Shown piece after piece: positions 1 through 64,000 of a stretch of 64,000 nt of DNA (the stretch's first letter is position 1; each line of letters opens with the position of its first letter). The stretch spans positions 1 through 64,000 of the IMG/VR virus record IMGVR_UViG_3300042557_001040; one strand, given 5' to 3'. The position numbers were made by a program, and so were the translations under genes. The notes beneath the pieces were generated by a model, which saw only the letters and a program-made list of their open reading frames with translations, was not told where the DNA came from and searched no databases. The stretch comes from a virus.

Positions 1-2
1 TT

Positions 3-209
3 GGAGAGCATTTTTATTGTAGATATTGGGAAGAACCAAAAGCAATTGTAAAGTTTAATGGGGGTAAAGGAGCCTTGTTATGTTCTAAATGCAGTGCAAT
101 TGTAAAGGTAGGGAGTGAGTTTAATGAGGAAGAATCAAAATATATAAAAGGAGAAATAGATTATTTACCACCGCAGTATTGCAATAAATGTCGTCAAGTT
201 ATAAGCTGA
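3..209 (+). CDS. Zinc-ribbon-like small protein, 5' end outside window
   Basis: This is the C-terminal 68 codons of an open frame that enters from the left edge and stops with TGA. Two Cys-x2-Cys knuckles are visible (CSKC and CNKC, about 32 residues apart), along with an HFYC segment near the start. That is the layout of a small zinc ribbon. No catalytic domain is visible, so the role is unknown; it may be a DNA- or RNA-binding accessory protein. A weak hairpin (GTGTC/GACAC, 250-265) lies between it and the next gene on the same strand. Confidence 0.55.
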   Translation, partial: GEHFYCRYWEEPKAIVKFNGGKGALLCSKCSAIVKVGSEFNEEESKYIKGEIDYLPPQYCNKCRQVIS

Positions 210-312
210 CAAAAGACAATAAAAAGTAAAGCTATAAACTGACGATAATGTGTCATAAAAGACACAAATTGCACCCTTTTGGGTATTATATAACACATTA
301 AAAACCAAAAAA

Positions 313-690
313 ATGGAACAAATCCTTAGAGAAATTCAAAATTCAGAAAAAACTTATTACACAAAGGCTGAAATTGTTCATCTTATTAAGAGTTACATTC
401 CTAAAGTGTCAGCAAAAGTAGAATCTAAAGGTGTAACTGTTGATCTTGACACTTATGTTGTAACTTACAATGGTAAACAAAAAAGACTACCCCGCAAGGT
501 TGTACAGCTGGCTCATTATTTTATTGCAAATGAAGGTAAAACCCTTAAAAGAGATAAAATTTTAGATGCTATATGGGGGGATGATGTTATTGTAACAGAC
601 CGCACTGTTGACGTTCATGTCAGACTTATTAGAAAAAATCTTTTTAATGACTGCATAGAAACTGTCAAAGGACTAGGTTATAAATGGTAA
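313..690 (+). CDS. Winged-helix DNA-binding protein (OmpR/PhoB effector-domain type)
   Basis: The protein has 125 residues. Residues of about 50-125 match the C-terminal effector domain of OmpR/PhoB response regulators: a recognition-helix region, the conserved TVDVHVRLIRKNL stretch, and the terminal ETVKGLGYKW wing. There is no receiver domain and no phospho-acceptor Asp context, because the N-terminal 45 residues are too short. It is therefore a stand-alone DNA binder, probably a phage transcription regulator that does not depend on phosphorylation. The start ATG follows an A-rich leader, as for most genes here. The next gene begins 4 nt after the stop, so the two are probably co-transcribed. 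Assignment of the fold is firm; its target sites are unknown. Confidence 0.85.
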   Translation: MEQILREIQNSEKTYYTKAEIVHLIKSYIPKVSAKVESKGVTVDLDTYVVTYNGKQKRLPRKVVQLAHYFIANEGKTLKRDKILDAIWGDDVIVTDRTVDVHVRLIRKNLFNDCIETVKGLGYKW

Positions 691-694
691 ACAT

Positions 695-1279
695 ATGAAA
701 AAGTATGAAAAATTAGTTGTTCCTAAAGATTCTGCCTGGACTAGAAAAACCTGGAGAAAGTATGCTCCTATATGGGTGTTAGACATTGTAGATGGTATTA
801 CAAACATCTTTAAATGGTTGCCCACTATTTACAAAGACAGAAATTGGGATGATTATTATGTTTTAGAAATTTTACAGAAAAAAATAGAATTTCAGCGTGC
901 TTATTTGATACGTGCCAATAGACATGCTGGTATAGAAAATTGTAATTTTTGGATGACCACTGTTCTTAATCTTTTAGAAAGAGAAAACATGGAATACTAT
1001 TACATAGAATATCTTAATTCTTTTGAAAGTGAATTAACTTTTAATAAAACTGAAGAAGACACCTATAAAGTAGATGTGCATATTCTTAATGAAAGATACA
1101 GTGAGTATATTAATAAATATTCCAGAGTCGCTAAAAAATTGCTAAAAGAAAATCCTAAATTGCAGGGTGAAGTTAAAAGAAACAAACTATGCTTTGAAAT
1201 ATCTCTTTATAACCAAAAAAGATGTCGCCATTTATTATTTAAAATATTAGAAGAAAAAGGCGAAGCATGGTGGGATTAA
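695..1279 (+). CDS. Conserved phage protein of unknown function, 194 aa
   Basis: The protein is charged and aromatic-rich, with the central segment IYKDRNWDDYYVLEILQKK followed by an amphipathic helical stretch. From memory, a similar 'KDRxWDxxYxLEIL' pattern occurs in hypothetical proteins of several tailed phages, but I know no function. There is no signal peptide, membrane segment or catalytic motif. It lies 4 nt downstream of the winged-helix gene, so it is probably expressed with it. The C-terminus (EEKGEAWWD) is acidic and aromatic. Confidence 0.7.
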   Translation: MKKYEKLVVPKDSAWTRKTWRKYAPIWVLDIVDGITNIFKWLPTIYKDRNWDDYYVLEILQKKIEFQRAYLIRANRHAGIENCNFWMTTVLNLLERENMEYYYIEYLNSFESELTFNKTEEDTYKVDVHILNERYSEYINKYSRVAKKLLKENPKLQGEVKRNKLCFEISLYNQKRCRHLLFKILEEKGEAWWD

Positions 1280-1298
1280 TCATTTAAAAACATAAAAC

Positions 1299-1418
1299 AT
1301 GAGTTTTTTAGCTGTTTGTGCAATTATTTCTGTAATTATTGGTGTAGTTACACTTTATTATTTAGCAGTGGTTAAACCTGTAGATGATGAAATAAATGAA
1401 AAAACCCGTCGAAATTGA
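1299..1418 (+). CDS. Small single-span membrane peptide, 39 aa
   Basis: This short frame starts at an ATG behind an A-rich leader (aaaacataaaac). Residues of about 3-25 (VCAIISVIIGVVTLYYLAVV) form one clear hydrophobic helix, followed by a charged tail, DDEINEKTRRN. Its last codons and TGA stop lie inside the terminator hairpin at 1401-1427, so it would be the last gene of the 313-1418 unit. It is too short to assign a function. Single-span peptides of this kind are common among early phage genes that act on the host envelope. Confidence 0.5.
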   Translation: MSFLAVCAIISVIIGVVTLYYLAVVKPVDDEINEKTRRN

Positions 1419-1427
1419 CGGGTTTTT
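1401..1427. terminator. Bidirectional rho-independent terminator
   Basis: A perfect 10-bp stem (AAAACCCGTC / GACGGGTTTT) encloses a 6-nt loop and has U-tracts on both strands. It lies between the convergent genes ending at 1418 (plus) and 1445 (minus), so it can end transcription from both sides. Confidence 0.9.
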
Positions 1428-1444
1428 ACTTTTGTGTGTGTAAT

Positions 1445-1678
1445 TTAAACTGTACCTGAGATATCAGACTTGATAGCCTCAAGACCATCAATTACTGCTT
1501 GAAGTTGCTCAGGAGTGGGAGCTGCATCTACCATAGCTTGAAGTTCAGTAATTTGTGCTTCAAGACCTTCAATGGTGGTCTTTTGACCTTCCAAAAGAGC
1601 TGCAATTTGCTCTTGTTCTGCATCCACTGTAGACTGAAGATCTACCAGTTTAGCCTCTAATTCTGCAATTGTTGCCAT
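1445..1678 (-). CDS. Small coiled-coil protein, 77 aa
   Basis: The frame is open up to 1750, but the ATG at 1678 follows an A-rich leader and gives the natural start MATIAELEAKL. Heptad-type repeats run through residues 3-50 (AELEAKLVDLQ, then GLEAQITELQAMV). A proline hinge (APTPEQLQ) and a second short helix follow. Short coiled-coil proteins of this shape are frequent in phages, and some are virion-associated, but I cannot name a function. It is the only minus-strand gene in this part of the early block and shares a divergent upstream region (1679-1800) with the gene at 1801. Confidence 0.7.
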   Translation of the reverse strand: MATIAELEAKLVDLQSTVDAEQEQIAALLEGQKTTIEGLEAQITELQAMVDAAPTPEQLQAVIDGLEAIKSDISGTV

Positions 1679-1800
1679 AATTTTGTTTAATTTAATGGTT
1701 AAAGAATGAAAAAACTTTTTAGGGAATTGGTATATTTTAAAGTGGAACATAATGGTGGGGTTTATATAAATAATATACGAAAACTAAACTAAATTACCAA
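1679..1800. promoter_or_regulatory. Divergent intergenic region, probable back-to-back promoters
   Basis: This 122-bp AT-rich gap separates genes that start at 1678 (minus) and 1801 (plus), and both need a promoter here. I see no convincing copy of the Bacteroidota consensus (TTTG ... TAnnTTTG), so the promoters may use a phage polymerase or a diverged host signal. It is called only from gene arrangement. Confidence 0.35.
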
Positions 1801-2181
1801 ATGAGTCACCCCTATCATCACGCACTTTCTAGTCAAAAAAAACATAGCGGAAAGTGGGAAGATTATATAGACATTCACAACTGGTTTGATGAAACCAAGG
1901 CACATTATCCTGACATGAGACACAGAGCCCTCAGACATCATGCAGAAGGCATATTTTGGTGTGAAGAGAAATTTGGGGTGGTAATTACTAATTCTGATGG
2001 TAAACAAGTTCCTGTAAGAATCATTGCAGAACAGCATTTACTGGAGGATATAGGATGGATACCCACTATCAAAGACTATCTTGACAACATGTCTCAAGAA
2101 GGATGGATGTATAAACCTGGAGAAGGTAGAAAAATCTTAAAAGAAATTAAAGAACAAAAATTAGATTTTATTAAAAACTAA
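1801..2181 (+). CDS. DUF6915-like phage protein, 126 aa
   Basis: The N-terminus MSHPYHHALSS, the IHNWFDETKAHYPDMRHRAL segment (residues of about 26-45) and the following HHAEGIFWCEEKFG match the widespread phage/bacterial family I know as DUF6915. The family is rich in conserved His residues and its function is unknown. The C-terminal 30 residues are Lys/Glu-rich. The stop is 4 nt from the next start, so this gene probably leads the 1801-6371 operon. The family match is from memory of the pattern. Confidence 0.7.
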   Translation: MSHPYHHALSSQKKHSGKWEDYIDIHNWFDETKAHYPDMRHRALRHHAEGIFWCEEKFGVVITNSDGKQVPVRIIAEQHLLEDIGWIPTIKDYLDNMSQEGWMYKPGEGRKILKEIKEQKLDFIKN

Positions 2182-2185
2182 AACA

Positions 2186-2914
2186 ATGGAAAAACAAATG
2201 TCAACATTGGACTGGCTCATGGAGCAGTCTGAACAAGGTAGAACATTAGAAATTGTATGGGAAGGTGGTGGAGATTCAGGATGGGTGCATTTTGAAATAG
2301 ATGGTGAAAATTATGAAAATGTATATACAGAACATCTTGTAGACTACATGCATGACACGCTTAATTATGGTGGTTGGGCTGGTGAGTTTCAAGCATCTGG
2401 TAGAGCAGAGTTCAATCCCAAAACTAAATGTTTTGAGGGTACAGATTATTATACAGAAGATGAAACTATTACTATTGACACTAAAATAGATGTTTTGATT
2501 CCCGATGATCTGTGGTTTGATTCTGTCTCACTTAATCTTGATGGAAATTATGATGAAGATGTTATTTGTGAGGCAAGGTTTACTATAAAGAATGGATTTA
2601 TGACATCTAAACATGAAGATTGTCTATCACAATTGGAAAAAGTTATTTCAGAAAAAGCAAATAAAGAAATCTTAAACTATTTAAACACAACTAGTAGTGA
2701 TATTAGGGGATGTTGGGATAATTTTCGCATTCCTTTTTCTGAATTTAACAAAGATGACAATCCTGGTTTTCTTACACACACTATTCTTGAACTTTCTGTA
2801 GGTGTTCTTAATGAAAACGACAAACCTGTTTGTTTAGATTTGAATGAAGAAGGTTGCTCATGGGTAAATAATCTTGTAAATGAAAAAGGAGAAATTGAAG
2901 ATGAAACAGTATAA
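2186..2914 (+). CDS. DUF6878-like acidic protein, 242 aa
   Basis: The protein is strongly acidic. Residues of about 22-80 contain VWEGGGDSGW and, further on, YGGWAGEFQASG followed by FEGTDYYTEDET. This arrangement (GGGDSG, then a helix, then GGW.GEF) resembles the DUF6878 family, whose function is unknown. The rest is unassigned. It overlaps the next gene by 14 nt, which suggests translational coupling. Confidence 0.65.
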   Translation: MEKQMSTLDWLMEQSEQGRTLEIVWEGGGDSGWVHFEIDGENYENVYTEHLVDYMHDTLNYGGWAGEFQASGRAEFNPKTKCFEGTDYYTEDETITIDTKIDVLIPDDLWFDSVSLNLDGNYDEDVICEARFTIKNGFMTSKHEDCLSQLEKVISEKANKEILNYLNTTSSDIRGCWDNFRIPFSEFNKDDNPGFLTHTILELSVGVLNENDKPVCLDLNEEGCSWVNNLVNEKGEIEDETV

Positions 2915-3644
2915 AAATTATAGATACACAGTGAATAGTCAAGAAGACTTTTCACTTACAGAAGCTTTAAAGCTTTGGAAAACAAAGTTTTCTGATTATA
3001 AAGATTTTGAAAAAGAGGTTATCACCAACCCCAGTCTTAATGATTTTAATGATTTTGTAAAATCTGTGTGGGATGAAATTATTCCTGTCACTGTTGAAGA
3101 TGCATTAAAACAAGAGAACGTAGAAACCAGGCGTACATACTTTGATGCTATTGGTGTAGAGACATTGTTCAAATCTTTAGAACCAAAACTCTTGGATAAA
3201 CAAGTTATTAGAAAAACAAGAGTGAGGTGGGATGATGAATATACAGAAAAAGATCATGTCTTTGAAGATGTTTATGAACTTTATGAAATAGAAGGAAGTA
3301 AACTGTTTGAAAAAGATAGTTGGGGTAATAGTCCTGACTCTGCATATGCTGTAAGATGTTGGTGTACAACAACCAATCGTGAATATTGGTTATATGTACC
3401 CAAAGAAGCAGCATTAGGAAGTCAGTGGTGGCGTATATCTGAACAATCAAAACCAGATGCTATTAGAGCAATTGCTTGGACAGTTAGGGTGGATGTACCA
3501 GAAGAAGATATAGAAAGAATATATAGACAAGGTGATATTATTGTAGTGAAGCTAAAAGATGAAGCTAAATCTACAACATCTACTTGGAGACCATATCATC
3601 TTTCTAAAGAAAATTATCTAACTTTGATGTATTCAGAAACTTAA
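2901..3644 (+). CDS. Hypothetical protein, 247 aa
   Basis: The reading frame can begin at 2880 (MKKEKLKMKQYK) or at the ATG at 2901 (MKQYKNYRYTV). I chose 2901 because AAAGGAG lies 9 nt upstream, one of the few good Shine-Dalgarno sequences in the window, and because it shortens the overlap with the previous gene to 14 nt. The protein is mixed charged and aromatic (WRPYHLSKENYLTLMYSE near the end). No family is recognised. It is followed 2 nt later by the next gene. Confidence 0.65.
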   Translation: MKQYKNYRYTVNSQEDFSLTEALKLWKTKFSDYKDFEKEVITNPSLNDFNDFVKSVWDEIIPVTVEDALKQENVETRRTYFDAIGVETLFKSLEPKLLDKQVIRKTRVRWDDEYTEKDHVFEDVYELYEIEGSKLFEKDSWGNSPDSAYAVRCWCTTTNREYWLYVPKEAALGSQWWRISEQSKPDAIRAIAWTVRVDVPEEDIERIYRQGDIIVVKLKDEAKSTTSTWRPYHLSKENYLTLMYSET

Positions 3645-3646
3645 TT

Positions 3647-4168
3647 ATGAGTAGTAAACTAATTGGTCATGTAGGAGTTGATTCAGGTCAGCTCCTACTT
3701 TGTGACCCATGTTATATAGACAGTGAATGGACTGTAGAAGATTTTGATGATCTTAGAAAATACCAACATAAAGACACTAAACGTGTTTTACAATATCTTA
3801 AAGATTTTGTAAACTATCAAGAACCAATGGAAGAATTTGGTGATAAAAATATGAATCAGTTGTTAGCTACAGGAGAATGGGAAGAGCTTCCATATGGTCC
3901 ACCAAAACATCAATTCAGTTATAATGCTTGTGCTAAAGCAACATTATCAGAAGATGGACATGGACAGCTTAACTATAATCTTGGTCATCCAGGAGTAGGT
4001 GTAGCATTTAGCACAGCTTTTGGTGATGGATACTATCCTGTATATGCACACTATGATGCTGAAGGTATATTAAAAAGTGTAGAAGTGTTATTTCAAGAAG
4101 AAAAAAATGAAGAAGAAGATGATAATGATTTTGTAACTTTTAATGAAGCCTCATATGGCCAAGATTGA
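3647..4168 (+). CDS. DUF4241-like protein, 173 aa
   Basis: Residues 9-24 (VGVDSGQLLLCDPCYI) and residues of about 125-135 (GDGYYPVYAHYD) reproduce the VDSG...DPCY...GDGxYPVY pattern of a phage family I associate with DUF4241. Its function is unknown. The C-terminal 25 residues are almost all Glu, Asp and Asn. The last bases overlap the following small gene. The family link is tentative, but the gene is well supported by conserved-looking sequence and tight spacing. Confidence 0.65.
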   Translation: MSSKLIGHVGVDSGQLLLCDPCYIDSEWTVEDFDDLRKYQHKDTKRVLQYLKDFVNYQEPMEEFGDKNMNQLLATGEWEELPYGPPKHQFSYNACAKATLSEDGHGQLNYNLGHPGVGVAFSTAFGDGYYPVYAHYDAEGILKSVEVLFQEEKNEEEDDNDFVTFNEASYGQD

Positions 4169-4331
4169 TGAACCTATTAGAGAAATTCTAATAGACAATA
4201 TTATAGAAATGGCAGGAGATGAGTTTGAATCACGAAACTCTTGGATAGCTTTAGCTAAAAAATCAGATGAGGAGTTGGTTCTAGAAATGATTAACATAGC
4301 ACAATATTTTAGAAACCAAAACAATTGTTAA
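4155..4331 (+). CDS. Small hypothetical protein, 58 aa
   Basis: Two in-frame ATGs exist (4143 and 4155). The second gives MAKIDEPIREIL and the smaller overlap with the preceding gene. The predicted protein is a helical, acidic 58-mer (SDEELVLEMINIAQYF). No motif is recognised. It is 3 nt from the next gene, inside the same operon. Confidence 0.55.
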   Translation: MAKIDEPIREILIDNIIEMAGDEFESRNSWIALAKKSDEELVLEMINIAQYFRNQNNC

Positions 4332-4334
4332 AAT

Positions 4335-4619
4335 ATGGGAAAGAAAAAAAAAGAGACACTTAATATGATTGTAGAAACAATCACTAGAAAACAAAAAGAA
4401 AATCTTTATAAAGACTTAGCTGTTATTAGACACTTGATAGATAAATCCATTTCTCATATTGGAAATATTGATACTGCTGATAATTTAGCTGAAGCTTCTT
4501 TTAAAGCAGGTAGAGCATATGATCCATTAGATGAAGCTATGGATAAATTAGTTGACATATTAGACAAAATGAGAGAAGATAATGATTTTGATCATTTTGA
4601 AGATCTTATTGAAGAATAA
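4335..4619 (+). CDS. Hypothetical helical protein, 94 aa
   Basis: It has a Lys-rich N-terminus (MGKKKKETLN), a helical middle and a strongly acidic C-terminus (DNDFDHFEDLIEE). That acidic tail recalls those that recruit proteins in phage replication complexes, but this is only an analogy. No known domain is seen. Confidence 0.6.
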   Translation: MGKKKKETLNMIVETITRKQKENLYKDLAVIRHLIDKSISHIGNIDTADNLAEASFKAGRAYDPLDEAMDKLVDILDKMREDNDFDHFEDLIEE

Positions 4620-4639
4620 ACAATTTAAATTTAAAAACA

Positions 4640-4885
4640 ATGAGTAAAGCTAAAAGAATTGTTCTGGGAGAAGGAGAAATCATAGGACACAAACACATTC
4701 TAGAGTCTAAGACAGACATAGAATATTCTCAAAATGCAGATAGCATTACATTTATGCTTAATTCTATGGGTATTCTCACCCATGATGAGCATGATAAAAT
4801 GGTATTTAACAAGGGTAATTACAAATCGTACAATCAGGTGGAATACAACCCATTTGATAAAACAGTACAAAGAGTGTTTGACTAA
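4640..4885 (+). CDS. Conserved small phage protein with GHxH and LTHxEH motifs, 81 aa
   Basis: Residues 13-19 contain the GHKH motif, residues of about 46-51 read LTHDEH, and the end carries GNYKSYNQVEYNPF followed by QRVFD. The order (GHxH, a strand, LTHxEH, G.Y, QxEYdPF, RVxD) is a pattern I remember from short proteins in many tailed phages, with no assigned function. The paired His motifs suggest a metal site. The TAA stop overlaps the next ATG (TAATG), so it is translationally coupled to the helicase. Confidence 0.65.
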   Translation: MSKAKRIVLGEGEIIGHKHILESKTDIEYSQNADSITFMLNSMGILTHDEHDKMVFNKGNYKSYNQVEYNPFDKTVQRVFD

Positions 4886-5982
4886 TGAACAAAAGAGACC
4901 AAATCCAACAAGAAGCTTTAGACATTGCTCTAAAGCATAAAAGATGTGGTTTGGGAATAAGTATGGGAGTGGGTAAAACTCTCATAGGATTGAAATACAT
5001 CAACCATTTGCAAGAAAAAAATATGGGGAAGCTTAGGGTGCTCGTTGTAGCACCCAAGCTTTCTATATTTGATTCTTGGTCTTCTGACGCTGAAAAGTTT
5101 GGCATAAACCTAGGAGATGCTGAATTTACTACCTACTTGTCACTTAACAAGAAAAACCCACATAATTACGATTTACTTGTATTAGATGAATGTCATTCTC
5201 TTTTAGAATCACATCAAACATTCTTATGCGTATTTAACGGTAGAGTGTTGGGCTTGACAGGCACTCCTCCTAGGTATGGTAATTCAGAGAAGGGTAAAAT
5301 GGTGTACACTTATTGTCCCATCCTTTATAAATACATTACAGATGATGCTGTAGATGATGACATTCTTAATGATTACAGGATAGTTGTTCATAAACTAGAA
5401 CTTTCTGATGCAAATAACATCCCTGTTAATTTTAAAGACAAGAGCTTTTATACATCAGAAACTAAAAACTACAGGTATTGGACACAAAGAATCATGGATG
5501 CCTCAAGTAAAAAGCAAGAACAAATAGCAGCCATAATGAGGATGAAAGCATTAATGGATTATAAAACTAAAGAAGTTTATGCGAAGACTCTTTTAGCTGA
5601 CATACATGAAAAATGTATTGTTTTTGCAAATACACAAGATCAGGCTGATAGAATGTGTAGGCATTCTTATCATTCAAACAATTCTGATAGTGAGGACAAC
5701 TTGGAAATGTTTAAGAAAGGTAAAATCTTTGAGCTAAGCTGTGTTTTACAACTAAATGAAGGTGTAAACATTCCTAATTTAGGTGCTGGTATTATTATGC
5801 ATGCGTATGGTAATGAACGTAAGTCGTCCCAAAGAATTGGACGACTGCTTAGGCTCAATCCTACAGAAGTTGCTACAGTGCACATTTTATGCTATAAAGA
5901 TACAGCAGATGAAAGATGGGTGGCAGAAGCCTTAAAAGATTTTGATCAAACCAAGGTTAAATATTTTGACGTAAACACATGA
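4885..5982 (+). CDS. SF2 DNA helicase/ATPase
   Basis: This 365-residue superfamily 2 helicase is of the UvsW/SNF2-like compact type. Walker A is MGVGKT (27-32), Walker B is DECH (101-104), motif III is TGTP (125-128), and motif VI is QRIGRLLR (316-323). The GxNIP segment before motif VI (LNEGVNIPNLG) is also typical. Both RecA-like lobes are present and nothing else is fused. In phages such enzymes restart forks, migrate branches or remodel R-loops. It is coupled on both sides (TAATG upstream, ATGA downstream), so it is co-expressed with the genes at 4640 and 5979. Confidence 0.9.
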   Translation: MNKRDQIQQEALDIALKHKRCGLGISMGVGKTLIGLKYINHLQEKNMGKLRVLVVAPKLSIFDSWSSDAEKFGINLGDAEFTTYLSLNKKNPHNYDLLVLDECHSLLESHQTFLCVFNGRVLGLTGTPPRYGNSEKGKMVYTYCPILYKYITDDAVDDDILNDYRIVVHKLELSDANNIPVNFKDKSFYTSETKNYRYWTQRIMDASSKKQEQIAAIMRMKALMDYKTKEVYAKTLLADIHEKCIVFANTQDQADRMCRHSYHSNNSDSEDNLEMFKKGKIFELSCVLQLNEGVNIPNLGAGIIMHAYGNERKSSQRIGRLLRLNPTEVATVHILCYKDTADERWVAEALKDFDQTKVKYFDVNT

Positions 5983-6371
5983 GTTATCTAGCAGGTAAAT
6001 ATAAAAAACAAGATGGGTTGCTCAAGCCCCTTACATTAGCAGGAGTGAAGCAATATGAGCTCTATGTTTCTCATATCCCTGATGGAGCTATTGTTGATTT
6101 TTTCTATGAGGTGACGCATGATGATGGTACATTGCCACAGCTTGCCAAGCTTCATGTCATGATTAAACAATTGGCTACACACATAGGAGAAACTCCTGAG
6201 AACATGAAACTCCTTATAAAAGACAAAGCAGGATTGTGCATTGCCAGAGAGGTTTCTGGTAGAGAATACTTTTTAGCAAAAAGCTTTGGAGAATGTTCTA
6301 GAGAAGAATTATCTTTAGCTATACAGGCCGCTATACAAATAGGAGAAGATGTTAATTGTTTTCTAAATTAA
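5979..6371 (+). CDS. NinB-like recombination protein candidate, 130 aa
   Basis: It overlaps the helicase by ATGA. The arrangement is a beta-rich start, LPQLAKLHVMIKQLATHIGETPENMKLL in the middle, then KSFGECSREELSLAIQAAIQIGEDVN. This resembles NinB-type recombination mediators, in which a helix with '.tG.tpeel...lk' is followed by 'S...l...ef...i......e.gi'. The match is by pattern only. Position next to a helicase and near uracil-DNA glycosylase fits a DNA metabolism role. Its 3' end overlaps the convergent gene at 6352 by 20 nt. Confidence 0.5.
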   Translation: MSYLAGKYKKQDGLLKPLTLAGVKQYELYVSHIPDGAIVDFFYEVTHDDGTLPQLAKLHVMIKQLATHIGETPENMKLLIKDKAGLCIAREVSGREYFLAKSFGECSREELSLAIQAAIQIGEDVNCFLN

Positions 6372-6654
6372 CAATATCATCTCCAATTTCTTCTTCATAA
6401 GTGTGACCCTCTTTTATGAGAGCTGATTCTATCTCTTTTATAAGAACAGTGAGGGTGTGTATGCTTTCCATCCATTGTTCAGAAAACTCCACTTTATTTT
6501 TTTCAAAGTCTTCAATTGCAAGTTTAAGTTGGTCTAAATCTTCAACAGATTTATCAGATATAAGATCTATCATAACTTTTTGAAGATTTTGTAGAAAACC
6601 TGTTCCAATTTTTATACTTACAATAGCGTCTGCCTTAATTTTAGTTATTTTCAT
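6352..6654 (-). CDS. Conserved phage helical protein, 100 aa
   Basis: The open frame extends to 6699, but the ATG at 6654 (MKITKIKADAIVSIKIG) sits behind an AT-rich leader and just downstream of a promoter-like sequence. The order beta-strand (ADAIVSIKIGTGF), helix (LQNLQKVMIDLI), then two helices with ESIHTLTVLIKEIE matches a short protein I remember from several Bacteroidota phages, function unknown. It stands alone on the minus strand between two plus-strand genes, and its stop lies inside the 3' end of the gene at 5979. An isolated antisense gene like this often has its own regulation. Confidence 0.65.
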   Translation of the reverse strand: MKITKIKADAIVSIKIGTGFLQNLQKVMIDLISDKSVEDLDQLKLAIEDFEKNKVEFSEQWMESIHTLTVLIKEIESALIKEGHTYEEEIGDDIVNLENN

Positions 6655-6669
6655 TTTTAATTTTTGTAA

Positions 6670-6699
6670 CAAATTTAATCTAAAATTGTGACAAAACAA
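6670..6699 (-). promoter_or_regulatory. Bacteroidota-type promoter candidate
   Basis: Reading the minus strand, TTG is followed after 19 nt by TAAATTTG, a full match to the Bacteroidota -7 element TAnnTTTG at normal spacing. It lies just upstream of the minus-strand gene starting at 6654 and overlaps the first codons of the uracil-DNA glycosylase gene. A host housekeeping sigma factor could use it. Confidence 0.4.
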
Positions 6700-7389
6700 G
6701 TAGATCTAGAAGAAATAAAAAGCAAGATTATAGAAAAACTAGAGCCATCTGGATGGGCAAGCAAATTGAGAGGCTTTATCAAGAGCTCTGACTTTGATAA
6801 AATATTAAATATTTTATACAATTTAAGAAAAGAAGGTAAAAGATTTACTCCTCCACTTAAACATGTTTTTACAGCATTTGAAAAATGTCCTGTAAAAGGA
6901 CTAAGAGTGGTGGTAATAGGCCAAGACCCTTACCCATATATAAATGTGGCAGATGGTATGGCTTTTAGTTGCAGTATTACAAAGAAGGCTCAACCTAGTT
7001 TGAGATTTATCTTTGAAACTATAGATAAGACAAAAGATCATGATCCAGATCTCACCAGATGGGCTGATCAAGGAGTGCTTCTTTTAAATTCGGCACTCAC
7101 ATGTGAAATAGATAAAGTGGGCAGTCATGCAGCTATATGGAAAGACTTTATAGCTTATGTCATAGACATGCTTAATTTCACAGATAGTGGACTAGTATTT
7201 ATATTACTAGGTTCTAAAGCACAAGAACTAGAACCTCTTATAGGGCCAAACCATTACATTCTAAAAGCTTCACATCCAGCATCTGCTGCACACAATGGCA
7301 CTTATGTTTGGGACTGTAAAGACATATGGAATGAAACAAACAGGCTTCTAGAAGGAAACTATGGTAAACAACTTAGAATTGATTGGTAA
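6688..7389 (+). CDS. ung: Family 1 uracil-DNA glycosylase
   Basis: The protein of 233 residues removes uracil from DNA. The water-activating motif GQDPYP is at 78-83 (catalytic Asp80). The uracil-binding segment is LLLNSALT (131-138). The minor-groove loop is HPASAA (196-201), in place of the more common HPSP. The start is GTG, with the divergent gene beginning only 33 nt away. Uracil-DNA glycosylases are common in crAss-like phages, where they presumably protect replicating DNA together with the dNMP kinase and MazG-type hydrolase encoded further on. The Tyr after the GQDPYP motif, where many bacterial enzymes have HG, is a minor deviation. Confidence 0.93.
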   Translation: MTKQVDLEEIKSKIIEKLEPSGWASKLRGFIKSSDFDKILNILYNLRKEGKRFTPPLKHVFTAFEKCPVKGLRVVVIGQDPYPYINVADGMAFSCSITKKAQPSLRFIFETIDKTKDHDPDLTRWADQGVLLLNSALTCEIDKVGSHAAIWKDFIAYVIDMLNFTDSGLVFILLGSKAQELEPLIGPNHYILKASHPASAAHNGTYVWDCKDIWNETNRLLEGNYGKQLRIDW

Positions 7390-7406
7390 AATTAAAAGAT
7401 TTTAAA

Positions 7407-7760
7407 ATGGCAGTTAACAAAGTAGATTTAACAATTAGTCAATTAATCAATGACCTTAATGAAGGATTTACATGGCTTAAGAAAGATGATCTTGGCTATG
7501 GAAGTATAGAAGTAAAATATGGTGCTAATGAAAAGCAAATAGCTGCTATCAGAAAACATCCAGCACTTAAAGATGCAGAGACTAGTATTACAATCTTTAA
7601 CATTATAGACGACACTAAAAATGACAATACCACCAGTATTACCAAAGGATCGTCATCTAACGGGTCAAGTAATGCAGTGGAACAACCAAAGTTGGGTGTG
7701 GTTACCCCACTTACAGAAGTGGTATCCACTGACGCAGCAAACATCTTTGCAAATCTCTAA
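7407..7760 (+). CDS. Hypothetical protein with Ser/Asn-rich linker, 117 aa
   Basis: The natural start is the ATG at 7407 (MAVNKVDLTIS) behind an A-rich leader. Residues 1-70 look folded (TWLKKDDLGYGSIEVKYG). Residues of about 71-92 are a Thr/Ser/Asn linker (KNDNTTSITKGSSSNGSS), and a short C-terminal helix follows. The last 140 nt coincide with an open frame in +1 that also looks protein-like (see findings). The stop is 4 nt before the ATG at 7765. Confidence 0.6.
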   Translation: MAVNKVDLTISQLINDLNEGFTWLKKDDLGYGSIEVKYGANEKQIAAIRKHPALKDAETSITIFNIIDDTKNDNTTSITKGSSSNGSSNAVEQPKLGVVTPLTEVVSTDAANIFANL

Positions 7761-7764
7761 TAAT

Positions 7765-9087
7765 ATGAGACCAAGTCCAACAGAAAGTGCTACATGGTAT
7801 ATGCCACATACATATAAACAAGGTAATGATGGAAACATGTATACTATACAAATAAATAGTAATGGTGTGCATAAATGGGTACGAGCAGCAAGTAACAACT
7901 ATATATTAATAGAACATAAAAGTAGTAAACATCCATCTTATCACACTGTACCACCAACACAACAACTAACAACAAAACCCCTTAAAATGGCAAAAGCCGT
8001 AAAGACCATTACAAAAAAGACCACTCAAGAAGTGCGTCAAATTGAGACATCTTTGATTAACAAAGAAGAAGTATTTAAAATGCTGGCATTGGCAGAAGCC
8101 ACTGGATTGCCATTATTGCTAGTGGGTGAGCCAGGTGTGGCAAAAACCAAAACTATTATAGATTATGCCAAGGCTTGGCTTAACAGGGATGGTAAAATGG
8201 CAAATGAAGATTTCATGAATAAAATTTATGTTCTAGAGACTGATGAGGGCACAAAGTCTTCTGAAGTGAAGGGTATGCCTGACCTTGAGAAACTGTTTAC
8301 ACAAAACAAGTATGATCTTAACACTCCTATTGCTGACGCAGAGATTGTTGTCATCAATGAGGTGGATAAGGCCAGTTCTGGTATTCGTAATGCCATGCTG
8401 GGTGTTATGAATGAGAAATTCTTGTTTAATGGTAAACACAAGATTCCTTGTAAATGGAAGCTCTTTGTTGCTACATGTAATGAGATTCCTAAGGATGAGG
8501 TTAATAACCCTTTCTGGGACAGGTTTATGCTGAAAATGCATGTAAACAGGGTGAGCGCAGGTGAAATGTCCAAGTATTACAGCAAGGGTGCTAGAAACTA
8601 CCGTGAAAGCTTTAAAATTGGAATTCCTAACAGAGATGAAATTGAGTCTGTAGAAGTTTCAAATCGTAAACTTGAGAAGTATTTGGAAGTGGGCTACACC
8701 TCTAGTTCAGACCGAACTCTCACATTTGTTCCCACATTAACAAAAGCAATTAGTTATATATGGGATATTTCTGTAGATAAGGCTTTGGTGAAAACTGCCC
8801 AAATTATGATTGGTTCAAACGCGGGTAGTGATCTTCAAAACAAGTTGATGTCTGCAGAAGTGAAGGCAGTTATGTCTAAAGTTGAAATGCTTAATTCTCA
8901 TGACACAAATGAGTCTTTAGAGCTTGCAATAGGTGAAATTGAAGGAATTATTAATACATATGCTACAAGAGGTCTTCTTGAGAAAGATCAAGTGGAAGAG
9001 ATTGAAGCATCTATGCAATATATTCTTCAAAATCATCCTGCTCGTAAGGACTATGATTTGTCAGAGGATTTTGAGAATGCAATGTAA
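7765..9087 (+). CDS. MoxR/CobS-like AAA+ ATPase with N-terminal extension
   Basis: Walker A GEPGVAKT (121-128), Walker B VVINEVDKA (195-203), sensor 1 FVATCNEIP (234-242) and the Arg-finger region PFWDRF (249-254) identify a MoxR/CobS-type AAA+ ATPase. Such ATPases work as chaperones with a VWA-domain partner, which is the next gene. The start is uncertain. An ATG at 7987 gives the bare 366-residue ATPase. The ATG at 7765, chosen here, lies 4 nt after the upstream stop and adds 74 residues with a DGNMYTIQINSNGVHKWVRA segment. An ATG at 7621 would add a Trp-rich segment and overlap the previous gene by 140 nt. A perfect terminator follows the stop codon. Confidence 0.85.
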   Translation: MRPSPTESATWYMPHTYKQGNDGNMYTIQINSNGVHKWVRAASNNYILIEHKSSKHPSYHTVPPTQQLTTKPLKMAKAVKTITKKTTQEVRQIETSLINKEEVFKMLALAEATGLPLLLVGEPGVAKTKTIIDYAKAWLNRDGKMANEDFMNKIYVLETDEGTKSSEVKGMPDLEKLFTQNKYDLNTPIADAEIVVINEVDKASSGIRNAMLGVMNEKFLFNGKHKIPCKWKLFVATCNEIPKDEVNNPFWDRFMLKMHVNRVSAGEMSKYYSKGARNYRESFKIGIPNRDEIESVEVSNRKLEKYLEVGYTSSSDRTLTFVPTLTKAISYIWDISVDKALVKTAQIMIGSNAGSDLQNKLMSAEVKAVMSKVEMLNSHDTNESLELAIGEIEGIINTYATRGLLEKDQVEEIEASMQYILQNHPARKDYDLSEDFENAM

Positions 9088-9106
9088 TTTTTTTGTTTTA
9101 ATGTTT

Positions 9107-9138
9107 CCCCCAGTGTGTCAAAAGCACTGGGGGTTTTT
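9107..9138 (+). terminator. Rho-independent terminator after the AAA+ gene
   Basis: A perfect 9-bp stem (CCCCCAGTG / CACTGGGGG) with a 9-nt loop is followed by TTTTT. It lies between the AAA+ and VWA genes, so it may lower VWA expression relative to its partner. Confidence 0.92.
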
Positions 9139-9150
9139 AAAAAATAACAG

Positions 9151-10650
9151 ATGTCTAGAAAATACACCAATGTATACACCATCTTAGAGAAGGTGAAGAA
9201 AGGAGACTTTCAGTCATATTATAAAGAAGATGATGGTTTATTTGGAAAAATAGAGTTTTATAAAAAACCAGATCTTGTAAAACCTTACATGCACTATCTT
9301 GATGAAAAGAGTCTTGAATCAATAATGGATCATTTTGTTTCAGATAGAAAGTCACTTTTAAAACTGTTAAATCATTTTACAAATGATTCAGCATCCACTA
9401 AAATATTAAAAGATAAAAAAGTATCTGAAGAACAGTTTTTTGCAGATGTTAAGGAAAAGAGAAAAACATTTCCAAAGCATTTATTGAAGGATATATTCAA
9501 GATGTATTATCACAACATAAAAGATTTGGAATTTGAACAAAGAAAGAGTGAGAACAAAGGAAAATATAAGTTTTTAGAACATGCAAACAATCCTGTTTCT
9601 AAAATCATGACAGAGTCTTCAAGCTTGAAGTCTTCTATTTTTGCAAGAAATATTGTTGGTTATTACTTAGCCAAACTTGCAGTGCTACAATATGTAGATC
9701 CTCAACTTGAAAAAGATATATCAGATGAGCTACAAAGAACAGCATCAAATGATTTTGATAATGATGTTCTAAATGATCTTTTTAAAAAGGCTTTTGATAA
9801 TGACAAAGACAAGAATATTTTAGAAAAAATTGTTGAAGAATCTAAAGACTTATGCAGAGGAATTGATCAAATAATGGATAAGGATATGCAAGAAGACATG
9901 TTTGAAGCAGCTTCTTATGATGATTCAGCATCAAAAATTTCTTTAAACTATGTTGATGACATTAAACAAAAACTTCAAAAGATAAATATCTCTACAGGTG
10001 CTATGAAGGAGAAGATTAAAAAGCTTTTGGATAAGTCTATTAATTATTTTAGCGCAAAGAAGAAAACAATATATAATGACATCTTTAATTCTGATAATAT
10101 TCAGGATATTGTAGATTATGAGTTTTTTCATCCAAAGCTAAAGAAGAGTCTTATAGAAGACATTATGGTGAGGGAAACCAAAAGCATTGGAAAGATAGAT
10201 GTCTATGTAGATTGTTCTGGTAGTATGTCTTCAAGCTGTGGCTCAAAGAATAAAAATGGAGAATCTGTTAGCAAAATTGATTTTGTAAAAGCCTTTATTT
10301 GTAAGTTAAAAGACTTGGATTTGCTCAATGATCTTTATCAATTTGATAGTAAAGTGAAAAAGAACAAATCTGATGTTATTAGCATTTCTTTAATAAATGC
10401 AGGAGGAGGTACTGATATTAACAAAGTGGTTAAAAACATAATTGCAAATAAAAGAAATGCAATAGTTCTTACAGATGCGGAAGACCATTGTGCAAATTAT
10501 TCAGAGCTGGCCTATTTTATAGGTGTAAAGGGAGCACAATTTCACTATTTTGAGTCTACTGTTTTAGAACAATATGTCAACTCTAGTCAAATAATTGTTT
10601 TTGACGGGGAGAAAATTAATCAAGTTGATAAAAAAGGACATATTCTCTAA
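9151..10650 (+). CDS. VWA-domain protein (CobT/ViaA-like partner of the AAA+ ATPase)
   Basis: The protein has 499 residues. The C-terminal third is a von Willebrand factor A domain with a complete MIDAS: DCSGS (354-358), Thr421 in GGGTD, and Asp442 in LTDAED. The N-terminal 340 residues are helical, charged and unassigned, as in ViaA and CobT-like proteins. With the preceding MoxR/CobS-like ATPase it makes a two-component chaperone pair. Such pairs insert metal or remodel protein complexes in bacteria. CobS/CobT-like pairs are known in phage genomes, but their phage target is unknown. It is the last gene of the first plus-strand block; the hairpin at 10674-10717 follows. Confidence 0.85.
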   Translation: MSRKYTNVYTILEKVKKGDFQSYYKEDDGLFGKIEFYKKPDLVKPYMHYLDEKSLESIMDHFVSDRKSLLKLLNHFTNDSASTKILKDKKVSEEQFFADVKEKRKTFPKHLLKDIFKMYYHNIKDLEFEQRKSENKGKYKFLEHANNPVSKIMTESSSLKSSIFARNIVGYYLAKLAVLQYVDPQLEKDISDELQRTASNDFDNDVLNDLFKKAFDNDKDKNILEKIVEESKDLCRGIDQIMDKDMQEDMFEAASYDDSASKISLNYVDDIKQKLQKINISTGAMKEKIKKLLDKSINYFSAKKKTIYNDIFNSDNIQDIVDYEFFHPKLKKSLIEDIMVRETKSIGKIDVYVDCSGSMSSSCGSKNKNGESVSKIDFVKAFICKLKDLDLLNDLYQFDSKVKKNKSDVISISLINAGGGTDINKVVKNIIANKRNAIVLTDAEDHCANYSELAYFIGVKGAQFHYFESTVLEQYVNSSQIIVFDGEKINQVDKKGHIL

Positions 10651-10673
10651 ATGTATTGTTCCAGGGGTTAGAA

Positions 10674-10717
10674 AAGGAAGAAGAGGGTGCACATAAGTGC
10701 ACTCTCTCACCTTCCTT
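10674..10717. terminator. Long two-part hairpin between convergent blocks
   Basis: An 11-bp stem (AGAGGGTGCAC / GTGCACTCTCT, one G-U pair, ATAA loop) sits inside an outer 7-bp stem (AAGGAAG / CTTCCTT). On the minus strand it runs into a pyrimidine-rich tract (CTTCCTTTTC). It separates the plus-strand VWA gene from the end of the minus-strand block and contains the stop codon of the 40-aa gene at 10707. Confidence 0.75.
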
Positions 10718-10829
10718 GTCCTCTATATTTAGATACTTTCTTACATTTAGGACCTCTAGATTTAGCAGCTTTACCACCTTTTCTAGATCCAAATGTAACT
10801 TTTCTAAGATCGTTTGTTGATTTTGGCAT
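10707..10829 (-). CDS. Very basic 40-aa peptide
   Basis: An ATG behind an AT-rich leader opens a 40-codon frame (MPKSTNDLRKVTFGSRKGGK at the start). About one third of its residues are Lys or Arg, and it has one Cys. The composition fits a nucleic-acid-binding or packaged basic peptide. It is the last gene of the minus-strand block and ends inside a terminator hairpin. It starts 12 nt after the stop of the membrane-protein gene at 10842. Confidence 0.6.
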   Translation of the reverse strand: MPKSTNDLRKVTFGSRKGGKAAKSRGPKCKKVSKYRGQGR

Positions 10830-10841
10830 TTTATGTGGTTT

Positions 10842-11168
10842 TTAGAATTCTTCACCTTCCACTCCTGATTCAAATTCTTCAGGAACTTCAAGAACATCAA
10901 TTTCAGTGGTTTCCTCTCCTTCAGTTTCAATGGTGGTTTTTGCTACAGCTGTAGCTACAAGACCAGCAACAAGAAGATTTTTAAACAATACACTCACCCA
11001 AGGAAGGAGTGTAAAAGAAAATTCAGGAAGGACAGTTTGTCCCAATTTTTCAGCTGTAAGTACAGCTGCAGAGCCTACAGTGATCATAAGGCTCCATTTA
11101 ATCATCACTTTAAAAAATTCAGGTTCAGGAGAACTAAGTCTTGTAAGAATGTTCATTTCTCTTGCCAT
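10842..11168 (-). CDS. Two-span membrane protein, holin candidate, 108 aa
   Basis: Two hydrophobic segments are visible, at about residues 24-40 (KWSLMITVGSAAVLTAEKL) and about 52-75 (LLPWVSVLFKNLLVAGLVATAVA). The N-terminus is charged and the C-terminus is long and acidic (EEFESGVEGEEF at the end). Size, topology and position in a block with an M15 peptidase and spanin-like proteins fit a holin. The acidic tail is longer than usual. Other small phage membrane proteins are possible. Confidence 0.6.
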   Translation of the reverse strand: MAREMNILTRLSSPEPEFFKVMIKWSLMITVGSAAVLTAEKLGQTVLPEFSFTLLPWVSVLFKNLLVAGLVATAVAKTTIETEGEETTEIDVLEVPEEFESGVEGEEF

Positions 11169-11188
11169 TTTGATATAGTTTTTAAGGG

Positions 11189-14100
11189 TTAAAATTCGTT
11201 AGGTACAACAATAGGATCGTTTATAGTTATATTAGCTATTTGCTGACAACCTCTGTTATCTGTCACAGTGTATGTGTAAAAACCAGAAGGTTGACTAAAA
11301 GAACCTGTTCCTGTGTATGGAGGTGTACCACCAGATCCATTAATAGTAATGGTAGATGTTCCACCTACGCATGTAAGTGTAGTAGCAGAAGGAACTACAA
11401 CTAATTGAGGAGGTTCTGCTAGGTTAATAGATGTGTTAAATTTAGCACCATTAGCATCTGTTATAGTGAATACACTCAGTCCAGCACTTCTTGTAAATGT
11501 GCCAGTTCCAATATAAGGACTCTGTCCACCTGATGCACTGACAGTAACTACAGTTGTACCTCCTTTACAAGGAATACCTGCAGTCACAGAACAACTAGCT
11601 GTTAAAGGTGTAGGTTGTGTAACTGTAAAGCTATTGCTTACAGTGCACGCTTTAGCATCTCTAGTAGTGATTGTATGTGCTCCAGCTGCCACTTTAGAAA
11701 ATACATTACTAGACTGATATGTACCCCCATCTAATGAATAAACATAAGGAGATGTACCACCAGTAGCAAAAGGCTGGGTTACAGATGTAGAATCTCCATT
11801 AATAAGTATATTATTAAATACAGGAGCAGATGCAGCTAATACTGCAGGTTGTGTAATTACAATCTCTATAGTGTCTTTTACATTGACATTATCAGTTACA
11901 ATAAACTGATGTGTACCAGCAGCTCTTGTAAACACTCCAGTGCCTGAATAAGGACTAATTCCTCCTGTAGCACCTATATTCACTGTAGTTGTGCCTCCAT
12001 TACAAGATATTGTACCTGCAGTGCCAGATGCATTAAGAACACTAGGCTCACTAACTACAAAGTTTTTAGTGGTAATACAACCATTAACATCTTTTGTATT
12101 TACTAAATAAGTTCCTGCAGTGACACCTGTAAACACATTAGAAGCTTGATAAGGGGATGTGTTAAGTGAATACTGATAAGGACTAACACCACCAGACGCT
12201 CCAGGTTGAGTGACTGTAGTGGTTCCACCATTGATTAAAATAGGAGGTGCTGTAGGAGTTCCTGATACAAGAAGTGTAGGCTGTGTAAGTGAAACAGTTC
12301 TTGTTGCAGAACATCCATTAGCATCTTTCACTGAATATACCACTGTACCAACAGCTTGTGTGAAGTTACCAATACCAGAATAAGGGGTGATTCCTCCTGA
12401 TGCTGTGATTGCAACAACTGCTGTACCACCATTACAAAGAATACTTGCAGGAGTTTCAACAGAATTAACAACAATAGCAGAAGGTTCTGTAATAGCAATG
12501 CTTCTTGTAATAGCACAAGCATTAGCATCTGTAATTGTTACATTGTAAACACCTGCAGAAAGACCTGTTCTATTCTGTGTAGTTTGTCCTGTGTTCCAAA
12601 GATATGTGTATGCTCCTGTGCCTCCAGAAGGAGAAATAGTAATATTACCAGTGGATTGACCACCGCATAATACATTAGTTTGATTTGCAGTGGCAGTAAG
12701 AGCAACAGGTTGTGCTACTACAATACTAGTGGTAGCAGTTGCCCCTGCAGCATCTGTAACAGTGAATGTATAAGTGCCAGCATTACGGGTGAATGTACCA
12801 GTTCCTGTATAAGGAGGAAGACCACCATTACCACTAACATTTACGCTAGTAGTTCCACCGTTACAAAGAATAGGGGCAGCACTTGCTGAAGCAGAAAGAG
12901 TACCTGGTTCTGTAAGACTAATAGATTTACCAATAGTACACTGATTGGCATCTTTAATAGTGATGCTATACAATCCTGCACTTACATTGGGAAATACATT
13001 GCTAGATTGATAAGCACCTGTACCAAGTCTGTATTCATACCCAGATGTAGTTATAGAACTTCTAATAAACTCAATTTCAGATAGTTGTATGCAACATGAA
13101 ATAGAGGGCGTAAGAACAGATGTAAGATTAAGACGATAAGTTGTATATGCTGTAGTGTTTGAAATTGTATATGTCTTCTTTAAGAATCTACTAGCAAATG
13201 TTTCACCAGTTCTTGTATCTAATGTCACCCATGTAACACCACCATTGTTAGAACCCATAAGATTCCAACTTGTAGGGTCTCTTTCAGGAAGATCACCACC
13301 AGATGTAAGTGTATATGATGTCACTATTTGTCCAGCACCTGAAAGAGTGTATTGAATCCATGAAGCTCTTGTTGTAGGGTTGGCATTAGCAAAGTCTACC
13401 CACTTTGTATTTGGATTATTATCAATCAGTAAAGCTTTAGGTTCAGCGGGAACTTCTCCTTGCACTGTTAATGTACCCGGTAATTCTGTAATATCTGTAG
13501 AATTAGAAACAGAAGTATTAGTTACACCCCCTGTAGCAATAGGTTGTGTAATTGTTGTTGTCCCTTTGTTCACTGTTATAGGCGGAGCTGTAGGATTACC
13601 TGCAGCGAGAGGAGTAGGTTGGGTGATGGTCTGAGTGGTAGTAGTGGTACAACCCCTAGAGTCAGTGATAGTGCAGGTGTAGGTTCCAACTGGAATTCCA
13701 GTTCTGTTTTGTGTAGTGACACCTCCACCCCAATTGTACGTATAAGGTGAAGTTCCTCCTGTAGGAGTGACATTGATGCTTCCTGTTGACGCTCCATGAC
13801 AAAGAACATCTGTTTTTGCAGATGTTGCTGCAAGCGTTGCTGGTTGAGATAGGACAATAGTGGTTGTTGTTGTATTAGGTGTGGGCGTTGTAGCATCTGT
13901 AACTGTAAAGGTATATGTACCAGCTGTCCTTGAAAACGTACCTGTCCCCGTGTAAGGAGGCGTACCCCCAGTAGCAGCTACAGTAACAGTGGTAGACCCC
14001 CCATTACAAGCAATAGAAGTTTGTATAGAAGAACTAGCTATTAATCCCCCTACAGTTGCAGTACCATTAGGAAAGAATATATTACCATAATAAGGAAGAA

Positions 14101-16150
14101 TAACAGCACTATTATTATAAACCACTCCTTTATAATCTATTTTACTTAAACCAGGAAATGAGTAAGTAAAAGGAGTGGATGTAGCATTGTATCGAAAGTC
14201 AGGAGTGGTTGATGGAAAAGTTGTATCTTTTGCAGATTTACCTGACCATGTGCTCCAATTAGATGTTTTAAAAGGTGCTAACCCAGCAGCAACACCATTA
14301 GTTGCATAACTATTAACCATGTATGGAGATGGAGCAAAATTTGAAACATAGTTACTATCAATGACACCCATGTTTTGCAATTGGGATTGAATTTGAGATA
14401 TACTAGAATTATCATAAGTGTAATATGCAAATGAATAATTCCAATTACACAATCCATTTCCACCGCCATTGCTGTACAATGCATTTTTTTTAATATTCAT
14501 TGAAACAGGAGTAAGTTGTACTGGCGGATATCTCCAAACTCTCATTGCACTAGGCCAACCAATAGTAATATTTTCTCTTACGTTGAGATTTCTAGCACCA
14601 TTAAAGTAATATCCAGCATCGTCATAAGTATTAGTAACACCTCCGCAAGATCCAGTAAGTGTACTTTGAGCACTATAAAGAGAAGGACCTACTACATTAC
14701 TATCAATAATAGCATTGGATGCTCCTCCGTCCATATAAATACCATATCCCTGTGTGTTTAATCCAGGTGTTGATGTGCCGTACAAAAATTTACCAGAGTT
14801 AAGAATAATATTATTCTTAAGTCTTCTATTTGTAAAATTGATATTACCATCTTGATCCCATGCATAAATACCTCCTCCATCTGATTTTGCAATACAAGGA
14901 AAAGAAATAACATTTTTTTCTAAGGTGATATTGCTTCCATAGAATCTAATACCAGCATATCCAATAGAATCTATAATGTTTTGACTACAGGTTACAACAG
15001 AACTATTGCCTGTTTCTATTTCAATACCTGTATGCTGATTATCTTGATTACCTTGTGTTCCTGCTCCACCATTAGTTAAACCAGCAAGTCCTTCAATATT
15101 ACCGCAGGTCTCAACTGTATTACCTCTAATAGTTGCACTACTTGTCACCCAAATACCGTTAGAACCAATATCTCTAACTAAGTTGTTTTCTATAAGTGCA
15201 TTAGAACCTCTTAAATCAATACCCCATCCTTGAGCAAATCTTACATAACAGTTTCTAATTGTAACATTTGAACCACTTCCAGTGATGGCTTTTTCAGTGC
15301 AACCTTGTACATCAAGACCATCGATAGTAATATTAGTATTGCCTCCTAATGTAATAAGCGTGGTAAGAGTGGGAAATCTAATAGTTCCAAGAGTGGAAGG
15401 ATTGCTTGTAGAAAACATTGTAAGCAACTTTGTAGAGTTGCTAAAGTGCCATTCATTTTGTTGGTCAAGTGTAGCTAAATTATTTTGTACAAAATAACCC
15501 CAATTACCATTAGAAAAACCATTAGCAGTAATTCCATACATTCCTGCTGGATTGTTACAATTAATTGTTGTACCTGAAATAGAATTAATAGGCATTACAT
15601 CAAGATTCCAGTTGTTCTTAAAGAGAACCAGCTCACCACCAACATAAGAAGGCGAAATTGCTGTAACTGATGTAACATTAATTGGTGTTACTGCAGTTAA
15701 ATTACCACTATATCTAATCCATGCTGCAAACCCGTCTACATAGTTAGGAAATCTACCATTTCTAACTATTTGACCATTAAGCGTAAGAAGCCTAATATTG
15801 TTAAGAGTTGTAGAAATAGTAGTGGCCCATCTGTTTGTACCAGTATTGCTCCAAGATGATGGTGTGACAAATCCTGTAATAACAGGTAAATTGCCTGTAC
15901 CATAAGCACCAAGAGTGATTCCAGATTTACCAACAGCAATTGTACCAAAAAATGTACCTCCTCTTTGGAAATAAATTCTGTCTCCAGAATTAATACTTCC
16001 CCAAGAAGAGTTTAGTTTGGCAATAGTTGCCCATGGTGCAGATGTACTCTGACCATTATTGGCATCACTACCGCTATTACTAATGTAATAGTCAATAGCA
16101 TAAGATTTAAAAGAAAACAATACAAGAAAGATAGCTAATAGCTTTTTCAT
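11189..16150 (-). CDS. Secreted parallel beta-helix / SprB-repeat / discoidin-domain giant protein
   Basis: The protein has 1653 residues. A Sec signal peptide is plain (MKKLLAIFLVLFSFKSYA, cleavage near residue 18). Residues of about 20-700 form a right-handed parallel beta-helix region, starting with the DYYISNSGSDANNG motif common in secreted Bacteroidota beta-helix proteins. From about residue 705 to the end there are 11 SprB-type repeats (pattern ..CNGG.t.V...GG..PYtGtG.F.r.aGtytftvtDa). Within the third repeat lies a domain of about 150 residues (about 885-1035) resembling F5/8 type C (discoidin) domains: WVDFANANPTTRASWIQYTL near its start, then the expected beta-sandwich pattern ending LSEIEFI. 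No C-terminal type-IX sorting domain is seen. Carbohydrate or cell-surface adhesion is likely. A signal peptide is odd for a tail fibre; it may be exported from the infected cell or acquired from a host. Confidence 0.85.
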   Translation of the reverse strand: MKKLLAIFLVLFSFKSYAIDYYISNSGSDANNGQSTSAPWATIAKLNSSWGSINSGDRIYFQRGGTFFGTIAVGKSGITLGAYGTGNLPVITGFVTPSSWSNTGTNRWATTISTTLNNIRLLTLNGQIVRNGRFPNYVDGFAAWIRYSGNLTAVTPINVTSVTAISPSYVGGELVLFKNNWNLDVMPINSISGTTINCNNPAGMYGITANGFSNGNWGYFVQNNLATLDQQNEWHFSNSTKLLTMFSTSNPSTLGTIRFPTLTTLITLGGNTNITIDGLDVQGCTEKAITGSGSNVTIRNCYVRFAQGWGIDLRGSNALIENNLVRDIGSNGIWVTSSATIRGNTVETCGNIEGLAGLTNGGAGTQGNQDNQHTGIEIETGNSSVVTCSQNIIDSIGYAGIRFYGSNITLEKNVISFPCIAKSDGGGIYAWDQDGNINFTNRRLKNNIILNSGKFLYGTSTPGLNTQGYGIYMDGGASNAIIDSNVVGPSLYSAQSTLTGSCGGVTNTYDDAGYYFNGARNLNVRENITIGWPSAMRVWRYPPVQLTPVSMNIKKNALYSNGGGNGLCNWNYSFAYYTYDNSSISQIQSQLQNMGVIDSNYVSNFAPSPYMVNSYATNGVAAGLAPFKTSNWSTWSGKSAKDTTFPSTTPDFRYNATSTPFTYSFPGLSKIDYKGVVYNNSAVILPYYGNIFFPNGTATVGGLIASSSIQTSIACNGGSTTVTVAATGGTPPYTGTGTFSRTAGTYTFTVTDATTPTPNTTTTTIVLSQPATLAATSAKTDVLCHGASTGSINVTPTGGTSPYTYNWGGGVTTQNRTGIPVGTYTCTITDSRGCTTTTTQTITQPTPLAAGNPTAPPITVNKGTTTITQPIATGGVTNTSVSNSTDITELPGTLTVQGEVPAEPKALLIDNNPNTKWVDFANANPTTRASWIQYTLSGAGQIVTSYTLTSGGDLPERDPTSWNLMGSNNGGVTWVTLDTRTGETFASRFLKKTYTISNTTAYTTYRLNLTSVLTPSISCCIQLSEIEFIRSSITTSGYEYRLGTGAYQSSNVFPNVSAGLYSITIKDANQCTIGKSISLTEPGTLSASASAAPILCNGGTTSVNVSGNGGLPPYTGTGTFTRNAGTYTFTVTDAAGATATTSIVVAQPVALTATANQTNVLCGGQSTGNITISPSGGTGAYTYLWNTGQTTQNRTGLSAGVYNVTITDANACAITRSIAITEPSAIVVNSVETPASILCNGGTAVVAITASGGITPYSGIGNFTQAVGTVVYSVKDANGCSATRTVSLTQPTLLVSGTPTAPPILINGGTTTVTQPGASGGVSPYQYSLNTSPYQASNVFTGVTAGTYLVNTKDVNGCITTKNFVVSEPSVLNASGTAGTISCNGGTTTVNIGATGGISPYSGTGVFTRAAGTHQFIVTDNVNVKDTIEIVITQPAVLAASAPVFNNILINGDSTSVTQPFATGGTSPYVYSLDGGTYQSSNVFSKVAAGAHTITTRDAKACTVSNSFTVTQPTPLTASCSVTAGIPCKGGTTVVTVSASGGQSPYIGTGTFTRSAGLSVFTITDANGAKFNTSINLAEPPQLVVVPSATTLTCVGGTSTITINGSGGTPPYTGTGSFSQPSGFYTYTVTDNRGCQQIANITINDPIVVPNEF
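11207..14035 (-). repeat. Array of 11 SprB-type protein repeats
   Basis: The repeats of about 65-75 codons alternate between two subtypes. One reads GG..PYtGtGtFtr.aGtytftVtDa. The other reads GG.SPY.YSl....YQsSNVF..v.aGty.v...D. Each usually ends in the dipeptide EP or QP. They are diverged at DNA level, so recombination between copies is probably limited. The third copy is split by the discoidin-like domain. Confidence 0.85.
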
Positions 16151-16185
16151 AAAATGGTTGTTTGTTTATAATTTTGACACAATAT

Positions 16186-16335
16186 TTAATTTTGAGTATT
16201 AGATTGAGCTTTTGCGGCTTGTACCAAAGCTCTAGCTTCTTCAACAGTCTTACCTTCTTTGATATAATCAGACACTCTTTTATCTTGAGCATCTCTAATT
16301 GCTTGTTCTTCTGGGGTTACTTTTCTTATTGGCAT
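16186..16335 (-). CDS. Small helical protein, 49 aa
   Basis: The ATG at 16335 follows an AT-rich leader. The protein is charged and helical (TPEEQAIRDAQDKRVSDYIK, then GKTVEEARALVQAAKAQ). It lies between the beta-helix gene and a receptor-binding-like gene, with short gaps on both sides, so it is part of the late minus-strand operon. No family is recognised. Short helical proteins next to fibre genes can be fibre chaperones, but nothing here proves that. Confidence 0.6.
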   Translation of the reverse strand: MPIRKVTPEEQAIRDAQDKRVSDYIKEGKTVEEARALVQAAKAQSNTQN

Positions 16336-16347
16336 AATGTTTAAATT

Positions 16348-17118
16348 TTAAGGGTTATAAAATACAGCCCAACCTTTTATTACAAGACTAGCTTGAGCTG
16401 CTAAACCTAGACCAGATGGTGTAGAATTAGTGCCTCCACTAAGATCAACATAACCATTGCTAAGACCATTGTCATCAAGTGTAATTAGAACATGATTTAC
16501 AGAAGCTTCTGTTAAATTATTACTATTCAGATCAACATAATCCAAGCCCACACAACCTGTAATGTTTATATGTTGCAATCCTGTATCATCATTATATAAC
16601 TGTGTCATTGTGGTGATTCCTGTAAAATCTAAAGATGTGAATCCCATATTATCACCATCCCATTCATTAATACCTTCTAATTTTTGAAGATTGCTTATTG
16701 CTACAGCTGTACCAGGACCAAACCCAATTTCAAAATCGTCAATTTGAGAAGGATTGTTTATACATAAATAAACAGTGTGAGGGATTAAACCTTCCAAGTC
16801 ATATTCAAAGTCATAATTACTTCCATCAGCAGGAAGAGAAAAACTTTCACTTTCTGTAGATGTCCAATGAACAGATCCTGTTAAATTAGGTCCTCCATTT
16901 ACAGTTTGTAATGTAAAACCATAAAGTCCACTTACTTCATCTGCAATAGCTTGTATAGCTATGCAACATGAATACTCTTTAATAGTGTTACAACATAAGT
17001 CTGCTGGAACCTCTTTCCATGTAGATGGTCCACTAGGGAATGATCCACTAGTAAGAATCATACTACCAGGTACAATCTTGCCTTGCTTGCTGTACCTTAC
17101 AAATGCTCTTTTTTTCAT
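16348..17118 (-). CDS. Tail/receptor-binding type protein with LRR-like C-terminus, 256 aa
   Basis: Residues 1-45 (KKRAFVRYSKQGKIVPGS, then STWKEVPADLCC) closely match the start of the neighbouring 149-aa protein at 17178, so this is a shared docking module. Residues of about 140-256 carry leucine-rich-repeat-like units (TSLDFTGITTMTQL, then LQHINITGCVGLDYVDLNSN) and end with the phage-type cap GYVDLSGGTNSTPSG...KGWAVFYNP. The modular plan of constant N-terminus and variable binding C-terminus is typical of receptor-binding or adhesin proteins on phage tails. The binding partner is unknown. Confidence 0.7.
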   Translation of the reverse strand: MKKRAFVRYSKQGKIVPGSMILTSGSFPSGPSTWKEVPADLCCNTIKEYSCCIAIQAIADEVSGLYGFTLQTVNGGPNLTGSVHWTSTESESFSLPADGSNYDFEYDLEGLIPHTVYLCINNPSQIDDFEIGFGPGTAVAISNLQKLEGINEWDGDNMGFTSLDFTGITTMTQLYNDDTGLQHINITGCVGLDYVDLNSNNLTEASVNHVLITLDDNGLSNGYVDLSGGTNSTPSGLGLAAQASLVIKGWAVFYNP

Positions 17119-17177
17119 TTTATTTATATTTTAAAGGTCAAAATCTAAATGCTCTATTTTTTCCCATTATTTTTTAT

Positions 17178-17627
17178 TTACATATCTCCAACCGAAAAGA
17201 TAAAATCATTTATATCTTCACAAAGAAGATTTCTAATTTGAGGATTTAAATAAAGTGTTAAAATAGAACCAGAAACTTCAAAATAACCCCAAAAAGAAAA
17301 ATTAGTATTGAAGTAATCGGCAACTTCTTGATAACTATTTAATGAAGGACCTGTAAAAAAACTCGTAAACTCTTTGCTACCATCTCCTACACATTGTATT
17401 TGAATAAACAAGTTAGTACTTGATGGTAAAACAGACATTGTAAGAGCTAAATTATAACTAAGAGGGAATTCTCTACTAGTGTTAGGATTTATTTCACAAC
17501 AATAGTTTGTAGATACTTCTTTCCATAATGCAGTTTTATCAGGATAGCCACCGTTAGTAGTTACTACTAAACTTCCAGGAACAAGTTGTCCTTTTTTAGT
17601 ATATCTTACAAATCCTCTTTTTTTCAT
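17178..17627 (-). CDS. Tail-associated protein sharing the N-terminal docking module, 149 aa
   Basis: It starts KKRGFVRYTKKGQLVPGS and continues ALWKEVSTNYCC, matching the N-terminal module of the 16348-17118 gene at about half of the positions. The remaining 100 residues are a different beta-rich domain (LSYNLALTMSVLPSSTNLFI, later GYFEVSGSILTLYLNP). It is probably a second small tail or adhesin protein that attaches to the same virion site. The gap of 59 nt to the next gene contains nothing notable. Confidence 0.65.
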   Translation of the reverse strand: MKKRGFVRYTKKGQLVPGSLVVTTNGGYPDKTALWKEVSTNYCCEINPNTSREFPLSYNLALTMSVLPSSTNLFIQIQCVGDGSKEFTSFFTGPSLNSYQEVADYFNTNFSFWGYFEVSGSILTLYLNPQIRNLLCEDINDFIFSVGDM

Positions 17628-17693
17628 TTCTAATCTTTTATTAAATGTATTGAAAATCCAAAATGATTTACAAAAGCCTTTTGTTTTGACATC

Positions 17694-17765
17694 TCATTTT
17701 TTAGGTTTTGAAGGCTTGGATGGTTTACCACATCCACAACCATAAACAGCTGTACTCTTTATCAT
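17694..17765 (-). CDS. Tiny Cys/Lys-rich peptide, 23 aa (tentative)
   Basis: The frame starts at the ATG at 17765, 13 nt after the stop of the gene at 17779, and reads MIKSTAVYGCGCGKP and then a Lys/Pro/Ser tail. The CGC motif and basic proline tail look non-random and the spacing is gene-like. At 23 codons it could be chance. Confidence 0.35.
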   Translation of the reverse strand: MIKSTAVYGCGCGKPSKPSKPKK

Positions 17766-17778
17766 ATATTTAGATTTT

Positions 17779-18408
17779 TTAATTGTACACTCTTATTTCT
17801 AAAGATGCATTTAATAAAGAACTATCTACTAAGTTGTCTTGTCTTGTTGCATATAACGGTTTACTAAACTGGTTATTATTATTAAAATAAGTCACTAATA
17901 CATCTTCTCTACCACTTGTTCCACTTACTATAACAATAAATGTTTTATCTGTAGTGAACAATTCAGAAGAATTAACTGAATACTGTCCAACATTATCATA
18001 AGTAAACCAAATATTTCCAATAGTATTTTCTAACACTGTTGCTACTGGGGCTCCTCCATTAAATTCTAGAATTCCAGTGTCCCAATTATTAGGAGTTGTT
18101 CCTGTAGCAACAAAATATGTTCCCACATTATTATTTGGTGCTCCTACATTTGTAAAATCAGCTATAGCACTATTGTTATTATAAATAAAATAAGTAACTC
18201 CTATTGTTAAATCTCCACCAGAAATACTACCTAGACTATTTCCACCATTCTGTGTTAATAAAGCTGTATATACTTTATATGTAGATGACGAATTATTATT
18301 AATCTGGTCTACCAGCTGATTTACATGTGCTATACGAGCTAATGCGTTATCTCCCACTGTTTTACTTAAGTAGGGATCAGGACTTTTGGGTTTAATTTTT
18401 TTTATCAT
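17779..18408 (-). CDS. Virion/tail protein of unknown function, 209 aa
   Basis: The N-terminal segment GDNALARIAHVNQLVDQIN is a short helical motif I remember from tail-region proteins of Bacteroidota phages. The rest is beta-rich and Asn/Gly/Ser/Thr-rich (YKVYTALLTQNGGNS, then TIGVTYFIYNNN), like a fibre or adhesin. The start overlaps the stop of the M15 peptidase by ATGA, so the two are translationally coupled. Confidence 0.65.
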   Translation of the reverse strand: MIKKIKPKSPDPYLSKTVGDNALARIAHVNQLVDQINNNSSSTYKVYTALLTQNGGNSLGSISGGDLTIGVTYFIYNNNSAIADFTNVGAPNNNVGTYFVATGTTPNNWDTGILEFNGGAPVATVLENTIGNIWFTYDNVGQYSVNSSELFTTDKTFIVIVSGTSGREDVLVTYFNNNNQFSKPLYATRQDNLVDSSLLNASLEIRVYN

Positions 18409-18827
18409 ATTTTTGCAAGTTGAAAGTGCATACCATCTCTACGTCTCCATGTACCACCCCATTCAAATCCTGCGTCTGTAAAACACTTTACAAACCCAGG
18501 GGAAAGTCTTGGTCTACAACCAAAGCAGTTCCATGCTGCATTTACATCAACAGCTATACCCCAGCTGTGGAGACTCATTGTAAGACCAAATCTCTTCCTG
18601 CGAATGTTAAAACAACCATCCCATGTCTTCAGCTCTTTTACAAAACCTCTTGTAATAAGATTTTGTAATGCTGCACTGAGAGGTTTAATTAAGTCTTTAT
18701 TACAGAATATTCTTTTAGGAATGACTCCCACTTCTAAATTAGCAGGGACATCCCATGTAGTCATCCACCTATTCTTAAGTGAAGGAGCACCGTATTTCTT
18801 ATATGCTTGCTTACTGGTTACCATCAT
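18405..18827 (-). CDS. M15-family peptidoglycan peptidase (endolysin)
   Basis: The 140-residue protein is a D-Ala-D-Ala carboxypeptidase / L-Ala-D-Glu endopeptidase type M15 enzyme. The zinc-site motif SLHSWGIAVDVN supplies His87 and Asp94. The terminal DGMHFQ supplies His134. Glu122 (FEWGG) is the probable catalytic acid region. It cleaves peptide bonds in cell-wall stem peptides. There is no signal peptide, so release needs a holin (candidate at 10842). Two Met codons (18827, 18824) are possible starts. It overlaps both neighbours by 4 nt, within a lysis cassette that continues upstream. Confidence 0.88.
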   Translation of the reverse strand: MMVTSKQAYKKYGAPSLKNRWMTTWDVPANLEVGVIPKRIFCNKDLIKPLSAALQNLITRGFVKELKTWDGCFNIRRKRFGLTMSLHSWGIAVDVNAAWNCFGCRPRLSPGFVKCFTDAGFEWGGTWRRRDGMHFQLAKI

Positions 18828-19246
18828 TTCGTTATTATAATCGTAACCAGTGCTATCAAACCCCCGGTTAAGAGAATATCTGTAAATTTTTTCTTTGTCT
18901 TATATTTCTTAAAGTCTTTAGAAAGGGTGGTGTAGTCTTTATTACATTCTGCTAAAAGAGAACTAAGAGCCTCTTTAGCAACCTTATCATTACCAATCTG
19001 TTCTAAATAATAAGATTCTTTTAACTGTTGTTTAGAAATGATGCTGTCTTTTACAGTGATCATCTTCATGTTTTCATTCACCTCAGATATTGCTAAACTG
19101 AGCATAGCATATGCAGAGTCTCCAGCAATGAGGTCTTCTGTAATTTGTTTTGCCACCTCTCCAGGTATGCATACAGACGGAGAAGGCTTTTGAGAAAAGC
19201 CTACTAATGAAAAACAGGTGAATATGGTGATTAAAATAAGTTTCAT
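18824..19246 (-). CDS. Signal peptide, coiled coil and C-terminal membrane helix: lysis protein candidate, 140 aa
   Basis: It has a Sec signal peptide (MKLILITIFTCFSLVGFSQ), a long charged coiled-coil middle (residues of about 35-115), and a hydrophobic C-terminal helix (ILLTGGLIALVTIIITK). Coiled coils with a membrane anchor at the end, next to an endolysin, suggest a spanin-type protein that disrupts the outer membrane. The C-terminal rather than N-terminal anchor is unusual for classical inner-membrane spanins. It overlaps the M15 gene (ATGA). Confidence 0.65.
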   Translation of the reverse strand: MKLILITIFTCFSLVGFSQKPSPSVCIPGEVAKQITEDLIAGDSAYAMLSLAISEVNENMKMITVKDSIISKQQLKESYYLEQIGNDKVAKEALSSLLAECNKDYTTLSKDFKKYKTKKKFTDILLTGGLIALVTIIITK

Positions 19247-19248
19247 AA

Positions 19249-19629
19249 TTAGTAATTGTATCTATTTTTTAAGAAGCTATCTGCTTGATCTACAGAAAAT
19301 CTTTTAGAAGCATCAATTTTATCATTGTAATATTCTCTTACAATAACCTTTGTCTTCTTTATATCTTTAATCTTCAGATCAATATCATTAATCCTGTTAT
19401 TATACTCTTGTGTAACACTATCTAATGTATTCTGTTTCTTTACAAGCTCTTGATTCACCAGATTAAGACTATCAATTCTTTGCTTAATCACTTCATTATC
19501 AACACGTTTCTCTCTTTTAGTGAAAATAAACAGAAGTAGATATATAACAAGCAACACCCCAGCAACCACGCCTAATATGGTGAGCAGATTGCTTTTAGGT
19601 TTAGGAAAGTAAATATTTGGTGTTTCCAT
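19249..19629 (-). CDS. Inner-membrane spanin-like protein, 126 aa
   Basis: One N-terminal membrane helix (residues of about 14-36, LLTILGVVAGVLLVIYLLLF) is followed by a positively charged stop-transfer (KREKR). A coiled coil of about 70 residues (IDSLNLVNQELVKKQNTLDS and on) and a tail RFSVDQADSFLKNRYNY follow. This is the classic i-spanin layout. It lies directly upstream of the other lysis proteins, with a 2-nt gap. Confidence 0.65.
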   Translation of the reverse strand: METPNIYFPKPKSNLLTILGVVAGVLLVIYLLLFIFTKREKRVDNEVIKQRIDSLNLVNQELVKKQNTLDSVTQEYNNRINDIDLKIKDIKKTKVIVREYYNDKIDASKRFSVDQADSFLKNRYNY

Positions 19630-19632
19630 AAA

Positions 19633-19815
19633 TTATGAATGAACTGCTTTTACAACATCTCCTGTTCTATAGACATCTCCATTTTTTAAACCACCTGCTT
19701 TTGCTGCTGCATTATTTGCATATTCAGGAAGATTATTAAATTTTCCAAGAAGTCTTTTTACTTTATTTGTAAGCCAGTCAAGCCTACCAAATATATCTGA
19801 AGAAATAGGGTTCAT
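19633..19815 (-). CDS. Small conserved phage protein with GLKNGDVYRTGDVVK motif, 60 aa
   Basis: Residues of about 36-60 (NAAAKAGGLKNGDVYRTGDV) match a short C-terminal module found on many phage and bacterial proteins in which 'AkaaGLkvGdvYrtg' precedes a terminal strand. The module is of unknown role, often on virion proteins. The first 35 residues are helical. It is 1 nt from the next gene in the operon. Confidence 0.6.
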   Translation of the reverse strand: MNPISSDIFGRLDWLTNKVKRLLGKFNNLPEYANNAAAKAGGLKNGDVYRTGDVVKAVHS

Positions 19816-19816
19816 A

Positions 19817-20119
19817 TTAACTTATTTTAGGGACATATTTCTTTACATCATATATATCCTCATGTTTAAAGTATAGTTTATCCATATCTGGATTAACATA
19901 AGTGATTTTTCTAGGAGCAGAAGGCCCATAAAGCATCCTTTCTAGGTTTTCTATCTTGGTTTTGTCTATACTAGACTGAGATAATAGTGCCTTTACATCT
20001 GACCTAAGCTCAGATACATCTCGCCATATCATCATGGCAAGTATGGTTACAAGGGTTGGAAACAAATACGCCTTAATAGACGTAAGAATGGCAGAGTTTT
20101 TTTCGAATTCTCTTGTCAT
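19817..20119 (-). CDS. Membrane-anchored coiled-coil protein, 100 aa
   Basis: One hydrophobic helix spans residues of about 12-32 (SIKAYLFPTLVTILAMMIW). A short coiled coil (VSELRSDVKALLSQ) and a soluble tail follow. It is the first gene of the 20.1-to-10.7 kb minus-strand block. Its place at the head of a lysis cassette suggests a holin-regulator or spanin-related role, but the family is unknown to me. Confidence 0.6.
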   Translation of the reverse strand: MTREFEKNSAILTSIKAYLFPTLVTILAMMIWRDVSELRSDVKALLSQSSIDKTKIENLERMLYGPSAPRKITYVNPDMDKLYFKHEDIYDVKKYVPKIS

Positions 20120-20160
20120 TTCAAAACCAATTTTATACCTTTACAAACATTTTTTTCAAC
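20120..20160 (-). promoter_or_regulatory. Possible promoter for the minus-strand lysis/tail block
   Basis: On the minus strand, a TTG and the sequence TAAAATTG (one mismatch to TAnnTTTG) are separated by 21 nt. They lie just upstream of the start at 20119. The fit to the Bacteroidota consensus is partial. Confidence 0.3.
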
Positions 20161-20166
20161 AAAAGA

Positions 20167-20284
20167 CTGCTTAACCGAGCTAAAGTCCTGATTTACAATG
20201 AGTTATATTGCAGCATCAAGAATAAATGCAGGTTAATTAGAACTTCTTAACCCAGGACTTGTAAGAGTATAGCTCGGTTAGCAG
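20167..20284. other. Structured intergenic element (nested inverted repeat; origin or ncRNA candidate)
   Basis: Outer stem: CTGC(T)TAACCGAGCTA at 20167-20182 pairs with TAGCTCGGTTAGCAG at 20270-20284, giving 15 bp with one bulged T. Inner stem: AAGTCCTG at 20183-20190 pairs with CAGGACTT at 20253-20260 (8 bp), with 9 unpaired nt on the right side between the stems. Inside lie three smaller hairpins: CAAT/ATTG (20196-20210), GCAT/ATGC (20213-20229) and GGTTAA/TTAACC (20231-20252). The whole resembles a cloverleaf on a long stem. No U-tract follows, so it is not a simple terminator. It lies between divergent blocks, 71 bp from a DnaA-domain-IV-like gene. Confidence 0.75.
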
Positions 20285-20355
20285 GTTCTATTCTACAATA
20301 TAATATACTAAATTTTTGACAAACCTCCATCTATAATCCTTAAATTTTATCAATT

Positions 20356-20760
20356 ATGACCCTCAATCAAGAAGAAGTGTTGGCAGTTGAAGACTTTAAA
20401 CGGGACTTCAGTGCAAAATTTGGGTATGTCCCACTAATAACTATAGAAAAAACACCAGAAAAAGTAATGCCTTTAAGTGAGCTTGAAGAATTTTTTAAGC
20501 CTTTTATTGCCAGAAAGTATGATAAAAAGATCACACTAAGCTCCAATCTTAGAGATAGAGAGCTTGTTGAGTATAAGATTATTTATTCCATGATGGCAAA
20601 AGAACTAGGATACACCCTCACAGCAATAGCAAAACATCTTAAAAAAGATCACACAACAATCGTTCATTATAATAAGACTTTTAGAAATCTTATGGCAACA
20701 TCAGACTTATTTAATGAAAAGTATAACGAAGTGGTTGTTTATATAAAATCATCTAAATGA
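20356..20760 (+). CDS. DnaA domain IV-like DNA-binding protein (replication initiation candidate)
   Basis: Residues of about 65-112 match the C-terminal DNA-binding domain of DnaA: REL..YK...SMMAKELGYTLTAIAKHLKKDHTTIVH, with the signature DHTTIVH at 98-104 where DnaA has DHTTVLH. DnaA's AAA+ domain is absent, and the N-terminal 60 residues are unassigned. It therefore binds DNA but does not form a DnaA ATPase filament itself. It could mark a phage origin or bind host DnaA boxes. It opens the replication block, next to the structured element at 20167-20284, and overlaps the next gene (ATGATG). Confidence 0.82.
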   Translation: MTLNQEEVLAVEDFKRDFSAKFGYVPLITIEKTPEKVMPLSELEEFFKPFIARKYDKKITLSSNLRDRELVEYKIIYSMMAKELGYTLTAIAKHLKKDHTTIVHYNKTFRNLMATSDLFNEKYNEVVVYIKSSK

Positions 20761-21338
20761 TGGAAAGCTTAAAAGTATGGAACGTTGCAGTGAAATATAA
20801 TATGAGTCCAAATCAGTTATATTTTCTTGATTGCTGCAGATATAAAATTAAACCCTCCAAATTAATTAATGAGGAGGCTGAAAAGATGATATGTATACAA
20901 AAAGGCTTTATTGACCTTGATTGCCATCTTTCTATTACAGCAACTCAAATGTTGGCTGAATATGACACCTTCCTTGATAAAACAAAGAAGAAGGTGGCTA
21001 AAGAAGTGCTTGGAGAAAACTTTATGGAAAAGGTAAACACCTATAGACAACTCTTTCCAAAAATAAGATTTCCTTCTGGTTCACTAGCCAGACAATCAAC
21101 CAATGAACTAAAGGACAAGTTTATATGGTTCTTTAAAACATTCCCAGAATATGATTGGGAATTAGTGTTTGACGCAACAGACTATTATTTATATTTAAAA
21201 AAACAAGTTGATTACCAATATGCCGTAACAAGTAGCTATTTTATAAAAAAGACAGAAACATTAACTAAAGAAACAAAATCCATTCTTGCTGATTATTGTC
21301 AGCAACTATTGGATGATCCCAATTTATTATCTTCTTAA
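20757..21338 (+). CDS. Conserved phage replication-block protein, 193 aa
   Basis: It starts inside the DnaA-like gene's stop (ATGA overlap). The second half carries LARQSTNELKDKFIWFFKTF, PEYDWELVFDATDYYLYLKK and then SSYFIKKTETLTKETKS. From memory this pattern recurs in hypothetical proteins of Bacteroidota phages next to replication genes. It might be a helicase loader or initiation partner by position; no motif proves it. Confidence 0.65.
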   Translation: MMESLKVWNVAVKYNMSPNQLYFLDCCRYKIKPSKLINEEAEKMICIQKGFIDLDCHLSITATQMLAEYDTFLDKTKKKVAKEVLGENFMEKVNTYRQLFPKIRFPSGSLARQSTNELKDKFIWFFKTFPEYDWELVFDATDYYLYLKKQVDYQYAVTSSYFIKKTETLTKETKSILADYCQQLLDDPNLLSS

Positions 21339-21345
21339 AAAGTTT

Positions 21346-21534
21346 ATGGAAAAAAAGATTCACATGTTACTGATTTCCATATTGTTATCAGTTACAGCTT
21401 GGCTATTCATTGATTCATTTATAGTGAGTGTTGGTTTTTTTAGATATTTAATTATTGAACTCTTCTTACTAGGAATGAACAAACTAAGTATTTACATTTT
21501 TAAAAAATATCAACTTTATGACAAAGATGAATGA
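21346..21534 (+). CDS. Small membrane protein, 62 aa
   Basis: The frame is open from 21286, but the ATG at 21346 (MEKKIHMLLIS) starts after the previous stop. Two hydrophobic stretches (HMLLISILLSVTAWLFI and VGFFRYLIIELFLLG) are likely membrane spans, followed by a charged tail. No family is recognised. It overlaps the next gene by 17 nt. Confidence 0.55.
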   Translation: MEKKIHMLLISILLSVTAWLFIDSFIVSVGFFRYLIIELFLLGMNKLSIYIFKKYQLYDKDE

Positions 21535-21724
21535 AGAACACATCAAAATACTATACGATGTGTTTACAGTGTCTAGCACTTCAACACAAGATTTCCGTTG
21601 TTTAAATTATGAAATGTTTGAACTGCTGGCTAACAAAATTTATGAAATTGGATATTTACAAGGAAATTTAGAAGGACTGGGTAGATCTAAAGAAATTCTT
21701 GAAGAGCTTATTGATAAAAAATAA
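21518..21724 (+). CDS. Small hypothetical protein, 68 aa
   Basis: This acidic, helical protein (MFELLANKIYEIGYLQGNLE, then SKEILEELIDKK) sits 3 nt before the replicative helicase gene and overlaps the membrane protein before it. No domain is recognised. The position suggests co-expression with the helicase. Confidence 0.55.
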   Translation: MTKMNEEHIKILYDVFTVSSTSTQDFRCLNYEMFELLANKIYEIGYLQGNLEGLGRSKEILEELIDKK

Positions 21725-21727
21725 TAA

Positions 21728-22777
21728 ATGTCTATAGGAATTAAACATCTTTTTGGAGGTAAATTGTATTCTGAAATACTTTCAGAAGGCTTAGTGTATA
21801 TAGAAGACAGGATGAGAGGTAGAGTTAAGTCTTTTAAAACTCCTTGGGTGGGGTTGAACAAGGCTGGCGTAGGAGGATTGGAATGGGGTTCAATGATAAC
21901 CATAGGTGCAAGACCTGGGTCAGGTAAGACATTGATTGTCAGCCAAATACTCAGGGAATGCAGAACACTCAATCCTTTACAACACTTTAACATCCTTGAA
22001 TTTCAGTTTGAGATGGGTGCAAAGCAGGTTTCAGCTAGAGATTTTGTAGCTAAAACTGCACTTGATTATAACACTGTTTTAAGTACGGATGGACAGCTTG
22101 ATGATTATCATTTTCAAATGATGAAGCAATATCAAGAAGACTGTAAAAATCTTGAACAAAGAGGTGTTCTAAGAGTGCAAGTAAATAATGCTCTCACCCA
22201 TCAAGAGATAAGAGAAACAATTATTCATTATTACAAGGAGCTTGGTGGTAAGCCTCTGGTTGTCACTGTGGACCATAGCTGGCTCATCAAGAAGGGAAAA
22301 GATGAAAAAGAAAAAATAAGCACTCTATACAATGCTGTAGAAATGTTTATGCAGCTTAAAAATCAGCTCCCCATCATTGTGATTATGATTACACAGCTTA
22401 ACAGAACTATTGAAGAACCTTCTAGAAGAGTGCAAGGCTCTATAGCAAACTATCCCACCAGCTCAGATATATTTGGTGGTGATGCTTTGATGCAAGGTTC
22501 TGACATGGTTGTGGTTTTAAGCAGACCTTCTATATTAAATATAGGAGTGTATGGTCCAAGTGGCTATCTTGTAAAGTCAGATGATATCTTTATGCACCTG
22601 ATCAAGGTGAGAAATGGTGCAGACGATGTAAACATTCTTTACATGAAAGCTGAGTTTAAAAACCAAAGAATGATAGAAGTTTCTGAACCCACTGCCTCTA
22701 ATCCTGGAGGTATGGGATTCACCAGAAGATCACAACGAACCACTACATCTACAGACATAGATGTTAGTGATATTTAA
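21728..22777 (+). CDS. DnaB-type (SF4) replicative helicase
   Basis: The 349-residue protein has the RecA-like core of DnaB helicases: Walker A GARPGSGKT (60-68), the H1a segment FEMGAKQVSAR (about 94-104), H2 VTVDHSWLI (179-187), H3 ITQLNR (221-226), and SDIFGGDALMQGSD near 246-259. The DnaB N-terminal domain is missing, as in other short phage DnaB-like helicases. It would unwind the fork ahead of the family-B polymerase, working with the primase at 24775. The C-terminal 40 residues are Ser/Thr-rich and probably flexible. Confidence 0.9.
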   Translation: MSIGIKHLFGGKLYSEILSEGLVYIEDRMRGRVKSFKTPWVGLNKAGVGGLEWGSMITIGARPGSGKTLIVSQILRECRTLNPLQHFNILEFQFEMGAKQVSARDFVAKTALDYNTVLSTDGQLDDYHFQMMKQYQEDCKNLEQRGVLRVQVNNALTHQEIRETIIHYYKELGGKPLVVTVDHSWLIKKGKDEKEKISTLYNAVEMFMQLKNQLPIIVIMITQLNRTIEEPSRRVQGSIANYPTSSDIFGGDALMQGSDMVVVLSRPSILNIGVYGPSGYLVKSDDIFMHLIKVRNGADDVNILYMKAEFKNQRMIEVSEPTASNPGGMGFTRRSQRTTTSTDIDVSDI

Positions 22778-22794
22778 AAACTAAAAATTGTGTT

Positions 22795-23385
22795 ATGAGT
22801 AGTCAAACCGCTGAACAAAAAAGAAAAGAAGAAAAACTAGAAGCTATTAGAAGCTACCATGCGCCTTTAATTAAAGATTTGGGAATTGATAAGAAAAACT
22901 TTCAAATGAAGTCTCCCAAAGTTGTTAATGGTGTAAGGTGTGTACAGCTTTACGATAGTGAATTTCTTAAAAAAGATGGATTTTACTTTGAATTAATACA
23001 CGGAGGTTTGGAGCCAATAGATCCAAATAGAACTGTATACAGAATTCAATATAACCCCAACTTTAGAGAGGAATATGATGAGTTTAAGATTGTAAAATAT
23101 GATGAGGTTAAAAAAGAGGAAAAGATTTTAATTGTATACAACGTACCTTTAGAAGAAGCAATTATTGTAGATCCTTATTCTGCAGCAATAAGCAAGGGGT
23201 CCTCTATTGTTATAGATGACAAAGAAAAAAGTTTGAAAGAGTATGGGAATTTTAAAAATAATCCTGTATCTTTGGAAGACCAGCCCTTCAGTGAAATGAC
23301 CATCAGAGATTACATGGCTATCCACACAGGCAAGCCCGTGAGTTTAAAAGGTTGGCTCAACGCCTTAATAAAAAACACACTATAA
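22795..23385 (+). CDS. Hypothetical protein in replication block, 196 aa
   Basis: The protein is charged and soluble with a helical, Lys/Glu-rich N-terminus. It contains a beta-rich middle (VNGVRCVQLYDSEFLKKDGF) and a conserved-looking end (MTIRDYMAIHTGKPVSLKGW). No domain is recognised. It abuts the Sak4-like ATPase gene (the ATG follows the stop directly), which suggests a linked role in replication or recombination. Confidence 0.6.
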   Translation: MSSQTAEQKRKEEKLEAIRSYHAPLIKDLGIDKKNFQMKSPKVVNGVRCVQLYDSEFLKKDGFYFELIHGGLEPIDPNRTVYRIQYNPNFREEYDEFKIVKYDEVKKEEKILIVYNVPLEEAIIVDPYSAAISKGSSIVIDDKEKSLKEYGNFKNNPVSLEDQPFSEMTIRDYMAIHTGKPVSLKGWLNALIKNTL

Positions 23386-24069
23386 ATGGCTCACAGCATT
23401 CTTGTAATTGCAGAATCAGGTTGTGGAAAATCAACCTCTATAGAAAATTTGGACCCAAAAGAAACATTCATCATCAATGTAGCCAACAAACCCTTGCCTT
23501 TCAAAGGATGGAAGAAGAAGTATTCCATTTGGAGCAAGGATAATGTTGGAGGCAATATGTATGATAAGTCTAGCGTTTCCAACATTGAAGCTTGTATTAA
23601 GTATGTAAATGACAAGCGTCCTGAAATTAAAAATCTCATTGTTGATGACTTTCAATACATGAGTTCATTTGAGTTCTTTGACAGGTCAGATGAGAAAGGC
23701 TATGAAAAATTCACTCAGATTGGTGCAGGACTTGCAAGGATAGCAAGAATGCCCAAAGACATGAGAGAAGACCTCATGGTATTTTTTCTTACGCATGCTG
23801 AAGAAGGCTCAGATATGGAAGGAAAGAAGAGATATAAGGCCAAGACAATTGGTAGAATGGTAGATGAAAAACTTACATTGGAAGGTTTGTTTTCTATTGT
23901 GCTGTTTGGAAAAGTGAAGAAAGACAAAGATGGCAACATCCGTTATGTGTTTGAAACACAAAACAATGGTGAGAATACTTGTAAGTCTCCTAAAGGGATG
24001 TTTCCAACATTTGAAATTGTAAATGACCTTGCTTATGTAAGAGAGTCTATTTTGAATTACGAATCATAA
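23386..24069 (+). CDS. Sak4-like / AAA_24 RecA-fold ATPase
   Basis: Walker A is ESGCGKST (10-17) and Walker B is LIVDDFQ (84-90), followed by FFLTHAEEG at about 134-142, where RecA-fold enzymes have their third motif. The length of 227 residues and the order fit phage AAA_24 / Sak4-type proteins, which promote single-strand annealing and recombination, often with a partner SSB. The next gene encodes an SSB-like protein, and an exonuclease follows at 26771. These together look like an annealing-recombination set. Confidence 0.82.
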   Translation: MAHSILVIAESGCGKSTSIENLDPKETFIINVANKPLPFKGWKKKYSIWSKDNVGGNMYDKSSVSNIEACIKYVNDKRPEIKNLIVDDFQYMSSFEFFDRSDEKGYEKFTQIGAGLARIARMPKDMREDLMVFFLTHAEEGSDMEGKKRYKAKTIGRMVDEKLTLEGLFSIVLFGKVKKDKDGNIRYVFETQNNGENTCKSPKGMFPTFEIVNDLAYVRESILNYES

Positions 24070-24095
24070 TCTATTAAAATTTAAATCTTAACAAC

Positions 24096-24704
24096 ATGTT
24101 TAACACAAAAGGACAAGAAATTAAAACTGGTGGAGGAACACAAAAAAGTTTACAACCAGGTGTAGTGTATGCACACATTTATGATGCACAAGTTAGAACT
24201 GCTAAGAGTGGCAAAAAAGCTCTTGAGCTTACATTGGAAGGCCCTGCAATGGAAAACTTTGAAGGCTGGGCTGTAGATAGAAACAACATTGAGGGTGAGA
24301 AGTTTAAAGGTCAGTCTGCCAAAGTTATGGCAACTATTTATACAGATGACTTTAACTCCCAAAGTCCTGCTAAAAATGACATTCTTTATAAACTTTTGTT
24401 TATTGCCTCTGAGCTTGGTCTTAGAGATGATCTAGATGGTATCACAAGCAACACCATTGAAGAGTGGGTTAAAGAAGCAATTAACATTCTTAAGAATAAG
24501 AATCTTTATTTCTTCTTGAAAGGCACTGAGGAAGAATATAATGGCAAAACCATTATTAAACTGTCCCTGCCTAAGTTTAAGTTTGCCTCTTCTGAAAAGG
24601 ATGGCTTGGATGCATTTGATAAGAACAATCAATATCATTATAAAGCTCTTCAAAATAAACCCATCTCTGGTTTTGAACCAGCAGCAGATGACTTTGAAAT
24701 GTAA
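24096..24704 (+). CDS. Single-stranded DNA-binding protein (phage type)
   Basis: The 202-residue protein has a beta-rich core (VVYAHIYDAQVRTAKSGKKA, then LELTLEGPAM) and ends in an acidic, Phe-containing tail, AADDFEM. Such tails recruit partners in SSBs (compare bacterial SSB and T7 gp2.5). It lies between the Sak4-like ATPase and the primase, where an SSB is expected. It ends with a strong terminator, which fits a gene expressed at high level. Confidence 0.75.
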   Translation: MFNTKGQEIKTGGGTQKSLQPGVVYAHIYDAQVRTAKSGKKALELTLEGPAMENFEGWAVDRNNIEGEKFKGQSAKVMATIYTDDFNSQSPAKNDILYKLLFIASELGLRDDLDGITSNTIEEWVKEAINILKNKNLYFFLKGTEEEYNGKTIIKLSLPKFKFASSEKDGLDAFDKNNQYHYKALQNKPISGFEPAADDFEM

Positions 24705-24729
24705 GGGTTAGTGTTTTATCATTTTTTAT

Positions 24730-24757
24730 GGGGAGTGTTTCTACACTCCCCTTTTTT
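24730..24757 (+). terminator. Rho-independent terminator after the SSB gene
   Basis: A perfect 9-bp stem (GGGGAGTGT / ACACTCCCC) with a 4-nt loop and TTTTTT tail. It lies between the SSB and primase genes and divides the replication operon. Confidence 0.92.
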
Positions 24758-24774
24758 ATTCTAAATTTGTGTCC

Positions 24775-25749
24775 ATGTTTAAAACAAAGAACTTGGTACA
24801 TAATGTAAAGGATGTACCAATAAAATGGATATTTGAACATTTCTGCAAGTTGAATGAGAAACTCAGCGGGCAAGATGTAAAAATTAAGTCTTTATTTAAT
24901 CCTGCAGAACGTACCCCTAGCATGTGCATTTTCTTTAATGATACACATGGTGGGTATAGATATAAAGATTTCTCTACAGGGAAGGGTGGTTCTGCTATGG
25001 ATTTGGTAAAAGAACTTTATTCTTTATCTTTTCATAAGGCTTGTGAGTTTATTGTAGAAAGTTATAATGACTTTGTACTACATAACAATGGAGGCTATGA
25101 TGTCCAAGAATTTGTAAAGCAAAGTAAATATAAGGTTACTAGTTATAAGGTGAGAAGCTGGTCTACACAAGATCAGTATTTTTGGACTCAGTTTAACATT
25201 GGTTCTAAGATTCTTGAAAAGCATCATGTCAAGCCTCTGGAAAACTACTTTATGACCAAAGATGAAAAAGAACTTTGTATAAAAGGACTCTACATCTATG
25301 GTTATTTTAAGGAGGACGGTTCTCTCTATAAGATATATCAGCCTAAAACCCTTGATAAAAAATTCATCAAGGTGGCTAGCTATGTCCAAGGATGGGAACA
25401 GCTAGAGAAACATGATCACCTGCTTATTACATCCAGTCTTAAAGATGTAATGGCCATTAAATCTCTTAAGCTTAAGATAGATGTTATAGCTCCTGATAGT
25501 GAAAATACAATATTAAAGGAAGACATAATACAATCTATTAAAAAGAGATTTAAGAAAGTGATTGTGATGTTTGACAATGATGAAGCAGGAATAAAAGCCA
25601 TGCAGAGTTATAAAGAAAAACATCCATTTATAGAAATAACACTTCTTCCAATGAGTAAAGATGTTTCAGATAGCATTAAAGATTTTGGAGCTAAGGAGGT
25701 TTTAAACAAATTAGTGCCTATCTTAGATAAAAAAATCAATAATGGCTAA
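24775..25749 (+). CDS. DnaG-like primase with degenerate zinc and Toprim motifs
   Basis: The 324-residue protein (a GTG two codons upstream is also possible) has the DnaG order. An N-terminal region of zinc-binding type is followed by a Toprim domain. SLFNPAERTPS (residues of about 38-48) corresponds to CPFH.EktPS, but the Cys and His are replaced. KDFSTGKGGSAMDLV corresponds to the second knuckle, also without Cys. In the Toprim domain, LITSSLKDVMAIKS has Ser where the catalytic Glu usually stands, while MFDNDEAG keeps the DxD-type acidic motif. It presumably primes DNA synthesis with the DnaB-type helicase. Retention of catalysis is uncertain. The stop overlaps the next gene by 8 nt. Confidence 0.8.
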   Translation: MFKTKNLVHNVKDVPIKWIFEHFCKLNEKLSGQDVKIKSLFNPAERTPSMCIFFNDTHGGYRYKDFSTGKGGSAMDLVKELYSLSFHKACEFIVESYNDFVLHNNGGYDVQEFVKQSKYKVTSYKVRSWSTQDQYFWTQFNIGSKILEKHHVKPLENYFMTKDEKELCIKGLYIYGYFKEDGSLYKIYQPKTLDKKFIKVASYVQGWEQLEKHDHLLITSSLKDVMAIKSLKLKIDVIAPDSENTILKEDIIQSIKKRFKKVIVMFDNDEAGIKAMQSYKEKHPFIEITLLPMSKDVSDSIKDFGAKEVLNKLVPILDKKINNG

Positions 25750-26128
25750 GAAAAAACGCATTGTGACCCCCAAACCCAGAAATGCTGGCACCATGACGGA
25801 GTCAGCTTTCTGGTCTTTTATTAGGAGTGCTCTTAGGCAGAAGAGTAGATGGTGGAAGCCTATTACACAATGCAAGATGAAGTCACGCAGACCTTATAAA
25901 GGACCAAATAAAAGACAAAAGTTTGAATACCAATGCAAACAATGCTCTAACTGGTTTCCTGATAAGAAGGTAAATGTGGACCACATCATACCTGCTGGTA
26001 CATTAAGATGTGCTCAAGACCTTCCAGGGTTTGTAGAGAGGTTATTTTGTGAAGTGGGCAATCTACAGGTGCTCTGCACTACATGCCACGATAAAAAAAC
26101 AAAAGATGAAAAGTCCAAAAACGTATGA
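25742..26128 (+). CDS. HNH endonuclease
   Basis: A basic N-terminus (MAKKKRIVTPKPRNAG) precedes an HNH core: CKQC (65-68), VNVDHIIPAG with Asp80/His81, Asn107, and LCTTCHDKKT with Cys112, Cys115 and His116. The two Cys pairs bind structural zinc and the DH...N...H residues form the metal nuclease site. Within a replication block it may process branched DNA, or it may be a free-standing homing-type nuclease. There is no flanking intron. It overlaps both the primase gene and the next small gene. Confidence 0.85.
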   Translation: MAKKKRIVTPKPRNAGTMTESAFWSFIRSALRQKSRWWKPITQCKMKSRRPYKGPNKRQKFEYQCKQCSNWFPDKKVNVDHIIPAGTLRCAQDLPGFVERLFCEVGNLQVLCTTCHDKKTKDEKSKNV

Positions 26129-26294
26129 GGATCTTATAGAAACTGTATTAAAACAAATTGAATTAGATGTACACTGTGGAGATGTGGAAGCTATAGAAGA
26201 ACTGCTTGAGTTCTGCCCTATACAAAACCTTATAGCCTATTTACCAGAAGAAGATTGGAAAAAATTTAAACATTTAGACAATGAAACTAACTAA
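26106..26294 (+). CDS. Small conserved phage protein, 62 aa
   Basis: The start at 26106 (MKSPKTYEDLIE) overlaps the HNH gene. The pattern (D...GDveAIEELLEFCP...NLIAYLPEEDW) is a short protein I recognise from many phages, with 'GD..alEeLL.f.P...L..yLpEe'. It has no known function. It overlaps the next small gene by 14 nt, as part of a chain of tiny overlapping genes up to 26789. Confidence 0.65.
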   Translation: MKSPKTYEDLIETVLKQIELDVHCGDVEAIEELLEFCPIQNLIAYLPEEDWKKFKHLDNETN

Positions 26295-26439
26295 AGAAGA
26301 AGTGAAAGCTTTAAGGCTTTACTTGGATGAAACAACTATTAACATCACAAGTCTTATAAAGAAAATAGGGCTTGTTAATGTTAGACAATTTGAAAAAGTG
26401 ATTGATAAAATTTACAAGGAAGATGGCACAATTGCATGA
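26281..26439 (+). CDS. Tiny helical protein, 52 aa
   Basis: It starts at the ATG at 26281 within the previous gene's stop region and ends at TGA 26437-26439. It is charged and helical (LTKEEVKALRLYLDETTINI, later EKVIDKIYKEDGTIA). The coupling by overlap on both sides supports a real gene. No family is recognised. Confidence 0.5.
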   Translation: MKLTKEEVKALRLYLDETTINITSLIKKIGLVNVRQFEKVIDKIYKEDGTIA

Positions 26440-26626
26440 GACCCTAATGGGTAGAAAACTTATAGAAAGTACACTGCCTAGAATTGCTGATGCTTTAGAA
26501 GAAATCGCACGTCAGCTTAAACTAGCAAATAGAGAAAAAGAAGAACAATGGAAACAAGAAGCCTACTGGGAAGAAATGGAAAGAAAACTCAGTGAGCAAA
26601 GAGATGATTTAGTTATTCCCTTTTAA
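26423..26626 (+). CDS. Tiny coiled-coil protein, 67 aa
   Basis: The first good start is ATG 26423 (MAQLHETLMGRK). The sequence is nearly all charged helix (LPRIADALEEIARQLKLANR, then KEEQWKQEAYWEEMERKL), which predicts a coiled coil. It overlaps the previous gene by 17 nt. Function unknown. Confidence 0.5.
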   Translation: MAQLHETLMGRKLIESTLPRIADALEEIARQLKLANREKEEQWKQEAYWEEMERKLSEQRDDLVIPF

Positions 26627-26636
26627 ATTATACACT

Positions 26637-26789
26637 ATGCCAGAAGAATTAGTTTTGTTAGACCCCATCAATGTTCAATCACTTATAGAGTTTTTAGAGT
26701 ATGAAGAAGGCTATACAAAAGACCCTGAGACAGCAAAAAGAATTAGAGAACTATTAATTAAATTAAACATATGGAACTTGAACAGTTAA
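26637..26789 (+). CDS. Tiny acidic protein, 50 aa
   Basis: It starts at ATG 26637 (MPEELVLLDPIN) and overlaps the exonuclease start at 26771 by 19 nt. The sequence is acidic and helical (SLIEFLEYEEGY, later TAKRIRELLIKLN). No family is recognised; position and overlap are the main support. Confidence 0.45.
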   Translation: MPEELVLLDPINVQSLIEFLEYEEGYTKDPETAKRIRELLIKLNIWNLNS

Positions 26790-27799
26790 TGGAAGACTCT
26801 GTGAAACTCATAGAGGAAGACTTTTATAAAAAGAAGTTTTATTTTTCTTACAGCAGCTTGAATAAACTGATGTGGAACCCCACTGTGTTTTACCAGATGT
26901 ATGTTCTGGGCCTCAAAGAAGAGAAGACAGACCAACATTTGGTGCATGGAAAGGTTATACATGCACTTCTTTTAGAAAAGGAGAAGTTTAATGAGAAATT
27001 TACCATTTCTCTCACTTCCCTTCCTACAGGAAACACAAAGACTGTTTTAGATATTGTCTATAAACATTCTCTGGAGCTTATAAAGAATGGAGACCAAAGA
27101 ACAGAACTCAATGAGTACCAAAATGCAATTATAGATGTCCTTAGAGATATGAATTTGCATCAGAGTTTAAAGACAGACCAACAAAGAGTTGATAAGATAA
27201 TCACACCTGAAGCTCTCACCTATTGGTCCTATCTTCAAACAAAGGGGGAAAAAACAGTTATAGACAAAGAAACATATGATTATTGTGAAAATGCTGTGGA
27301 AATGATTAAATTCAATAAAGACATCTGTGGTCTTATTGGATGTAATGTTTCTGAGTTTGACAATAAACAGGTGTTTAATGAGATTCCCTTACAGGTGGAT
27401 ATCCCCAACAATGTTTTTGGTCTTAAGGGAATTATAGACAATTTAGTATTTGACCATGATAAAAAAATTGTTTATATTAATGATATAAAGACAACCTCAA
27501 AAGATCTTAAGGATTTTTCTGAGACTGTTGAGTTTTATTCATATTGGATGCAAGCTGCAATCTACTGCACTCTAATAAGTTTAAAACATCCAAACTTACT
27601 GGCATCAGGTTATCAGCTGAAGTTTCACTTTGTTGTAATAGATAAGATGTTGCAAGCTTATGCCTTCCCTGTAAGAGAAGCCACTCTTGTGGATTGGTTG
27701 GATAGATTTAAAGCAGTGCTAGACAAGGCAATGTGGCATTATGAAAAGAGAAGATATGATCTGCCTTATGATTTTGCAGTGAATTCTGTCACTCTATAA
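26771..27799 (+). CDS. PD-(D/E)XK exonuclease (Cas4/RecB/lambda-exo-like)
   Basis: The 342-residue nuclease shows all motifs of the RecB-like PD-(D/E)XK class. These are a His in VHGKVIHALL (His64), the acidic residue after GLKGIID (Asp223), DIK (238-240) and the QxxxY motif QAAIY (261-265). There are no Cys clusters, so no iron-sulfur site. Phage enzymes of this type resect DNA ends and feed the annealing protein, here probably the Sak4-like ATPase and SSB encoded upstream. The N-terminal 30 residues (YFSYSSLNKLMWNP) are typical of the family. Confidence 0.85.
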   Translation: MELEQLMEDSVKLIEEDFYKKKFYFSYSSLNKLMWNPTVFYQMYVLGLKEEKTDQHLVHGKVIHALLLEKEKFNEKFTISLTSLPTGNTKTVLDIVYKHSLELIKNGDQRTELNEYQNAIIDVLRDMNLHQSLKTDQQRVDKIITPEALTYWSYLQTKGEKTVIDKETYDYCENAVEMIKFNKDICGLIGCNVSEFDNKQVFNEIPLQVDIPNNVFGLKGIIDNLVFDHDKKIVYINDIKTTSKDLKDFSETVEFYSYWMQAAIYCTLISLKHPNLLASGYQLKFHFVVIDKMLQAYAFPVREATLVDWLDRFKAVLDKAMWHYEKRRYDLPYDFAVNSVTL

Positions 27800-27809
27800 A
27801 AAATGTATA

Positions 27810-28373
27810 ATGATCAAGAGTTTGTATGGAAAATATTTTCAAAAATCCAGGTCTTTTCTTTACCCAGCTCTTGGTATAAGGAAGAATAGCAAGTTTTCAC
27901 CTTTAGGAACATACCTTTCTATAAAGAATGTTATAGGTCCTGAAGATGCAAAACTTATATGCACGTTTAAGAAAGAAGATGATAACAAAGAATTTGAACT
28001 TTTTGAAATGAATATGTTGTTAGAAAATCCCTTATTCTTGAAAAAGATAAGTTTAGATGAGTATAATATTTACATATTTGATTTTGAAGCATATCAAGCT
28101 GATTGGTTCAACTTCATATTGGGAAAATACTCCAGGCTCTCCAATGTGTTAAAGAGAGCAATAAAGAACTATTATGGTCAAAATAGCATGGAATATGAAT
28201 ACATGGACAGCTACTTACATCCAGTTGAATACTTTAATTTATATTCTAATCTGTTAGATATTGACACTGATAGTTTAAAAAAAATAGGAGAACTTTGTGA
28301 TGCGTGTGATATTAATAAAGAAACTTTAGAACTTTCAGAAAAAGATTTGGAAAGTTTAAAAGATCTCTTTTAA
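27810..28373 (+). CDS. Conserved Bacteroidota-phage protein, 187 aa
   Basis: The N-terminus (SLYGKYFQKSRSFLYPALGI) and the segment YNIYIFDFEAYQADWFNFIL, followed by GKYSRLSNVLKRAIKNYY, resemble a protein I have seen in several Bacteroidota-phage genomes near replication genes. No function is known. The C-terminal half is acidic and helical. It lies between the exonuclease and the next unknown gene, in the same operon. Confidence 0.6.
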   Translation: MIKSLYGKYFQKSRSFLYPALGIRKNSKFSPLGTYLSIKNVIGPEDAKLICTFKKEDDNKEFELFEMNMLLENPLFLKKISLDEYNIYIFDFEAYQADWFNFILGKYSRLSNVLKRAIKNYYGQNSMEYEYMDSYLHPVEYFNLYSNLLDIDTDSLKKIGELCDACDINKETLELSEKDLESLKDLF

Positions 28374-28394
28374 TTTGTGTAAAAATCAACTATT

Positions 28395-28811
28395 ATGAAC
28401 AATTCAATGTTATTAGTTACATCTGCTTGGGGTAACTTCAAAACCTTCAAGCTGATTCCAATTTCAAAAGACTGCCCTTACAATGAGTGCATTTTTGATG
28501 TCAAGGCAAAAGTGCTGGCTGTAATTTCTAAAGAAAGCAAACAGTCTTTGCACATGCTCCCTAAGTTGAACGATCAAGGTGACGTTCAATACCTTAAGAT
28601 AGGTAAGAAGAGCAATGGTAAAGACTATGCAGAAGAAAGAAAGCTTCTTGACACCTTTTATGAGTATTATATTGAAGAGACCCCTGAGGTGGAAAACTTT
28701 ATAAAGATGTTTGCCATCAATGCTGAGTCCTTTGATTATACCAAGTATATAGATTTTGAAATGCCAAAAGAAGAAATCAAAGAAAATGCTATTGTAACTT
28801 CTTTGGTATAA
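28395..28811 (+). CDS. Conserved phage protein, 138 aa
   Basis: The first part (MNNSMLLVTSAWGNFKTFKL) is beta-rich, with DCPYNECIFDVKAKVLAVIS in the middle and an acidic C-terminal third. The same general pattern occurs beside replication genes in other Bacteroidota phages (memory). It has two Cys in the DCPYNEC segment. It ends with a strong terminator, so it closes the transcription unit that starts at the primase. Confidence 0.6.
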   Translation: MNNSMLLVTSAWGNFKTFKLIPISKDCPYNECIFDVKAKVLAVISKESKQSLHMLPKLNDQGDVQYLKIGKKSNGKDYAEERKLLDTFYEYYIEETPEVENFIKMFAINAESFDYTKYIDFEMPKEEIKENAIVTSLV

Positions 28812-28827
28812 TGGTTAGTTGAAATGG

Positions 28828-28863
28828 AAAAAAGGAAGTGTGTAATTGCACTTCCTTTTTTTA
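28828..28863 (+). terminator. Rho-independent terminator before the polymerase gene
   Basis: The stem AAGGAAGTG / CACTTCCTT (9 bp, more if the A/T runs pair) has an 8-nt loop and a run of seven T. It ends the unit 24775-28811. Confidence 0.9.
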
Positions 28864-28895
28864 TCACCATCTTAAAGGGGAAACAGCTTAACTGA

Positions 28896-30839
28896 ATGCA
28901 CACCACCATGAAGAAAACACACTGGGTGATGGATTATGAGACACTTGTAAACTGTTTCATAGGTGTATTTATAGATTATAAAGACAGTAATGTAAAACAT
29001 CTTTTTGTATTACATGAAACTAGAAACGACTTTCAAAAACTTGTAGAGTTCTTACAAAGGAATGTAGTTCAAAAAGAAAGACACATTTCTTTTAACGGAC
29101 TTGCATTTGATGCTCAGATTTCCCATTACATTCTTGAACACCATAAGAAGCTCGCTCTTCTTCCTGTAAATGACATCATCTCTTCAATTTATAAGTTTGC
29201 ACAAGAAACTATAAAGAAGAGTGATGAAAACAAGTTTCACACCTATTCTCCTAATCAAATGAAGATTAAGCAGATAGATGTGTTTAAGCTTAATCATTGG
29301 GATAATAAGGCAAAGATGAGTGGCTTGAAATGGATACAGTATTCCATGGACTGGGATAATGTAGAGGAAATGCCACACCCCCACTATCAACCCGTGACAG
29401 ATGATCACACTTTGAATTCTGTCATTAACTATTGCGTTAATGATGTTCTCTCAACCAAGGAAGTATTTAAGCATTCCAAGGAACAGATACAGCTAAGGAA
29501 AGATCTTACAGAAGAATATAGAATAGATCTCTTCTCTGCATCTGAGCCAAGGATATCTAAAGAATTGTTCCTGCACTTCTTGCATGAAAAACTTGGCTGG
29601 CAGAAATCAGAAATCAAACTCCTGCGTACACCTAGAACCCACATTGTTTTAGGTGATTGCATACTTCCTTATATTACATTTAAGACCCCTGAGTTCAACA
29701 AGATGTTGGACTACTTTCGTACAAAGGTAATCACCTCCACTAAAGATGGTTTTAAATATAGTATGCATTACAAAGGTGTAAAAACAGATTATGGCTTGGG
29801 TGGCATCCATGGTGCAGCAAATAGTGGTGTTTATAAAGCAAAAGCAGGGTGGACAATTATGACAAGTGATGTTGTAAGCTACTACCCCAACCTTGCTATT
29901 AAAAACAAATGGGCACCAGAGCATCTTCCTAAAGAAGAATTCTGCAGTCTTTATGAGTGGATATTTGAAGAAAGAAAGAAAATCCCCAAATCCAACCCTA
30001 AGAACTATGTTTACAAGATCATTTTAAATTCCACTTATGGTCTCACTGGCGATGAAAATAGCTTCCTGTATGACCCTAAGATGACTATGCAAATCACTGT
30101 AAACGGTCAGCTCCTATTGTCAAAACTTTATGAAATGGTGAGTTTGGCTATTCCAGAGAGTGTTCCTCTTATGCAAAATACAGATGGTCTTGAGATGATC
30201 ATTCCTGAAGATAAGAAAGATGTCTATATGCAGGTTTGTCAAGAATGGGAATATCTAACCAAGCTATCTCTTGAGCATGATGAGTATTCTAAAATGATTA
30301 TTGGAGACGTAAATAACTACATTGCGGTTTACAAAAATGGTAAAACAAAATGTAAGGGCAGGTTTGAATGGGAAGACCTTGAGAAAAAGAAAGTGGCCAT
30401 GTTTCACAAGAACAAGTCTTTCCTTATTATTCCCAAGGCTATCTATGCATATTTTGTAGAGAACAAAAATCCTGAAAAGTTTTTAGAAGAAAACCAAAAT
30501 ATATTTGATTATTGTGGTGCTGTAAAAGCTAAATCAGGATGGCACTTTGAAGAAAGAAGCATAGAAGATGGCTGTTTAGAAGTCAAAAAATTACAGAAAA
30601 TTGTAAGGTATTATGTATCCAACAATGGTGTCAAGCTTGTAAAATGCCACAATGATGGTAGAGAAATACAGGCGGAAGCAGGTCAATGGTTACAAACACC
30701 TATTAACAAAATTGAAAAAGTGTCTGAATTTGACACGTATGACATTAACAAAAAGTTTTATTTGGAGAATATTTACAAAGAAATAAACCAAATAGAACGT
30801 GTAAAAAGTAGGAAATCTGTTCAACTTTCATTATTTTAA
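28896..30839 (+). CDS. Family-B DNA polymerase with 3'-5' exonuclease
   Basis: The 647-residue polymerase is compact for family B. The N-terminal DnaQ-like proofreading domain has Exo I DYET (13-16), Exo II FNGLAFDAQ (about 68-76) and Exo III YCVNDV with its Tyr/Asp. Polymerase motif A is SDVVSYYP (about 324-331), motif B is KIILNSTYG (about 374-382) and motif C is QNTDG (about 427-431). The usual first Asp of motif C (DTD) is Asn here, while the catalytic Asp is kept. No terminal-protein priming domain was noticed. It lies after its own terminator-separated gap, which suggests a separate promoter. The start could also be the Met at 28908. Confidence 0.9.
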   Translation: MHTTMKKTHWVMDYETLVNCFIGVFIDYKDSNVKHLFVLHETRNDFQKLVEFLQRNVVQKERHISFNGLAFDAQISHYILEHHKKLALLPVNDIISSIYKFAQETIKKSDENKFHTYSPNQMKIKQIDVFKLNHWDNKAKMSGLKWIQYSMDWDNVEEMPHPHYQPVTDDHTLNSVINYCVNDVLSTKEVFKHSKEQIQLRKDLTEEYRIDLFSASEPRISKELFLHFLHEKLGWQKSEIKLLRTPRTHIVLGDCILPYITFKTPEFNKMLDYFRTKVITSTKDGFKYSMHYKGVKTDYGLGGIHGAANSGVYKAKAGWTIMTSDVVSYYPNLAIKNKWAPEHLPKEEFCSLYEWIFEERKKIPKSNPKNYVYKIILNSTYGLTGDENSFLYDPKMTMQITVNGQLLLSKLYEMVSLAIPESVPLMQNTDGLEMIIPEDKKDVYMQVCQEWEYLTKLSLEHDEYSKMIIGDVNNYIAVYKNGKTKCKGRFEWEDLEKKKVAMFHKNKSFLIIPKAIYAYFVENKNPEKFLEENQNIFDYCGAVKAKSGWHFEERSIEDGCLEVKKLQKIVRYYVSNNGVKLVKCHNDGREIQAEAGQWLQTPINKIEKVSEFDTYDINKKFYLENIYKEINQIERVKSRKSVQLSLF

Positions 30840-30859
30840 CATTTCAAAAACCAACAAAA

Positions 30860-31687
30860 ATGCCAACTAAAGTTCCCTTCTGCACAGAAGTAAAACTAAA
30901 GAGTGTTCCCCTCCCTAATCATGGAGGACGTTATGCCGTTGTACCTCACGGCTACATTATAGATGAGGTGAAAAAAGAATTTGCAAGCTGTGGATTCAGT
31001 GTTCTCAAAGAAGAATATAGAAGCACAGAATCAGGAGATGTTGCACAAGGTGTATATCATTTGGATTATGGCTCTGACCAAGACATGGGTCTTATGTTTG
31101 CATGGAGCAACTCTTACAACAAGACAATGCGTTTCAAATGCGCAGCTGGTGGTAGAGTGTTCATCTGCATGAATGGTGTGGTTTCTGGAGACATGAACAA
31201 CTATTCCAGAAAGCATAGCGGCACAGCTCTTCAAGATGTAACAGCAAAGATTAAACTTCACATTGCAGAAGCTAAGAACCACTATAACAACCTTGTTGCA
31301 GACAAGCAAATGTTAAAAGGTGTAATGCTCACTACTAAAGATAAGGGTAGAATTCTTGGAGAATTGTTTGCCAAGGATGAAATCCTCACTCTTACACAGG
31401 TGGGTATTGTAAAGCGTGAGATGGATAAACCCACTTATAATTACAACTGTGATGTTAATTCTGCTTGGGCGATGTACAACCACATCACTCTTTCTCTGAA
31501 AGAATCACACCCACGTTCCTATCTGCATGATCATGAGAGAGTGCACCAGTATTTCATAAATGAGTTTGGTCAACTTATCACTCCTCAGAACACTCCTGTA
31601 AATACAGGATCTGATTATGATGTTGACACAAATACAACTGTTTATGAGCCAGTGGAAGAGTCCTTTTCTCATGTAAATTTTCTATAA
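30860..31687 (+). CDS. DUF932-like phage protein, 275 aa
   Basis: The order of segments LDYGSDQDMGLMFAWSNSYN, KTMRFKCAAGGRVFICMNGV and MNNYSRKHSGTALQDV matches the phage/plasmid-like DUF932 family (pattern: gwrNSydK..r...AaG..V.vC.N....G....KH.G). The family is widespread on mobile elements and has no settled function. The last 60 residues are Asn/Thr-rich and low in complexity. It is followed by a terminator. Confidence 0.7.
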   Translation: MPTKVPFCTEVKLKSVPLPNHGGRYAVVPHGYIIDEVKKEFASCGFSVLKEEYRSTESGDVAQGVYHLDYGSDQDMGLMFAWSNSYNKTMRFKCAAGGRVFICMNGVVSGDMNNYSRKHSGTALQDVTAKIKLHIAEAKNHYNNLVADKQMLKGVMLTTKDKGRILGELFAKDEILTLTQVGIVKREMDKPTYNYNCDVNSAWAMYNHITLSLKESHPRSYLHDHERVHQYFINEFGQLITPQNTPVNTGSDYDVDTNTTVYEPVEESFSHVNFL

Positions 31688-31700
31688 TACTGCTTGCTGT

Positions 31701-31745
31701 AAAAAAAGGGGGGATGCTTAATGTGTCCCCCTTTTAATTTTTTTC
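31701..31745 (+). terminator. Rho-independent terminator after the DUF932-like gene
   Basis: The stem AAAAGGGGG / CCCCCTTTT has a loop of about 14 nt, followed by AATTTTTTT. It separates the polymerase/DUF932 unit from the nucleotide-metabolism genes. Confidence 0.85.
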
Positions 31746-31746
31746 T

Positions 31747-31890
31747 ATGAGCAAATTTATAAGAAGTTATTACGAACAAACCTATAAAAATTATGTTCGT
31801 AAAAACACCTTGATGGGTTGGATTAAGCACATATGGCTTGTGATTTTATCTTTAACAATCAAACCAAATAAAAATGATAATCGGCGTTAA
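31747..31890 (+). CDS. Tiny protein with one hydrophobic helix, 47 aa
   Basis: The ATG at 31747 opens a frame with a Tyr/Lys-rich start (KFIRSYYEQTYKNYVRKN) and a hydrophobic segment MGWIKHIWLVILSLTI. It overlaps the next gene by 17 nt. It is probably a small membrane-associated peptide. Support is limited to spacing and composition. Confidence 0.4.
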   Translation: MSKFIRSYYEQTYKNYVRKNTLMGWIKHIWLVILSLTIKPNKNDNRR

Positions 31891-32518
31891 TGGTTATGCG
31901 GGCTCAGGTAAGGACACCATAGGTTACATTATACAATACATCTTTGCTATTGATAAACAAGGTGTCAGTATAGAAGAACTATGTGCAAACTATAAAGACA
32001 ATGAGTGGTGGATAGAGGAACAATCAGGTTGGCAGGTGAGAAAGTTTGCAGGTAAGCTTAAAGATATAGCAGGGCATTTGTTAAATGTGGACGTGGAAAA
32101 ACTTGAGGATCAGGAGTTTAAGAAAACAGACCTTGGTCCTGAATGGGGAATGACGGTAAGAGATTTTCTACAAAAGCTTGGTACAGATGCTATGAGAAAT
32201 GGTTTACATTCTGATGTATGGGTGAATGCTCTTATGGCTGACTATGAATGTACACCTGCTGATAGAGCTCCTAATGGATGGGATTGTGATGACTGGATAA
32301 TCACTGACACTAGGTTTCCTAATGAAGCCAAAGCCATCAAAGATAAAGGAGGCATCATTATACGTGTAGACAGACCTGGTATAAAACCTGTAAACCCACA
32401 TCCTTCAGAGGTGGCCCTAGATGATTGGAACTTTGACTATAAAATAGTGAATATATCAGACATCTACTCTCTTAAGCAAACTGTAGAGCAAGTGTTAAAA
32501 CATGCTAAAATACTATGA
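31874..32518 (+). CDS. Deoxynucleoside monophosphate kinase
   Basis: The 214-residue enzyme resembles T4 gp1-type dNMP kinases. The P-loop is GYAGSGKDT (7-15). Substrate-site segments TVRDFLQKLGTDAMRN and SDVWVNAL follow, then ITDTRFPNEA and HPSEVALDD, all in the expected order. It converts dNMPs to dNDPs. Its neighbours are a radical-SAM enzyme and a MazG-type hydrolase, so this is a nucleotide-handling cluster. The ATG of the next gene overlaps its stop (ATGA). Confidence 0.88.
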   Translation: MIIGVNGYAGSGKDTIGYIIQYIFAIDKQGVSIEELCANYKDNEWWIEEQSGWQVRKFAGKLKDIAGHLLNVDVEKLEDQEFKKTDLGPEWGMTVRDFLQKLGTDAMRNGLHSDVWVNALMADYECTPADRAPNGWDCDDWIITDTRFPNEAKAIKDKGGIIIRVDRPGIKPVNPHPSEVALDDWNFDYKIVNISDIYSLKQTVEQVLKHAKIL

Positions 32519-33366
32519 AAATAATAAAACAGAAAACCAAGACACTGGTTACAAGAGATAATGGGAGAAGTGCTGATGCAATTTCTCCCAATTTTATCTA
32601 TGGATGTCTTGGTGGTTGTATGAAGTCCTATTGTTATGTAGGAAGATACAACCATGATAAGGTATATATAAATGAGAATATAGATGAGATAACTAATTCT
32701 ATTAATGACTGGGTATTTAAACAAAAATGGCCTAAAACTCCTAATCAGTGTGATGCTACTTATTACACTATAGATATAGGATGCAGCACAGATGTAGCTT
32801 TAATGTCCAAACATTATGATTGGAATCAAGTTTTTCAGTTTTTTAATACTTGGCCTAAGATAAAAAGCACATTTGCCACTAAATATCCTACTATGTTTAA
32901 TCCAGGTGACTACAATTTGTTGCCAACTAAACATAGAATAAGAGTGAGCTTAATGCCTCAAAAGTATTCAGACATACTAGAACCAGGTACAGATAAAATA
33001 TCAGATAGAATAGACTGCATCCCCAAACTTCAAGAGAAGATGGAAGTGCACATTAATTTCTCTCCTATTATATATACAGACGGTTGGTTGGATGAATATA
33101 AAAAGTTGTTTGAAGAGTTAAAATCTAAGGGAATAGATGTAAAGTGTGAGTGTATTTTCCTAACTTACAACACTATTCAGCATGAGCGTAATGATCCTGC
33201 AGTAGACAGTTTGTTATGGAGACCTGAGATACAAGAAGCCAAGGACTCCCAGTATGCTCCAGATAACATAAGGTATCAGTGGAAACTAAAAAGTAAGATG
33301 GTTACACAATTCACCGACCTTTACAGAGAGTATTTTAATCCTTTAAACATTAGATATATTTTTTAA
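32515..33366 (+). CDS. Radical-SAM protein of spore-photoproduct-lyase-like type
   Basis: Residues 31-40 carry three Cys in CLGGCMKSYC followed by YVGRY. This resembles the [4Fe-4S] cluster site of spore-photoproduct-lyase-like radical-SAM proteins (CxxxCxxC), but here it reads C-x3-C-x4-C (Cys31, 35, 40). A YCY tripeptide-like end is kept. The segment TIDIGCSTDVALMSKHYDWN and a later ECIFLTYNTIQH fit a TIM-barrel core. SPL-type enzymes repair thymine lesions in DNA with SAM radicals. A role in repair or base modification is inferred. It is coupled (ATGA) to the dNMP kinase. Confidence 0.7.
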   Translation: MKIIKQKTKTLVTRDNGRSADAISPNFIYGCLGGCMKSYCYVGRYNHDKVYINENIDEITNSINDWVFKQKWPKTPNQCDATYYTIDIGCSTDVALMSKHYDWNQVFQFFNTWPKIKSTFATKYPTMFNPGDYNLLPTKHRIRVSLMPQKYSDILEPGTDKISDRIDCIPKLQEKMEVHINFSPIIYTDGWLDEYKKLFEELKSKGIDVKCECIFLTYNTIQHERNDPAVDSLLWRPEIQEAKDSQYAPDNIRYQWKLKSKMVTQFTDLYREYFNPLNIRYIF

Positions 33367-33368
33367 TC

Positions 33369-33770
33369 ATGAAACCATTAAGCAAAGAGTTCTTATTGAA
33401 GAGAGGATTTTGTTGCCACAATGGTTGTAAAAACTGTCCTTATATGACATTTAGAGACTATCAAGAAAAAGCTGTAGAGACAGCTGTTTATGGAAATGGA
33501 GACAAGATTATTTACCCAGCACTGGGACTGGCCAATGAGGCAGGAGAAGTGTTAGGGAAAATTAAAAAGGTTCTCAGAGACAATGAAGGAAGATTCACCA
33601 CAGACAGGTGTGTTGCTATTGGTGATGAGATAGGAGATGTGCTTTGGTATATTGCAGCATTGGCTAAAGATTTAGACCTATCTTTAGAAGACATTGCAAA
33701 AAACAATATTGAAAAACTATTAGACAGAAGAGCTAGGAATGTTATTCAAGGCTCAGGAGATAACCGTTAA
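33369..33770 (+). CDS. DUF5522 / MazG-type NTP pyrophosphohydrolase fusion
   Basis: Residues 1-25 (LSKEFLLKRGFCCHNGCKNC) match a DUF5522-type Cys-rich module. From Met26 the rest is a MazG-like hydrolase: Glu57 and Glu60 in NEAGEV, then DEIGD (86-90) with Glu87 and Asp90, the metal-binding ExxE...ExxD pattern. MazG-type enzymes cleave nucleoside triphosphates, often non-canonical ones, to the monophosphate. The Met at residue 26 would make a normal stand-alone MazG start, so the fusion may have come from two adjacent genes. It follows the radical-SAM gene after 2 nt. Confidence 0.8.
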   Translation: MKPLSKEFLLKRGFCCHNGCKNCPYMTFRDYQEKAVETAVYGNGDKIIYPALGLANEAGEVLGKIKKVLRDNEGRFTTDRCVAIGDEIGDVLWYIAALAKDLDLSLEDIAKNNIEKLLDRRARNVIQGSGDNR

Positions 33771-33780
33771 AAACAATTAT

Positions 33781-33978
33781 ATGATATGCATGCATTTTAA
33801 AAACTACATGTTAGGTATACAGTTTGAATTTTTAAGCCAATGGAGGTGTTTATTAGGAATTTTTTTTCAAAAAGGTTCAGAATTTATAAATAATGAAGAA
33901 AAACAATTTGCAGAAGTTTCAATAGGTATTATATTCTTTTATCTTCGAATTGCTAAATATGAAAAAGGGGGAAACTAA
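33781..33978 (+). CDS. Small hypothetical protein, 65 aa
   Basis: The first good start is ATG 33781 (MICMHFKNYMLG), just after the previous stop. The protein is aromatic and hydrophobic in parts (QFEFLSQWRCLLGIFF, VSIGIIFFYLRI) and may associate with membranes. Its TAA stop lies inside the terminator at 33962-33990. No family is recognised. Confidence 0.5.
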   Translation: MICMHFKNYMLGIQFEFLSQWRCLLGIFFQKGSEFINNEEKQFAEVSIGIIFFYLRIAKYEKGGN

Positions 33979-33990
33979 TCCCCCTTTTTT
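33962..33990. terminator. Bidirectional terminator at the convergence of the two large blocks
   Basis: A perfect 10-bp stem (AAAAAGGGGG / CCCCCTTTTT), 8-nt loop and U-tracts on both strands. It holds the stop codon of the plus-strand gene ending at 33978 and adjoins the stop of the minus-strand giant gene at 33990. Confidence 0.92.
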
Positions 33991-36900
33991 TATTTAATAT
34001 AGAATGATTTTACTTGATCATAACTATCCCATTTATTTAAAACATTTAAAGCTGGGATCACATCTTTCCATTCTTTCCAAACTTTAAGATCACCTTTGTG
34101 TGTTCCTCTTTCATAATAATTTTTTTCATAAGGAGGTATTGGTAAACTTAAACTTTTTTCTACGGCTTGGCCAAAATCTTTTAAAGTTGTTAAAATAGCA
34201 AATGGAGATTTTGCAATCTGATATTGTTCTTCAATACCCACAAGCGGCATCATTGTAGAAATTTCTTTAACTTGTCTACTTTGTTGATAAGCTAAGAAAT
34301 TAAGCCATCTTTTTATAAATTTATCTTCTGGTGGAATACCATCTGCAATTCCACGAACAATCCCATACAATGCAAAGCTTGCTGCAAGAAATGCAAGTTC
34401 AGCTAAGTTTTTATACATATTTTTTATTTGAACAGAATCCATGTCTTTCCATCCTGTTCTTAATTTTTCTATAAATGTGCCTTCTGCTTCTTTAACATAC
34501 TTTAAAAAACTTAATACGGTTACGTACCTACCTTCAACTGTTCCTAAATTTTCATCTATATATCTTTCTTTAAATCTTGATTTGTAAGCAGGATAAATCC
34601 ATTTATGAAATTGTGCAGCAAGTTGCCCTATCCAATGATCTTGTATAACCATTCGATCTTGAAAAGCATAGTTACCGTGGATTTGTTTATTTACTTCTAA
34701 AATATAATTAATTAAATCATATCTTTCTTTATCTGACATTTCAAAACCATCTTTTAATTTTAACTCACCGGTATTTGGATTAAAATCAAAAGCATCATAG
34801 ACACTTAAAGTTTCACCAGTTTTGGAATTTTTAAGTGTTCTTGTCATTGTTATAGCTACACCAGTCTTACTTTGAACATTAAATTCACCACCTTCCTGTA
34901 AAAGATAAGCCCAACTCATAAAATCTACCTTACCCTGATCTTTTTGATAATGCCTCACCATTCTAAAATATTCAACTATAGCTTCATATTTACTTTTTGC
35001 TTTTTTTCCAATTTGATACCCATCACTGTGCTCACCCAATCCTCTAAATATATTTGGCAAATAATCTTTATTATATTCCCCAACAGCTCTATTTGCAGCA
35101 GGTCTATCATAATATAAAGAACCCGCTGTTTCAATAGAATTGTTTATTCTACCCATTACATAGTTGTTTATATTACCAAATATATTAAAACCTACACCTT
35201 TTAAAGATGTTAGATTTTGAATACGTTTAGAAATAAGAGCCATTGTTGTTCTGTTAAATTCCTCATTATTATAATAAACCATTTTAAACCATTTATTAAG
35301 CCTTTTGATCGCAAATACATTTTCTTTTCTTTTTACAACAGCCTTTCCTTCACTTTCTTTATTTAATTTAGAACCTTTGCGTATAAGTTTATTACCTAAT
35401 GAATCAATTTCATAATAGTCCCTGTCTTCCATTATTTTAGCAATAGCTTGTAAATCTGATTCTATATTGCTCATTATTTCAAAATTTTCAGCCATTGCTG
35501 CAAATTGAATAAGATTTTCTACCAAATCACCTTCAATTTCTTCCACCTTAATTTTACTTTCCTCTATCTTAATATACTCTTTAAGTTTATTTCTTTTTTC
35601 TAAAAATTCTTTTTGGGATATTTTACCTTCAAGTTTTTTTTGTTTAAAAGCTTCTAGCTCTTTTTTGAGATATTCTACTCTTTTTTCATTTTGCAATTTA
35701 CCAACATAAAGTATGGGAAGACCATTTTCAACTTGACCAAGTTCATCAACTATTCTTTGATTCGTGTATATTTCTGTACTAAAAAAATCTTTTAAAGATT
35801 TGGCTACAGCTTTAGTAAAACTACCTCCATTTTTTTTAAGTGTTTCCATAAACTTTCCTCTCACTCTTCCCACCTTTCCTCTTTGAGCAGAAGCTACATC
35901 CTGAGGAAGCTTTTCTAACTGATTCTGATACTCTTCCACCCAACCCTTATAAAAATTAGATTGAGCTTTTTCCTGTTCTGTAACAGGATTCATAAGTTTA
36001 ACATATTTTGGATCTCTAAGATCAGTGCCATCTTCAGCAATATCTCTAATTTCAACAAATTCACTTTTTACAAACCAATTTGTTTTAAGAGTAACTCTTC
36101 CTTGAAATGTTCCGTCAGATTCAAATTGAGGAGACCAATACGTTGCTTCATTAAAATACTTAAGTCTGAATTGCTCATATTGTTCATCAGTTACGTCTTC
36201 TTTCTTTTCCCATTTATAAAACAGCTCACCATCTGGTTTACTATATGCAACTAAGTCTTGATACCTATCTCTTATTGTTTTAAAAAAGTCTGTATATTTA
36301 TGATATTTTCCATCTTTAGCTCCTTGTGGACCTATTGTTTCAGCATTCATAAATTCTCTATATGCTGTTTTATCTCTAAAAAGAAGGATGTTAAATTGTA
36401 AATCTTCATCACTGGCTTTGGTGATATCTGTTATAGGAATGTATTGTTTTTTATCACCGTTTTTTTCTCGTAATGTATTTTTAATTTCATAATATTTATC
36501 ATAATATTGACTACCCACTCTACTAACATACCTTCCCGTAAACTTGCCATTTTTAAAAACTTTCATAAAATCATAAAAATCTTTAGTAGTTTTTTTAATA
36601 CCAAAAGCCTTTAATAAATTATTACCAAGTTGAGCTATTTTAGAAGCCGTACTTTCTGAGTTATCTTTAGCTTTATTAACAGCTGCTTTATATATTTTAT
36701 CTGCTATTGCAAGAAGAGTGTCTTTGCTTGTTGCAAGATCTCCAAGATAATAATCTTCAGCAGGAATATCATAAACTTCCTTCATTATTTTATTAAGCTC
36801 GTCTTGTGTAAGATCTCTAGATGTATTGCTTTTTATAACATTTTTAACATAACTTTCTAAATTGTTATCAATGCTTTCTTTAACATCATCTAAAGTATCA

Positions 36901-38558
36901 ATAAGTTTAACGAGCATAAGTTGTTGTTCTTTACTACCAACACCTTTAGCATTAATTATACCTCTATATGATTCTATATACTTATCCACTTCAATAAGTA
37001 ATGAGGCATAATTTGGTTTTTCCATATTTTTTGGATCAGATATTTCTTTATGATAATCAGTGATTTCTTGCATTGCATAATTTAAAAAAGCACCATAGGC
37101 AAGTGATGGTCTATCATTTCTAAGATCTGAACCCATCATTGCCATGAGTTCATTTATCTTATCAATCATAACATCTTTTTCTATAAATGTTTTTCCTTTA
37201 CGTATTTTTTCTAAATACTTTTTACGAGCTTCAAATGTGTTAATTACCTTTTTACTCTCATCATACATTTGAGTAAACTTATCATCCCCATATATTTCAA
37301 TTTCTGGTTTACTATCTTCTTCACTTAAGAAATCAGGATCATTTACAGGATTATCGATTCCTAATTCTTTTTTGAGCTCATCAAGTCTATTTCTAGGTTC
37401 TAAATCTGTTGGTATAAGTTTATTTACATAAGTTTGATTCATACTAATAGAATGCTGTTCCTCACCCTCCCACTCAATATCTTTTATTTTTTTATCAACA
37501 TCCAAATCTAACTTTAGATGTAAAGTGTGAAGTTCAACAACATCAAAACCTTTAAGCTCAATAAGTTTTTTATATGCCGCTAATTGAATACCATGTTGCT
37601 GTCTTGTAGATAAACTTTGCCCTTTAAAAACAGAACCTTCTGCATCATCTTTTATTAAATATTTTTTATCATAATTTTCTGATTTAACACTATTTTTAGA
37701 AGCTTTTAAATCTACAATTTTTATTTTACCATCAGGTGTTATTACCAAAAGATCAAGTGAGCCAGCTATTTTAGAATATTTATCACCAATTGCGGCCTGT
37801 GTTACTATAATAGAACCATCTTTAGTAAGCATATTTATATACACTTGAAATAGCCCATAAGCTGTTTTTAATTTATCATGAGGAATATTGTCAATGTCTT
37901 TTACAGCATCTTCAAATTTTTGACCAAGAATAACACCCTGTAAAAGTTTATCAAATGAAGTTCCATATTCTCTATTAATAGCAAACTCATCATTCATAAG
38001 CTTACCTTTGATACCGGTAGTAACAGAAGTGTAGGTTTCACCATCTTCATCTACATAAACATGTTCACTAGGTTCAAGAACTACAGGATTATCAGAATTT
38101 TCTATAAGATCGTTTACAATACGTTTTTGTAATGCGTTTCCTTTTTTACCAGCTTTATTAAGAAATTCTTTTCTTTCAGGGTCCAGTACAAATGCCACAC
38201 TGGTACTAACAAACTTTTTTGTAGGATCATCTAACAAATCATTATTAAATATATTAGATTTGGGTTCACCATTAGCATCAGCAAAACTGCCAAACATGCT
38301 ATTTTTTTTAGTAAAGTATTCTTGATACTCTGAGCTATATGCAATACTCCATAAACCAACCGCTATTTCTTCTGGAGATTCATTAAGCAGTGTCCCATCA
38401 TCAAGACGATTTTTTAAATAAGGAATTTGATCAAGGTATTTTTTTACACCTTTTTCTTTTACTTTATTAAGAAGTTCTTTATAAAGTATTGAATCTTCAC
38501 CATTAGGGGCTAAAACCCTATCCACCTTACCATCTTTTCTATATAATTGACAGGCCAT
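33990..38558 (-). CDS. Giant virion-type protein with PD-(D/E)XK nuclease domain, 1522 aa
   Basis: The start (MACQLYRKDGKVDRVLAPNG) and the segment ADANGEPK near residue 95 recall large crAss-like virion proteins. Residues of about 165-330 form a RecB-type PD-(D/E)XK nuclease: strand HVYVDEDGETYTSVTT, GSLD with Asp269, VDLK (Asp283, Lys285) and QLAAY (325-329). The next 1100 residues are helical and Lys/Glu-rich. No membrane helix is obvious, but the C-terminal 120 residues include a hydrophobic stretch, LAELAFLAASFALYGIVRGI. It lies downstream of the giant RNA polymerase gene (22-nt gap), so it is likely packaged and injected; it may attack host DNA or process phage DNA on entry (inference). 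Confidence 0.75.
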   Translation of the reverse strand: MACQLYRKDGKVDRVLAPNGEDSILYKELLNKVKEKGVKKYLDQIPYLKNRLDDGTLLNESPEEIAVGLWSIAYSSEYQEYFTKKNSMFGSFADANGEPKSNIFNNDLLDDPTKKFVSTSVAFVLDPERKEFLNKAGKKGNALQKRIVNDLIENSDNPVVLEPSEHVYVDEDGETYTSVTTGIKGKLMNDEFAINREYGTSFDKLLQGVILGQKFEDAVKDIDNIPHDKLKTAYGLFQVYINMLTKDGSIIVTQAAIGDKYSKIAGSLDLLVITPDGKIKIVDLKASKNSVKSENYDKKYLIKDDAEGSVFKGQSLSTRQQHGIQLAAYKKLIELKGFDVVELHTLHLKLDLDVDKKIKDIEWEGEEQHSISMNQTYVNKLIPTDLEPRNRLDELKKELGIDNPVNDPDFLSEEDSKPEIEIYGDDKFTQMYDESKKVINTFEARKKYLEKIRKGKTFIEKDVMIDKINELMAMMGSDLRNDRPSLAYGAFLNYAMQEITDYHKEISDPKNMEKPNYASLLIEVDKYIESYRGIINAKGVGSKEQQLMLVKLIDTLDDVKESIDNNLESYVKNVIKSNTSRDLTQDELNKIMKEVYDIPAEDYYLGDLATSKDTLLAIADKIYKAAVNKAKDNSESTASKIAQLGNNLLKAFGIKKTTKDFYDFMKVFKNGKFTGRYVSRVGSQYYDKYYEIKNTLREKNGDKKQYIPITDITKASDEDLQFNILLFRDKTAYREFMNAETIGPQGAKDGKYHKYTDFFKTIRDRYQDLVAYSKPDGELFYKWEKKEDVTDEQYEQFRLKYFNEATYWSPQFESDGTFQGRVTLKTNWFVKSEFVEIRDIAEDGTDLRDPKYVKLMNPVTEQEKAQSNFYKGWVEEYQNQLEKLPQDVASAQRGKVGRVRGKFMETLKKNGGSFTKAVAKSLKDFFSTEIYTNQRIVDELGQVENGLPILYVGKLQNEKRVEYLKKELEAFKQKKLEGKISQKEFLEKRNKLKEYIKIEESKIKVEEIEGDLVENLIQFAAMAENFEIMSNIESDLQAIAKIMEDRDYYEIDSLGNKLIRKGSKLNKESEGKAVVKRKENVFAIKRLNKWFKMVYYNNEEFNRTTMALISKRIQNLTSLKGVGFNIFGNINNYVMGRINNSIETAGSLYYDRPAANRAVGEYNKDYLPNIFRGLGEHSDGYQIGKKAKSKYEAIVEYFRMVRHYQKDQGKVDFMSWAYLLQEGGEFNVQSKTGVAITMTRTLKNSKTGETLSVYDAFDFNPNTGELKLKDGFEMSDKERYDLINYILEVNKQIHGNYAFQDRMVIQDHWIGQLAAQFHKWIYPAYKSRFKERYIDENLGTVEGRYVTVLSFLKYVKEAEGTFIEKLRTGWKDMDSVQIKNMYKNLAELAFLAASFALYGIVRGIADGIPPEDKFIKRWLNFLAYQQSRQVKEISTMMPLVGIEEQYQIAKSPFAILTTLKDFGQAVEKSLSLPIPPYEKNYYERGTHKGDLKVWKEWKDVIPALNVLNKWDSYDQVKSFYIK

Positions 38559-38580
38559 TATTTATATTGATTTAAAATTT

Positions 38581-41500
38581 TTAGGGTTGTGCGCATCTAT
38601 CATTTAAAGGATTATCATCATCTAATTTTGTATCATCTGATTTGATACTACCAAATCCCATCAATCTTTCAAACTCTTTTCTTTTTTCCATATCCGTTAT
38701 GCCAAGTTTTTCTTCTTTTGACCCAACTGCTGGTACATTTTTACTAGCTTGAGATGGTTTTTCATTATCACCCATTCCTAATGCTGCAAGAAATCTATTT
38801 CTTAAAGCGGTATCCGTAACACCTAATTCTTTAGCTTTTTCTTCAGTAAGGTTTTCATCAACAATAGGCGTTTCTCCTAATGTTTCATTTCCTTTTATTT
38901 GAGGAGCTGATGATGTAATGTCATATCCTAACATATAAACTAATTGTCCTGGGGTTTTTACAGTTTTTTTCGCATCATCTGGTATAGCATCCCAGACATC
39001 ACCTACAAATTTAAAGGATTTACTAGCGGTATCAAAAGTAAAAGTAATGCCTTCTCTAGCGAGTATTTCTTTTGGCGTACCAGTCACATTTTTAGTAGCA
39101 GCGGTTGCTATTTCTTTTTTTTGTGTAACAGATGTTTCTCCTGGTTTAACAAATCCTCTGTTAATCATCCACATCTCCTCTTTTTCAGGATCGCTAAAAG
39201 CTCTTTCATAATAAGGATTATAAGAAGAAGGATTGGTTGTAAGCTTTCTATATCTAGGAAGTTTAGCAGTATCAGGAATTGGGTCAAAAACCTCTCCTGC
39301 CTTAAAAGTTTTTGAAGAACCCTTTCTTTCTATTTTTTGGTATACAGCTTTTACACCAGAAGCAACAGTTTCCCCAGGTTGAATCATTCTTTTAGGGGAA
39401 CCTTTAGGTTGTTTTTGTGCTTTAGTAACCGATTTAAGAACAAAGAAAGTGTTTTCAAAATATTTTTTTCCTTCTGGTTTTATACTTTGTTTTATAATAT
39501 ATGGAAAAACAACCTCACCTTTTTTATTAGTATAAAAACCTTTAGCCCTTAAAGAATCCATATTTTTAGCAAATCTTTTCTTTTCATCAGGTGAATACTT
39601 AAAACTATCTGCCTTGGCTTTAGCTGCCTCTTCTTCTTTTTTAATCCATTCTTTTTTTCCTTCTTCATCTAATTGAGAAAACTTTTCAGTTTCTTCAGCC
39701 AACATGGTATAATAATCAGCATCATCCATCCATGTTATTTCAGATTCTTCTTCTTCAGTGAAAGCCTTTTGTTTTTCTTTTATACGAGCACCATTGAAAA
39801 TATCAATTTTTATTTTATCACCGTCTATTACAACAGATTTGGGTTCAAAGCCATCTACATTTTTATTTCCTACATCTTTGAACTTAGGTTCAGCAAATAG
39901 AGTCATACTTCTAACATAATATCCATTTCCAACATGCCTTGTATATATATGCATAAATTCATTAAACAAATCATTAGCTGTTAACCCAAATACTTTTTTA
40001 TACTCTTCATCTATATTTTTTGTTGTGACCATGTTTAATTTCAAAACATCATTAGCTATTCCTGTACTTTGCATCAAATCTGTAAACATAAAGTTAGGAA
40101 TAAACTTAATAAAACTATTACTTCTAAACTGACCACCATCTTTTACCAACAGATAATTAAAAAGAGCATTAGCCATGTCTCTACCGTTTCTACCATTGCC
40201 ATCAAAATCAATATCAGATTGATAGATTTCTATAAAACTATCTCTTAATTTTTCTATTTGATATTCATTAAGTTTAGCCCAAGTGTTAGATTCTAGTTTA
40301 TTAAATCCATCTTTATTTTTAGGATTGAGTCCAGCCTCTCCTTTAGCATTAACTATGGTGGTAGATATTACATTTAAAAATCTTTTGGCAATATAGTTAT
40401 TTGGAAGTTTTTGTCTAATCGTTCTAATAACATCCACTATATCAGAAAACTTGTCTCCTTTTGCTATAGCACCTTCATCATATATAAGGGCATTGGTCAT
40501 TGTAGATAAAGTTCCTGCTCGCCCTCTATCAGCAAGAAATTTTCTATATGCTTTTATAGAAAGATAAGAAATCAAATCTCTTTTCAAATCTACATTAAAT
40601 TTATCTTTAAGAGATGCTCTTACACTCAAGTTATCTTTTACAATATTTTCAATACGCTTAAACACACTTGTTCTTTCCAAGAACATGCTTTTGCTGAGAT
40701 CATTAATTTGATCAGCTATTTTAATCCATTTAGAAATATAGTGAGATTGTTTAGATTCATCATAACCCATGAATACTTGACGTAAATCAAATGGTGGAGG
40801 AGTTTTTCTACCTTCAGGTATAAATTTCTCAAAAGCATCATCATTTTGATTTCTTAAACCCAGTTTTTCTATTTTGTTATTAATACCATCATAGTCTTCC
40901 CAAGATGTACCAAGTCCTTTAACAAGCTTAAGTACTTGAGCAACATCAGAAAAGTATTTAGTTTGATTTGATATCCCTATAAAATCTTCTAATACAGAAG
41001 CCTGATATATAGCACTACTCCCATTATTTTTAATATTGGATACCATTATATCATCTGTAAGATCTTCTTTTACATAGTCATCTCCAGCTAATTTCTTATA
41101 TTTTTCAAAAAGTTTTTTAGCCACTTGAGACTTGTATATTTTACTTTCCTCATTTGTTTTAATATTATTTGAAGCTATTTTGGTTAGTTCAAAATACTCT
41201 CTTACAGCAGGTTGTAACATTAAAAGAATAGAAGATTTTAAAGGAACACCTTGAGCTACCATATTAGAAACATAACCAAGAGCCTCCATGTTAAGACCAA
41301 GTCTAGCAGCCAAACGTTCTTTAGCATTATCTGTCATAGCTGATACTAAAGTAGATATAATGTTTGTTATACGATCTTCACCATCATATTTACCAGTGGC
41401 TGCATTATAACTATTAGAATGTGAATAACTATCAAATGTGTGACCATTTATTTTAATCTTATACATTTTAACCTTCTTGCCCTTAGCATCTTTAAAAGTG

Positions 41501-44500
41501 TCTCTAAGGTTAATCTTAAAGTTATTCAGTATGGCATAAGTAAGCATTGAGTTAACAGCCGCACCAATGTTTCTAGAACCTTCTTTATTATTTTTAAAAG
41601 CTTTGTATTTACCTATAATAGAATCAACATCAACTCCTCCTTCTGTAAGAATATTTTCTATTTCTGTTGGTAATACTTTTTGTCCATTTTCATTTTCTGT
41701 AGATAATAAATCAATAAGATTACCAGCTACATTTGGATCTAATAAATTGGTAAGAGCAGTTAAGGACGCAACTTCAAATGCTATAGATCTGCTTCCACCT
41801 GAAATAACATGTTCATTAGTAAGCATCAATAACTTCTGCTCTAAAATTCTATTATTAAGAACACCATTATTAAGTTCTTTTTTACTTTTGGCATAATCTA
41901 AAACATTAGATGGAAGTTTTAAAGACCCAAGGGCCTGAGCTATAAGTTTTTGTTCTACACCGTCTAACTTTTTTACTAAATCTTTAAATTCATTTACCCA
42001 TTTTTTACCCATATCAATAATAGCTTGACGTTCGTCCGCTGTTATTTTTCCACCAAGTTCTTCACTAAAATAAACACTTTCAAATATTCTAAACTCATCT
42101 AAATCTTTTGTAAGTTTTTTATACTCTTTATATTTTTTAGATAGTTCTTGATATATAGGATTTGTTTCTTTTAATTCTTGAAGAACATCTCTAAATGCCT
42201 TGTTATTATTTGCATTCCAGCGTACATATTCTTCAAATTTTCCTTCTTTAGAAGTTTCTGTTCCATAAGGAAAACGTTGACCATCTTTTACATATGTATC
42301 ATATATGTGCATATACAGTTTATCAATATCAAAGTCAGCACCAGATATTTCTATGAGTTCATGGGGAAAGATAGCAGTGGAACCATAATATGCTGGCATA
42401 AATCCAACAAGTCTAAGGGCTACAAAGCTATGTTTTGCCTGTGATGGGATACGTACACCAAACATTTTAGCTATGTGATCAGGAATAGGTTCACCTGGCT
42501 TTAAGTTAAAGTACTCAGCATAGTGAGCTGGCATAATAAACTCTGTATATCTACCTATAATTTTACCATTCTTATCATATTCTGGTACGTTATGTCTAAG
42601 ATCATCTACATAGATGTCTCCTTTTTTCATTTGCTCAAACTTGCGATCAATACTATTATTCCATCTTTTAGCATTCTTTATATATCTATTTGGATTTTGT
42701 TTAATAACTCTTTCATCTACCACTGTTCCAATAGGATTACCCTCTTCATCATAACGTCCAGTAAATATTTTAACTACTTGTTTACCGTAATTGGACATCA
42801 AGGCAACAGAGTGACCTGGAGTTTTTTCACTCATAACTCCTTTAGAAAAATAAGCTAAAAATAATTGAGTGTATTTGTCAAGAGTGATATTGTTGTTAAG
42901 ATTATATTTAGGTTTTCCATCTTCTCCTAAAGAAAAGAAATCAATAAGTTGACTATCTGCTCCTGTAGAACGTAATGTTTCTACAGCTCTTTTTTGAAAC
43001 TTTTGAAGCTGTGGACTTATTTTACCTTGGTCCATAGACTTTCCTAGCTCTGAATAAGCACTGTCTATATTAAAGATTTCATCTCTACTTCTTGTATAGT
43101 TATTTGTAACACGTTGGTCAACATCACTAAGATACATTTTTTTAATATCTCCAATTGTTAACTGACTACCATCTTCTTTAGTGCTTCTACCCATAAAAGT
43201 AACAGGAGTAGAATCTTCTTGTTCAGAAAGTATAATCTGTTTGGCCTGACTGGGATCTGTAATTTGTATTTTATTAGAAGGGTTAACCAACTGAAGTCTC
43301 CAATAATTTGTATCTTGCTTTACAAAATTTTCATCTTTAGCATTTTGAAATCCTAAACTATGATCAAATATATTTCTCTTAATACCCTTACTAGATTCTC
43401 TATCTCCAGCAAATACTACAGTATTATTATCTTTTTCAAACTTTTCCATTCTTTCCCTAAGTTCATGTAACTCTTCAGAACCAGGAATAGCTACCCACTT
43501 ACCATTTACTTTCATAGAAGTAAACTCTTTAGTAAGCATTACAGTGGATGTTTTAATATATTGAAGACCATCAAAATAAACAAGCTTTTTAGAGTTAAAC
43601 ATTGCTTCCATATCTTTTAACCCACCTGAACCAAAAATTTCTTTTTCAGTGAGTTCTTGACCAGCTTCTAACTTATCAAGAATTTTAGCAATTGCCGGTG
43701 TAAGTTGACCTAAACCATGAAGAGTATATCTCATACTCTTTACAGTTTGATAAGATTGGGCATCTGCTTTATTTTTTAAACCACCAGCATAGTTAGCTTT
43801 AAATTTAGGACTTGTAAAAGTAAGCATGTAACTTTTAGTAAATGCTTCTGTAATACCAAGTTCAGGAGATGTTACAACAGAATATAAACTGGGCCCACTA
43901 CCATTAGCACCTCTAGCACGTTTAATAATATCAATTTCATCTTTAAATGCTTTAGCCTCATCACCATACAGTATTTGATTAATAGATAATGTATTAATAT
44001 AATCATTTATTAATATCTGACCAAGATTATGTCTGAGATTTCCTGGTTTAATGTTTAACAAATCATTTCTTCTTTCATCTATAACATCCTTACCATTTTC
44101 TTTTTTAGTAAAGCCTATCCTTAAAAAATCATCAACAAGATTATTTTGAATTTCTTCTTCATTACCTTCTTCAGATTTACTTACTGTAACAACACCAAGG
44201 TCATTGGCAAGTTTAACAAAATCTTCAATTTGTTTTTCCCAATATTCTTTAATTCTACTATTTATCTTAGTATTTTTAGAAGCAATATCAAAAGCATCAT
44301 CTAAACTATCTTGTTCTAATTCATCAGCTAATTCTGTTCCTAGCATATTAGCCATCTTATAGAACTTTAAACCTCTTGGTTTTTTCTTATCTGTTCTTCT
44401 ACCATCACCATCTACAGCATAATGATAACCTTGTATTTCACCATCTGGATATATGCCTGATTTTATTTCAGCTCTTACTTTCTTAATACGATTAAACTCT

Positions 44501-47500
44501 CTAACTACTTCTTTATTAATAATATTAATAGCCTCTTGACTTAAACTAACCTTCCCACTTGTTGTAGAAGTAACCACCTTATTGACCGGTAAAGCAATTG
44601 TATCACCTGTATTAGAAGCTTCTATCACTCTAATAAGATGATTGCTAGTCATAAATCTATTTCCATTTTCACCCCTATGTTCCTTATTATATTGATACAA
44701 TTCTAATAAAGATATTAAAAACTCACGATCAGAAAAACTACCATAGGTGATACCTTCATTTTGATTAGCTTGAATTGTTTTATCTTCTATTAGTTCACCA
44801 GTCTCATTTTCTTTAAGAATTGAACTCTTCATTCCTTCAATTCTTTGCACTCTAAGATTTCCAAGAAGAGATTTAAAATCTTCTGAACTTAATAAATGAT
44901 TTTGCTCAAGAAAATCATCAAGCTTAATTTTATTTAATTCATCTATATCATTAAGAGAATTAATCTTGACTAAATGGAATGTAGGAAGCTGATGCGCATA
45001 CACTAATTCACCTTCAGCATTTCTATAGGATGTACCACTAACCGTTTCATCAAAAACAGCATTACCTTTAGCTAACTCATTAAGACGAGATATATTACCA
45101 CCCTCTCCTAAACTGTCTGCTTCTTCTTCACCATCTTCTTCTCCCGTAATGGGCATGTTTTCATCATTAAGGCTGTCTATATTTTTAGCAAAAGGATTTT
45201 CCAAAGCTTGTATAGACTTAACAATAGCTTTTAAACCATTTAAATCCATTGGTCCAACTTCACTATATGATTCAGCAAGTCTTCTTTGATTTTCAGTTCT
45301 GAGATCAGGTTGCTTAGATGCAGCTATAGAGAATTTAATATAAAGTGGAGATAAGGAAATACCCAAGTCTTCTTTAAGCCTATTGCTTAAATCTTGAGAA
45401 AGATCATCTAATCTTTCATCAGAAAAATATACACCAGGATCATGTGCGCTCAATAGTTCTTGAAATGATAAACTTTTTTCCTTAGCAAACTCTCTTCTTT
45501 CTTCTTCAGATTTAAGTGCTAAAACAGGAGTTTCAAACTGATGTATATAAGCATTCTGCCATTGTGTAAACTGAGTTTTAGCAGCACCCATTCTATTAGC
45601 CAACATTAATCTTGTAACCCTACCTTTATTACGAATATCTTTATTCATAAAAATATAATCCACGGTGTATTGTTGAAATCCTTTAACCACCATTTGAAAA
45701 AGAGTAGCTTGTTTAGGATTTGTAATATCAAAATCACCGGTATTTGGATCTATGACAAGACCAACTTCATCAAAGAATTTATTTAAAAACTTACCAGTTT
45801 CTGTATTATTGTCTCTTAAATAAAGCAGCCTATTTATAAATTTCTTTTGATCTGTAATATTAGCAACAGCCTTGAGAATACCACCATAAACCAAATTAGC
45901 ATTTACAGATTGTATTAGTGGTTCCCCATTTACCATTTCTGTATTTCCAAACTCATCCCTATCTATTACATAAGATGTAGATGCTATGTACTGACGTAAG
46001 AATTTAGAAAGACTACCAAATCCTCCAATAGAATGAGTTTCTTTCCAATTATCTGTAGTAACTCTAGTACCAAATTCTTCTTCTGTAGTAGTAAACTCAT
46101 CATCTTCAAGCTCCTGTTGATATCCCATTATATTTAAATGAACATCTACAGCCTCCATCAAAGTTTCCCTATTCTCTTTACGATAGAATATATTAAACTT
46201 TTGATCTAATTTATTCATATAGGCTTTAGCTTGGGCAGGATCTATATCCATCAGCTTTGTCTGTTCATCATAATAAAACTCTTTTCTAGAACCTCTAGGG
46301 TTATATAATTCTAAAAAGTCATCTATAATACCATTAAGAATTTCTTTTTTATTATACTTTCCAGTTTCAGTATTAAGTGCTCTAACATGAAACATTGAAG
46401 CTATCGTACTAGCTATCTGATCTCCTTCTTGCTGAGGAAGGTATTTGTCTATTGGTATAATATCTCCATTTTCATCATCTACATAATCTTCACCTATTTT
46501 AATAGCTTTTAATGCAGGTTCATTAATACTAAGAGCATCTGGCTTGGTAAACCTATTATCTTTGATATTAGAATTTTTATACTTACCTCTGTCTATCTCA
46601 CGGAATAAACCAGTAAGTTCATTACTTGTAAATTTTCCAAACAGTCCCTTTATGAAATCCCAAATCTTTTGAAATAAACCACGAATACCTGGAAGAATTT
46701 TTTTAGAGTCTTGATTCATTTTCCATTCATCAAACTTATCAGCCATATATTCCTCATAGTATCTATTTTCTAGCTCAGCATCTGTCATGTCCGCATAAAT
46801 AGTATGAAGCTCTCGCATTGCTTTAATTTCTGAAGCAAGTGTTTTACCTTCTTTGGCAAGTTCTTTTTTCACTTCAAGTTTTGCATATGCCAAAAACTTA
46901 TTTATTTCTTTATCAGTGAGCATTAAACGAAAAACAGCATGAAAAGCCTCATGGTATTTAAATGGACTATTCTCACCAACTTCAATACGTCCTCTCACTT
47001 GAGTTTTACCATTCTGAAGTTTTTGTAAGTAAGTTAAGAATCTACCTACAGTGATATTACCATTTTTAAGATTAGTAGCAAGTAAGTCCATATCTTCTAC
47101 AGATACAATATCACCAAGGATACGACCTACATACTTTTTAAACTGATCAATATTAACCACACTAGTGGCATCAAAGGTTGGCTTATTTACCACCTTGGGA
47201 GCCATGTTTCTATTTGAATTTCTAAGTTCATTTAGTTTAGCTTTTTCAGCGTTAATTCTATCTTTAAATAAATCAACAGCTTCATCATTAGATAATCTTA
47301 AAGCTTCACCGGATCTCATTCCAGCCTTTACTTTTTCTTCCAGTATTTTTTGAGCCTCTATTTCTCTTTCAGCCTCAAGCTTTTTTATATTATCTCTTAT
47401 TTGTTGAGCAGGGGATAATCCTGTTTCTTCAAGTTTAGTTTTTTCAACAGGAGTTTCTTCTTTTTCTTGTACAGAGGGGCTTGCCCCAATTCCCATTTCT

Positions 47501-50500
47501 TTTAAAAACCTAGCTCTTAAATTTTCATCTATTGGTACCCCAGCATTATTTTGCATAGACTGAGCAGGTGCTGGCGCCACACCTTTCGTTTGTACACCTG
47601 TTTTAATATCAGGTGCAGGAAGACTAAAACTTGCTTTAACAGAAAGAGGTATATTCTTAACCATCTTTTCTGATAAATTAGTTTTTAATTTTTTAATATC
47701 ATCATATCCACTAACATCTGGAGTACCTTGTCTAAAGTTTTCTCTAGTTAATTTAAACCCTATAGCGTCTCTTTGATCAATAACAGCTTTATCATGCTCT
47801 TCTATACGTGAATTTATTTTAGATATCAAATCATCAATATCTTTTATGTTTACAGGATCAGTGAGTTTACTGCCATATAAACGTATTTTTCTACGTTTAA
47901 TTTCTTTACCCTCAAACATATTGTAAAAAGTCAATTCCAAATTGCCAGTATCACTTACACTAAAATCAATATACATACCTTTCTTTTCGATTGGTACAGA
48001 TATAAATAAATTAGCAGCTAATTCAGAGTTAAGCTTTTCATTAAAATCTACCTTTTTACGCTGATAAACTATTTCTTTTTTATCAGTGAGAGTTTCTTGT
48101 AAGTTCTTTTCTTTTGTCTCTTTGGCACGCTCATTAATTTGTTTAATAAAATCATTAAATTTTTCTTCTTCTAAAACATCTGTATTAAGTTCTACAAATC
48201 TAATTCTACCATTATCCATTTTAATAACGGCTACATATCTACCAAGTTGCTGAGTGGCATCTCTTTCATTTTTAACTTGTTTTACTTCTTCTTCTATTTT
48301 TCTTCTATCAGCACCAAAGGCGTTTGTTATAACATTTTCAGTGTTACTAAATGTATATCCAGACCCATAGCGTTTAGCGCGATCTAAAATATAATAAAAA
48401 CCATTAATTGTTTTATTGGGAAGATCTTCAAAAGAAACACCTGTTCCTTTAGGTACAAAATCAAATTCACCTGCACCAATTTCAAATGAAAGTATTTTAT
48501 CCAGTTGTTCTTTAGAAATTTCAATCTCTTGGCCTGGTTTTGCTAAAGAACTTAAAGCAACATATACTTTTTTAGAATTTTCAAATGAATTTTTAAAATC
48601 AAGCATTTGTTTTTCAATACCTCTACCTTTCAAATCAAATATACTTCTAAATTGATTTTTTGTAAGATCACTCATTGGTACGTTTACACCACCATTAGTG
48701 ATATATCTAAGAGTATCATAATTTCTTAAATATCCAATAGGTTCTCCTTTGTATACTATTTGAATTTGATATTTTTCAGAGTACTGTATAAGATTTGGAT
48801 TGGTTTTTTTATCTTTTCCTCCTGCTTCCTTTGAAGAAGCTATAGTTGTATTTTGTTTTATTCTAATAGTAGTGTTTGCTTTAATATCATTAGCATTAGT
48901 TTTCTTTAAGAAGTCGTCCATTCTTGCTTGAGCTTCTGCTTCTGTTTCCCCTTGTTTTCTATGAGGATAAATTCCACTGAGTTCATTGGTTCTATAAAGT
49001 CTAAACACATCTTTATCCACTGGTTCACCAGTGTCATATTTTTCTACTTTTTCTTTTATGGTGTAATTACTAAAATCTTTTTGACTTACAATTACAGCAT
49101 CACCATACTGTCTTACTCTATTTCTAAGAAGAAGTAATTTAATAAGAGGATTATTTTTTTCTTCATCAGCTTTGGCATAAAAAGGTCCACCTTTTGTATC
49201 AACTACAAATTGTTTTCCTGTTCTATTATCTACTAATATAAGACCGGCTCTTATTTCTGTACCTGCAAAAGGATAGTAAGAGCGATCTTTTTTAAAGTCA
49301 GCAGTATCTTTAGCAATAATGGCATCTCTAGCAGCCAAGGCTTGTTCTTTAGTAGAGTAGGTTAAAGCAACTGTTTCTTCATTTCTTTCAGACTTTGCTA
49401 CTTCATATTCTCCATTACTACTAATAATAAATAATCCATCTTTACCACTGTCTACTAACACTTCTCCTTTTTTCAATGTAGGAGGGGTAAGTTTTCTTTT
49501 TTTAGAAGGCAATTCTAATATGTCATGATTATCTTTTCCCGTAGGAGTTTTTTCTTTTTTTAAAGCAGCTAGTTCTGTTTCAATTTCTCTTGCAATTTTA
49601 TCCTGAGCATCTAATACTTCACCTGCAGGTAATTTAGAAGCATCTGTCCATTTATTTATTAAACTTAATAAATTTTTAGGAACATATTTATCAACTAAGT
49701 CCTGAACATCTTTTTCACTTGGATATTCTAATGTGGGTTTATATGTACCATCTGGTTGTTTTTCTCCCCATAATGTAGGTTTGTTTGAGTTTCTACTCCA
49801 AGTTAAAAGAAAGTCTTTTTTCTCTCCCCTCACCTCAATGTAAAATTGAGTTTCTTGTTCTGCAAACTTTGCCTCAATTATTCTATCAGTTTTAGCAGCA
49901 TCTGTAGGCTTAGCTCCTTCTAAAGCTGTTAGTTCTGCGTCAACATTTTTAGAATCAATTTCTCTTTGAATTTTATCAGAAAGTATTTGACTATAAGATT
50001 TGCTCTTACCATCTATAATTTCATCTTTACCATAAGATGATTCTAATATTTTATCACCATAAAAAAATTTAGCCACCTGTAAAGCAAGTTTAGCATCAGC
50101 TTCTGAATATCCATGCATTACAACTTGATCACTTAATGCAGGACCTTGAACTTCAAGATCTTGAAAAATTTTAACTCCTCCGTTATATCCTCTTTTTTGA
50201 AGCTCAATCATAAAATCTTTAAACATTTCTGGAGAAAAGTCATTAAGATTTTTTAAAGAGAAATAACTTTTATGTGTTACAGATTCTTTATCATTTGTTC
50301 CATTATTAATAGAAAAAAATAACCAAGAATTAGAATCTTTAGTTCCTGATAAAAGTCTAACATTCTTTGCAAGATATCTTTCTATTTGCGGCTTATTTAC
50401 AAGAGATAACATTGCATTATAAAAACTTTCAAATGCATCTTTTGCAGTTTGTGATAAAGACGCTCTATCAGCTTTAACCATATCTAGTACTTCTTGTACA

Positions 50501-53500
50501 GATGTTGCATTTCTATGTTTAGGATTTGCTCTTAATTGAGAATCATCTATTTTTAAATAGTTTTTAATAGCATAGTCAGCATACTCTTCTCTAGACATTT
50601 TAGATAAATCTACACCTTCTGCTTTGGCAATTTTAGCTAACTCATAAGATGCACTCCAACCGAATAGTTTTTTTCTTCTTTCTATATCAGCTTTAGCATC
50701 TGTAACAACAGGAGCTACATCAGGTTTTAATCTACCTTCTTTTATGTATTCATTAAACTGTTCTTTACTCCATACTCCTTTAGACTTATTTTTTGTATTT
50801 TCAAACTGGATATCTCCTTTCTCACTAAATCCTCTAATTACATAGTTTTGTCCAGAGTCAGAGGTAAATGTATCACCAACTTTTGGAGTTGTAGAAACAG
50901 GAGCTCCTTCTGTTGGGGTTACTGTAGGTTTTTCTGCAGTCTCATCTAATTTATCAGCAACAACTTTGGCCTCTTCTTCTGTAGCATACCCTTTGGCTAC
51001 AGTGGCCCCCGTAGGACTAACCACCGTAAATGTTTCATCTTCTTTTACTACAACATGCTTTTTTTCTTCCTTATCTACATCAGCAGCTTTATAAACTTCA
51101 TCAATATGATCTTTTTTAAATAATTCACTAACTTCTTTATGAGCAGAAATCATTGAATTAATTACCAAGTTCATATTATAAGGATCAGCAAGTAAATTTA
51201 CAGCATCTACATATGCTTTATTATCTTTATTAAGACGAATGTAATCTATGATGTTTATAAAGTTTGCATCTACATCTTCTTTAGATACAACAGCCTTATT
51301 CTTAGACCTTTCATTATAAAGATTTATAAGATCAGCATAGCTCTCATAAGCTCTTTTTTCAGCAGCAGGAGAATAAGACTCATCAGAATTATCAACTATA
51401 TCCTGGTAAGAGCTTTCCCATTTTTTTGCTAAGGCAAGTTCTTTTTTCTTTTGTTTTAATATTTCTTTTAAATCAGGAGTGAGCGTGTCCGTAGATTCAT
51501 AGTTTTTAATCTCTGCTTCAAGATTCTTTACATGATCATTAAGTGCTTCTTCACTGCCCATTTTAGTGAGCACTTCTAAACTTGAAGCACCAATATTTTT
51601 ATTTTTAGAAATCTCTGTTTGTAAAGAAGCAGCCCTTATAACAGCTTGTTTTGCTTTATGAACATTAGTAGCAAGTATCTCTATAGCATCTTCTAGTGCT
51701 TTCTTTGATATCTTTGCTTGCGCATATTCTTCAGGGGTATTATATTTATATAACTCAGGAAGCACCTTATCACCATACTTATCTTTTAAATTTTCATAAG
51801 TGGTGTAATATTCATCCATTTGATTTGCAATGTTTTCCATAAAGGATTTTACATTGCCTCTATTTTTTTCTGTAGCATCAATTCCATATGCATCTTTAAA
51901 TTCCTCATCTGTCATGTTAGAACCAGCTCTTTTAATAGTGTCTCTAACAGTTTCAAACATGTTTAATTTAATAGCACTACTTACAGTTTTTGCAAAAGCA
52001 GAATCCTTTGCATTATAAAAAACATATTTATTATGATTTTTAGCTGCCTCATCCATTGTCTCAGCAGCTTTATTATTTATCTTAACATTTGCAATCCACT
52101 CTTTTTTAAATTGTGTGGGATCTGCATATAGAGAATTAACAAGAGCAATGCTTTCCTTTGCTCTTTCTTTTCTTGTTAAATAATCAGGATCTTCTTTTTT
52201 CTTTCTACTCTCTTCTATAGACTGATTAACCTTACTAATAATTTTAGTGCCAGGAGATATTAATGCACCAGTTAACGCGCCCATTAAGAATGTTCGCATA
52301 CCTTCAGAGCTGGTAATAGGATTTTCTATACTGTCTATAATGCGTTGCATCTTTCCACTATGCCCCTGTTTACCATGATAAAGATCATAGTAATAGCCGC
52401 TTAAACCTTTATTTGAAGCATCCTGTATAAGTTCTTGAACACCTTCCAATCCTTCTATTCTGGTGAGCCCCTTTCCTAACATTTTAGTAGCTTCCCAACC
52501 TGCTTTTGTTTTTCCAAAATCTTGAGCAATACTTCTTACAGCACCTAATTCTCCAAAGAACCAGCTTTTTGAATATGCTTTAGTCAAATCTTTTCCTGCT
52601 ACCTTACCTGTCACTTGGAATGCTTCCTCTGCAAGGGGTGCCGCTGCTTCATTAAAAATGTTTCTAGTGCGACTAAAACTTTTGAACATGTTATTAAACT
52701 GTAATCTATTCATTACAGAAATAACACCTACGTTTGTCCAAAAATTGTCATGAGAGGCATCTTCTGCCTTTTTATTTATTTTTTCAAGGTCGTCTCCATC
52801 TGGATTTTTTCCATTGGCTTCTATATATTCATTTACAAGTTTATCTCTTAATTCTTTAAATGTACTAGCCGCTTCAAATATTGATTCAGAACGTGCCATG
52901 TTAAATTCACTAAGTGCACGTTTTACCCCACCTAGAGTAGTCATTGCTAATTGTCCATACCCTGCGCCAGCTTTACCAAGCTTATAAAGATCTTGAAATC
53001 CACTATATAAAGGAACAATAGTTCTAGCAGCATTATTGAATGCATTAGTGACTCTTGCAGAACTAGTTACAATTTCTGTAGCTTTGTTAACATCATTAAC
53101 AATTTCACCTAATGTTGTAGCAGTTTTTACACCTCTTGCAATATTTAATCCTTTTAAACCTGCACCAACTATATTTCCAAGACCTGCTGTAAGATATGTT
53201 TCTAAAGCAAATTGTGCCATGGCACCTACAGTAAATCCAGCTTGCTGAAACATATTACCAAAGAACTGACGATTAAAATATCCATCTTTAGACTCCGCTG
53301 TATCAAATATTGCATATTTATTAAAGATGTCTTCCTGTTCTTTAGCTATATCATATCTCTCTTCAGGGGTTCCCATTAGTTTGGTAGAATCCCATGTAGA
53401 CAAAGCTTGAGCCATTCTTGCCCATCCTTTCCATCCTTCAGCAAACGTGTTTACAGCAATTTCACCAAATCCACCAAGTGCTTTTCCAATAGTATCTCCC

Positions 53501-53970
53501 CAAGTCATAGCTCTGCCATATCTATATTCTTGTTCAGCACCTAAACTAGGAATATATCCAAATGTTTTAAAATCATCTGATTGAACATATCTTTCAAAAT
53601 CCTCTCCTTTACCAACACTTAATGGTTGGCTTATTGCAGAATAAGTTGGAGCACCATTGATTGCTTCAGAAAGCTTTTGTGTATTTTTCTGAGGATCAAA
53701 ATAAAAAGGAGAAACATTCCCCCCACTTCCTTCCAGTCCAGAAGGGTAGTTATTTAAAAGATTTTTTGTAGCATCTAAGTAAGCATTTGTTTCATTGATC
53801 AAATCAGTGATGCTTTTTCCACCTACTGTTTTATAGGGAAAACGTGACTCTATAGATGCTTCATCCATTAAGTCTTTATTTACAGTATCTGCCTTTCTCT
53901 CGTAGTAAGAAAAACCTAAAGGAATGTCAGGCAAACCTATCCCTAACTTTGCTGGTTCTGGAGGATTCAT
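38581..53970 (-). CDS. Giant polyprotein with virion RNA polymerase and HEXXH zincin domains, 5129 aa
   Basis: The central catalytic motif is DFDID at residues 3879-3883 (in ISGADFDIDKLYMHIYD), the metal-binding DxDxD loop of crAss-like/YonO-type RNA polymerases. The upstream segment KHSFVALRLVGFMPAYYGST fits the same double-psi barrel. A zincin domain has HEAFH at 2340-2344 (KYHEAFHAVFR), with the later EEYMADKFDEW offering a third ligand. The N-terminal 600 residues contain Gly/Ala-rich hydrophobic stretches (ETYLTAGLGNIVGAGLKGLN). A motif LRxRFLxxMGxG occurs near 2150, 5053 and 5097. The RNA polymerase would be carried in the virion to transcribe early genes after injection. The length is well above the 2000-3000 residues usual for such proteins. 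Processing into pieces is possible but not shown. Confidence 0.88.
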   Translation of the reverse strand: MNPPEPAKLGIGLPDIPLGFSYYERKADTVNKDLMDEASIESRFPYKTVGGKSITDLINETNAYLDATKNLLNNYPSGLEGSGGNVSPFYFDPQKNTQKLSEAINGAPTYSAISQPLSVGKGEDFERYVQSDDFKTFGYIPSLGAEQEYRYGRAMTWGDTIGKALGGFGEIAVNTFAEGWKGWARMAQALSTWDSTKLMGTPEERYDIAKEQEDIFNKYAIFDTAESKDGYFNRQFFGNMFQQAGFTVGAMAQFALETYLTAGLGNIVGAGLKGLNIARGVKTATTLGEIVNDVNKATEIVTSSARVTNAFNNAARTIVPLYSGFQDLYKLGKAGAGYGQLAMTTLGGVKRALSEFNMARSESIFEAASTFKELRDKLVNEYIEANGKNPDGDDLEKINKKAEDASHDNFWTNVGVISVMNRLQFNNMFKSFSRTRNIFNEAAAPLAEEAFQVTGKVAGKDLTKAYSKSWFFGELGAVRSIAQDFGKTKAGWEATKMLGKGLTRIEGLEGVQELIQDASNKGLSGYYYDLYHGKQGHSGKMQRIIDSIENPITSSEGMRTFLMGALTGALISPGTKIISKVNQSIEESRKKKEDPDYLTRKERAKESIALVNSLYADPTQFKKEWIANVKINNKAAETMDEAAKNHNKYVFYNAKDSAFAKTVSSAIKLNMFETVRDTIKRAGSNMTDEEFKDAYGIDATEKNRGNVKSFMENIANQMDEYYTTYENLKDKYGDKVLPELYKYNTPEEYAQAKISKKALEDAIEILATNVHKAKQAVIRAASLQTEISKNKNIGASSLEVLTKMGSEEALNDHVKNLEAEIKNYESTDTLTPDLKEILKQKKKELALAKKWESSYQDIVDNSDESYSPAAEKRAYESYADLINLYNERSKNKAVVSKEDVDANFINIIDYIRLNKDNKAYVDAVNLLADPYNMNLVINSMISAHKEVSELFKKDHIDEVYKAADVDKEEKKHVVVKEDETFTVVSPTGATVAKGYATEEEAKVVADKLDETAEKPTVTPTEGAPVSTTPKVGDTFTSDSGQNYVIRGFSEKGDIQFENTKNKSKGVWSKEQFNEYIKEGRLKPDVAPVVTDAKADIERRKKLFGWSASYELAKIAKAEGVDLSKMSREEYADYAIKNYLKIDDSQLRANPKHRNATSVQEVLDMVKADRASLSQTAKDAFESFYNAMLSLVNKPQIERYLAKNVRLLSGTKDSNSWLFFSINNGTNDKESVTHKSYFSLKNLNDFSPEMFKDFMIELQKRGYNGGVKIFQDLEVQGPALSDQVVMHGYSEADAKLALQVAKFFYGDKILESSYGKDEIIDGKSKSYSQILSDKIQREIDSKNVDAELTALEGAKPTDAAKTDRIIEAKFAEQETQFYIEVRGEKKDFLLTWSRNSNKPTLWGEKQPDGTYKPTLEYPSEKDVQDLVDKYVPKNLLSLINKWTDASKLPAGEVLDAQDKIAREIETELAALKKEKTPTGKDNHDILELPSKKRKLTPPTLKKGEVLVDSGKDGLFIISSNGEYEVAKSERNEETVALTYSTKEQALAARDAIIAKDTADFKKDRSYYPFAGTEIRAGLILVDNRTGKQFVVDTKGGPFYAKADEEKNNPLIKLLLLRNRVRQYGDAVIVSQKDFSNYTIKEKVEKYDTGEPVDKDVFRLYRTNELSGIYPHRKQGETEAEAQARMDDFLKKTNANDIKANTTIRIKQNTTIASSKEAGGKDKKTNPNLIQYSEKYQIQIVYKGEPIGYLRNYDTLRYITNGGVNVPMSDLTKNQFRSIFDLKGRGIEKQMLDFKNSFENSKKVYVALSSLAKPGQEIEISKEQLDKILSFEIGAGEFDFVPKGTGVSFEDLPNKTINGFYYILDRAKRYGSGYTFSNTENVITNAFGADRRKIEEEVKQVKNERDATQQLGRYVAVIKMDNGRIRFVELNTDVLEEEKFNDFIKQINERAKETKEKNLQETLTDKKEIVYQRKKVDFNEKLNSELAANLFISVPIEKKGMYIDFSVSDTGNLELTFYNMFEGKEIKRRKIRLYGSKLTDPVNIKDIDDLISKINSRIEEHDKAVIDQRDAIGFKLTRENFRQGTPDVSGYDDIKKLKTNLSEKMVKNIPLSVKASFSLPAPDIKTGVQTKGVAPAPAQSMQNNAGVPIDENLRARFLKEMGIGASPSVQEKEETPVEKTKLEETGLSPAQQIRDNIKKLEAEREIEAQKILEEKVKAGMRSGEALRLSNDEAVDLFKDRINAEKAKLNELRNSNRNMAPKVVNKPTFDATSVVNIDQFKKYVGRILGDIVSVEDMDLLATNLKNGNITVGRFLTYLQKLQNGKTQVRGRIEVGENSPFKYHEAFHAVFRLMLTDKEINKFLAYAKLEVKKELAKEGKTLASEIKAMRELHTIYADMTDAELENRYYEEYMADKFDEWKMNQDSKKILPGIRGLFQKIWDFIKGLFGKFTSNELTGLFREIDRGKYKNSNIKDNRFTKPDALSINEPALKAIKIGEDYVDDENGDIIPIDKYLPQQEGDQIASTIASMFHVRALNTETGKYNKKEILNGIIDDFLELYNPRGSRKEFYYDEQTKLMDIDPAQAKAYMNKLDQKFNIFYRKENRETLMEAVDVHLNIMGYQQELEDDEFTTTEEEFGTRVTTDNWKETHSIGGFGSLSKFLRQYIASTSYVIDRDEFGNTEMVNGEPLIQSVNANLVYGGILKAVANITDQKKFINRLLYLRDNNTETGKFLNKFFDEVGLVIDPNTGDFDITNPKQATLFQMVVKGFQQYTVDYIFMNKDIRNKGRVTRLMLANRMGAAKTQFTQWQNAYIHQFETPVLALKSEEERREFAKEKSLSFQELLSAHDPGVYFSDERLDDLSQDLSNRLKEDLGISLSPLYIKFSIAASKQPDLRTENQRRLAESYSEVGPMDLNGLKAIVKSIQALENPFAKNIDSLNDENMPITGEEDGEEEADSLGEGGNISRLNELAKGNAVFDETVSGTSYRNAEGELVYAHQLPTFHLVKINSLNDIDELNKIKLDDFLEQNHLLSSEDFKSLLGNLRVQRIEGMKSSILKENETGELIEDKTIQANQNEGITYGSFSDREFLISLLELYQYNKEHRGENGNRFMTSNHLIRVIEASNTGDTIALPVNKVVTSTTSGKVSLSQEAINIINKEVVREFNRIKKVRAEIKSGIYPDGEIQGYHYAVDGDGRRTDKKKPRGLKFYKMANMLGTELADELEQDSLDDAFDIASKNTKINSRIKEYWEKQIEDFVKLANDLGVVTVSKSEEGNEEEIQNNLVDDFLRIGFTKKENGKDVIDERRNDLLNIKPGNLRHNLGQILINDYINTLSINQILYGDEAKAFKDEIDIIKRARGANGSGPSLYSVVTSPELGITEAFTKSYMLTFTSPKFKANYAGGLKNKADAQSYQTVKSMRYTLHGLGQLTPAIAKILDKLEAGQELTEKEIFGSGGLKDMEAMFNSKKLVYFDGLQYIKTSTVMLTKEFTSMKVNGKWVAIPGSEELHELRERMEKFEKDNNTVVFAGDRESSKGIKRNIFDHSLGFQNAKDENFVKQDTNYWRLQLVNPSNKIQITDPSQAKQIILSEQEDSTPVTFMGRSTKEDGSQLTIGDIKKMYLSDVDQRVTNNYTRSRDEIFNIDSAYSELGKSMDQGKISPQLQKFQKRAVETLRSTGADSQLIDFFSLGEDGKPKYNLNNNITLDKYTQLFLAYFSKGVMSEKTPGHSVALMSNYGKQVVKIFTGRYDEEGNPIGTVVDERVIKQNPNRYIKNAKRWNNSIDRKFEQMKKGDIYVDDLRHNVPEYDKNGKIIGRYTEFIMPAHYAEYFNLKPGEPIPDHIAKMFGVRIPSQAKHSFVALRLVGFMPAYYGSTAIFPHELIEISGADFDIDKLYMHIYDTYVKDGQRFPYGTETSKEGKFEEYVRWNANNNKAFRDVLQELKETNPIYQELSKKYKEYKKLTKDLDEFRIFESVYFSEELGGKITADERQAIIDMGKKWVNEFKDLVKKLDGVEQKLIAQALGSLKLPSNVLDYAKSKKELNNGVLNNRILEQKLLMLTNEHVISGGSRSIAFEVASLTALTNLLDPNVAGNLIDLLSTENENGQKVLPTEIENILTEGGVDVDSIIGKYKAFKNNKEGSRNIGAAVNSMLTYAILNNFKINLRDTFKDAKGKKVKMYKIKINGHTFDSYSHSNSYNAATGKYDGEDRITNIISTLVSAMTDNAKERLAARLGLNMEALGYVSNMVAQGVPLKSSILLMLQPAVREYFELTKIASNNIKTNEESKIYKSQVAKKLFEKYKKLAGDDYVKEDLTDDIMVSNIKNNGSSAIYQASVLEDFIGISNQTKYFSDVAQVLKLVKGLGTSWEDYDGINNKIEKLGLRNQNDDAFEKFIPEGRKTPPPFDLRQVFMGYDESKQSHYISKWIKIADQINDLSKSMFLERTSVFKRIENIVKDNLSVRASLKDKFNVDLKRDLISYLSIKAYRKFLADRGRAGTLSTMTNALIYDEGAIAKGDKFSDIVDVIRTIRQKLPNNYIAKRFLNVISTTIVNAKGEAGLNPKNKDGFNKLESNTWAKLNEYQIEKLRDSFIEIYQSDIDFDGNGRNGRDMANALFNYLLVKDGGQFRSNSFIKFIPNFMFTDLMQSTGIANDVLKLNMVTTKNIDEEYKKVFGLTANDLFNEFMHIYTRHVGNGYYVRSMTLFAEPKFKDVGNKNVDGFEPKSVVIDGDKIKIDIFNGARIKEKQKAFTEEEESEITWMDDADYYTMLAEETEKFSQLDEEGKKEWIKKEEEAAKAKADSFKYSPDEKKRFAKNMDSLRAKGFYTNKKGEVVFPYIIKQSIKPEGKKYFENTFFVLKSVTKAQKQPKGSPKRMIQPGETVASGVKAVYQKIERKGSSKTFKAGEVFDPIPDTAKLPRYRKLTTNPSSYNPYYERAFSDPEKEEMWMINRGFVKPGETSVTQKKEIATAATKNVTGTPKEILAREGITFTFDTASKSFKFVGDVWDAIPDDAKKTVKTPGQLVYMLGYDITSSAPQIKGNETLGETPIVDENLTEEKAKELGVTDTALRNRFLAALGMGDNEKPSQASKNVPAVGSKEEKLGITDMEKRKEFERLMGFGSIKSDDTKLDDDNPLNDRCAQP

Positions 53971-53975
53971 TATAG

Positions 53976-56900
53976 TTATTGTATTTTAATTGAACTCAAA
54001 ATATTATTAAGTTGACCCATATCAGTTGTAGATAGCCCAGCTGGACTTCTTTGTTTTTGCTGGTTATAATTCATTCTTGAGCTAAGATACGGAACTAAGT
54101 AGTTCATACGTATAACATTTTTTAATTCTGGATAAGTCATTGTGGACATATTGTAAGGCAACTCAGTAGTAATATTGTCATTTAAATAGGCTCCTGTAGT
54201 AGGATCTTGTTTCTGTGCTGTAATATAAATCTTTCCGTCATCACTTTGAGTGCTGTTTGGCAGTATTTCCACTTTGATTCCAAGATTTGTAAAATCATAC
54301 ATTGTATGAACAGCCCCCGCATTTCTTATTTTAAGATATTCATTTTGATCATTGATCACTGCAAAGTTTTGAAGTATCTCTGGAATACCCCTTCCTGCTC
54401 CCAAATTAATTGGAAAAGTGTATGTTCCTCCCCAATGAGTTTCTTCTGCTTTAGTTTCATCCTTCTTAGCATCTCGTAAAGTTACTTCAAGAGCAAGTCC
54501 CTGATTATTAAGAGAAGAACTTGAATGCACCTTTAATGATGTGACATTTTTAGGATCTTTTAAAGCAGTTCTAATCCTGTCTATTTCTTCAGGTTTATCT
54601 AACACTGTTGCTGTCGTTCCTGATCCAGAAAATACAATTCCCGTATGTTGATAGGGACCATCAATTGTTTTTACCAAGTTATCTTTTACATCACCTGTAA
54701 CATCCCAAATAGGATTTGCTTTAAAATCACTATCTGCAGATACGTTTTGATCAATGGGTATTTGTGTGTAAAGTTTTGTCAATTTTGCTTGAAAATCAGA
54801 ACTGTTCATTGGGAAAGCAGCTTTTTCATAATCTGTATTAAGCGTATAATAGTAGCTATTATTTCCCATTTTCATTGTAACCTTTCCAGGAAGCCATGTT
54901 CCTGTTTTACCCTGATATGTACCAGGCTGAATTGTAACAACAGTTTTTCCATTTAAATAACCTTCAGCAATTAAATTTTTTAATTCAGGAGTAAGGGCTA
55001 CAACATCATCACTAAAAAATCTAGAACCTGTAACTTTAACCTGAGGAATCCTATCTAAACTTTTTAAAATATTTTCTTTTGTTATAACCTGCCCATTTTC
55101 TATCAATCCCCTATATTCAGGATTATTAGCAGCTATTTTCATCACCACATCTTTGGCTTTTTTTAACATACCAGCTTGTTGCTGCATACTTTGCAAGTCA
55201 TTTTTATGATCTTGCCATTGCATCAGTTGTTGTAAATTTTCTGGCTTTTGTAAAGCATTCCAACCAACTCCTGAAAGTGATAAGTCTAAAAGTTCATGAA
55301 AATCTATTTTACCAGGATCAACACCATGTAGCTGACGAAGCTTATTTAGTGCAGCTTCATTTCCAGTTTGTTTAGAGAATGCAAATAGTGAAGAATAAAC
55401 ATCTCTTAAAGCAGCTTTTTCTTTTTCTGTAGGAGTGTATTTTTGCTCGTTAGCAGTGGCTTGCTCATAATTTCTAAAATAATCTCTAATAACAGGCATA
55501 TAATTTCTGTCAACGCCCATATTTTCTAATATGCCAACAGCTCCTCCATTGGTACCAATAAGATTGTTTAAAGCATCTGCTCTTTTTAAAGCAAGTTTAG
55601 ATTGAAGCGTGCTAATATAATTTAAAGGACGAGATATGTCGCTAGCACTCATACCACTAAATGTTAGTGGACTCTTTTTTGCCCGTGTTGTAGTAGTACC
55701 ATCAGCATTAGTTACTGTTTCTGTTCCTTCTAATTTACCTGTAATAGGTTGGTCTGCTTTTTTCCAATCAAATATATCTTCTTTAAGATCCTGCCCTCTT
55801 TCTGATATATCTGTTTTTCTCATTGCATTTAATATTGATGCAAATGTTTTTTGTATTTCAATATCAGAATTTAGTGCTGAGAAATAAGCATCATTTTTCT
55901 TAATGGTTATTTTTTCAGAAGCAGACTTTATATTAGAAAAACTAGTTATATCCTGTTCTCTATACTGAGAAGAAAAGATTTCTTTTGGATTTTCTGTAAA
56001 AGATTTTATATATTTTAATCTTTTTTCCTCACTGCTCTTTTTATCTCCACCAAACTCATTATCATAATCTTGTTTAAGAGAGTTATACTGACCAAGATTT
56101 TGTTTTAAAGCCATTGCTCTACTAGTAAGTTCTGCATTTTTTTGTTGACCATCTGGTGTAGAAAGATCAATCACACTTTTTTCAGCTTGTATTTCTTTAA
56201 GTTCTTTTTCTAAATCACCTTGTATTTGTGAAATATATTCTTTCCTTCTATTTTTATATTTATCATAGCTGGTTGTAGCATATTCTAAAATTGTTTGTTT
56301 TTCATCTTTTTCCTGGGCTTTACCCTGATCTAAAAGTTGTTCATAAGTGGCTTCACCTAATATATTAGATTGTTGTGTATATAATGGATCACTAAGCAAT
56401 ACTTCTTGTGCAAATTGCCTATAGTTTTTCTTGAATTTAACACCGTCTTTTACACCTGTAATATATGTACCACCATCAATATCTTGGAATGTTTCAAACC
56501 CATAATCTTTTACAGCCTTAGTTAGTATTTCTTGAGGATTAATATACGCCCAAGATTTTCTACCCATCACTTTATAATTTGAAACATTTCCATTTCCTGT
56601 TTTTAAACTATCCAAATCTCTTTTAAGCCAGTCATATATTTGAGGATTAAATTTACGTCTTGTTTCTAAATCGTCAGAGTTTCTCCAAGATTCCATTTTT
56701 TCAAGCTCTTTTTTATTTTGAGCAGTATAATAAGCATCGTATATAAATGCTTTATCTGTAATCATTGGCTCAAACAAACTATTTGCAGCGTTAACGTTTT
56801 CTTGTAAAGAAAAATCAGAACCAGCTAATTTTTGTAGCTGCACATCTGCATTTTTAAAATACTGATTTCTGCGTTCTATATTAGTTGGATCTGTAAGTTG

Positions 56901-57056
56901 TTTCCTAAGAGCACTATAAGAACTTGAAACTGAGCTTAAACCTTTTTCGTATCTCTCAGTTTTTTTATCTATGACATATTTTAAAAAAGTAAAGTCTGGT
57001 GTAAATAACACCGGACTAAAACTTTGATCTATGGATGTTTGAAATTGAAGAGGCAT
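53976..57056 (-). CDS. Large virion-type protein of unknown fold, 1026 aa
   Basis: It begins MPLQFQTSIDQSFSPVLFTP. The first 380 residues are helical and charged with coiled-coil potential (LEKELKEIQAEKSVIDLSTP). The later part is mixed alpha/beta, including YQGKTGTWLPGKVTMKMGNN and WGGTYTFPINLGAGRGIPEI. No enzyme motif was found. The order next to the RNA polymerase polyprotein and between other giant genes (5-nt gap to it) is that of virion or cargo genes in crAss-like phages. It is probably packaged or ejected. Confidence 0.65.
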   Translation of the reverse strand: MPLQFQTSIDQSFSPVLFTPDFTFLKYVIDKKTERYEKGLSSVSSSYSALRKQLTDPTNIERRNQYFKNADVQLQKLAGSDFSLQENVNAANSLFEPMITDKAFIYDAYYTAQNKKELEKMESWRNSDDLETRRKFNPQIYDWLKRDLDSLKTGNGNVSNYKVMGRKSWAYINPQEILTKAVKDYGFETFQDIDGGTYITGVKDGVKFKKNYRQFAQEVLLSDPLYTQQSNILGEATYEQLLDQGKAQEKDEKQTILEYATTSYDKYKNRRKEYISQIQGDLEKELKEIQAEKSVIDLSTPDGQQKNAELTSRAMALKQNLGQYNSLKQDYDNEFGGDKKSSEEKRLKYIKSFTENPKEIFSSQYREQDITSFSNIKSASEKITIKKNDAYFSALNSDIEIQKTFASILNAMRKTDISERGQDLKEDIFDWKKADQPITGKLEGTETVTNADGTTTTRAKKSPLTFSGMSASDISRPLNYISTLQSKLALKRADALNNLIGTNGGAVGILENMGVDRNYMPVIRDYFRNYEQATANEQKYTPTEKEKAALRDVYSSLFAFSKQTGNEAALNKLRQLHGVDPGKIDFHELLDLSLSGVGWNALQKPENLQQLMQWQDHKNDLQSMQQQAGMLKKAKDVVMKIAANNPEYRGLIENGQVITKENILKSLDRIPQVKVTGSRFFSDDVVALTPELKNLIAEGYLNGKTVVTIQPGTYQGKTGTWLPGKVTMKMGNNSYYYTLNTDYEKAAFPMNSSDFQAKLTKLYTQIPIDQNVSADSDFKANPIWDVTGDVKDNLVKTIDGPYQHTGIVFSGSGTTATVLDKPEEIDRIRTALKDPKNVTSLKVHSSSSLNNQGLALEVTLRDAKKDETKAEETHWGGTYTFPINLGAGRGIPEILQNFAVINDQNEYLKIRNAGAVHTMYDFTNLGIKVEILPNSTQSDDGKIYITAQKQDPTTGAYLNDNITTELPYNMSTMTYPELKNVIRMNYLVPYLSSRMNYNQQKQRSPAGLSTTDMGQLNNILSSIKIQ

Positions 57057-57108
57057 ATAATAGAATTTAAGAAAAAATCTAGAAAGTTTAAAATTAAACT
57101 TTAGAAGT

Positions 57109-60100
57109 TTATCTTAGAAAAGGATTGTGATAAGCATAGCCCCCATATGCATATGATAGTTGTTGATCTGCATCTGCAACAGGGATTCTTGTGTTATTTT
57201 TTGAAGGATTGTAAGGATAAGTAGTGGCATAACCAGATCTTCTTCCTATCATATTATTCAGTATTGTTTGAGCGGCTCTATGCTTTTCTTCAGGAGTTCC
57301 TTCTATATTCTGAAGAATTTGATTATAGTTGTCTATATAAGCTTTTGCATTTTCAGGAGTGCTGCCACTAAGTTCTTGTCTTTTCATGGCTTCAAAAGCT
57401 GCTCTTCCACCATACGGATTAAACGTTAAAAGACCTGTTTTAGGATTAATAAAATAATAAGGACTTTCAGTGATGTTCATATTGTACAGTTTTGCAGCAT
57501 TTGTCATACCTGTACCAAGGGCTTGTGTAAGAGCAGTATCTGCCAATCTTTTTTCTCTTCTGTACTTGTCATTAATATTCCACCTATTTTCCCTATTTGT
57601 ATTAACTACATTTGCATTATAAGCTGCCGCATTATTCATAATGTTAGCTAAGTTTTCTTGATACCTGTTATATACACCAAGATTTCTTGTGTTAACTCCA
57701 TTAATAATATTAGCTACATTTTCTCCAGTTTGTCCTTGTAAATAAGAAAGATTTGCAGCTAAACTTTGACCAGGAAGAGATTCTTGCAATGCTCTTGCTG
57801 CAGTATTAACACCCTGATAGACATTTTGAACTGCTCCTTTCCAATCTTCCAAAGTAACATCTGGAACATATGGAGTGGCTTTTACATAGTCAAATGGTTC
57901 TTTTTTAATACCACTTCTATTAAGTAGTGCGTTTAAAGCTGATAGCTTATCTTCAGGAAGCCACCCATAGGGAGGATTCATAAAAGGAACATTTGTTTGT
58001 ACAGGAGATACTTTAGGGGCTTCTTCTTTTTTATCAGAAGGTTTTTCTTCGATTTTACCAGTTCCACCACCTGTAGGTGTAGTGCTAGGCTCATCTCCTG
58101 TATATACATATTCAGGTTCTGTTCCAGGGGTTGTTACAACTTTTCCTTTAGGATCATATAAATCCGTTGTATATGTTTTTCCATTCCAAACAAAAGTACC
58201 AAGACCTTGATTTCTAGCATTAGCAAAAGCTCTATTAAAACTTGAGCTCCCTCTGCTAGGCGCAGCACCTGCAGCAATTGTTTGAGATGTGCCAGCTACC
58301 CCTGGTTTTTCATAAAGATCTTTTATAGGAGTGGGATTGTAACCACCAGGGACACCAGATGCTCTAGGAAAAAACTTAGCTCTAATTTTTCTTTTATTGT
58401 AATCAAATTCTTTTTCAGGAGGAAACTGACTATTCTGAGTGCCTTGATATTTAGGAAGACCACCATATCTCATTTCTTCTTGTGGCATTTCTTCTTGAGA
58501 CTGTTGTTGAGGTTGAGGAGATTCTTGACTCATGCCTCCTCCCATAATATTTTCAGCAACTTTGGGAATACCCTGAGGAAATCCTTTCATAGATTCTTGT
58601 ACAACAGAAAGATAGGCAAGCTTTTCCTCATAGTTGTCTATCATTTTTTTAGCCGTGTTCTTACTTATATTGTCAGAATAAGGATCTTGAAGAACAGCTT
58701 TATATTTATTTACATCATACTTTTTAGCTATTTCAGCTGGAGTGTAACCTTTCTTAGAAGGAGACATTCCAAACATCTTGAGAACATTAGGATCTTTAAT
58801 TATCATCTTCTTTGTATCAGAATAAATAAAGGTTCCTTCTGGTACATTAAGTGGTGTGCCACCTTGAGTGTGACGTTTGCCTCCAATCTTCATGTGCTCA
58901 TTCATACCATCTCCATCCATATCTCCATAAGCAGTTTCTCCTTTCTCAGCTTCTATGTTAGCTTCTTCTCTAGGAACTTCTTGTATTGTATTTGAAGCAT
59001 TTTCATAAGTGTTGTCTGTCATCTTAGAGTAGGTGTTTCTTTGACCAAGGTCAAAACCATATCCAGATTGACCACCATATGCCATTTCTTGATTTGGAGT
59101 GCCAACAATTCTCACTCTACTCATAGACGGTGTTTCTTCAGAATCAGGTGTTTCAAGGATGCGTATTTTCATATCTTCATCTGTTTCTCCCCCCTCTTCA
59201 GAAGCAGGAAGGTTGTTTTTTATTCTAAAATATTTATCTTGAGCTTTCTTAAGATATCCTCCCCAAGTTATTTCATTTCCATAATCCTCTCTTGGAATCT
59301 TATTTAGAACTCCAGTTTTACCCTTTAAGAAGTTATTTGTAAAAGTGGGATCATACCAAGCTCCAAATATTAAAGAACCATATTTAGGAAGCAAGTCATT
59401 AACTAATGATTTAGCAACCTGTCTTTCAAAATTTGGGTCAGTATTATAAGCATTTTCAAACTCATTCCAACTCATGGATTGTTTAAAGTGCTTATTAAAT
59501 AAACCTTTACGAGTACCTTCTACAATACCCCATCTTCCCATAGCAGTGGCTCTTTGACCTTCAGGACCAACAAGTTGGGTTCTTCCACCAGTTTTTGATT
59601 TTTCTGTAGCAGCTAATGTATCTAATACAGCATCTGCATCCATTTGATTGGCATCTAATACAGTGATTTCAGAAGGATCAATTATAGTATTTCTATTATA
59701 CTTTCTTCCTTTAGGGGCAAACTTGTGAGAACTTGCTTCAGAAGATACTGGACCAGAAGAATAAGACTGAGGAACAGGTGCTTTTTGTTGAACAACAGGC
59801 ACATTAAAAAAATCAGCAGGAAGAGAAATAGGTGTACTTGGTAAATAAAGATCCCCTGTTTGACGAGGAACCTGAAGACCATCTTCTGCATAACTTATTC
59901 TAGGATGGAATTGGTTAGTCATCTGACCTTGATTCACTGTATACTGAAGATCAGGATTTTGCCAACCCTCATTTACAGTCCACATCCCCTTGTTTCTTTT
60001 TTCAACAAGTTGATTATCGGGAAGCATGTCTCTTCTATACTTTAAATCAAATTGCCTATCAACGTCTTTATTATTAAAGAAATTAGAAGCAGTTTCTGCT

Positions 60101-61110
60101 AAATTAAGTCCTGCATTTAAAGCATAATTATATGCTCCTAACTTTTGAACAAATGTTTTATTTTTAAAAGGAGAAGTTGTGTCAAAATTTATATTTGAAA
60201 TCGGTTCAGGCATTCCATAAGTCCCTGTTATAGGATTTCTAATAAAACCTTCTCCTAAATCAGTTTTTACTTGAGGAGACGCAGGAATATTTGCTGAAGA
60301 AATCGGTTCACATTTTCCTGTAAAAGGATTTTTTTGTTGACCATCTGGACAAGTTTTTCCTAAAGATTGTGAAACACCTTGCTGAAAAGCAGAATTCATA
60401 CCTTTAAAAGTAGGAGACATTTCAGTATTAAATGTGGGTTTTCCTGCTATACCAACAATACTATTTTGATATTGTGCTTTTGGCAACCCCTTTCCTGTTA
60501 TGCGCACTCTAACAGCTTCAGGTTCACCACCATATGCTTTTTGTTCAGATTTTCCTGGAGACACCCAATCAAGAAAAGGAACAACATTATTGTATCCTGC
60601 TTCATATAATCTTTGACCTCTATTATATTGACCAAAAGGATTTAAAAAAAGTCCTGGGGTATGCAAACCAACTTTTTCTATACCTTTATTTAAAACTTTA
60701 GAAGGATAACGACCTGTTTTATCAACTGCCTGAAATACTTTTTTTCCAGCCAAATAAGGTACATCAATTAACTTAGCCCCCAAACCTTTAACACCTCCAA
60801 TAACTTTTGGAGATTTTCCAATTTTTGTAATTTTTCCATAAATAGGAATTGAACCAAGAACATTCCAAGCAAGACCTAAAGTGTTTAATGCCTTATTTTT
60901 CCAACCAGGTTCATTTATTAATTTTCTAGCAGAAGAAGTTACATAAGGAAGATTTGATAAACCGGTGGGATCAAAAAAAGAAATTAAATCATCTACATCA
61001 TCTGGTTCATGCATAGCAAATTTTGTTATAGGCAAACCTAGGATAGGACCTGTGCCATAAAGTCCTTTTTGAGCTTTGGGAAGATCTTTACCTGTAATGC
61101 GTATCTTCAT
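57109..61110 (-). CDS. Virion cargo-type protein with repeated tags and lysozyme-like domain, 1333 aa
   Basis: Near-identical tags occur at residues 1-13 (MKIRITGKDLPKAQ) and about 203-215 (RVRITGKGLPKAQ), with shorter forms KIRI and RVRIVG near 650 and 675. YGG tags are frequent (AYGGEPEA, MAYGGQSG, RYGGLPKYQ, SYAYGGYAYH). Residues of about 495-640 (LAATEKSKTGGRTQLVGPEG, later AMGRWGIVEGTRKGLFNKHF) look like a transglycosylase or lysozyme fold, with Glu in TEKS as possible catalytic acid. The middle has CPDGQQKNPFTGKCEP and a Gln-rich linker. It may digest peptidoglycan during entry. The rest is low-complexity. Virion location is inferred from context. Confidence 0.65.
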   Translation of the reverse strand: MKIRITGKDLPKAQKGLYGTGPILGLPITKFAMHEPDDVDDLISFFDPTGLSNLPYVTSSARKLINEPGWKNKALNTLGLAWNVLGSIPIYGKITKIGKSPKVIGGVKGLGAKLIDVPYLAGKKVFQAVDKTGRYPSKVLNKGIEKVGLHTPGLFLNPFGQYNRGQRLYEAGYNNVVPFLDWVSPGKSEQKAYGGEPEAVRVRITGKGLPKAQYQNSIVGIAGKPTFNTEMSPTFKGMNSAFQQGVSQSLGKTCPDGQQKNPFTGKCEPISSANIPASPQVKTDLGEGFIRNPITGTYGMPEPISNINFDTTSPFKNKTFVQKLGAYNYALNAGLNLAETASNFFNNKDVDRQFDLKYRRDMLPDNQLVEKRNKGMWTVNEGWQNPDLQYTVNQGQMTNQFHPRISYAEDGLQVPRQTGDLYLPSTPISLPADFFNVPVVQQKAPVPQSYSSGPVSSEASSHKFAPKGRKYNRNTIIDPSEITVLDANQMDADAVLDTLAATEKSKTGGRTQLVGPEGQRATAMGRWGIVEGTRKGLFNKHFKQSMSWNEFENAYNTDPNFERQVAKSLVNDLLPKYGSLIFGAWYDPTFTNNFLKGKTGVLNKIPREDYGNEITWGGYLKKAQDKYFRIKNNLPASEEGGETDEDMKIRILETPDSEETPSMSRVRIVGTPNQEMAYGGQSGYGFDLGQRNTYSKMTDNTYENASNTIQEVPREEANIEAEKGETAYGDMDGDGMNEHMKIGGKRHTQGGTPLNVPEGTFIYSDTKKMIIKDPNVLKMFGMSPSKKGYTPAEIAKKYDVNKYKAVLQDPYSDNISKNTAKKMIDNYEEKLAYLSVVQESMKGFPQGIPKVAENIMGGGMSQESPQPQQQSQEEMPQEEMRYGGLPKYQGTQNSQFPPEKEFDYNKRKIRAKFFPRASGVPGGYNPTPIKDLYEKPGVAGTSQTIAAGAAPSRGSSSFNRAFANARNQGLGTFVWNGKTYTTDLYDPKGKVVTTPGTEPEYVYTGDEPSTTPTGGGTGKIEEKPSDKKEEAPKVSPVQTNVPFMNPPYGWLPEDKLSALNALLNRSGIKKEPFDYVKATPYVPDVTLEDWKGAVQNVYQGVNTAARALQESLPGQSLAANLSYLQGQTGENVANIINGVNTRNLGVYNRYQENLANIMNNAAAYNANVVNTNRENRWNINDKYRREKRLADTALTQALGTGMTNAAKLYNMNITESPYYFINPKTGLLTFNPYGGRAAFEAMKRQELSGSTPENAKAYIDNYNQILQNIEGTPEEKHRAAQTILNNMIGRRSGYATTYPYNPSKNNTRIPVADADQQLSYAYGGYAYHNPFLR

Positions 61111-61117
61111 AAGTTTA

Positions 61118-62863
61118 TTAGATTACTTCAATTTTATAACCCATTTGCTTAAGTCTTTCCACTTCAGCTCTAGAAAGATCTCCTTCCCATCCCACTTCAT
61201 AATCTTCAACTCCACCTCCTTCAGCATATCCATACTGTGACATCATGTCTTCATTACCAGCAGCCTTAAACCTGCGCTCAGCTAACCACTGAGGCATTTG
61301 ACCACCTTGCGCCATACCCATACCATACATTGCTTTATTGGGTCTATCTACAGGTTGATTAAACAGTCTTGGTATTTCAGAATGATAACCACCATATGCA
61401 AATTGACCATATTCAGGAATATATGTTCCTCCCCATTGACCACCATCATCAAACCTTAGTTTACTAAAAAGTTTTGCTGCTTTTCCTAATCCTTTAAGTT
61501 TTCCCAATTGTTGAAGAAGCTCACTTCCTTTAAAAGCTTCTTTTATTCTAGAGCCAAGGCCCAAAGCCTCTGCAGCTTCTGCAGCTTGAACAGGAATAGT
61601 AGAAGGAGCAATGGGCAGTGGTTTTCCCCAACGGGCAGCTGCCGCTCTTTGAGCATTAATAGATCTCATAGCTGCTTTTTCTTCTTCTACAGCTTGCAAA
61701 GCTGCCCTCGCATCTCTATCAGCAGATAAAGATTGTGCAAGACGTTCTTCTCCTGCAGCTTCTTGGAGCATTCTATTTGTTCTTACAACATTTTCAGCAG
61801 TGCCTGGTTTTGTAAAAGCCAATGCATTTGGAATCTCAGCTTGATCTAAAGCTTTTAATATATCTTTCTGACGTTTTGGTAATTTTTTATACCACTCTGA
61901 AGTAGTTTTAAGATCTTCAAGACTTTTACCCTGCACTTCTTTCAGTAACTCTTTAAAACCTTTACTGTCTAAACCCATTTTTGTTGCCATTTCCAACATC
62001 CTATTATAGTTTAAACGAGAGCTGCCAGGCATCATCATACTTTTTAATCTTGCTAATTCTTGAGGACTTGTATTTTTTAAATATCTTTTTCCTAAAGCAT
62101 AAGCTGCCCCTAAACCCCCTATTCCTGTACCTGTTAACACTAAAGCAGAAGGATTTATTCCTCCTGAAGGACCTGTTTTTTTAGGGGTGGGTTTATTAGG
62201 AGAAGGTTTGGGAGTAGAAACAACATTACCACTACTGTCTATAGAAACTGTAGGAATTGAATCAGGAGAAGAAACAATAGGTGAAGGTGTCACAACAGGA
62301 GGAACAGAAACAGGGGCAACAGAAGATGAGTCTGAAGAAACAACTGTTGGGGGAATTATAGCTCCAGATGTAGTTGAAACACTACTTTTATATTCTGATA
62401 AAAGATTTGGATTATTAGCAATACTGTTTATTAATTTTTTATTTTGTTGTGCAGTGCCTCTATAGTTACTAATACCTGCCGCTTGTGCAAGTTTTTTTCT
62501 AAAACTATATCCTGATTGTTTTCCTTGAGCACCTAAAAAATCAACAACACTAACTCCTTCATATGGATTTATACTAAAATTAGGAGGAGGAGGTGGTGGC
62601 GCAACAGTATATGATGCTTGTGTGTAAGGAGCAGCTGCCATTTGTTGTGCGGCTGCTTGTTGATAAGGATTAGATTGAGTGACTGGTAACTGACTTAACC
62701 AATAATCCATTGCTTCTTGCCAACTTTCATAGTCGGGGTAGTCTTGTTCTTGGGGAGCACCATAACCACCACCATTTTGATACCAAAGTGGGCCTGAGTT
62801 TGTAGAACCTTGATAGTTGCCGCCATGTGCCATATAAGGCATGTAATCATAAAAACTGTACAT
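61118..62863 (-). CDS. Virion-type protein with YGG/AxGG tags and Pro-rich linkers, 581 aa
   Basis: The N-terminal 200 residues are rich in Pro, Gln, Tyr and Ser (VAPPPPPPNFSINPYEGVSV, later TPSPIVSSPDS). A Gly/Ala-rich hydrophobic stretch follows at about 235-265 (LVLTGTGIGGLGAAYALG), then helical parts. GG tags recur: MAHGGNYQGS near the start and RFDDGGQWGGTYIPEYG, FAYGGYHSE, GMAQGGQMPQ and YAEGGGVEDYE near the end. They resemble those of the neighbouring genes. The rest has no known domain. It probably belongs to the cargo or tail-tip group. An 8-nt gap leads to the next gene. Confidence 0.6.
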   Translation of the reverse strand: MYSFYDYMPYMAHGGNYQGSTNSGPLWYQNGGGYGAPQEQDYPDYESWQEAMDYWLSQLPVTQSNPYQQAAAQQMAAAPYTQASYTVAPPPPPPNFSINPYEGVSVVDFLGAQGKQSGYSFRKKLAQAAGISNYRGTAQQNKKLINSIANNPNLLSEYKSSVSTTSGAIIPPTVVSSDSSSVAPVSVPPVVTPSPIVSSPDSIPTVSIDSSGNVVSTPKPSPNKPTPKKTGPSGGINPSALVLTGTGIGGLGAAYALGKRYLKNTSPQELARLKSMMMPGSSRLNYNRMLEMATKMGLDSKGFKELLKEVQGKSLEDLKTTSEWYKKLPKRQKDILKALDQAEIPNALAFTKPGTAENVVRTNRMLQEAAGEERLAQSLSADRDARAALQAVEEEKAAMRSINAQRAAAARWGKPLPIAPSTIPVQAAEAAEALGLGSRIKEAFKGSELLQQLGKLKGLGKAAKLFSKLRFDDGGQWGGTYIPEYGQFAYGGYHSEIPRLFNQPVDRPNKAMYGMGMAQGGQMPQWLAERRFKAAGNEDMMSQYGYAEGGGVEDYEVGWEGDLSRAEVERLKQMGYKIEVI

Positions 62864-62958
62864 AAGAATTAGTTTTATGTGCTTTTAGAGAAGCACTATT
62901 TGTAATATAATTTAAGCTTTTTTGTTAACATTTTAAAATTTATTATTCATTTAAACTT

Positions 62959-64000
62959 TTAACGTTTAACTCCTCCTTTCTTATAATAATATTGTAAGAG
63001 TGGTCCTCCTTTTTCAGGAAGTTGTGGTATGGATATATCTCCACCATTTCTTTTTTGTGGTTTAAATTTTGGGTTATTTGGATTAAAATCGTTAAAATCA
63101 TTTGTGTTCCATATTCTACCATACCAGGTATCATAATAATCACTATTAGGAACTCCGGGAGCAGGATTATTTATATTTTGATAATACCAATCTCTTCCTC
63201 TATTTAAAAATTGTCTACGAGTATTAGCAGGTAATTTATTTATTTCTGGAGAATATTGATTCCAAATTGCATCTAATTCTGGTTTTTTCTTTGCCCACTT
63301 TCCTGGCTCTTTATTCATATCTATATTAAAAGACCCTCTATTAGGAATACCCTCTTGCCCTTTAGACTTTAAATACTGATCTAACATGTAGATTCTAGGA
63401 TCACGTCCAGAATTGAATATAAAATCCATTGCTTCTGCTGATTCCATTGCACTAGCATTAGGCATAATTTTTTTAACTTCTGGATATATTTTATTCATTA
63501 ACATATTCATATACTTAGAATCAGCATACTCAGGAAGAGGTGCTCCACCTGGCCCTCCTCTTAGCTGTTCATAACTAAGTATTTTACCTGCTTGATGTCT
63601 TACACTATCTTGTGTAGTTAAATCCTTACCTGTTTGTGCTTTTGGTAATTTTAATGTAGATATATCTCCACCATTATTAAATGTAGGAACACCATATCCT
63701 TTGTTGTAATAGTATCTATTAGCTTGACCACCTTCAGCAAACTTAGATATACCACCACTGTATGAATTGCTATCTCTATCTCTTCTATTCTGTCTAATTA
63801 CAGCATCTAAGCTTAAAGGTTGTCTTGGGTTCACTGAACCACCATTTTTAAAATGATAGTTCAAACCTGCACTAAAAGAAGGTTGAAATTGATTTATCCC
63901 TGCAATAGGAACTCTAACATTTGTAATATTAGCTCCACCTGTAAAACCAAATCTATTGTTAAGTCTTAAATTTCCTTGTGCACCTGCTCCTAAAATGTTT
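62959..64000 (-). CDS. Virion-type protein with GG tags and lysozyme-like domain, 5' end outside window
   Basis: This frame is open through the right edge, so its N-terminus is missing. A TTG at 63864 (NYHFKNGGSVN) could be a start, but the reading frame continues without a stop to 64000. The part upstream (FGFTGGANITNVRVPIAGIN, then FQPSFSAGLNYHF) looks like outer-membrane beta-barrel strands ending in an aromatic Phe. The body has GG tags (KNGGSVN, FAEGGQAN, FNNGGDIS, RNGGDIS, KKGGVKR) and the LKLPKAQTG tag. Residues SYEQLRGGPGGAPL and MDFIFNSGRDPRIYMLDQYL, then RRQFLNRGRDWYYQNIN, suggest a lysozyme-like (GH108-type) fold. It is the upstream-most gene seen of the giant-gene operon. Confidence 0.6.
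   Translation of the reverse strand, partial: NILGAGAQGNLRLNNRFGFTGGANITNVRVPIAGINQFQPSFSAGLNYHFKNGGSVNPRQPLSLDAVIRQNRRDRDSNSYSGGISKFAEGGQANRYYYNKGYGVPTFNNGGDISTLKLPKAQTGKDLTTQDSVRHQAGKILSYEQLRGGPGGAPLPEYADSKYMNMLMNKIYPEVKKIMPNASAMESAEAMDFIFNSGRDPRIYMLDQYLKSKGQEGIPNRGSFNIDMNKEPGKWAKKKPELDAIWNQYSPEINKLPANTRRQFLNRGRDWYYQNINNPAPGVPNSDYYDTWYGRIWNTNDFNDFNPNNPKFKPQKRNGGDISIPQLPEKGGPLLQYYYKKGGVKR

Follow-up and report, generated by a model that had tools for sequence, protein, structure and literature searches.

The inverted repeat at positions 20167–20284 of the window (the whole 64,000-nt stretch of DNA that was analysed, taken from a virus record of 88 kb) is a conserved structured RNA, for which we propose a new family. 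This minus-strand RNA is probably the 5′ leader of a lysis and tail operon and would act in cis on the expression of that operon. The fold, its covariation, its strand bias and its fixed place between a conserved sequence box and the first lysis gene are established. Judged from sequence, the box would be a promoter and the RNA an mRNA leader, a reading that comprises the start site, the strand and the read-through into the operon.

Fold of the element

The element and its parts are as follows.

20167–20284, minus strand: structured RNA and probable leader, whole element; minus-strand RNA fold z −6.25, kept in five other phages
20270–20284, minus strand: P1 5′ arm (CTGCTAACCGAGCTA), partner of 20167–20182
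20167–20182, minus strand: P1 3′ arm with a single bulged A (minus strand), from the traced pairs
20261–20269, minus strand: one-sided internal bulge at the P1/P2 boundary (UACUCUUAC), 9 nt here and about 7–14 nt in relatives
20253–20260, minus strand: P2 5′ arm (AAGUCCUG); both-side changes in 5 of the 8 P2 pairs
20183–20190, minus strand: P2 3′ arm (CAGGACUU), paired with 20253–20260
20231–20252, minus strand: P3 hairpin, GGUUAA-GAAGUUCUAA-UUAACC, with the highest conservation within the element; both-side changes in 2 of 6 stem pairs (six-member alignment)
20213–20229, minus strand: P4 hairpin (GCAU/AUGC); both-side changes in 3 of 4 counted pairs
20194–20212, minus strand: P5 hairpin (UGCAAU/AUUGUA); both-side changes in 2 of 5 counted pairs

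The initial annotation had described this architecture from the DNA, and most of its description is confirmed: the outer arms (20167–20182 with 20270–20284) pair with one bulged base, the inner arms (20183–20190 with 20253–20260) pair as described, and three hairpins (P3, P4 and P5) lie inside P2, including GGTTAA/TTAACC at 20231–20236/20247–20252. The proposed direct stacking of the outer on the inner stem is correct for the low-coordinate side, where the two are contiguous, but the opposite side carries the 9-nt bulge at 20261–20269.

The inverted repeat is real and far beyond chance. When both strands were folded as RNA, as the initial annotation had suggested, each fell far below its dinucleotide shuffles and the minus strand was clearly better, with −46.9 kcal/mol (z −6.25, MFE structure identical to the centroid) against −39.7 kcal/mol (z −4.54) for the plus strand; on either strand, 0 of 200 shuffles were as good. 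The absence of a U-tract and the divergent orientation of the flanking genes were likewise borne out, and the U-run directly after the stem that marks an intrinsic terminator or attenuator was not found for the element. ARAGORN predicts no tRNA or tmRNA gene, and Rfam 15 gives no family at the gathering threshold in the whole window and none up to E 10 in 20120–20360, which rules out a tRNA, a tmRNA or a known Rfam family as the identity of the element.

The fold has a strand preference in all carriers. In seven of seven phages, including a relative with a different core (L087, described below), the minus-strand fold beats the plus-strand fold, with minus-strand z-scores of −2.9 to −6.5, and in two of them the plus strand is not better than shuffles (z −1.06 in L083 and −0.50 in L089). 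The traced helices contain 216 Watson-Crick pairs, 10 minus-strand G-U pairs and a single plus-strand G-U pair, a count that leans somewhat to the minus strand because minus-strand folds served for the tracing; the fold energies are independent of it. A plus-strand RNA belonging to the operon of the DnaA-like gene is ruled out by the weaker plus folds in all seven phages, two of them not significant, and by the G-U bias. We infer that the minus strand encodes the RNA, whereas the DnaA-like gene is on the plus strand.

Conservation and covariation

With the helicase of the window (21728–22777) as query, 80 IMG/VR loci were retrieved. The best annotated relatives of this helicase and of that of locus L088 are crAss-like phages (Crassvirales). 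The divergent gene pair that flanks the element, i.e., the minus-strand gene at 19817–20119 and the DnaA-like gene, is kept in more than 50 of the 80 loci. The gap within the pair falls into size classes: about 120–140 nt, comprising just a promoter-like stretch, and about 380–410 nt, containing an additional small minus-strand gene, with three loci at about 870 nt. The nearest relative, L003, is alone in having a 233-nt gap, which holds the same element as the 236-nt gap of the window. A DNA pattern of hairpin P3 led to L083, and the helicase of L083 to L087–L090.

In total five other crAss-like contigs (L003, L083, L088, L089 and L090) carry the element at this gene junction, all of them with the long P1, the one-sided bulge, P2 and three hairpins. 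The carriers form two lineages, one comprising the window and L003 and the other L083, L088, L089 and L090, whose helicases are only 34–38% identical. Across this distance the sequence of P3 is retained, 22 of 22 positions being identical among the window, L003 and L083, and the stretch between P5 and P2 (UGUAAAUCAGG) is also conserved in sequence. P1 shows the opposite behaviour: its sequence is entirely different in each phage, and still 7–16 bp can be formed. A mobile unit with fixed terminal repeats is ruled out by these completely different arms.

In the MAFFT alignment of the core regions of the six members, which leaves P1 out, standard pairs occupy 97.8% of the core pair cells; as a control, shifting the pairing partners by 1–3 columns lowers the pairing to 29–48%. 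Covariation analysis in related phages, which the initial annotation had named as a check, reveals compensatory changes: both sides have changed in 12 of the 23 core pairs, compared with 3.8 in shuffles, and 0 of 500 shuffles reach this number, although with six clear members the covariation leans on few independent events. A covariance model of the six members finds exactly those six among 163 searched sources, with one clear copy in each carrier record and the next best hit at E > 2. Built solely from L083, L088, L089 and L090, a second model still recovers the window, with 74.0 bits (E 1.2e-14), and also L003, with 47.9 bits (E 2.3e-8); these E-values are rough, owing to a short calibration, though the margins are large. 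The searched phage records are fragments, and absence of the element applies to the sequence in each record.

No relative of the element was found among GenBank phages at the DNA level, and it was not seen in bacterial genomes at the pattern level. Three pattern hits in bacterial genomes (L095–L097) were taken as chance, as L095 and L097, both of which were read, are without arms; a further hit, L091, also lacks the arms and was treated likewise. A kissing interaction between P3 and P5 (AGUU/AACU), judged by eye, is possible in some members and impossible in L083 and L089, and is not claimed. A self-dimerising P3 loop was dropped, since it is not conserved.

The conserved box and the flanking genes

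The element is flanked by the following features.

20293–20308, minus strand: putative late promoter box, 16 nt (minus GTATATTATATTGTAG; plus CTACAATATAATATAC), near-invariant at this junction in relatives
19817–20119, minus strand: first gene of the presumably led operon, 100 aa, holin-like by position only; one predicted hydrophobic segment with a charged region after it
19249–19629, minus strand: Rz-like spanin candidate; weak match to PHROG 739 (E 5.8e-4), strong N-terminal hydrophobic segment
18405–18827, minus strand: endolysin/peptidase-like gene with the motif SLHSWGIAVDVN, read from sequence
20356–20760, plus strand: DnaA-domain-IV-like gene (Pfam Bac_DnaA_C), first in the divergent replication operon and outside the RNA unit

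The box ends 8 nt from P1, on its upstream side. Taken together with its copies, the conserved box is minus GTATATTATATTRTA; near-exact copies occur at 86306 in the window's own record (G000), at 83496 and 108773 in G006, at 38881 in G003 and at 750 in G004. All five copies, read in context, lie between two minus-strand genes, 7–57 nt upstream of the start of a minus-strand gene. As every one of these copies is followed by a minus-strand gene, the box looks like a minus-strand promoter, of late type, with conservation and position as the grounds for a presumed promoter activity. Longer records of this crAss-like group hold two to three near-exact copies each; within the window the motif is not enriched. 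L087 and L088, whose helicases are 98% identical, match without interruption (84% DNA identity) from the box into the replication side. Their leaders differ, and so do large parts of the minus side, which ties the leader to the minus operon.

About 45 unstructured, A/U-rich nucleotides separate the fold from the start codon at 20119. The ribosome-binding region is not part of the fold, and this stretch shows no terminator. The product of 19817–20119 has no match in Pfam or PHROG; that of 18405–18827 we liken to M15-type peptidases (endolysin). Tail-type genes appear to follow downstream of the lysis cassette. Further along the window, the minus strand of 38581–53970 consists of a single 5129-aa ORF beside other giant ORFs, which we presume to be the giant virion proteins expected of crAss-like phages.

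Variation at the same position in relatives

In L004, L011, L020, L036, L079 and others, with gaps of about 380–410 nt, a small extra minus-strand gene (MAKKFYAQKDALGFPIPGTMMS...) lies between the box and the holin-like gene. The presence of this gene in many relatives indicates that the slot varies, holding nothing, a small gene or a structured RNA; for the same reason an interpretation of the gaps of about 400 nt as larger RNAs was dropped.

Other structures occur at this position. In L087 (4230–4360) the long P1 is kept in place around a different core, with two hairpins and a long 5′ bulge (z −4.7), which could be another type of leader or the result of a core replacement. L102 (about 4520–4690) and L103 (about 4500–4690) have, at this junction, another long pairing (TATAGACGA...TCGTCTATA) that encloses an interior of a different kind, and this pairing may overlap a divergent host-type promoter. 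In short-gap relatives such as L016, L032 and L035, a simple hairpin is found directly below the box, e.g., TAGTGTGTATTT/AAATATACACTA in L016. The 5′-terminal hairpin of such simple leaders measures 7.4 bp compared with 5.5 bp in shuffles, with most single cases not significant, and a general rule of a 5′-terminal hairpin is no more than suggested.

Proposed role and alternative explanations

In the proposed mechanism, transcription would start at the late-type box, within a few nucleotides of P1, and the RNA would form the 5′ end of a long minus-strand operon that runs from 20119 to about 11189. P1 would clamp the extreme 5′ end and P2 would close a four-way junction with P3, P4 and P5, leaving the start of the holin-like gene in the single-stranded stretch behind the fold. 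Most likely, such a leader raises or times the expression of the lysis and late message in cis. A long P1 at the 5′ end would hinder 5′-end-dependent decay, and P3 with the junction may be a recognition site for a factor, be it RNA polymerase, a protein or a ligand; the conserved sequences of P3 and of the segment between P5 and P2 suggest a specific partner. The absence of the element from most relatives with this operon implies that the operon as such can do without it, and that it tunes rather than enables expression. Tentatively, and with rather less confidence, the element could belong to a new class of phage RNAs whose target is the machinery of transcription or of RNA decay. As a leader built around a four-way junction, and possibly put-like, it would either reprogram the polymerase or shield the lysis message of crAss-like phages, and phages would exchange it as a module at the fixed slot between late promoter and first lysis gene.

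Several other explanations were weighed. One, a specific version of the leader reading, is that the nascent RNA binds the very RNA polymerase that transcribes it, so that the enzyme withstands pause sites and terminators along the 9 kb of the operon. In its favour, the element follows directly on a presumed promoter where a long operon begins, a placement that recalls putL in phage HK022 (PMC9378689); its fold leaves the ribosome-binding region free, P3 is conserved in sequence and the leader shows no terminator. However, put RNA is about 70 nt long with two stem-loops, a size and shape that the element, with about 118 nt and a four-way junction, does not share, and the same operon runs in sister phages without the element; we regard this version as rather unlikely. 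A separate small RNA acting in trans (e.g., as a sponge, a decoy or an anti-defence RNA), transcribed from the late promoter and released from the message by processing, would agree with the compact cloverleaf-like fold, the conserved P3, the patchy distribution and the different core in a close relative, but no terminator follows the fold and all carriers keep the element directly upstream of the same gene, which makes such an RNA unlikely. More improbable still is a classical riboswitch or attenuator of the lysis operon. A 5′ leader with a multi-hairpin junction and conserved sequence would be expected of it, but an Rfam match is absent even at E 10, and neither an alternative terminator nor a sequestered ribosome-binding region is seen.

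An origin of replication, one of the suggestions of the initial annotation, or a cruciform bound by the DnaA-like or another replication protein, is very improbable. It would fit the adjoining replication genes, the long inverted arms and the likewise strong fold with DNA parameters (z −6.0). Yet the element is absent from more than 50 relatives that keep the flanking genes in order, an outcome that the initial annotation itself had named as a refutation. No DnaA box lies within 3 kb (none matching TTWTNCACA between 11281 and 23422), and the GC skew, also put forward as a check, switches only with gene strand and gives no support to an origin; a DNA cruciform would not give rise to the 10-to-1 strand preference of G-U pairs. 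The DnaA-like ORF does start at 20356, 71 bp away as noted at the outset, but the DnaA-domain-IV-like part is limited to residues 60–105, with a Bac_DnaA_C score of 27.9 bits (E 2.3e-6) that is below the curated cut-off of 31.5. The implied link between the element and this gene fails, because the RNA is assigned to the minus strand and would lead the divergent lysis operon. The supported suggestion of the initial annotation is that of a structured RNA or RNA-level regulator, for which the compensatory changes and the strand bias argue.

Crassvirales are very abundant phages, and to our knowledge the timing of their late genes and of lysis is little understood. The covarying and so far uncatalogued RNA, together with the recurring box, offers a handle on this timing, as it predicts a late promoter, a start site within a few nucleotides and RNA control of the lysis operon.

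Comparison with known leader RNAs

The 6S leader of phage lambda lies upstream of the S-R-Rz lysis genes, ends in the terminator tR′ and works with protein Q. The lambda late leader and the proposed leader are both untranslated and located between a late promoter (here presumed) and a lysis cassette, but the lambda leader has tR′ and Q whereas no terminator is seen for the element. The leader of Escherichia coli ompA is a 5′-terminal stem-loop that stabilises the mRNA. A long stem within a few nucleotides of the 5′ end, which is presumed here, is common to both; the four-way junction and the sequence-conserved P3 of the element, however, exceed what simple protection needs.

The putL and putR sites of HK022 encode the nascent antitermination RNAs of a lambdoid phage and resemble the element as phage-encoded structured RNAs at a long operon, putL being immediately downstream of its promoter (PMC9378689) and the element next to a box that is a presumed promoter. 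The put RNAs serve early operons (PMC9378689), whereas the element, with its P1-bulge-P2 arrangement and three hairpins, is placed at a lysis and tail operon. If modification of the polymerase were true of the element as well, it would extend antitermination by RNA alone beyond the lambdoid phages.
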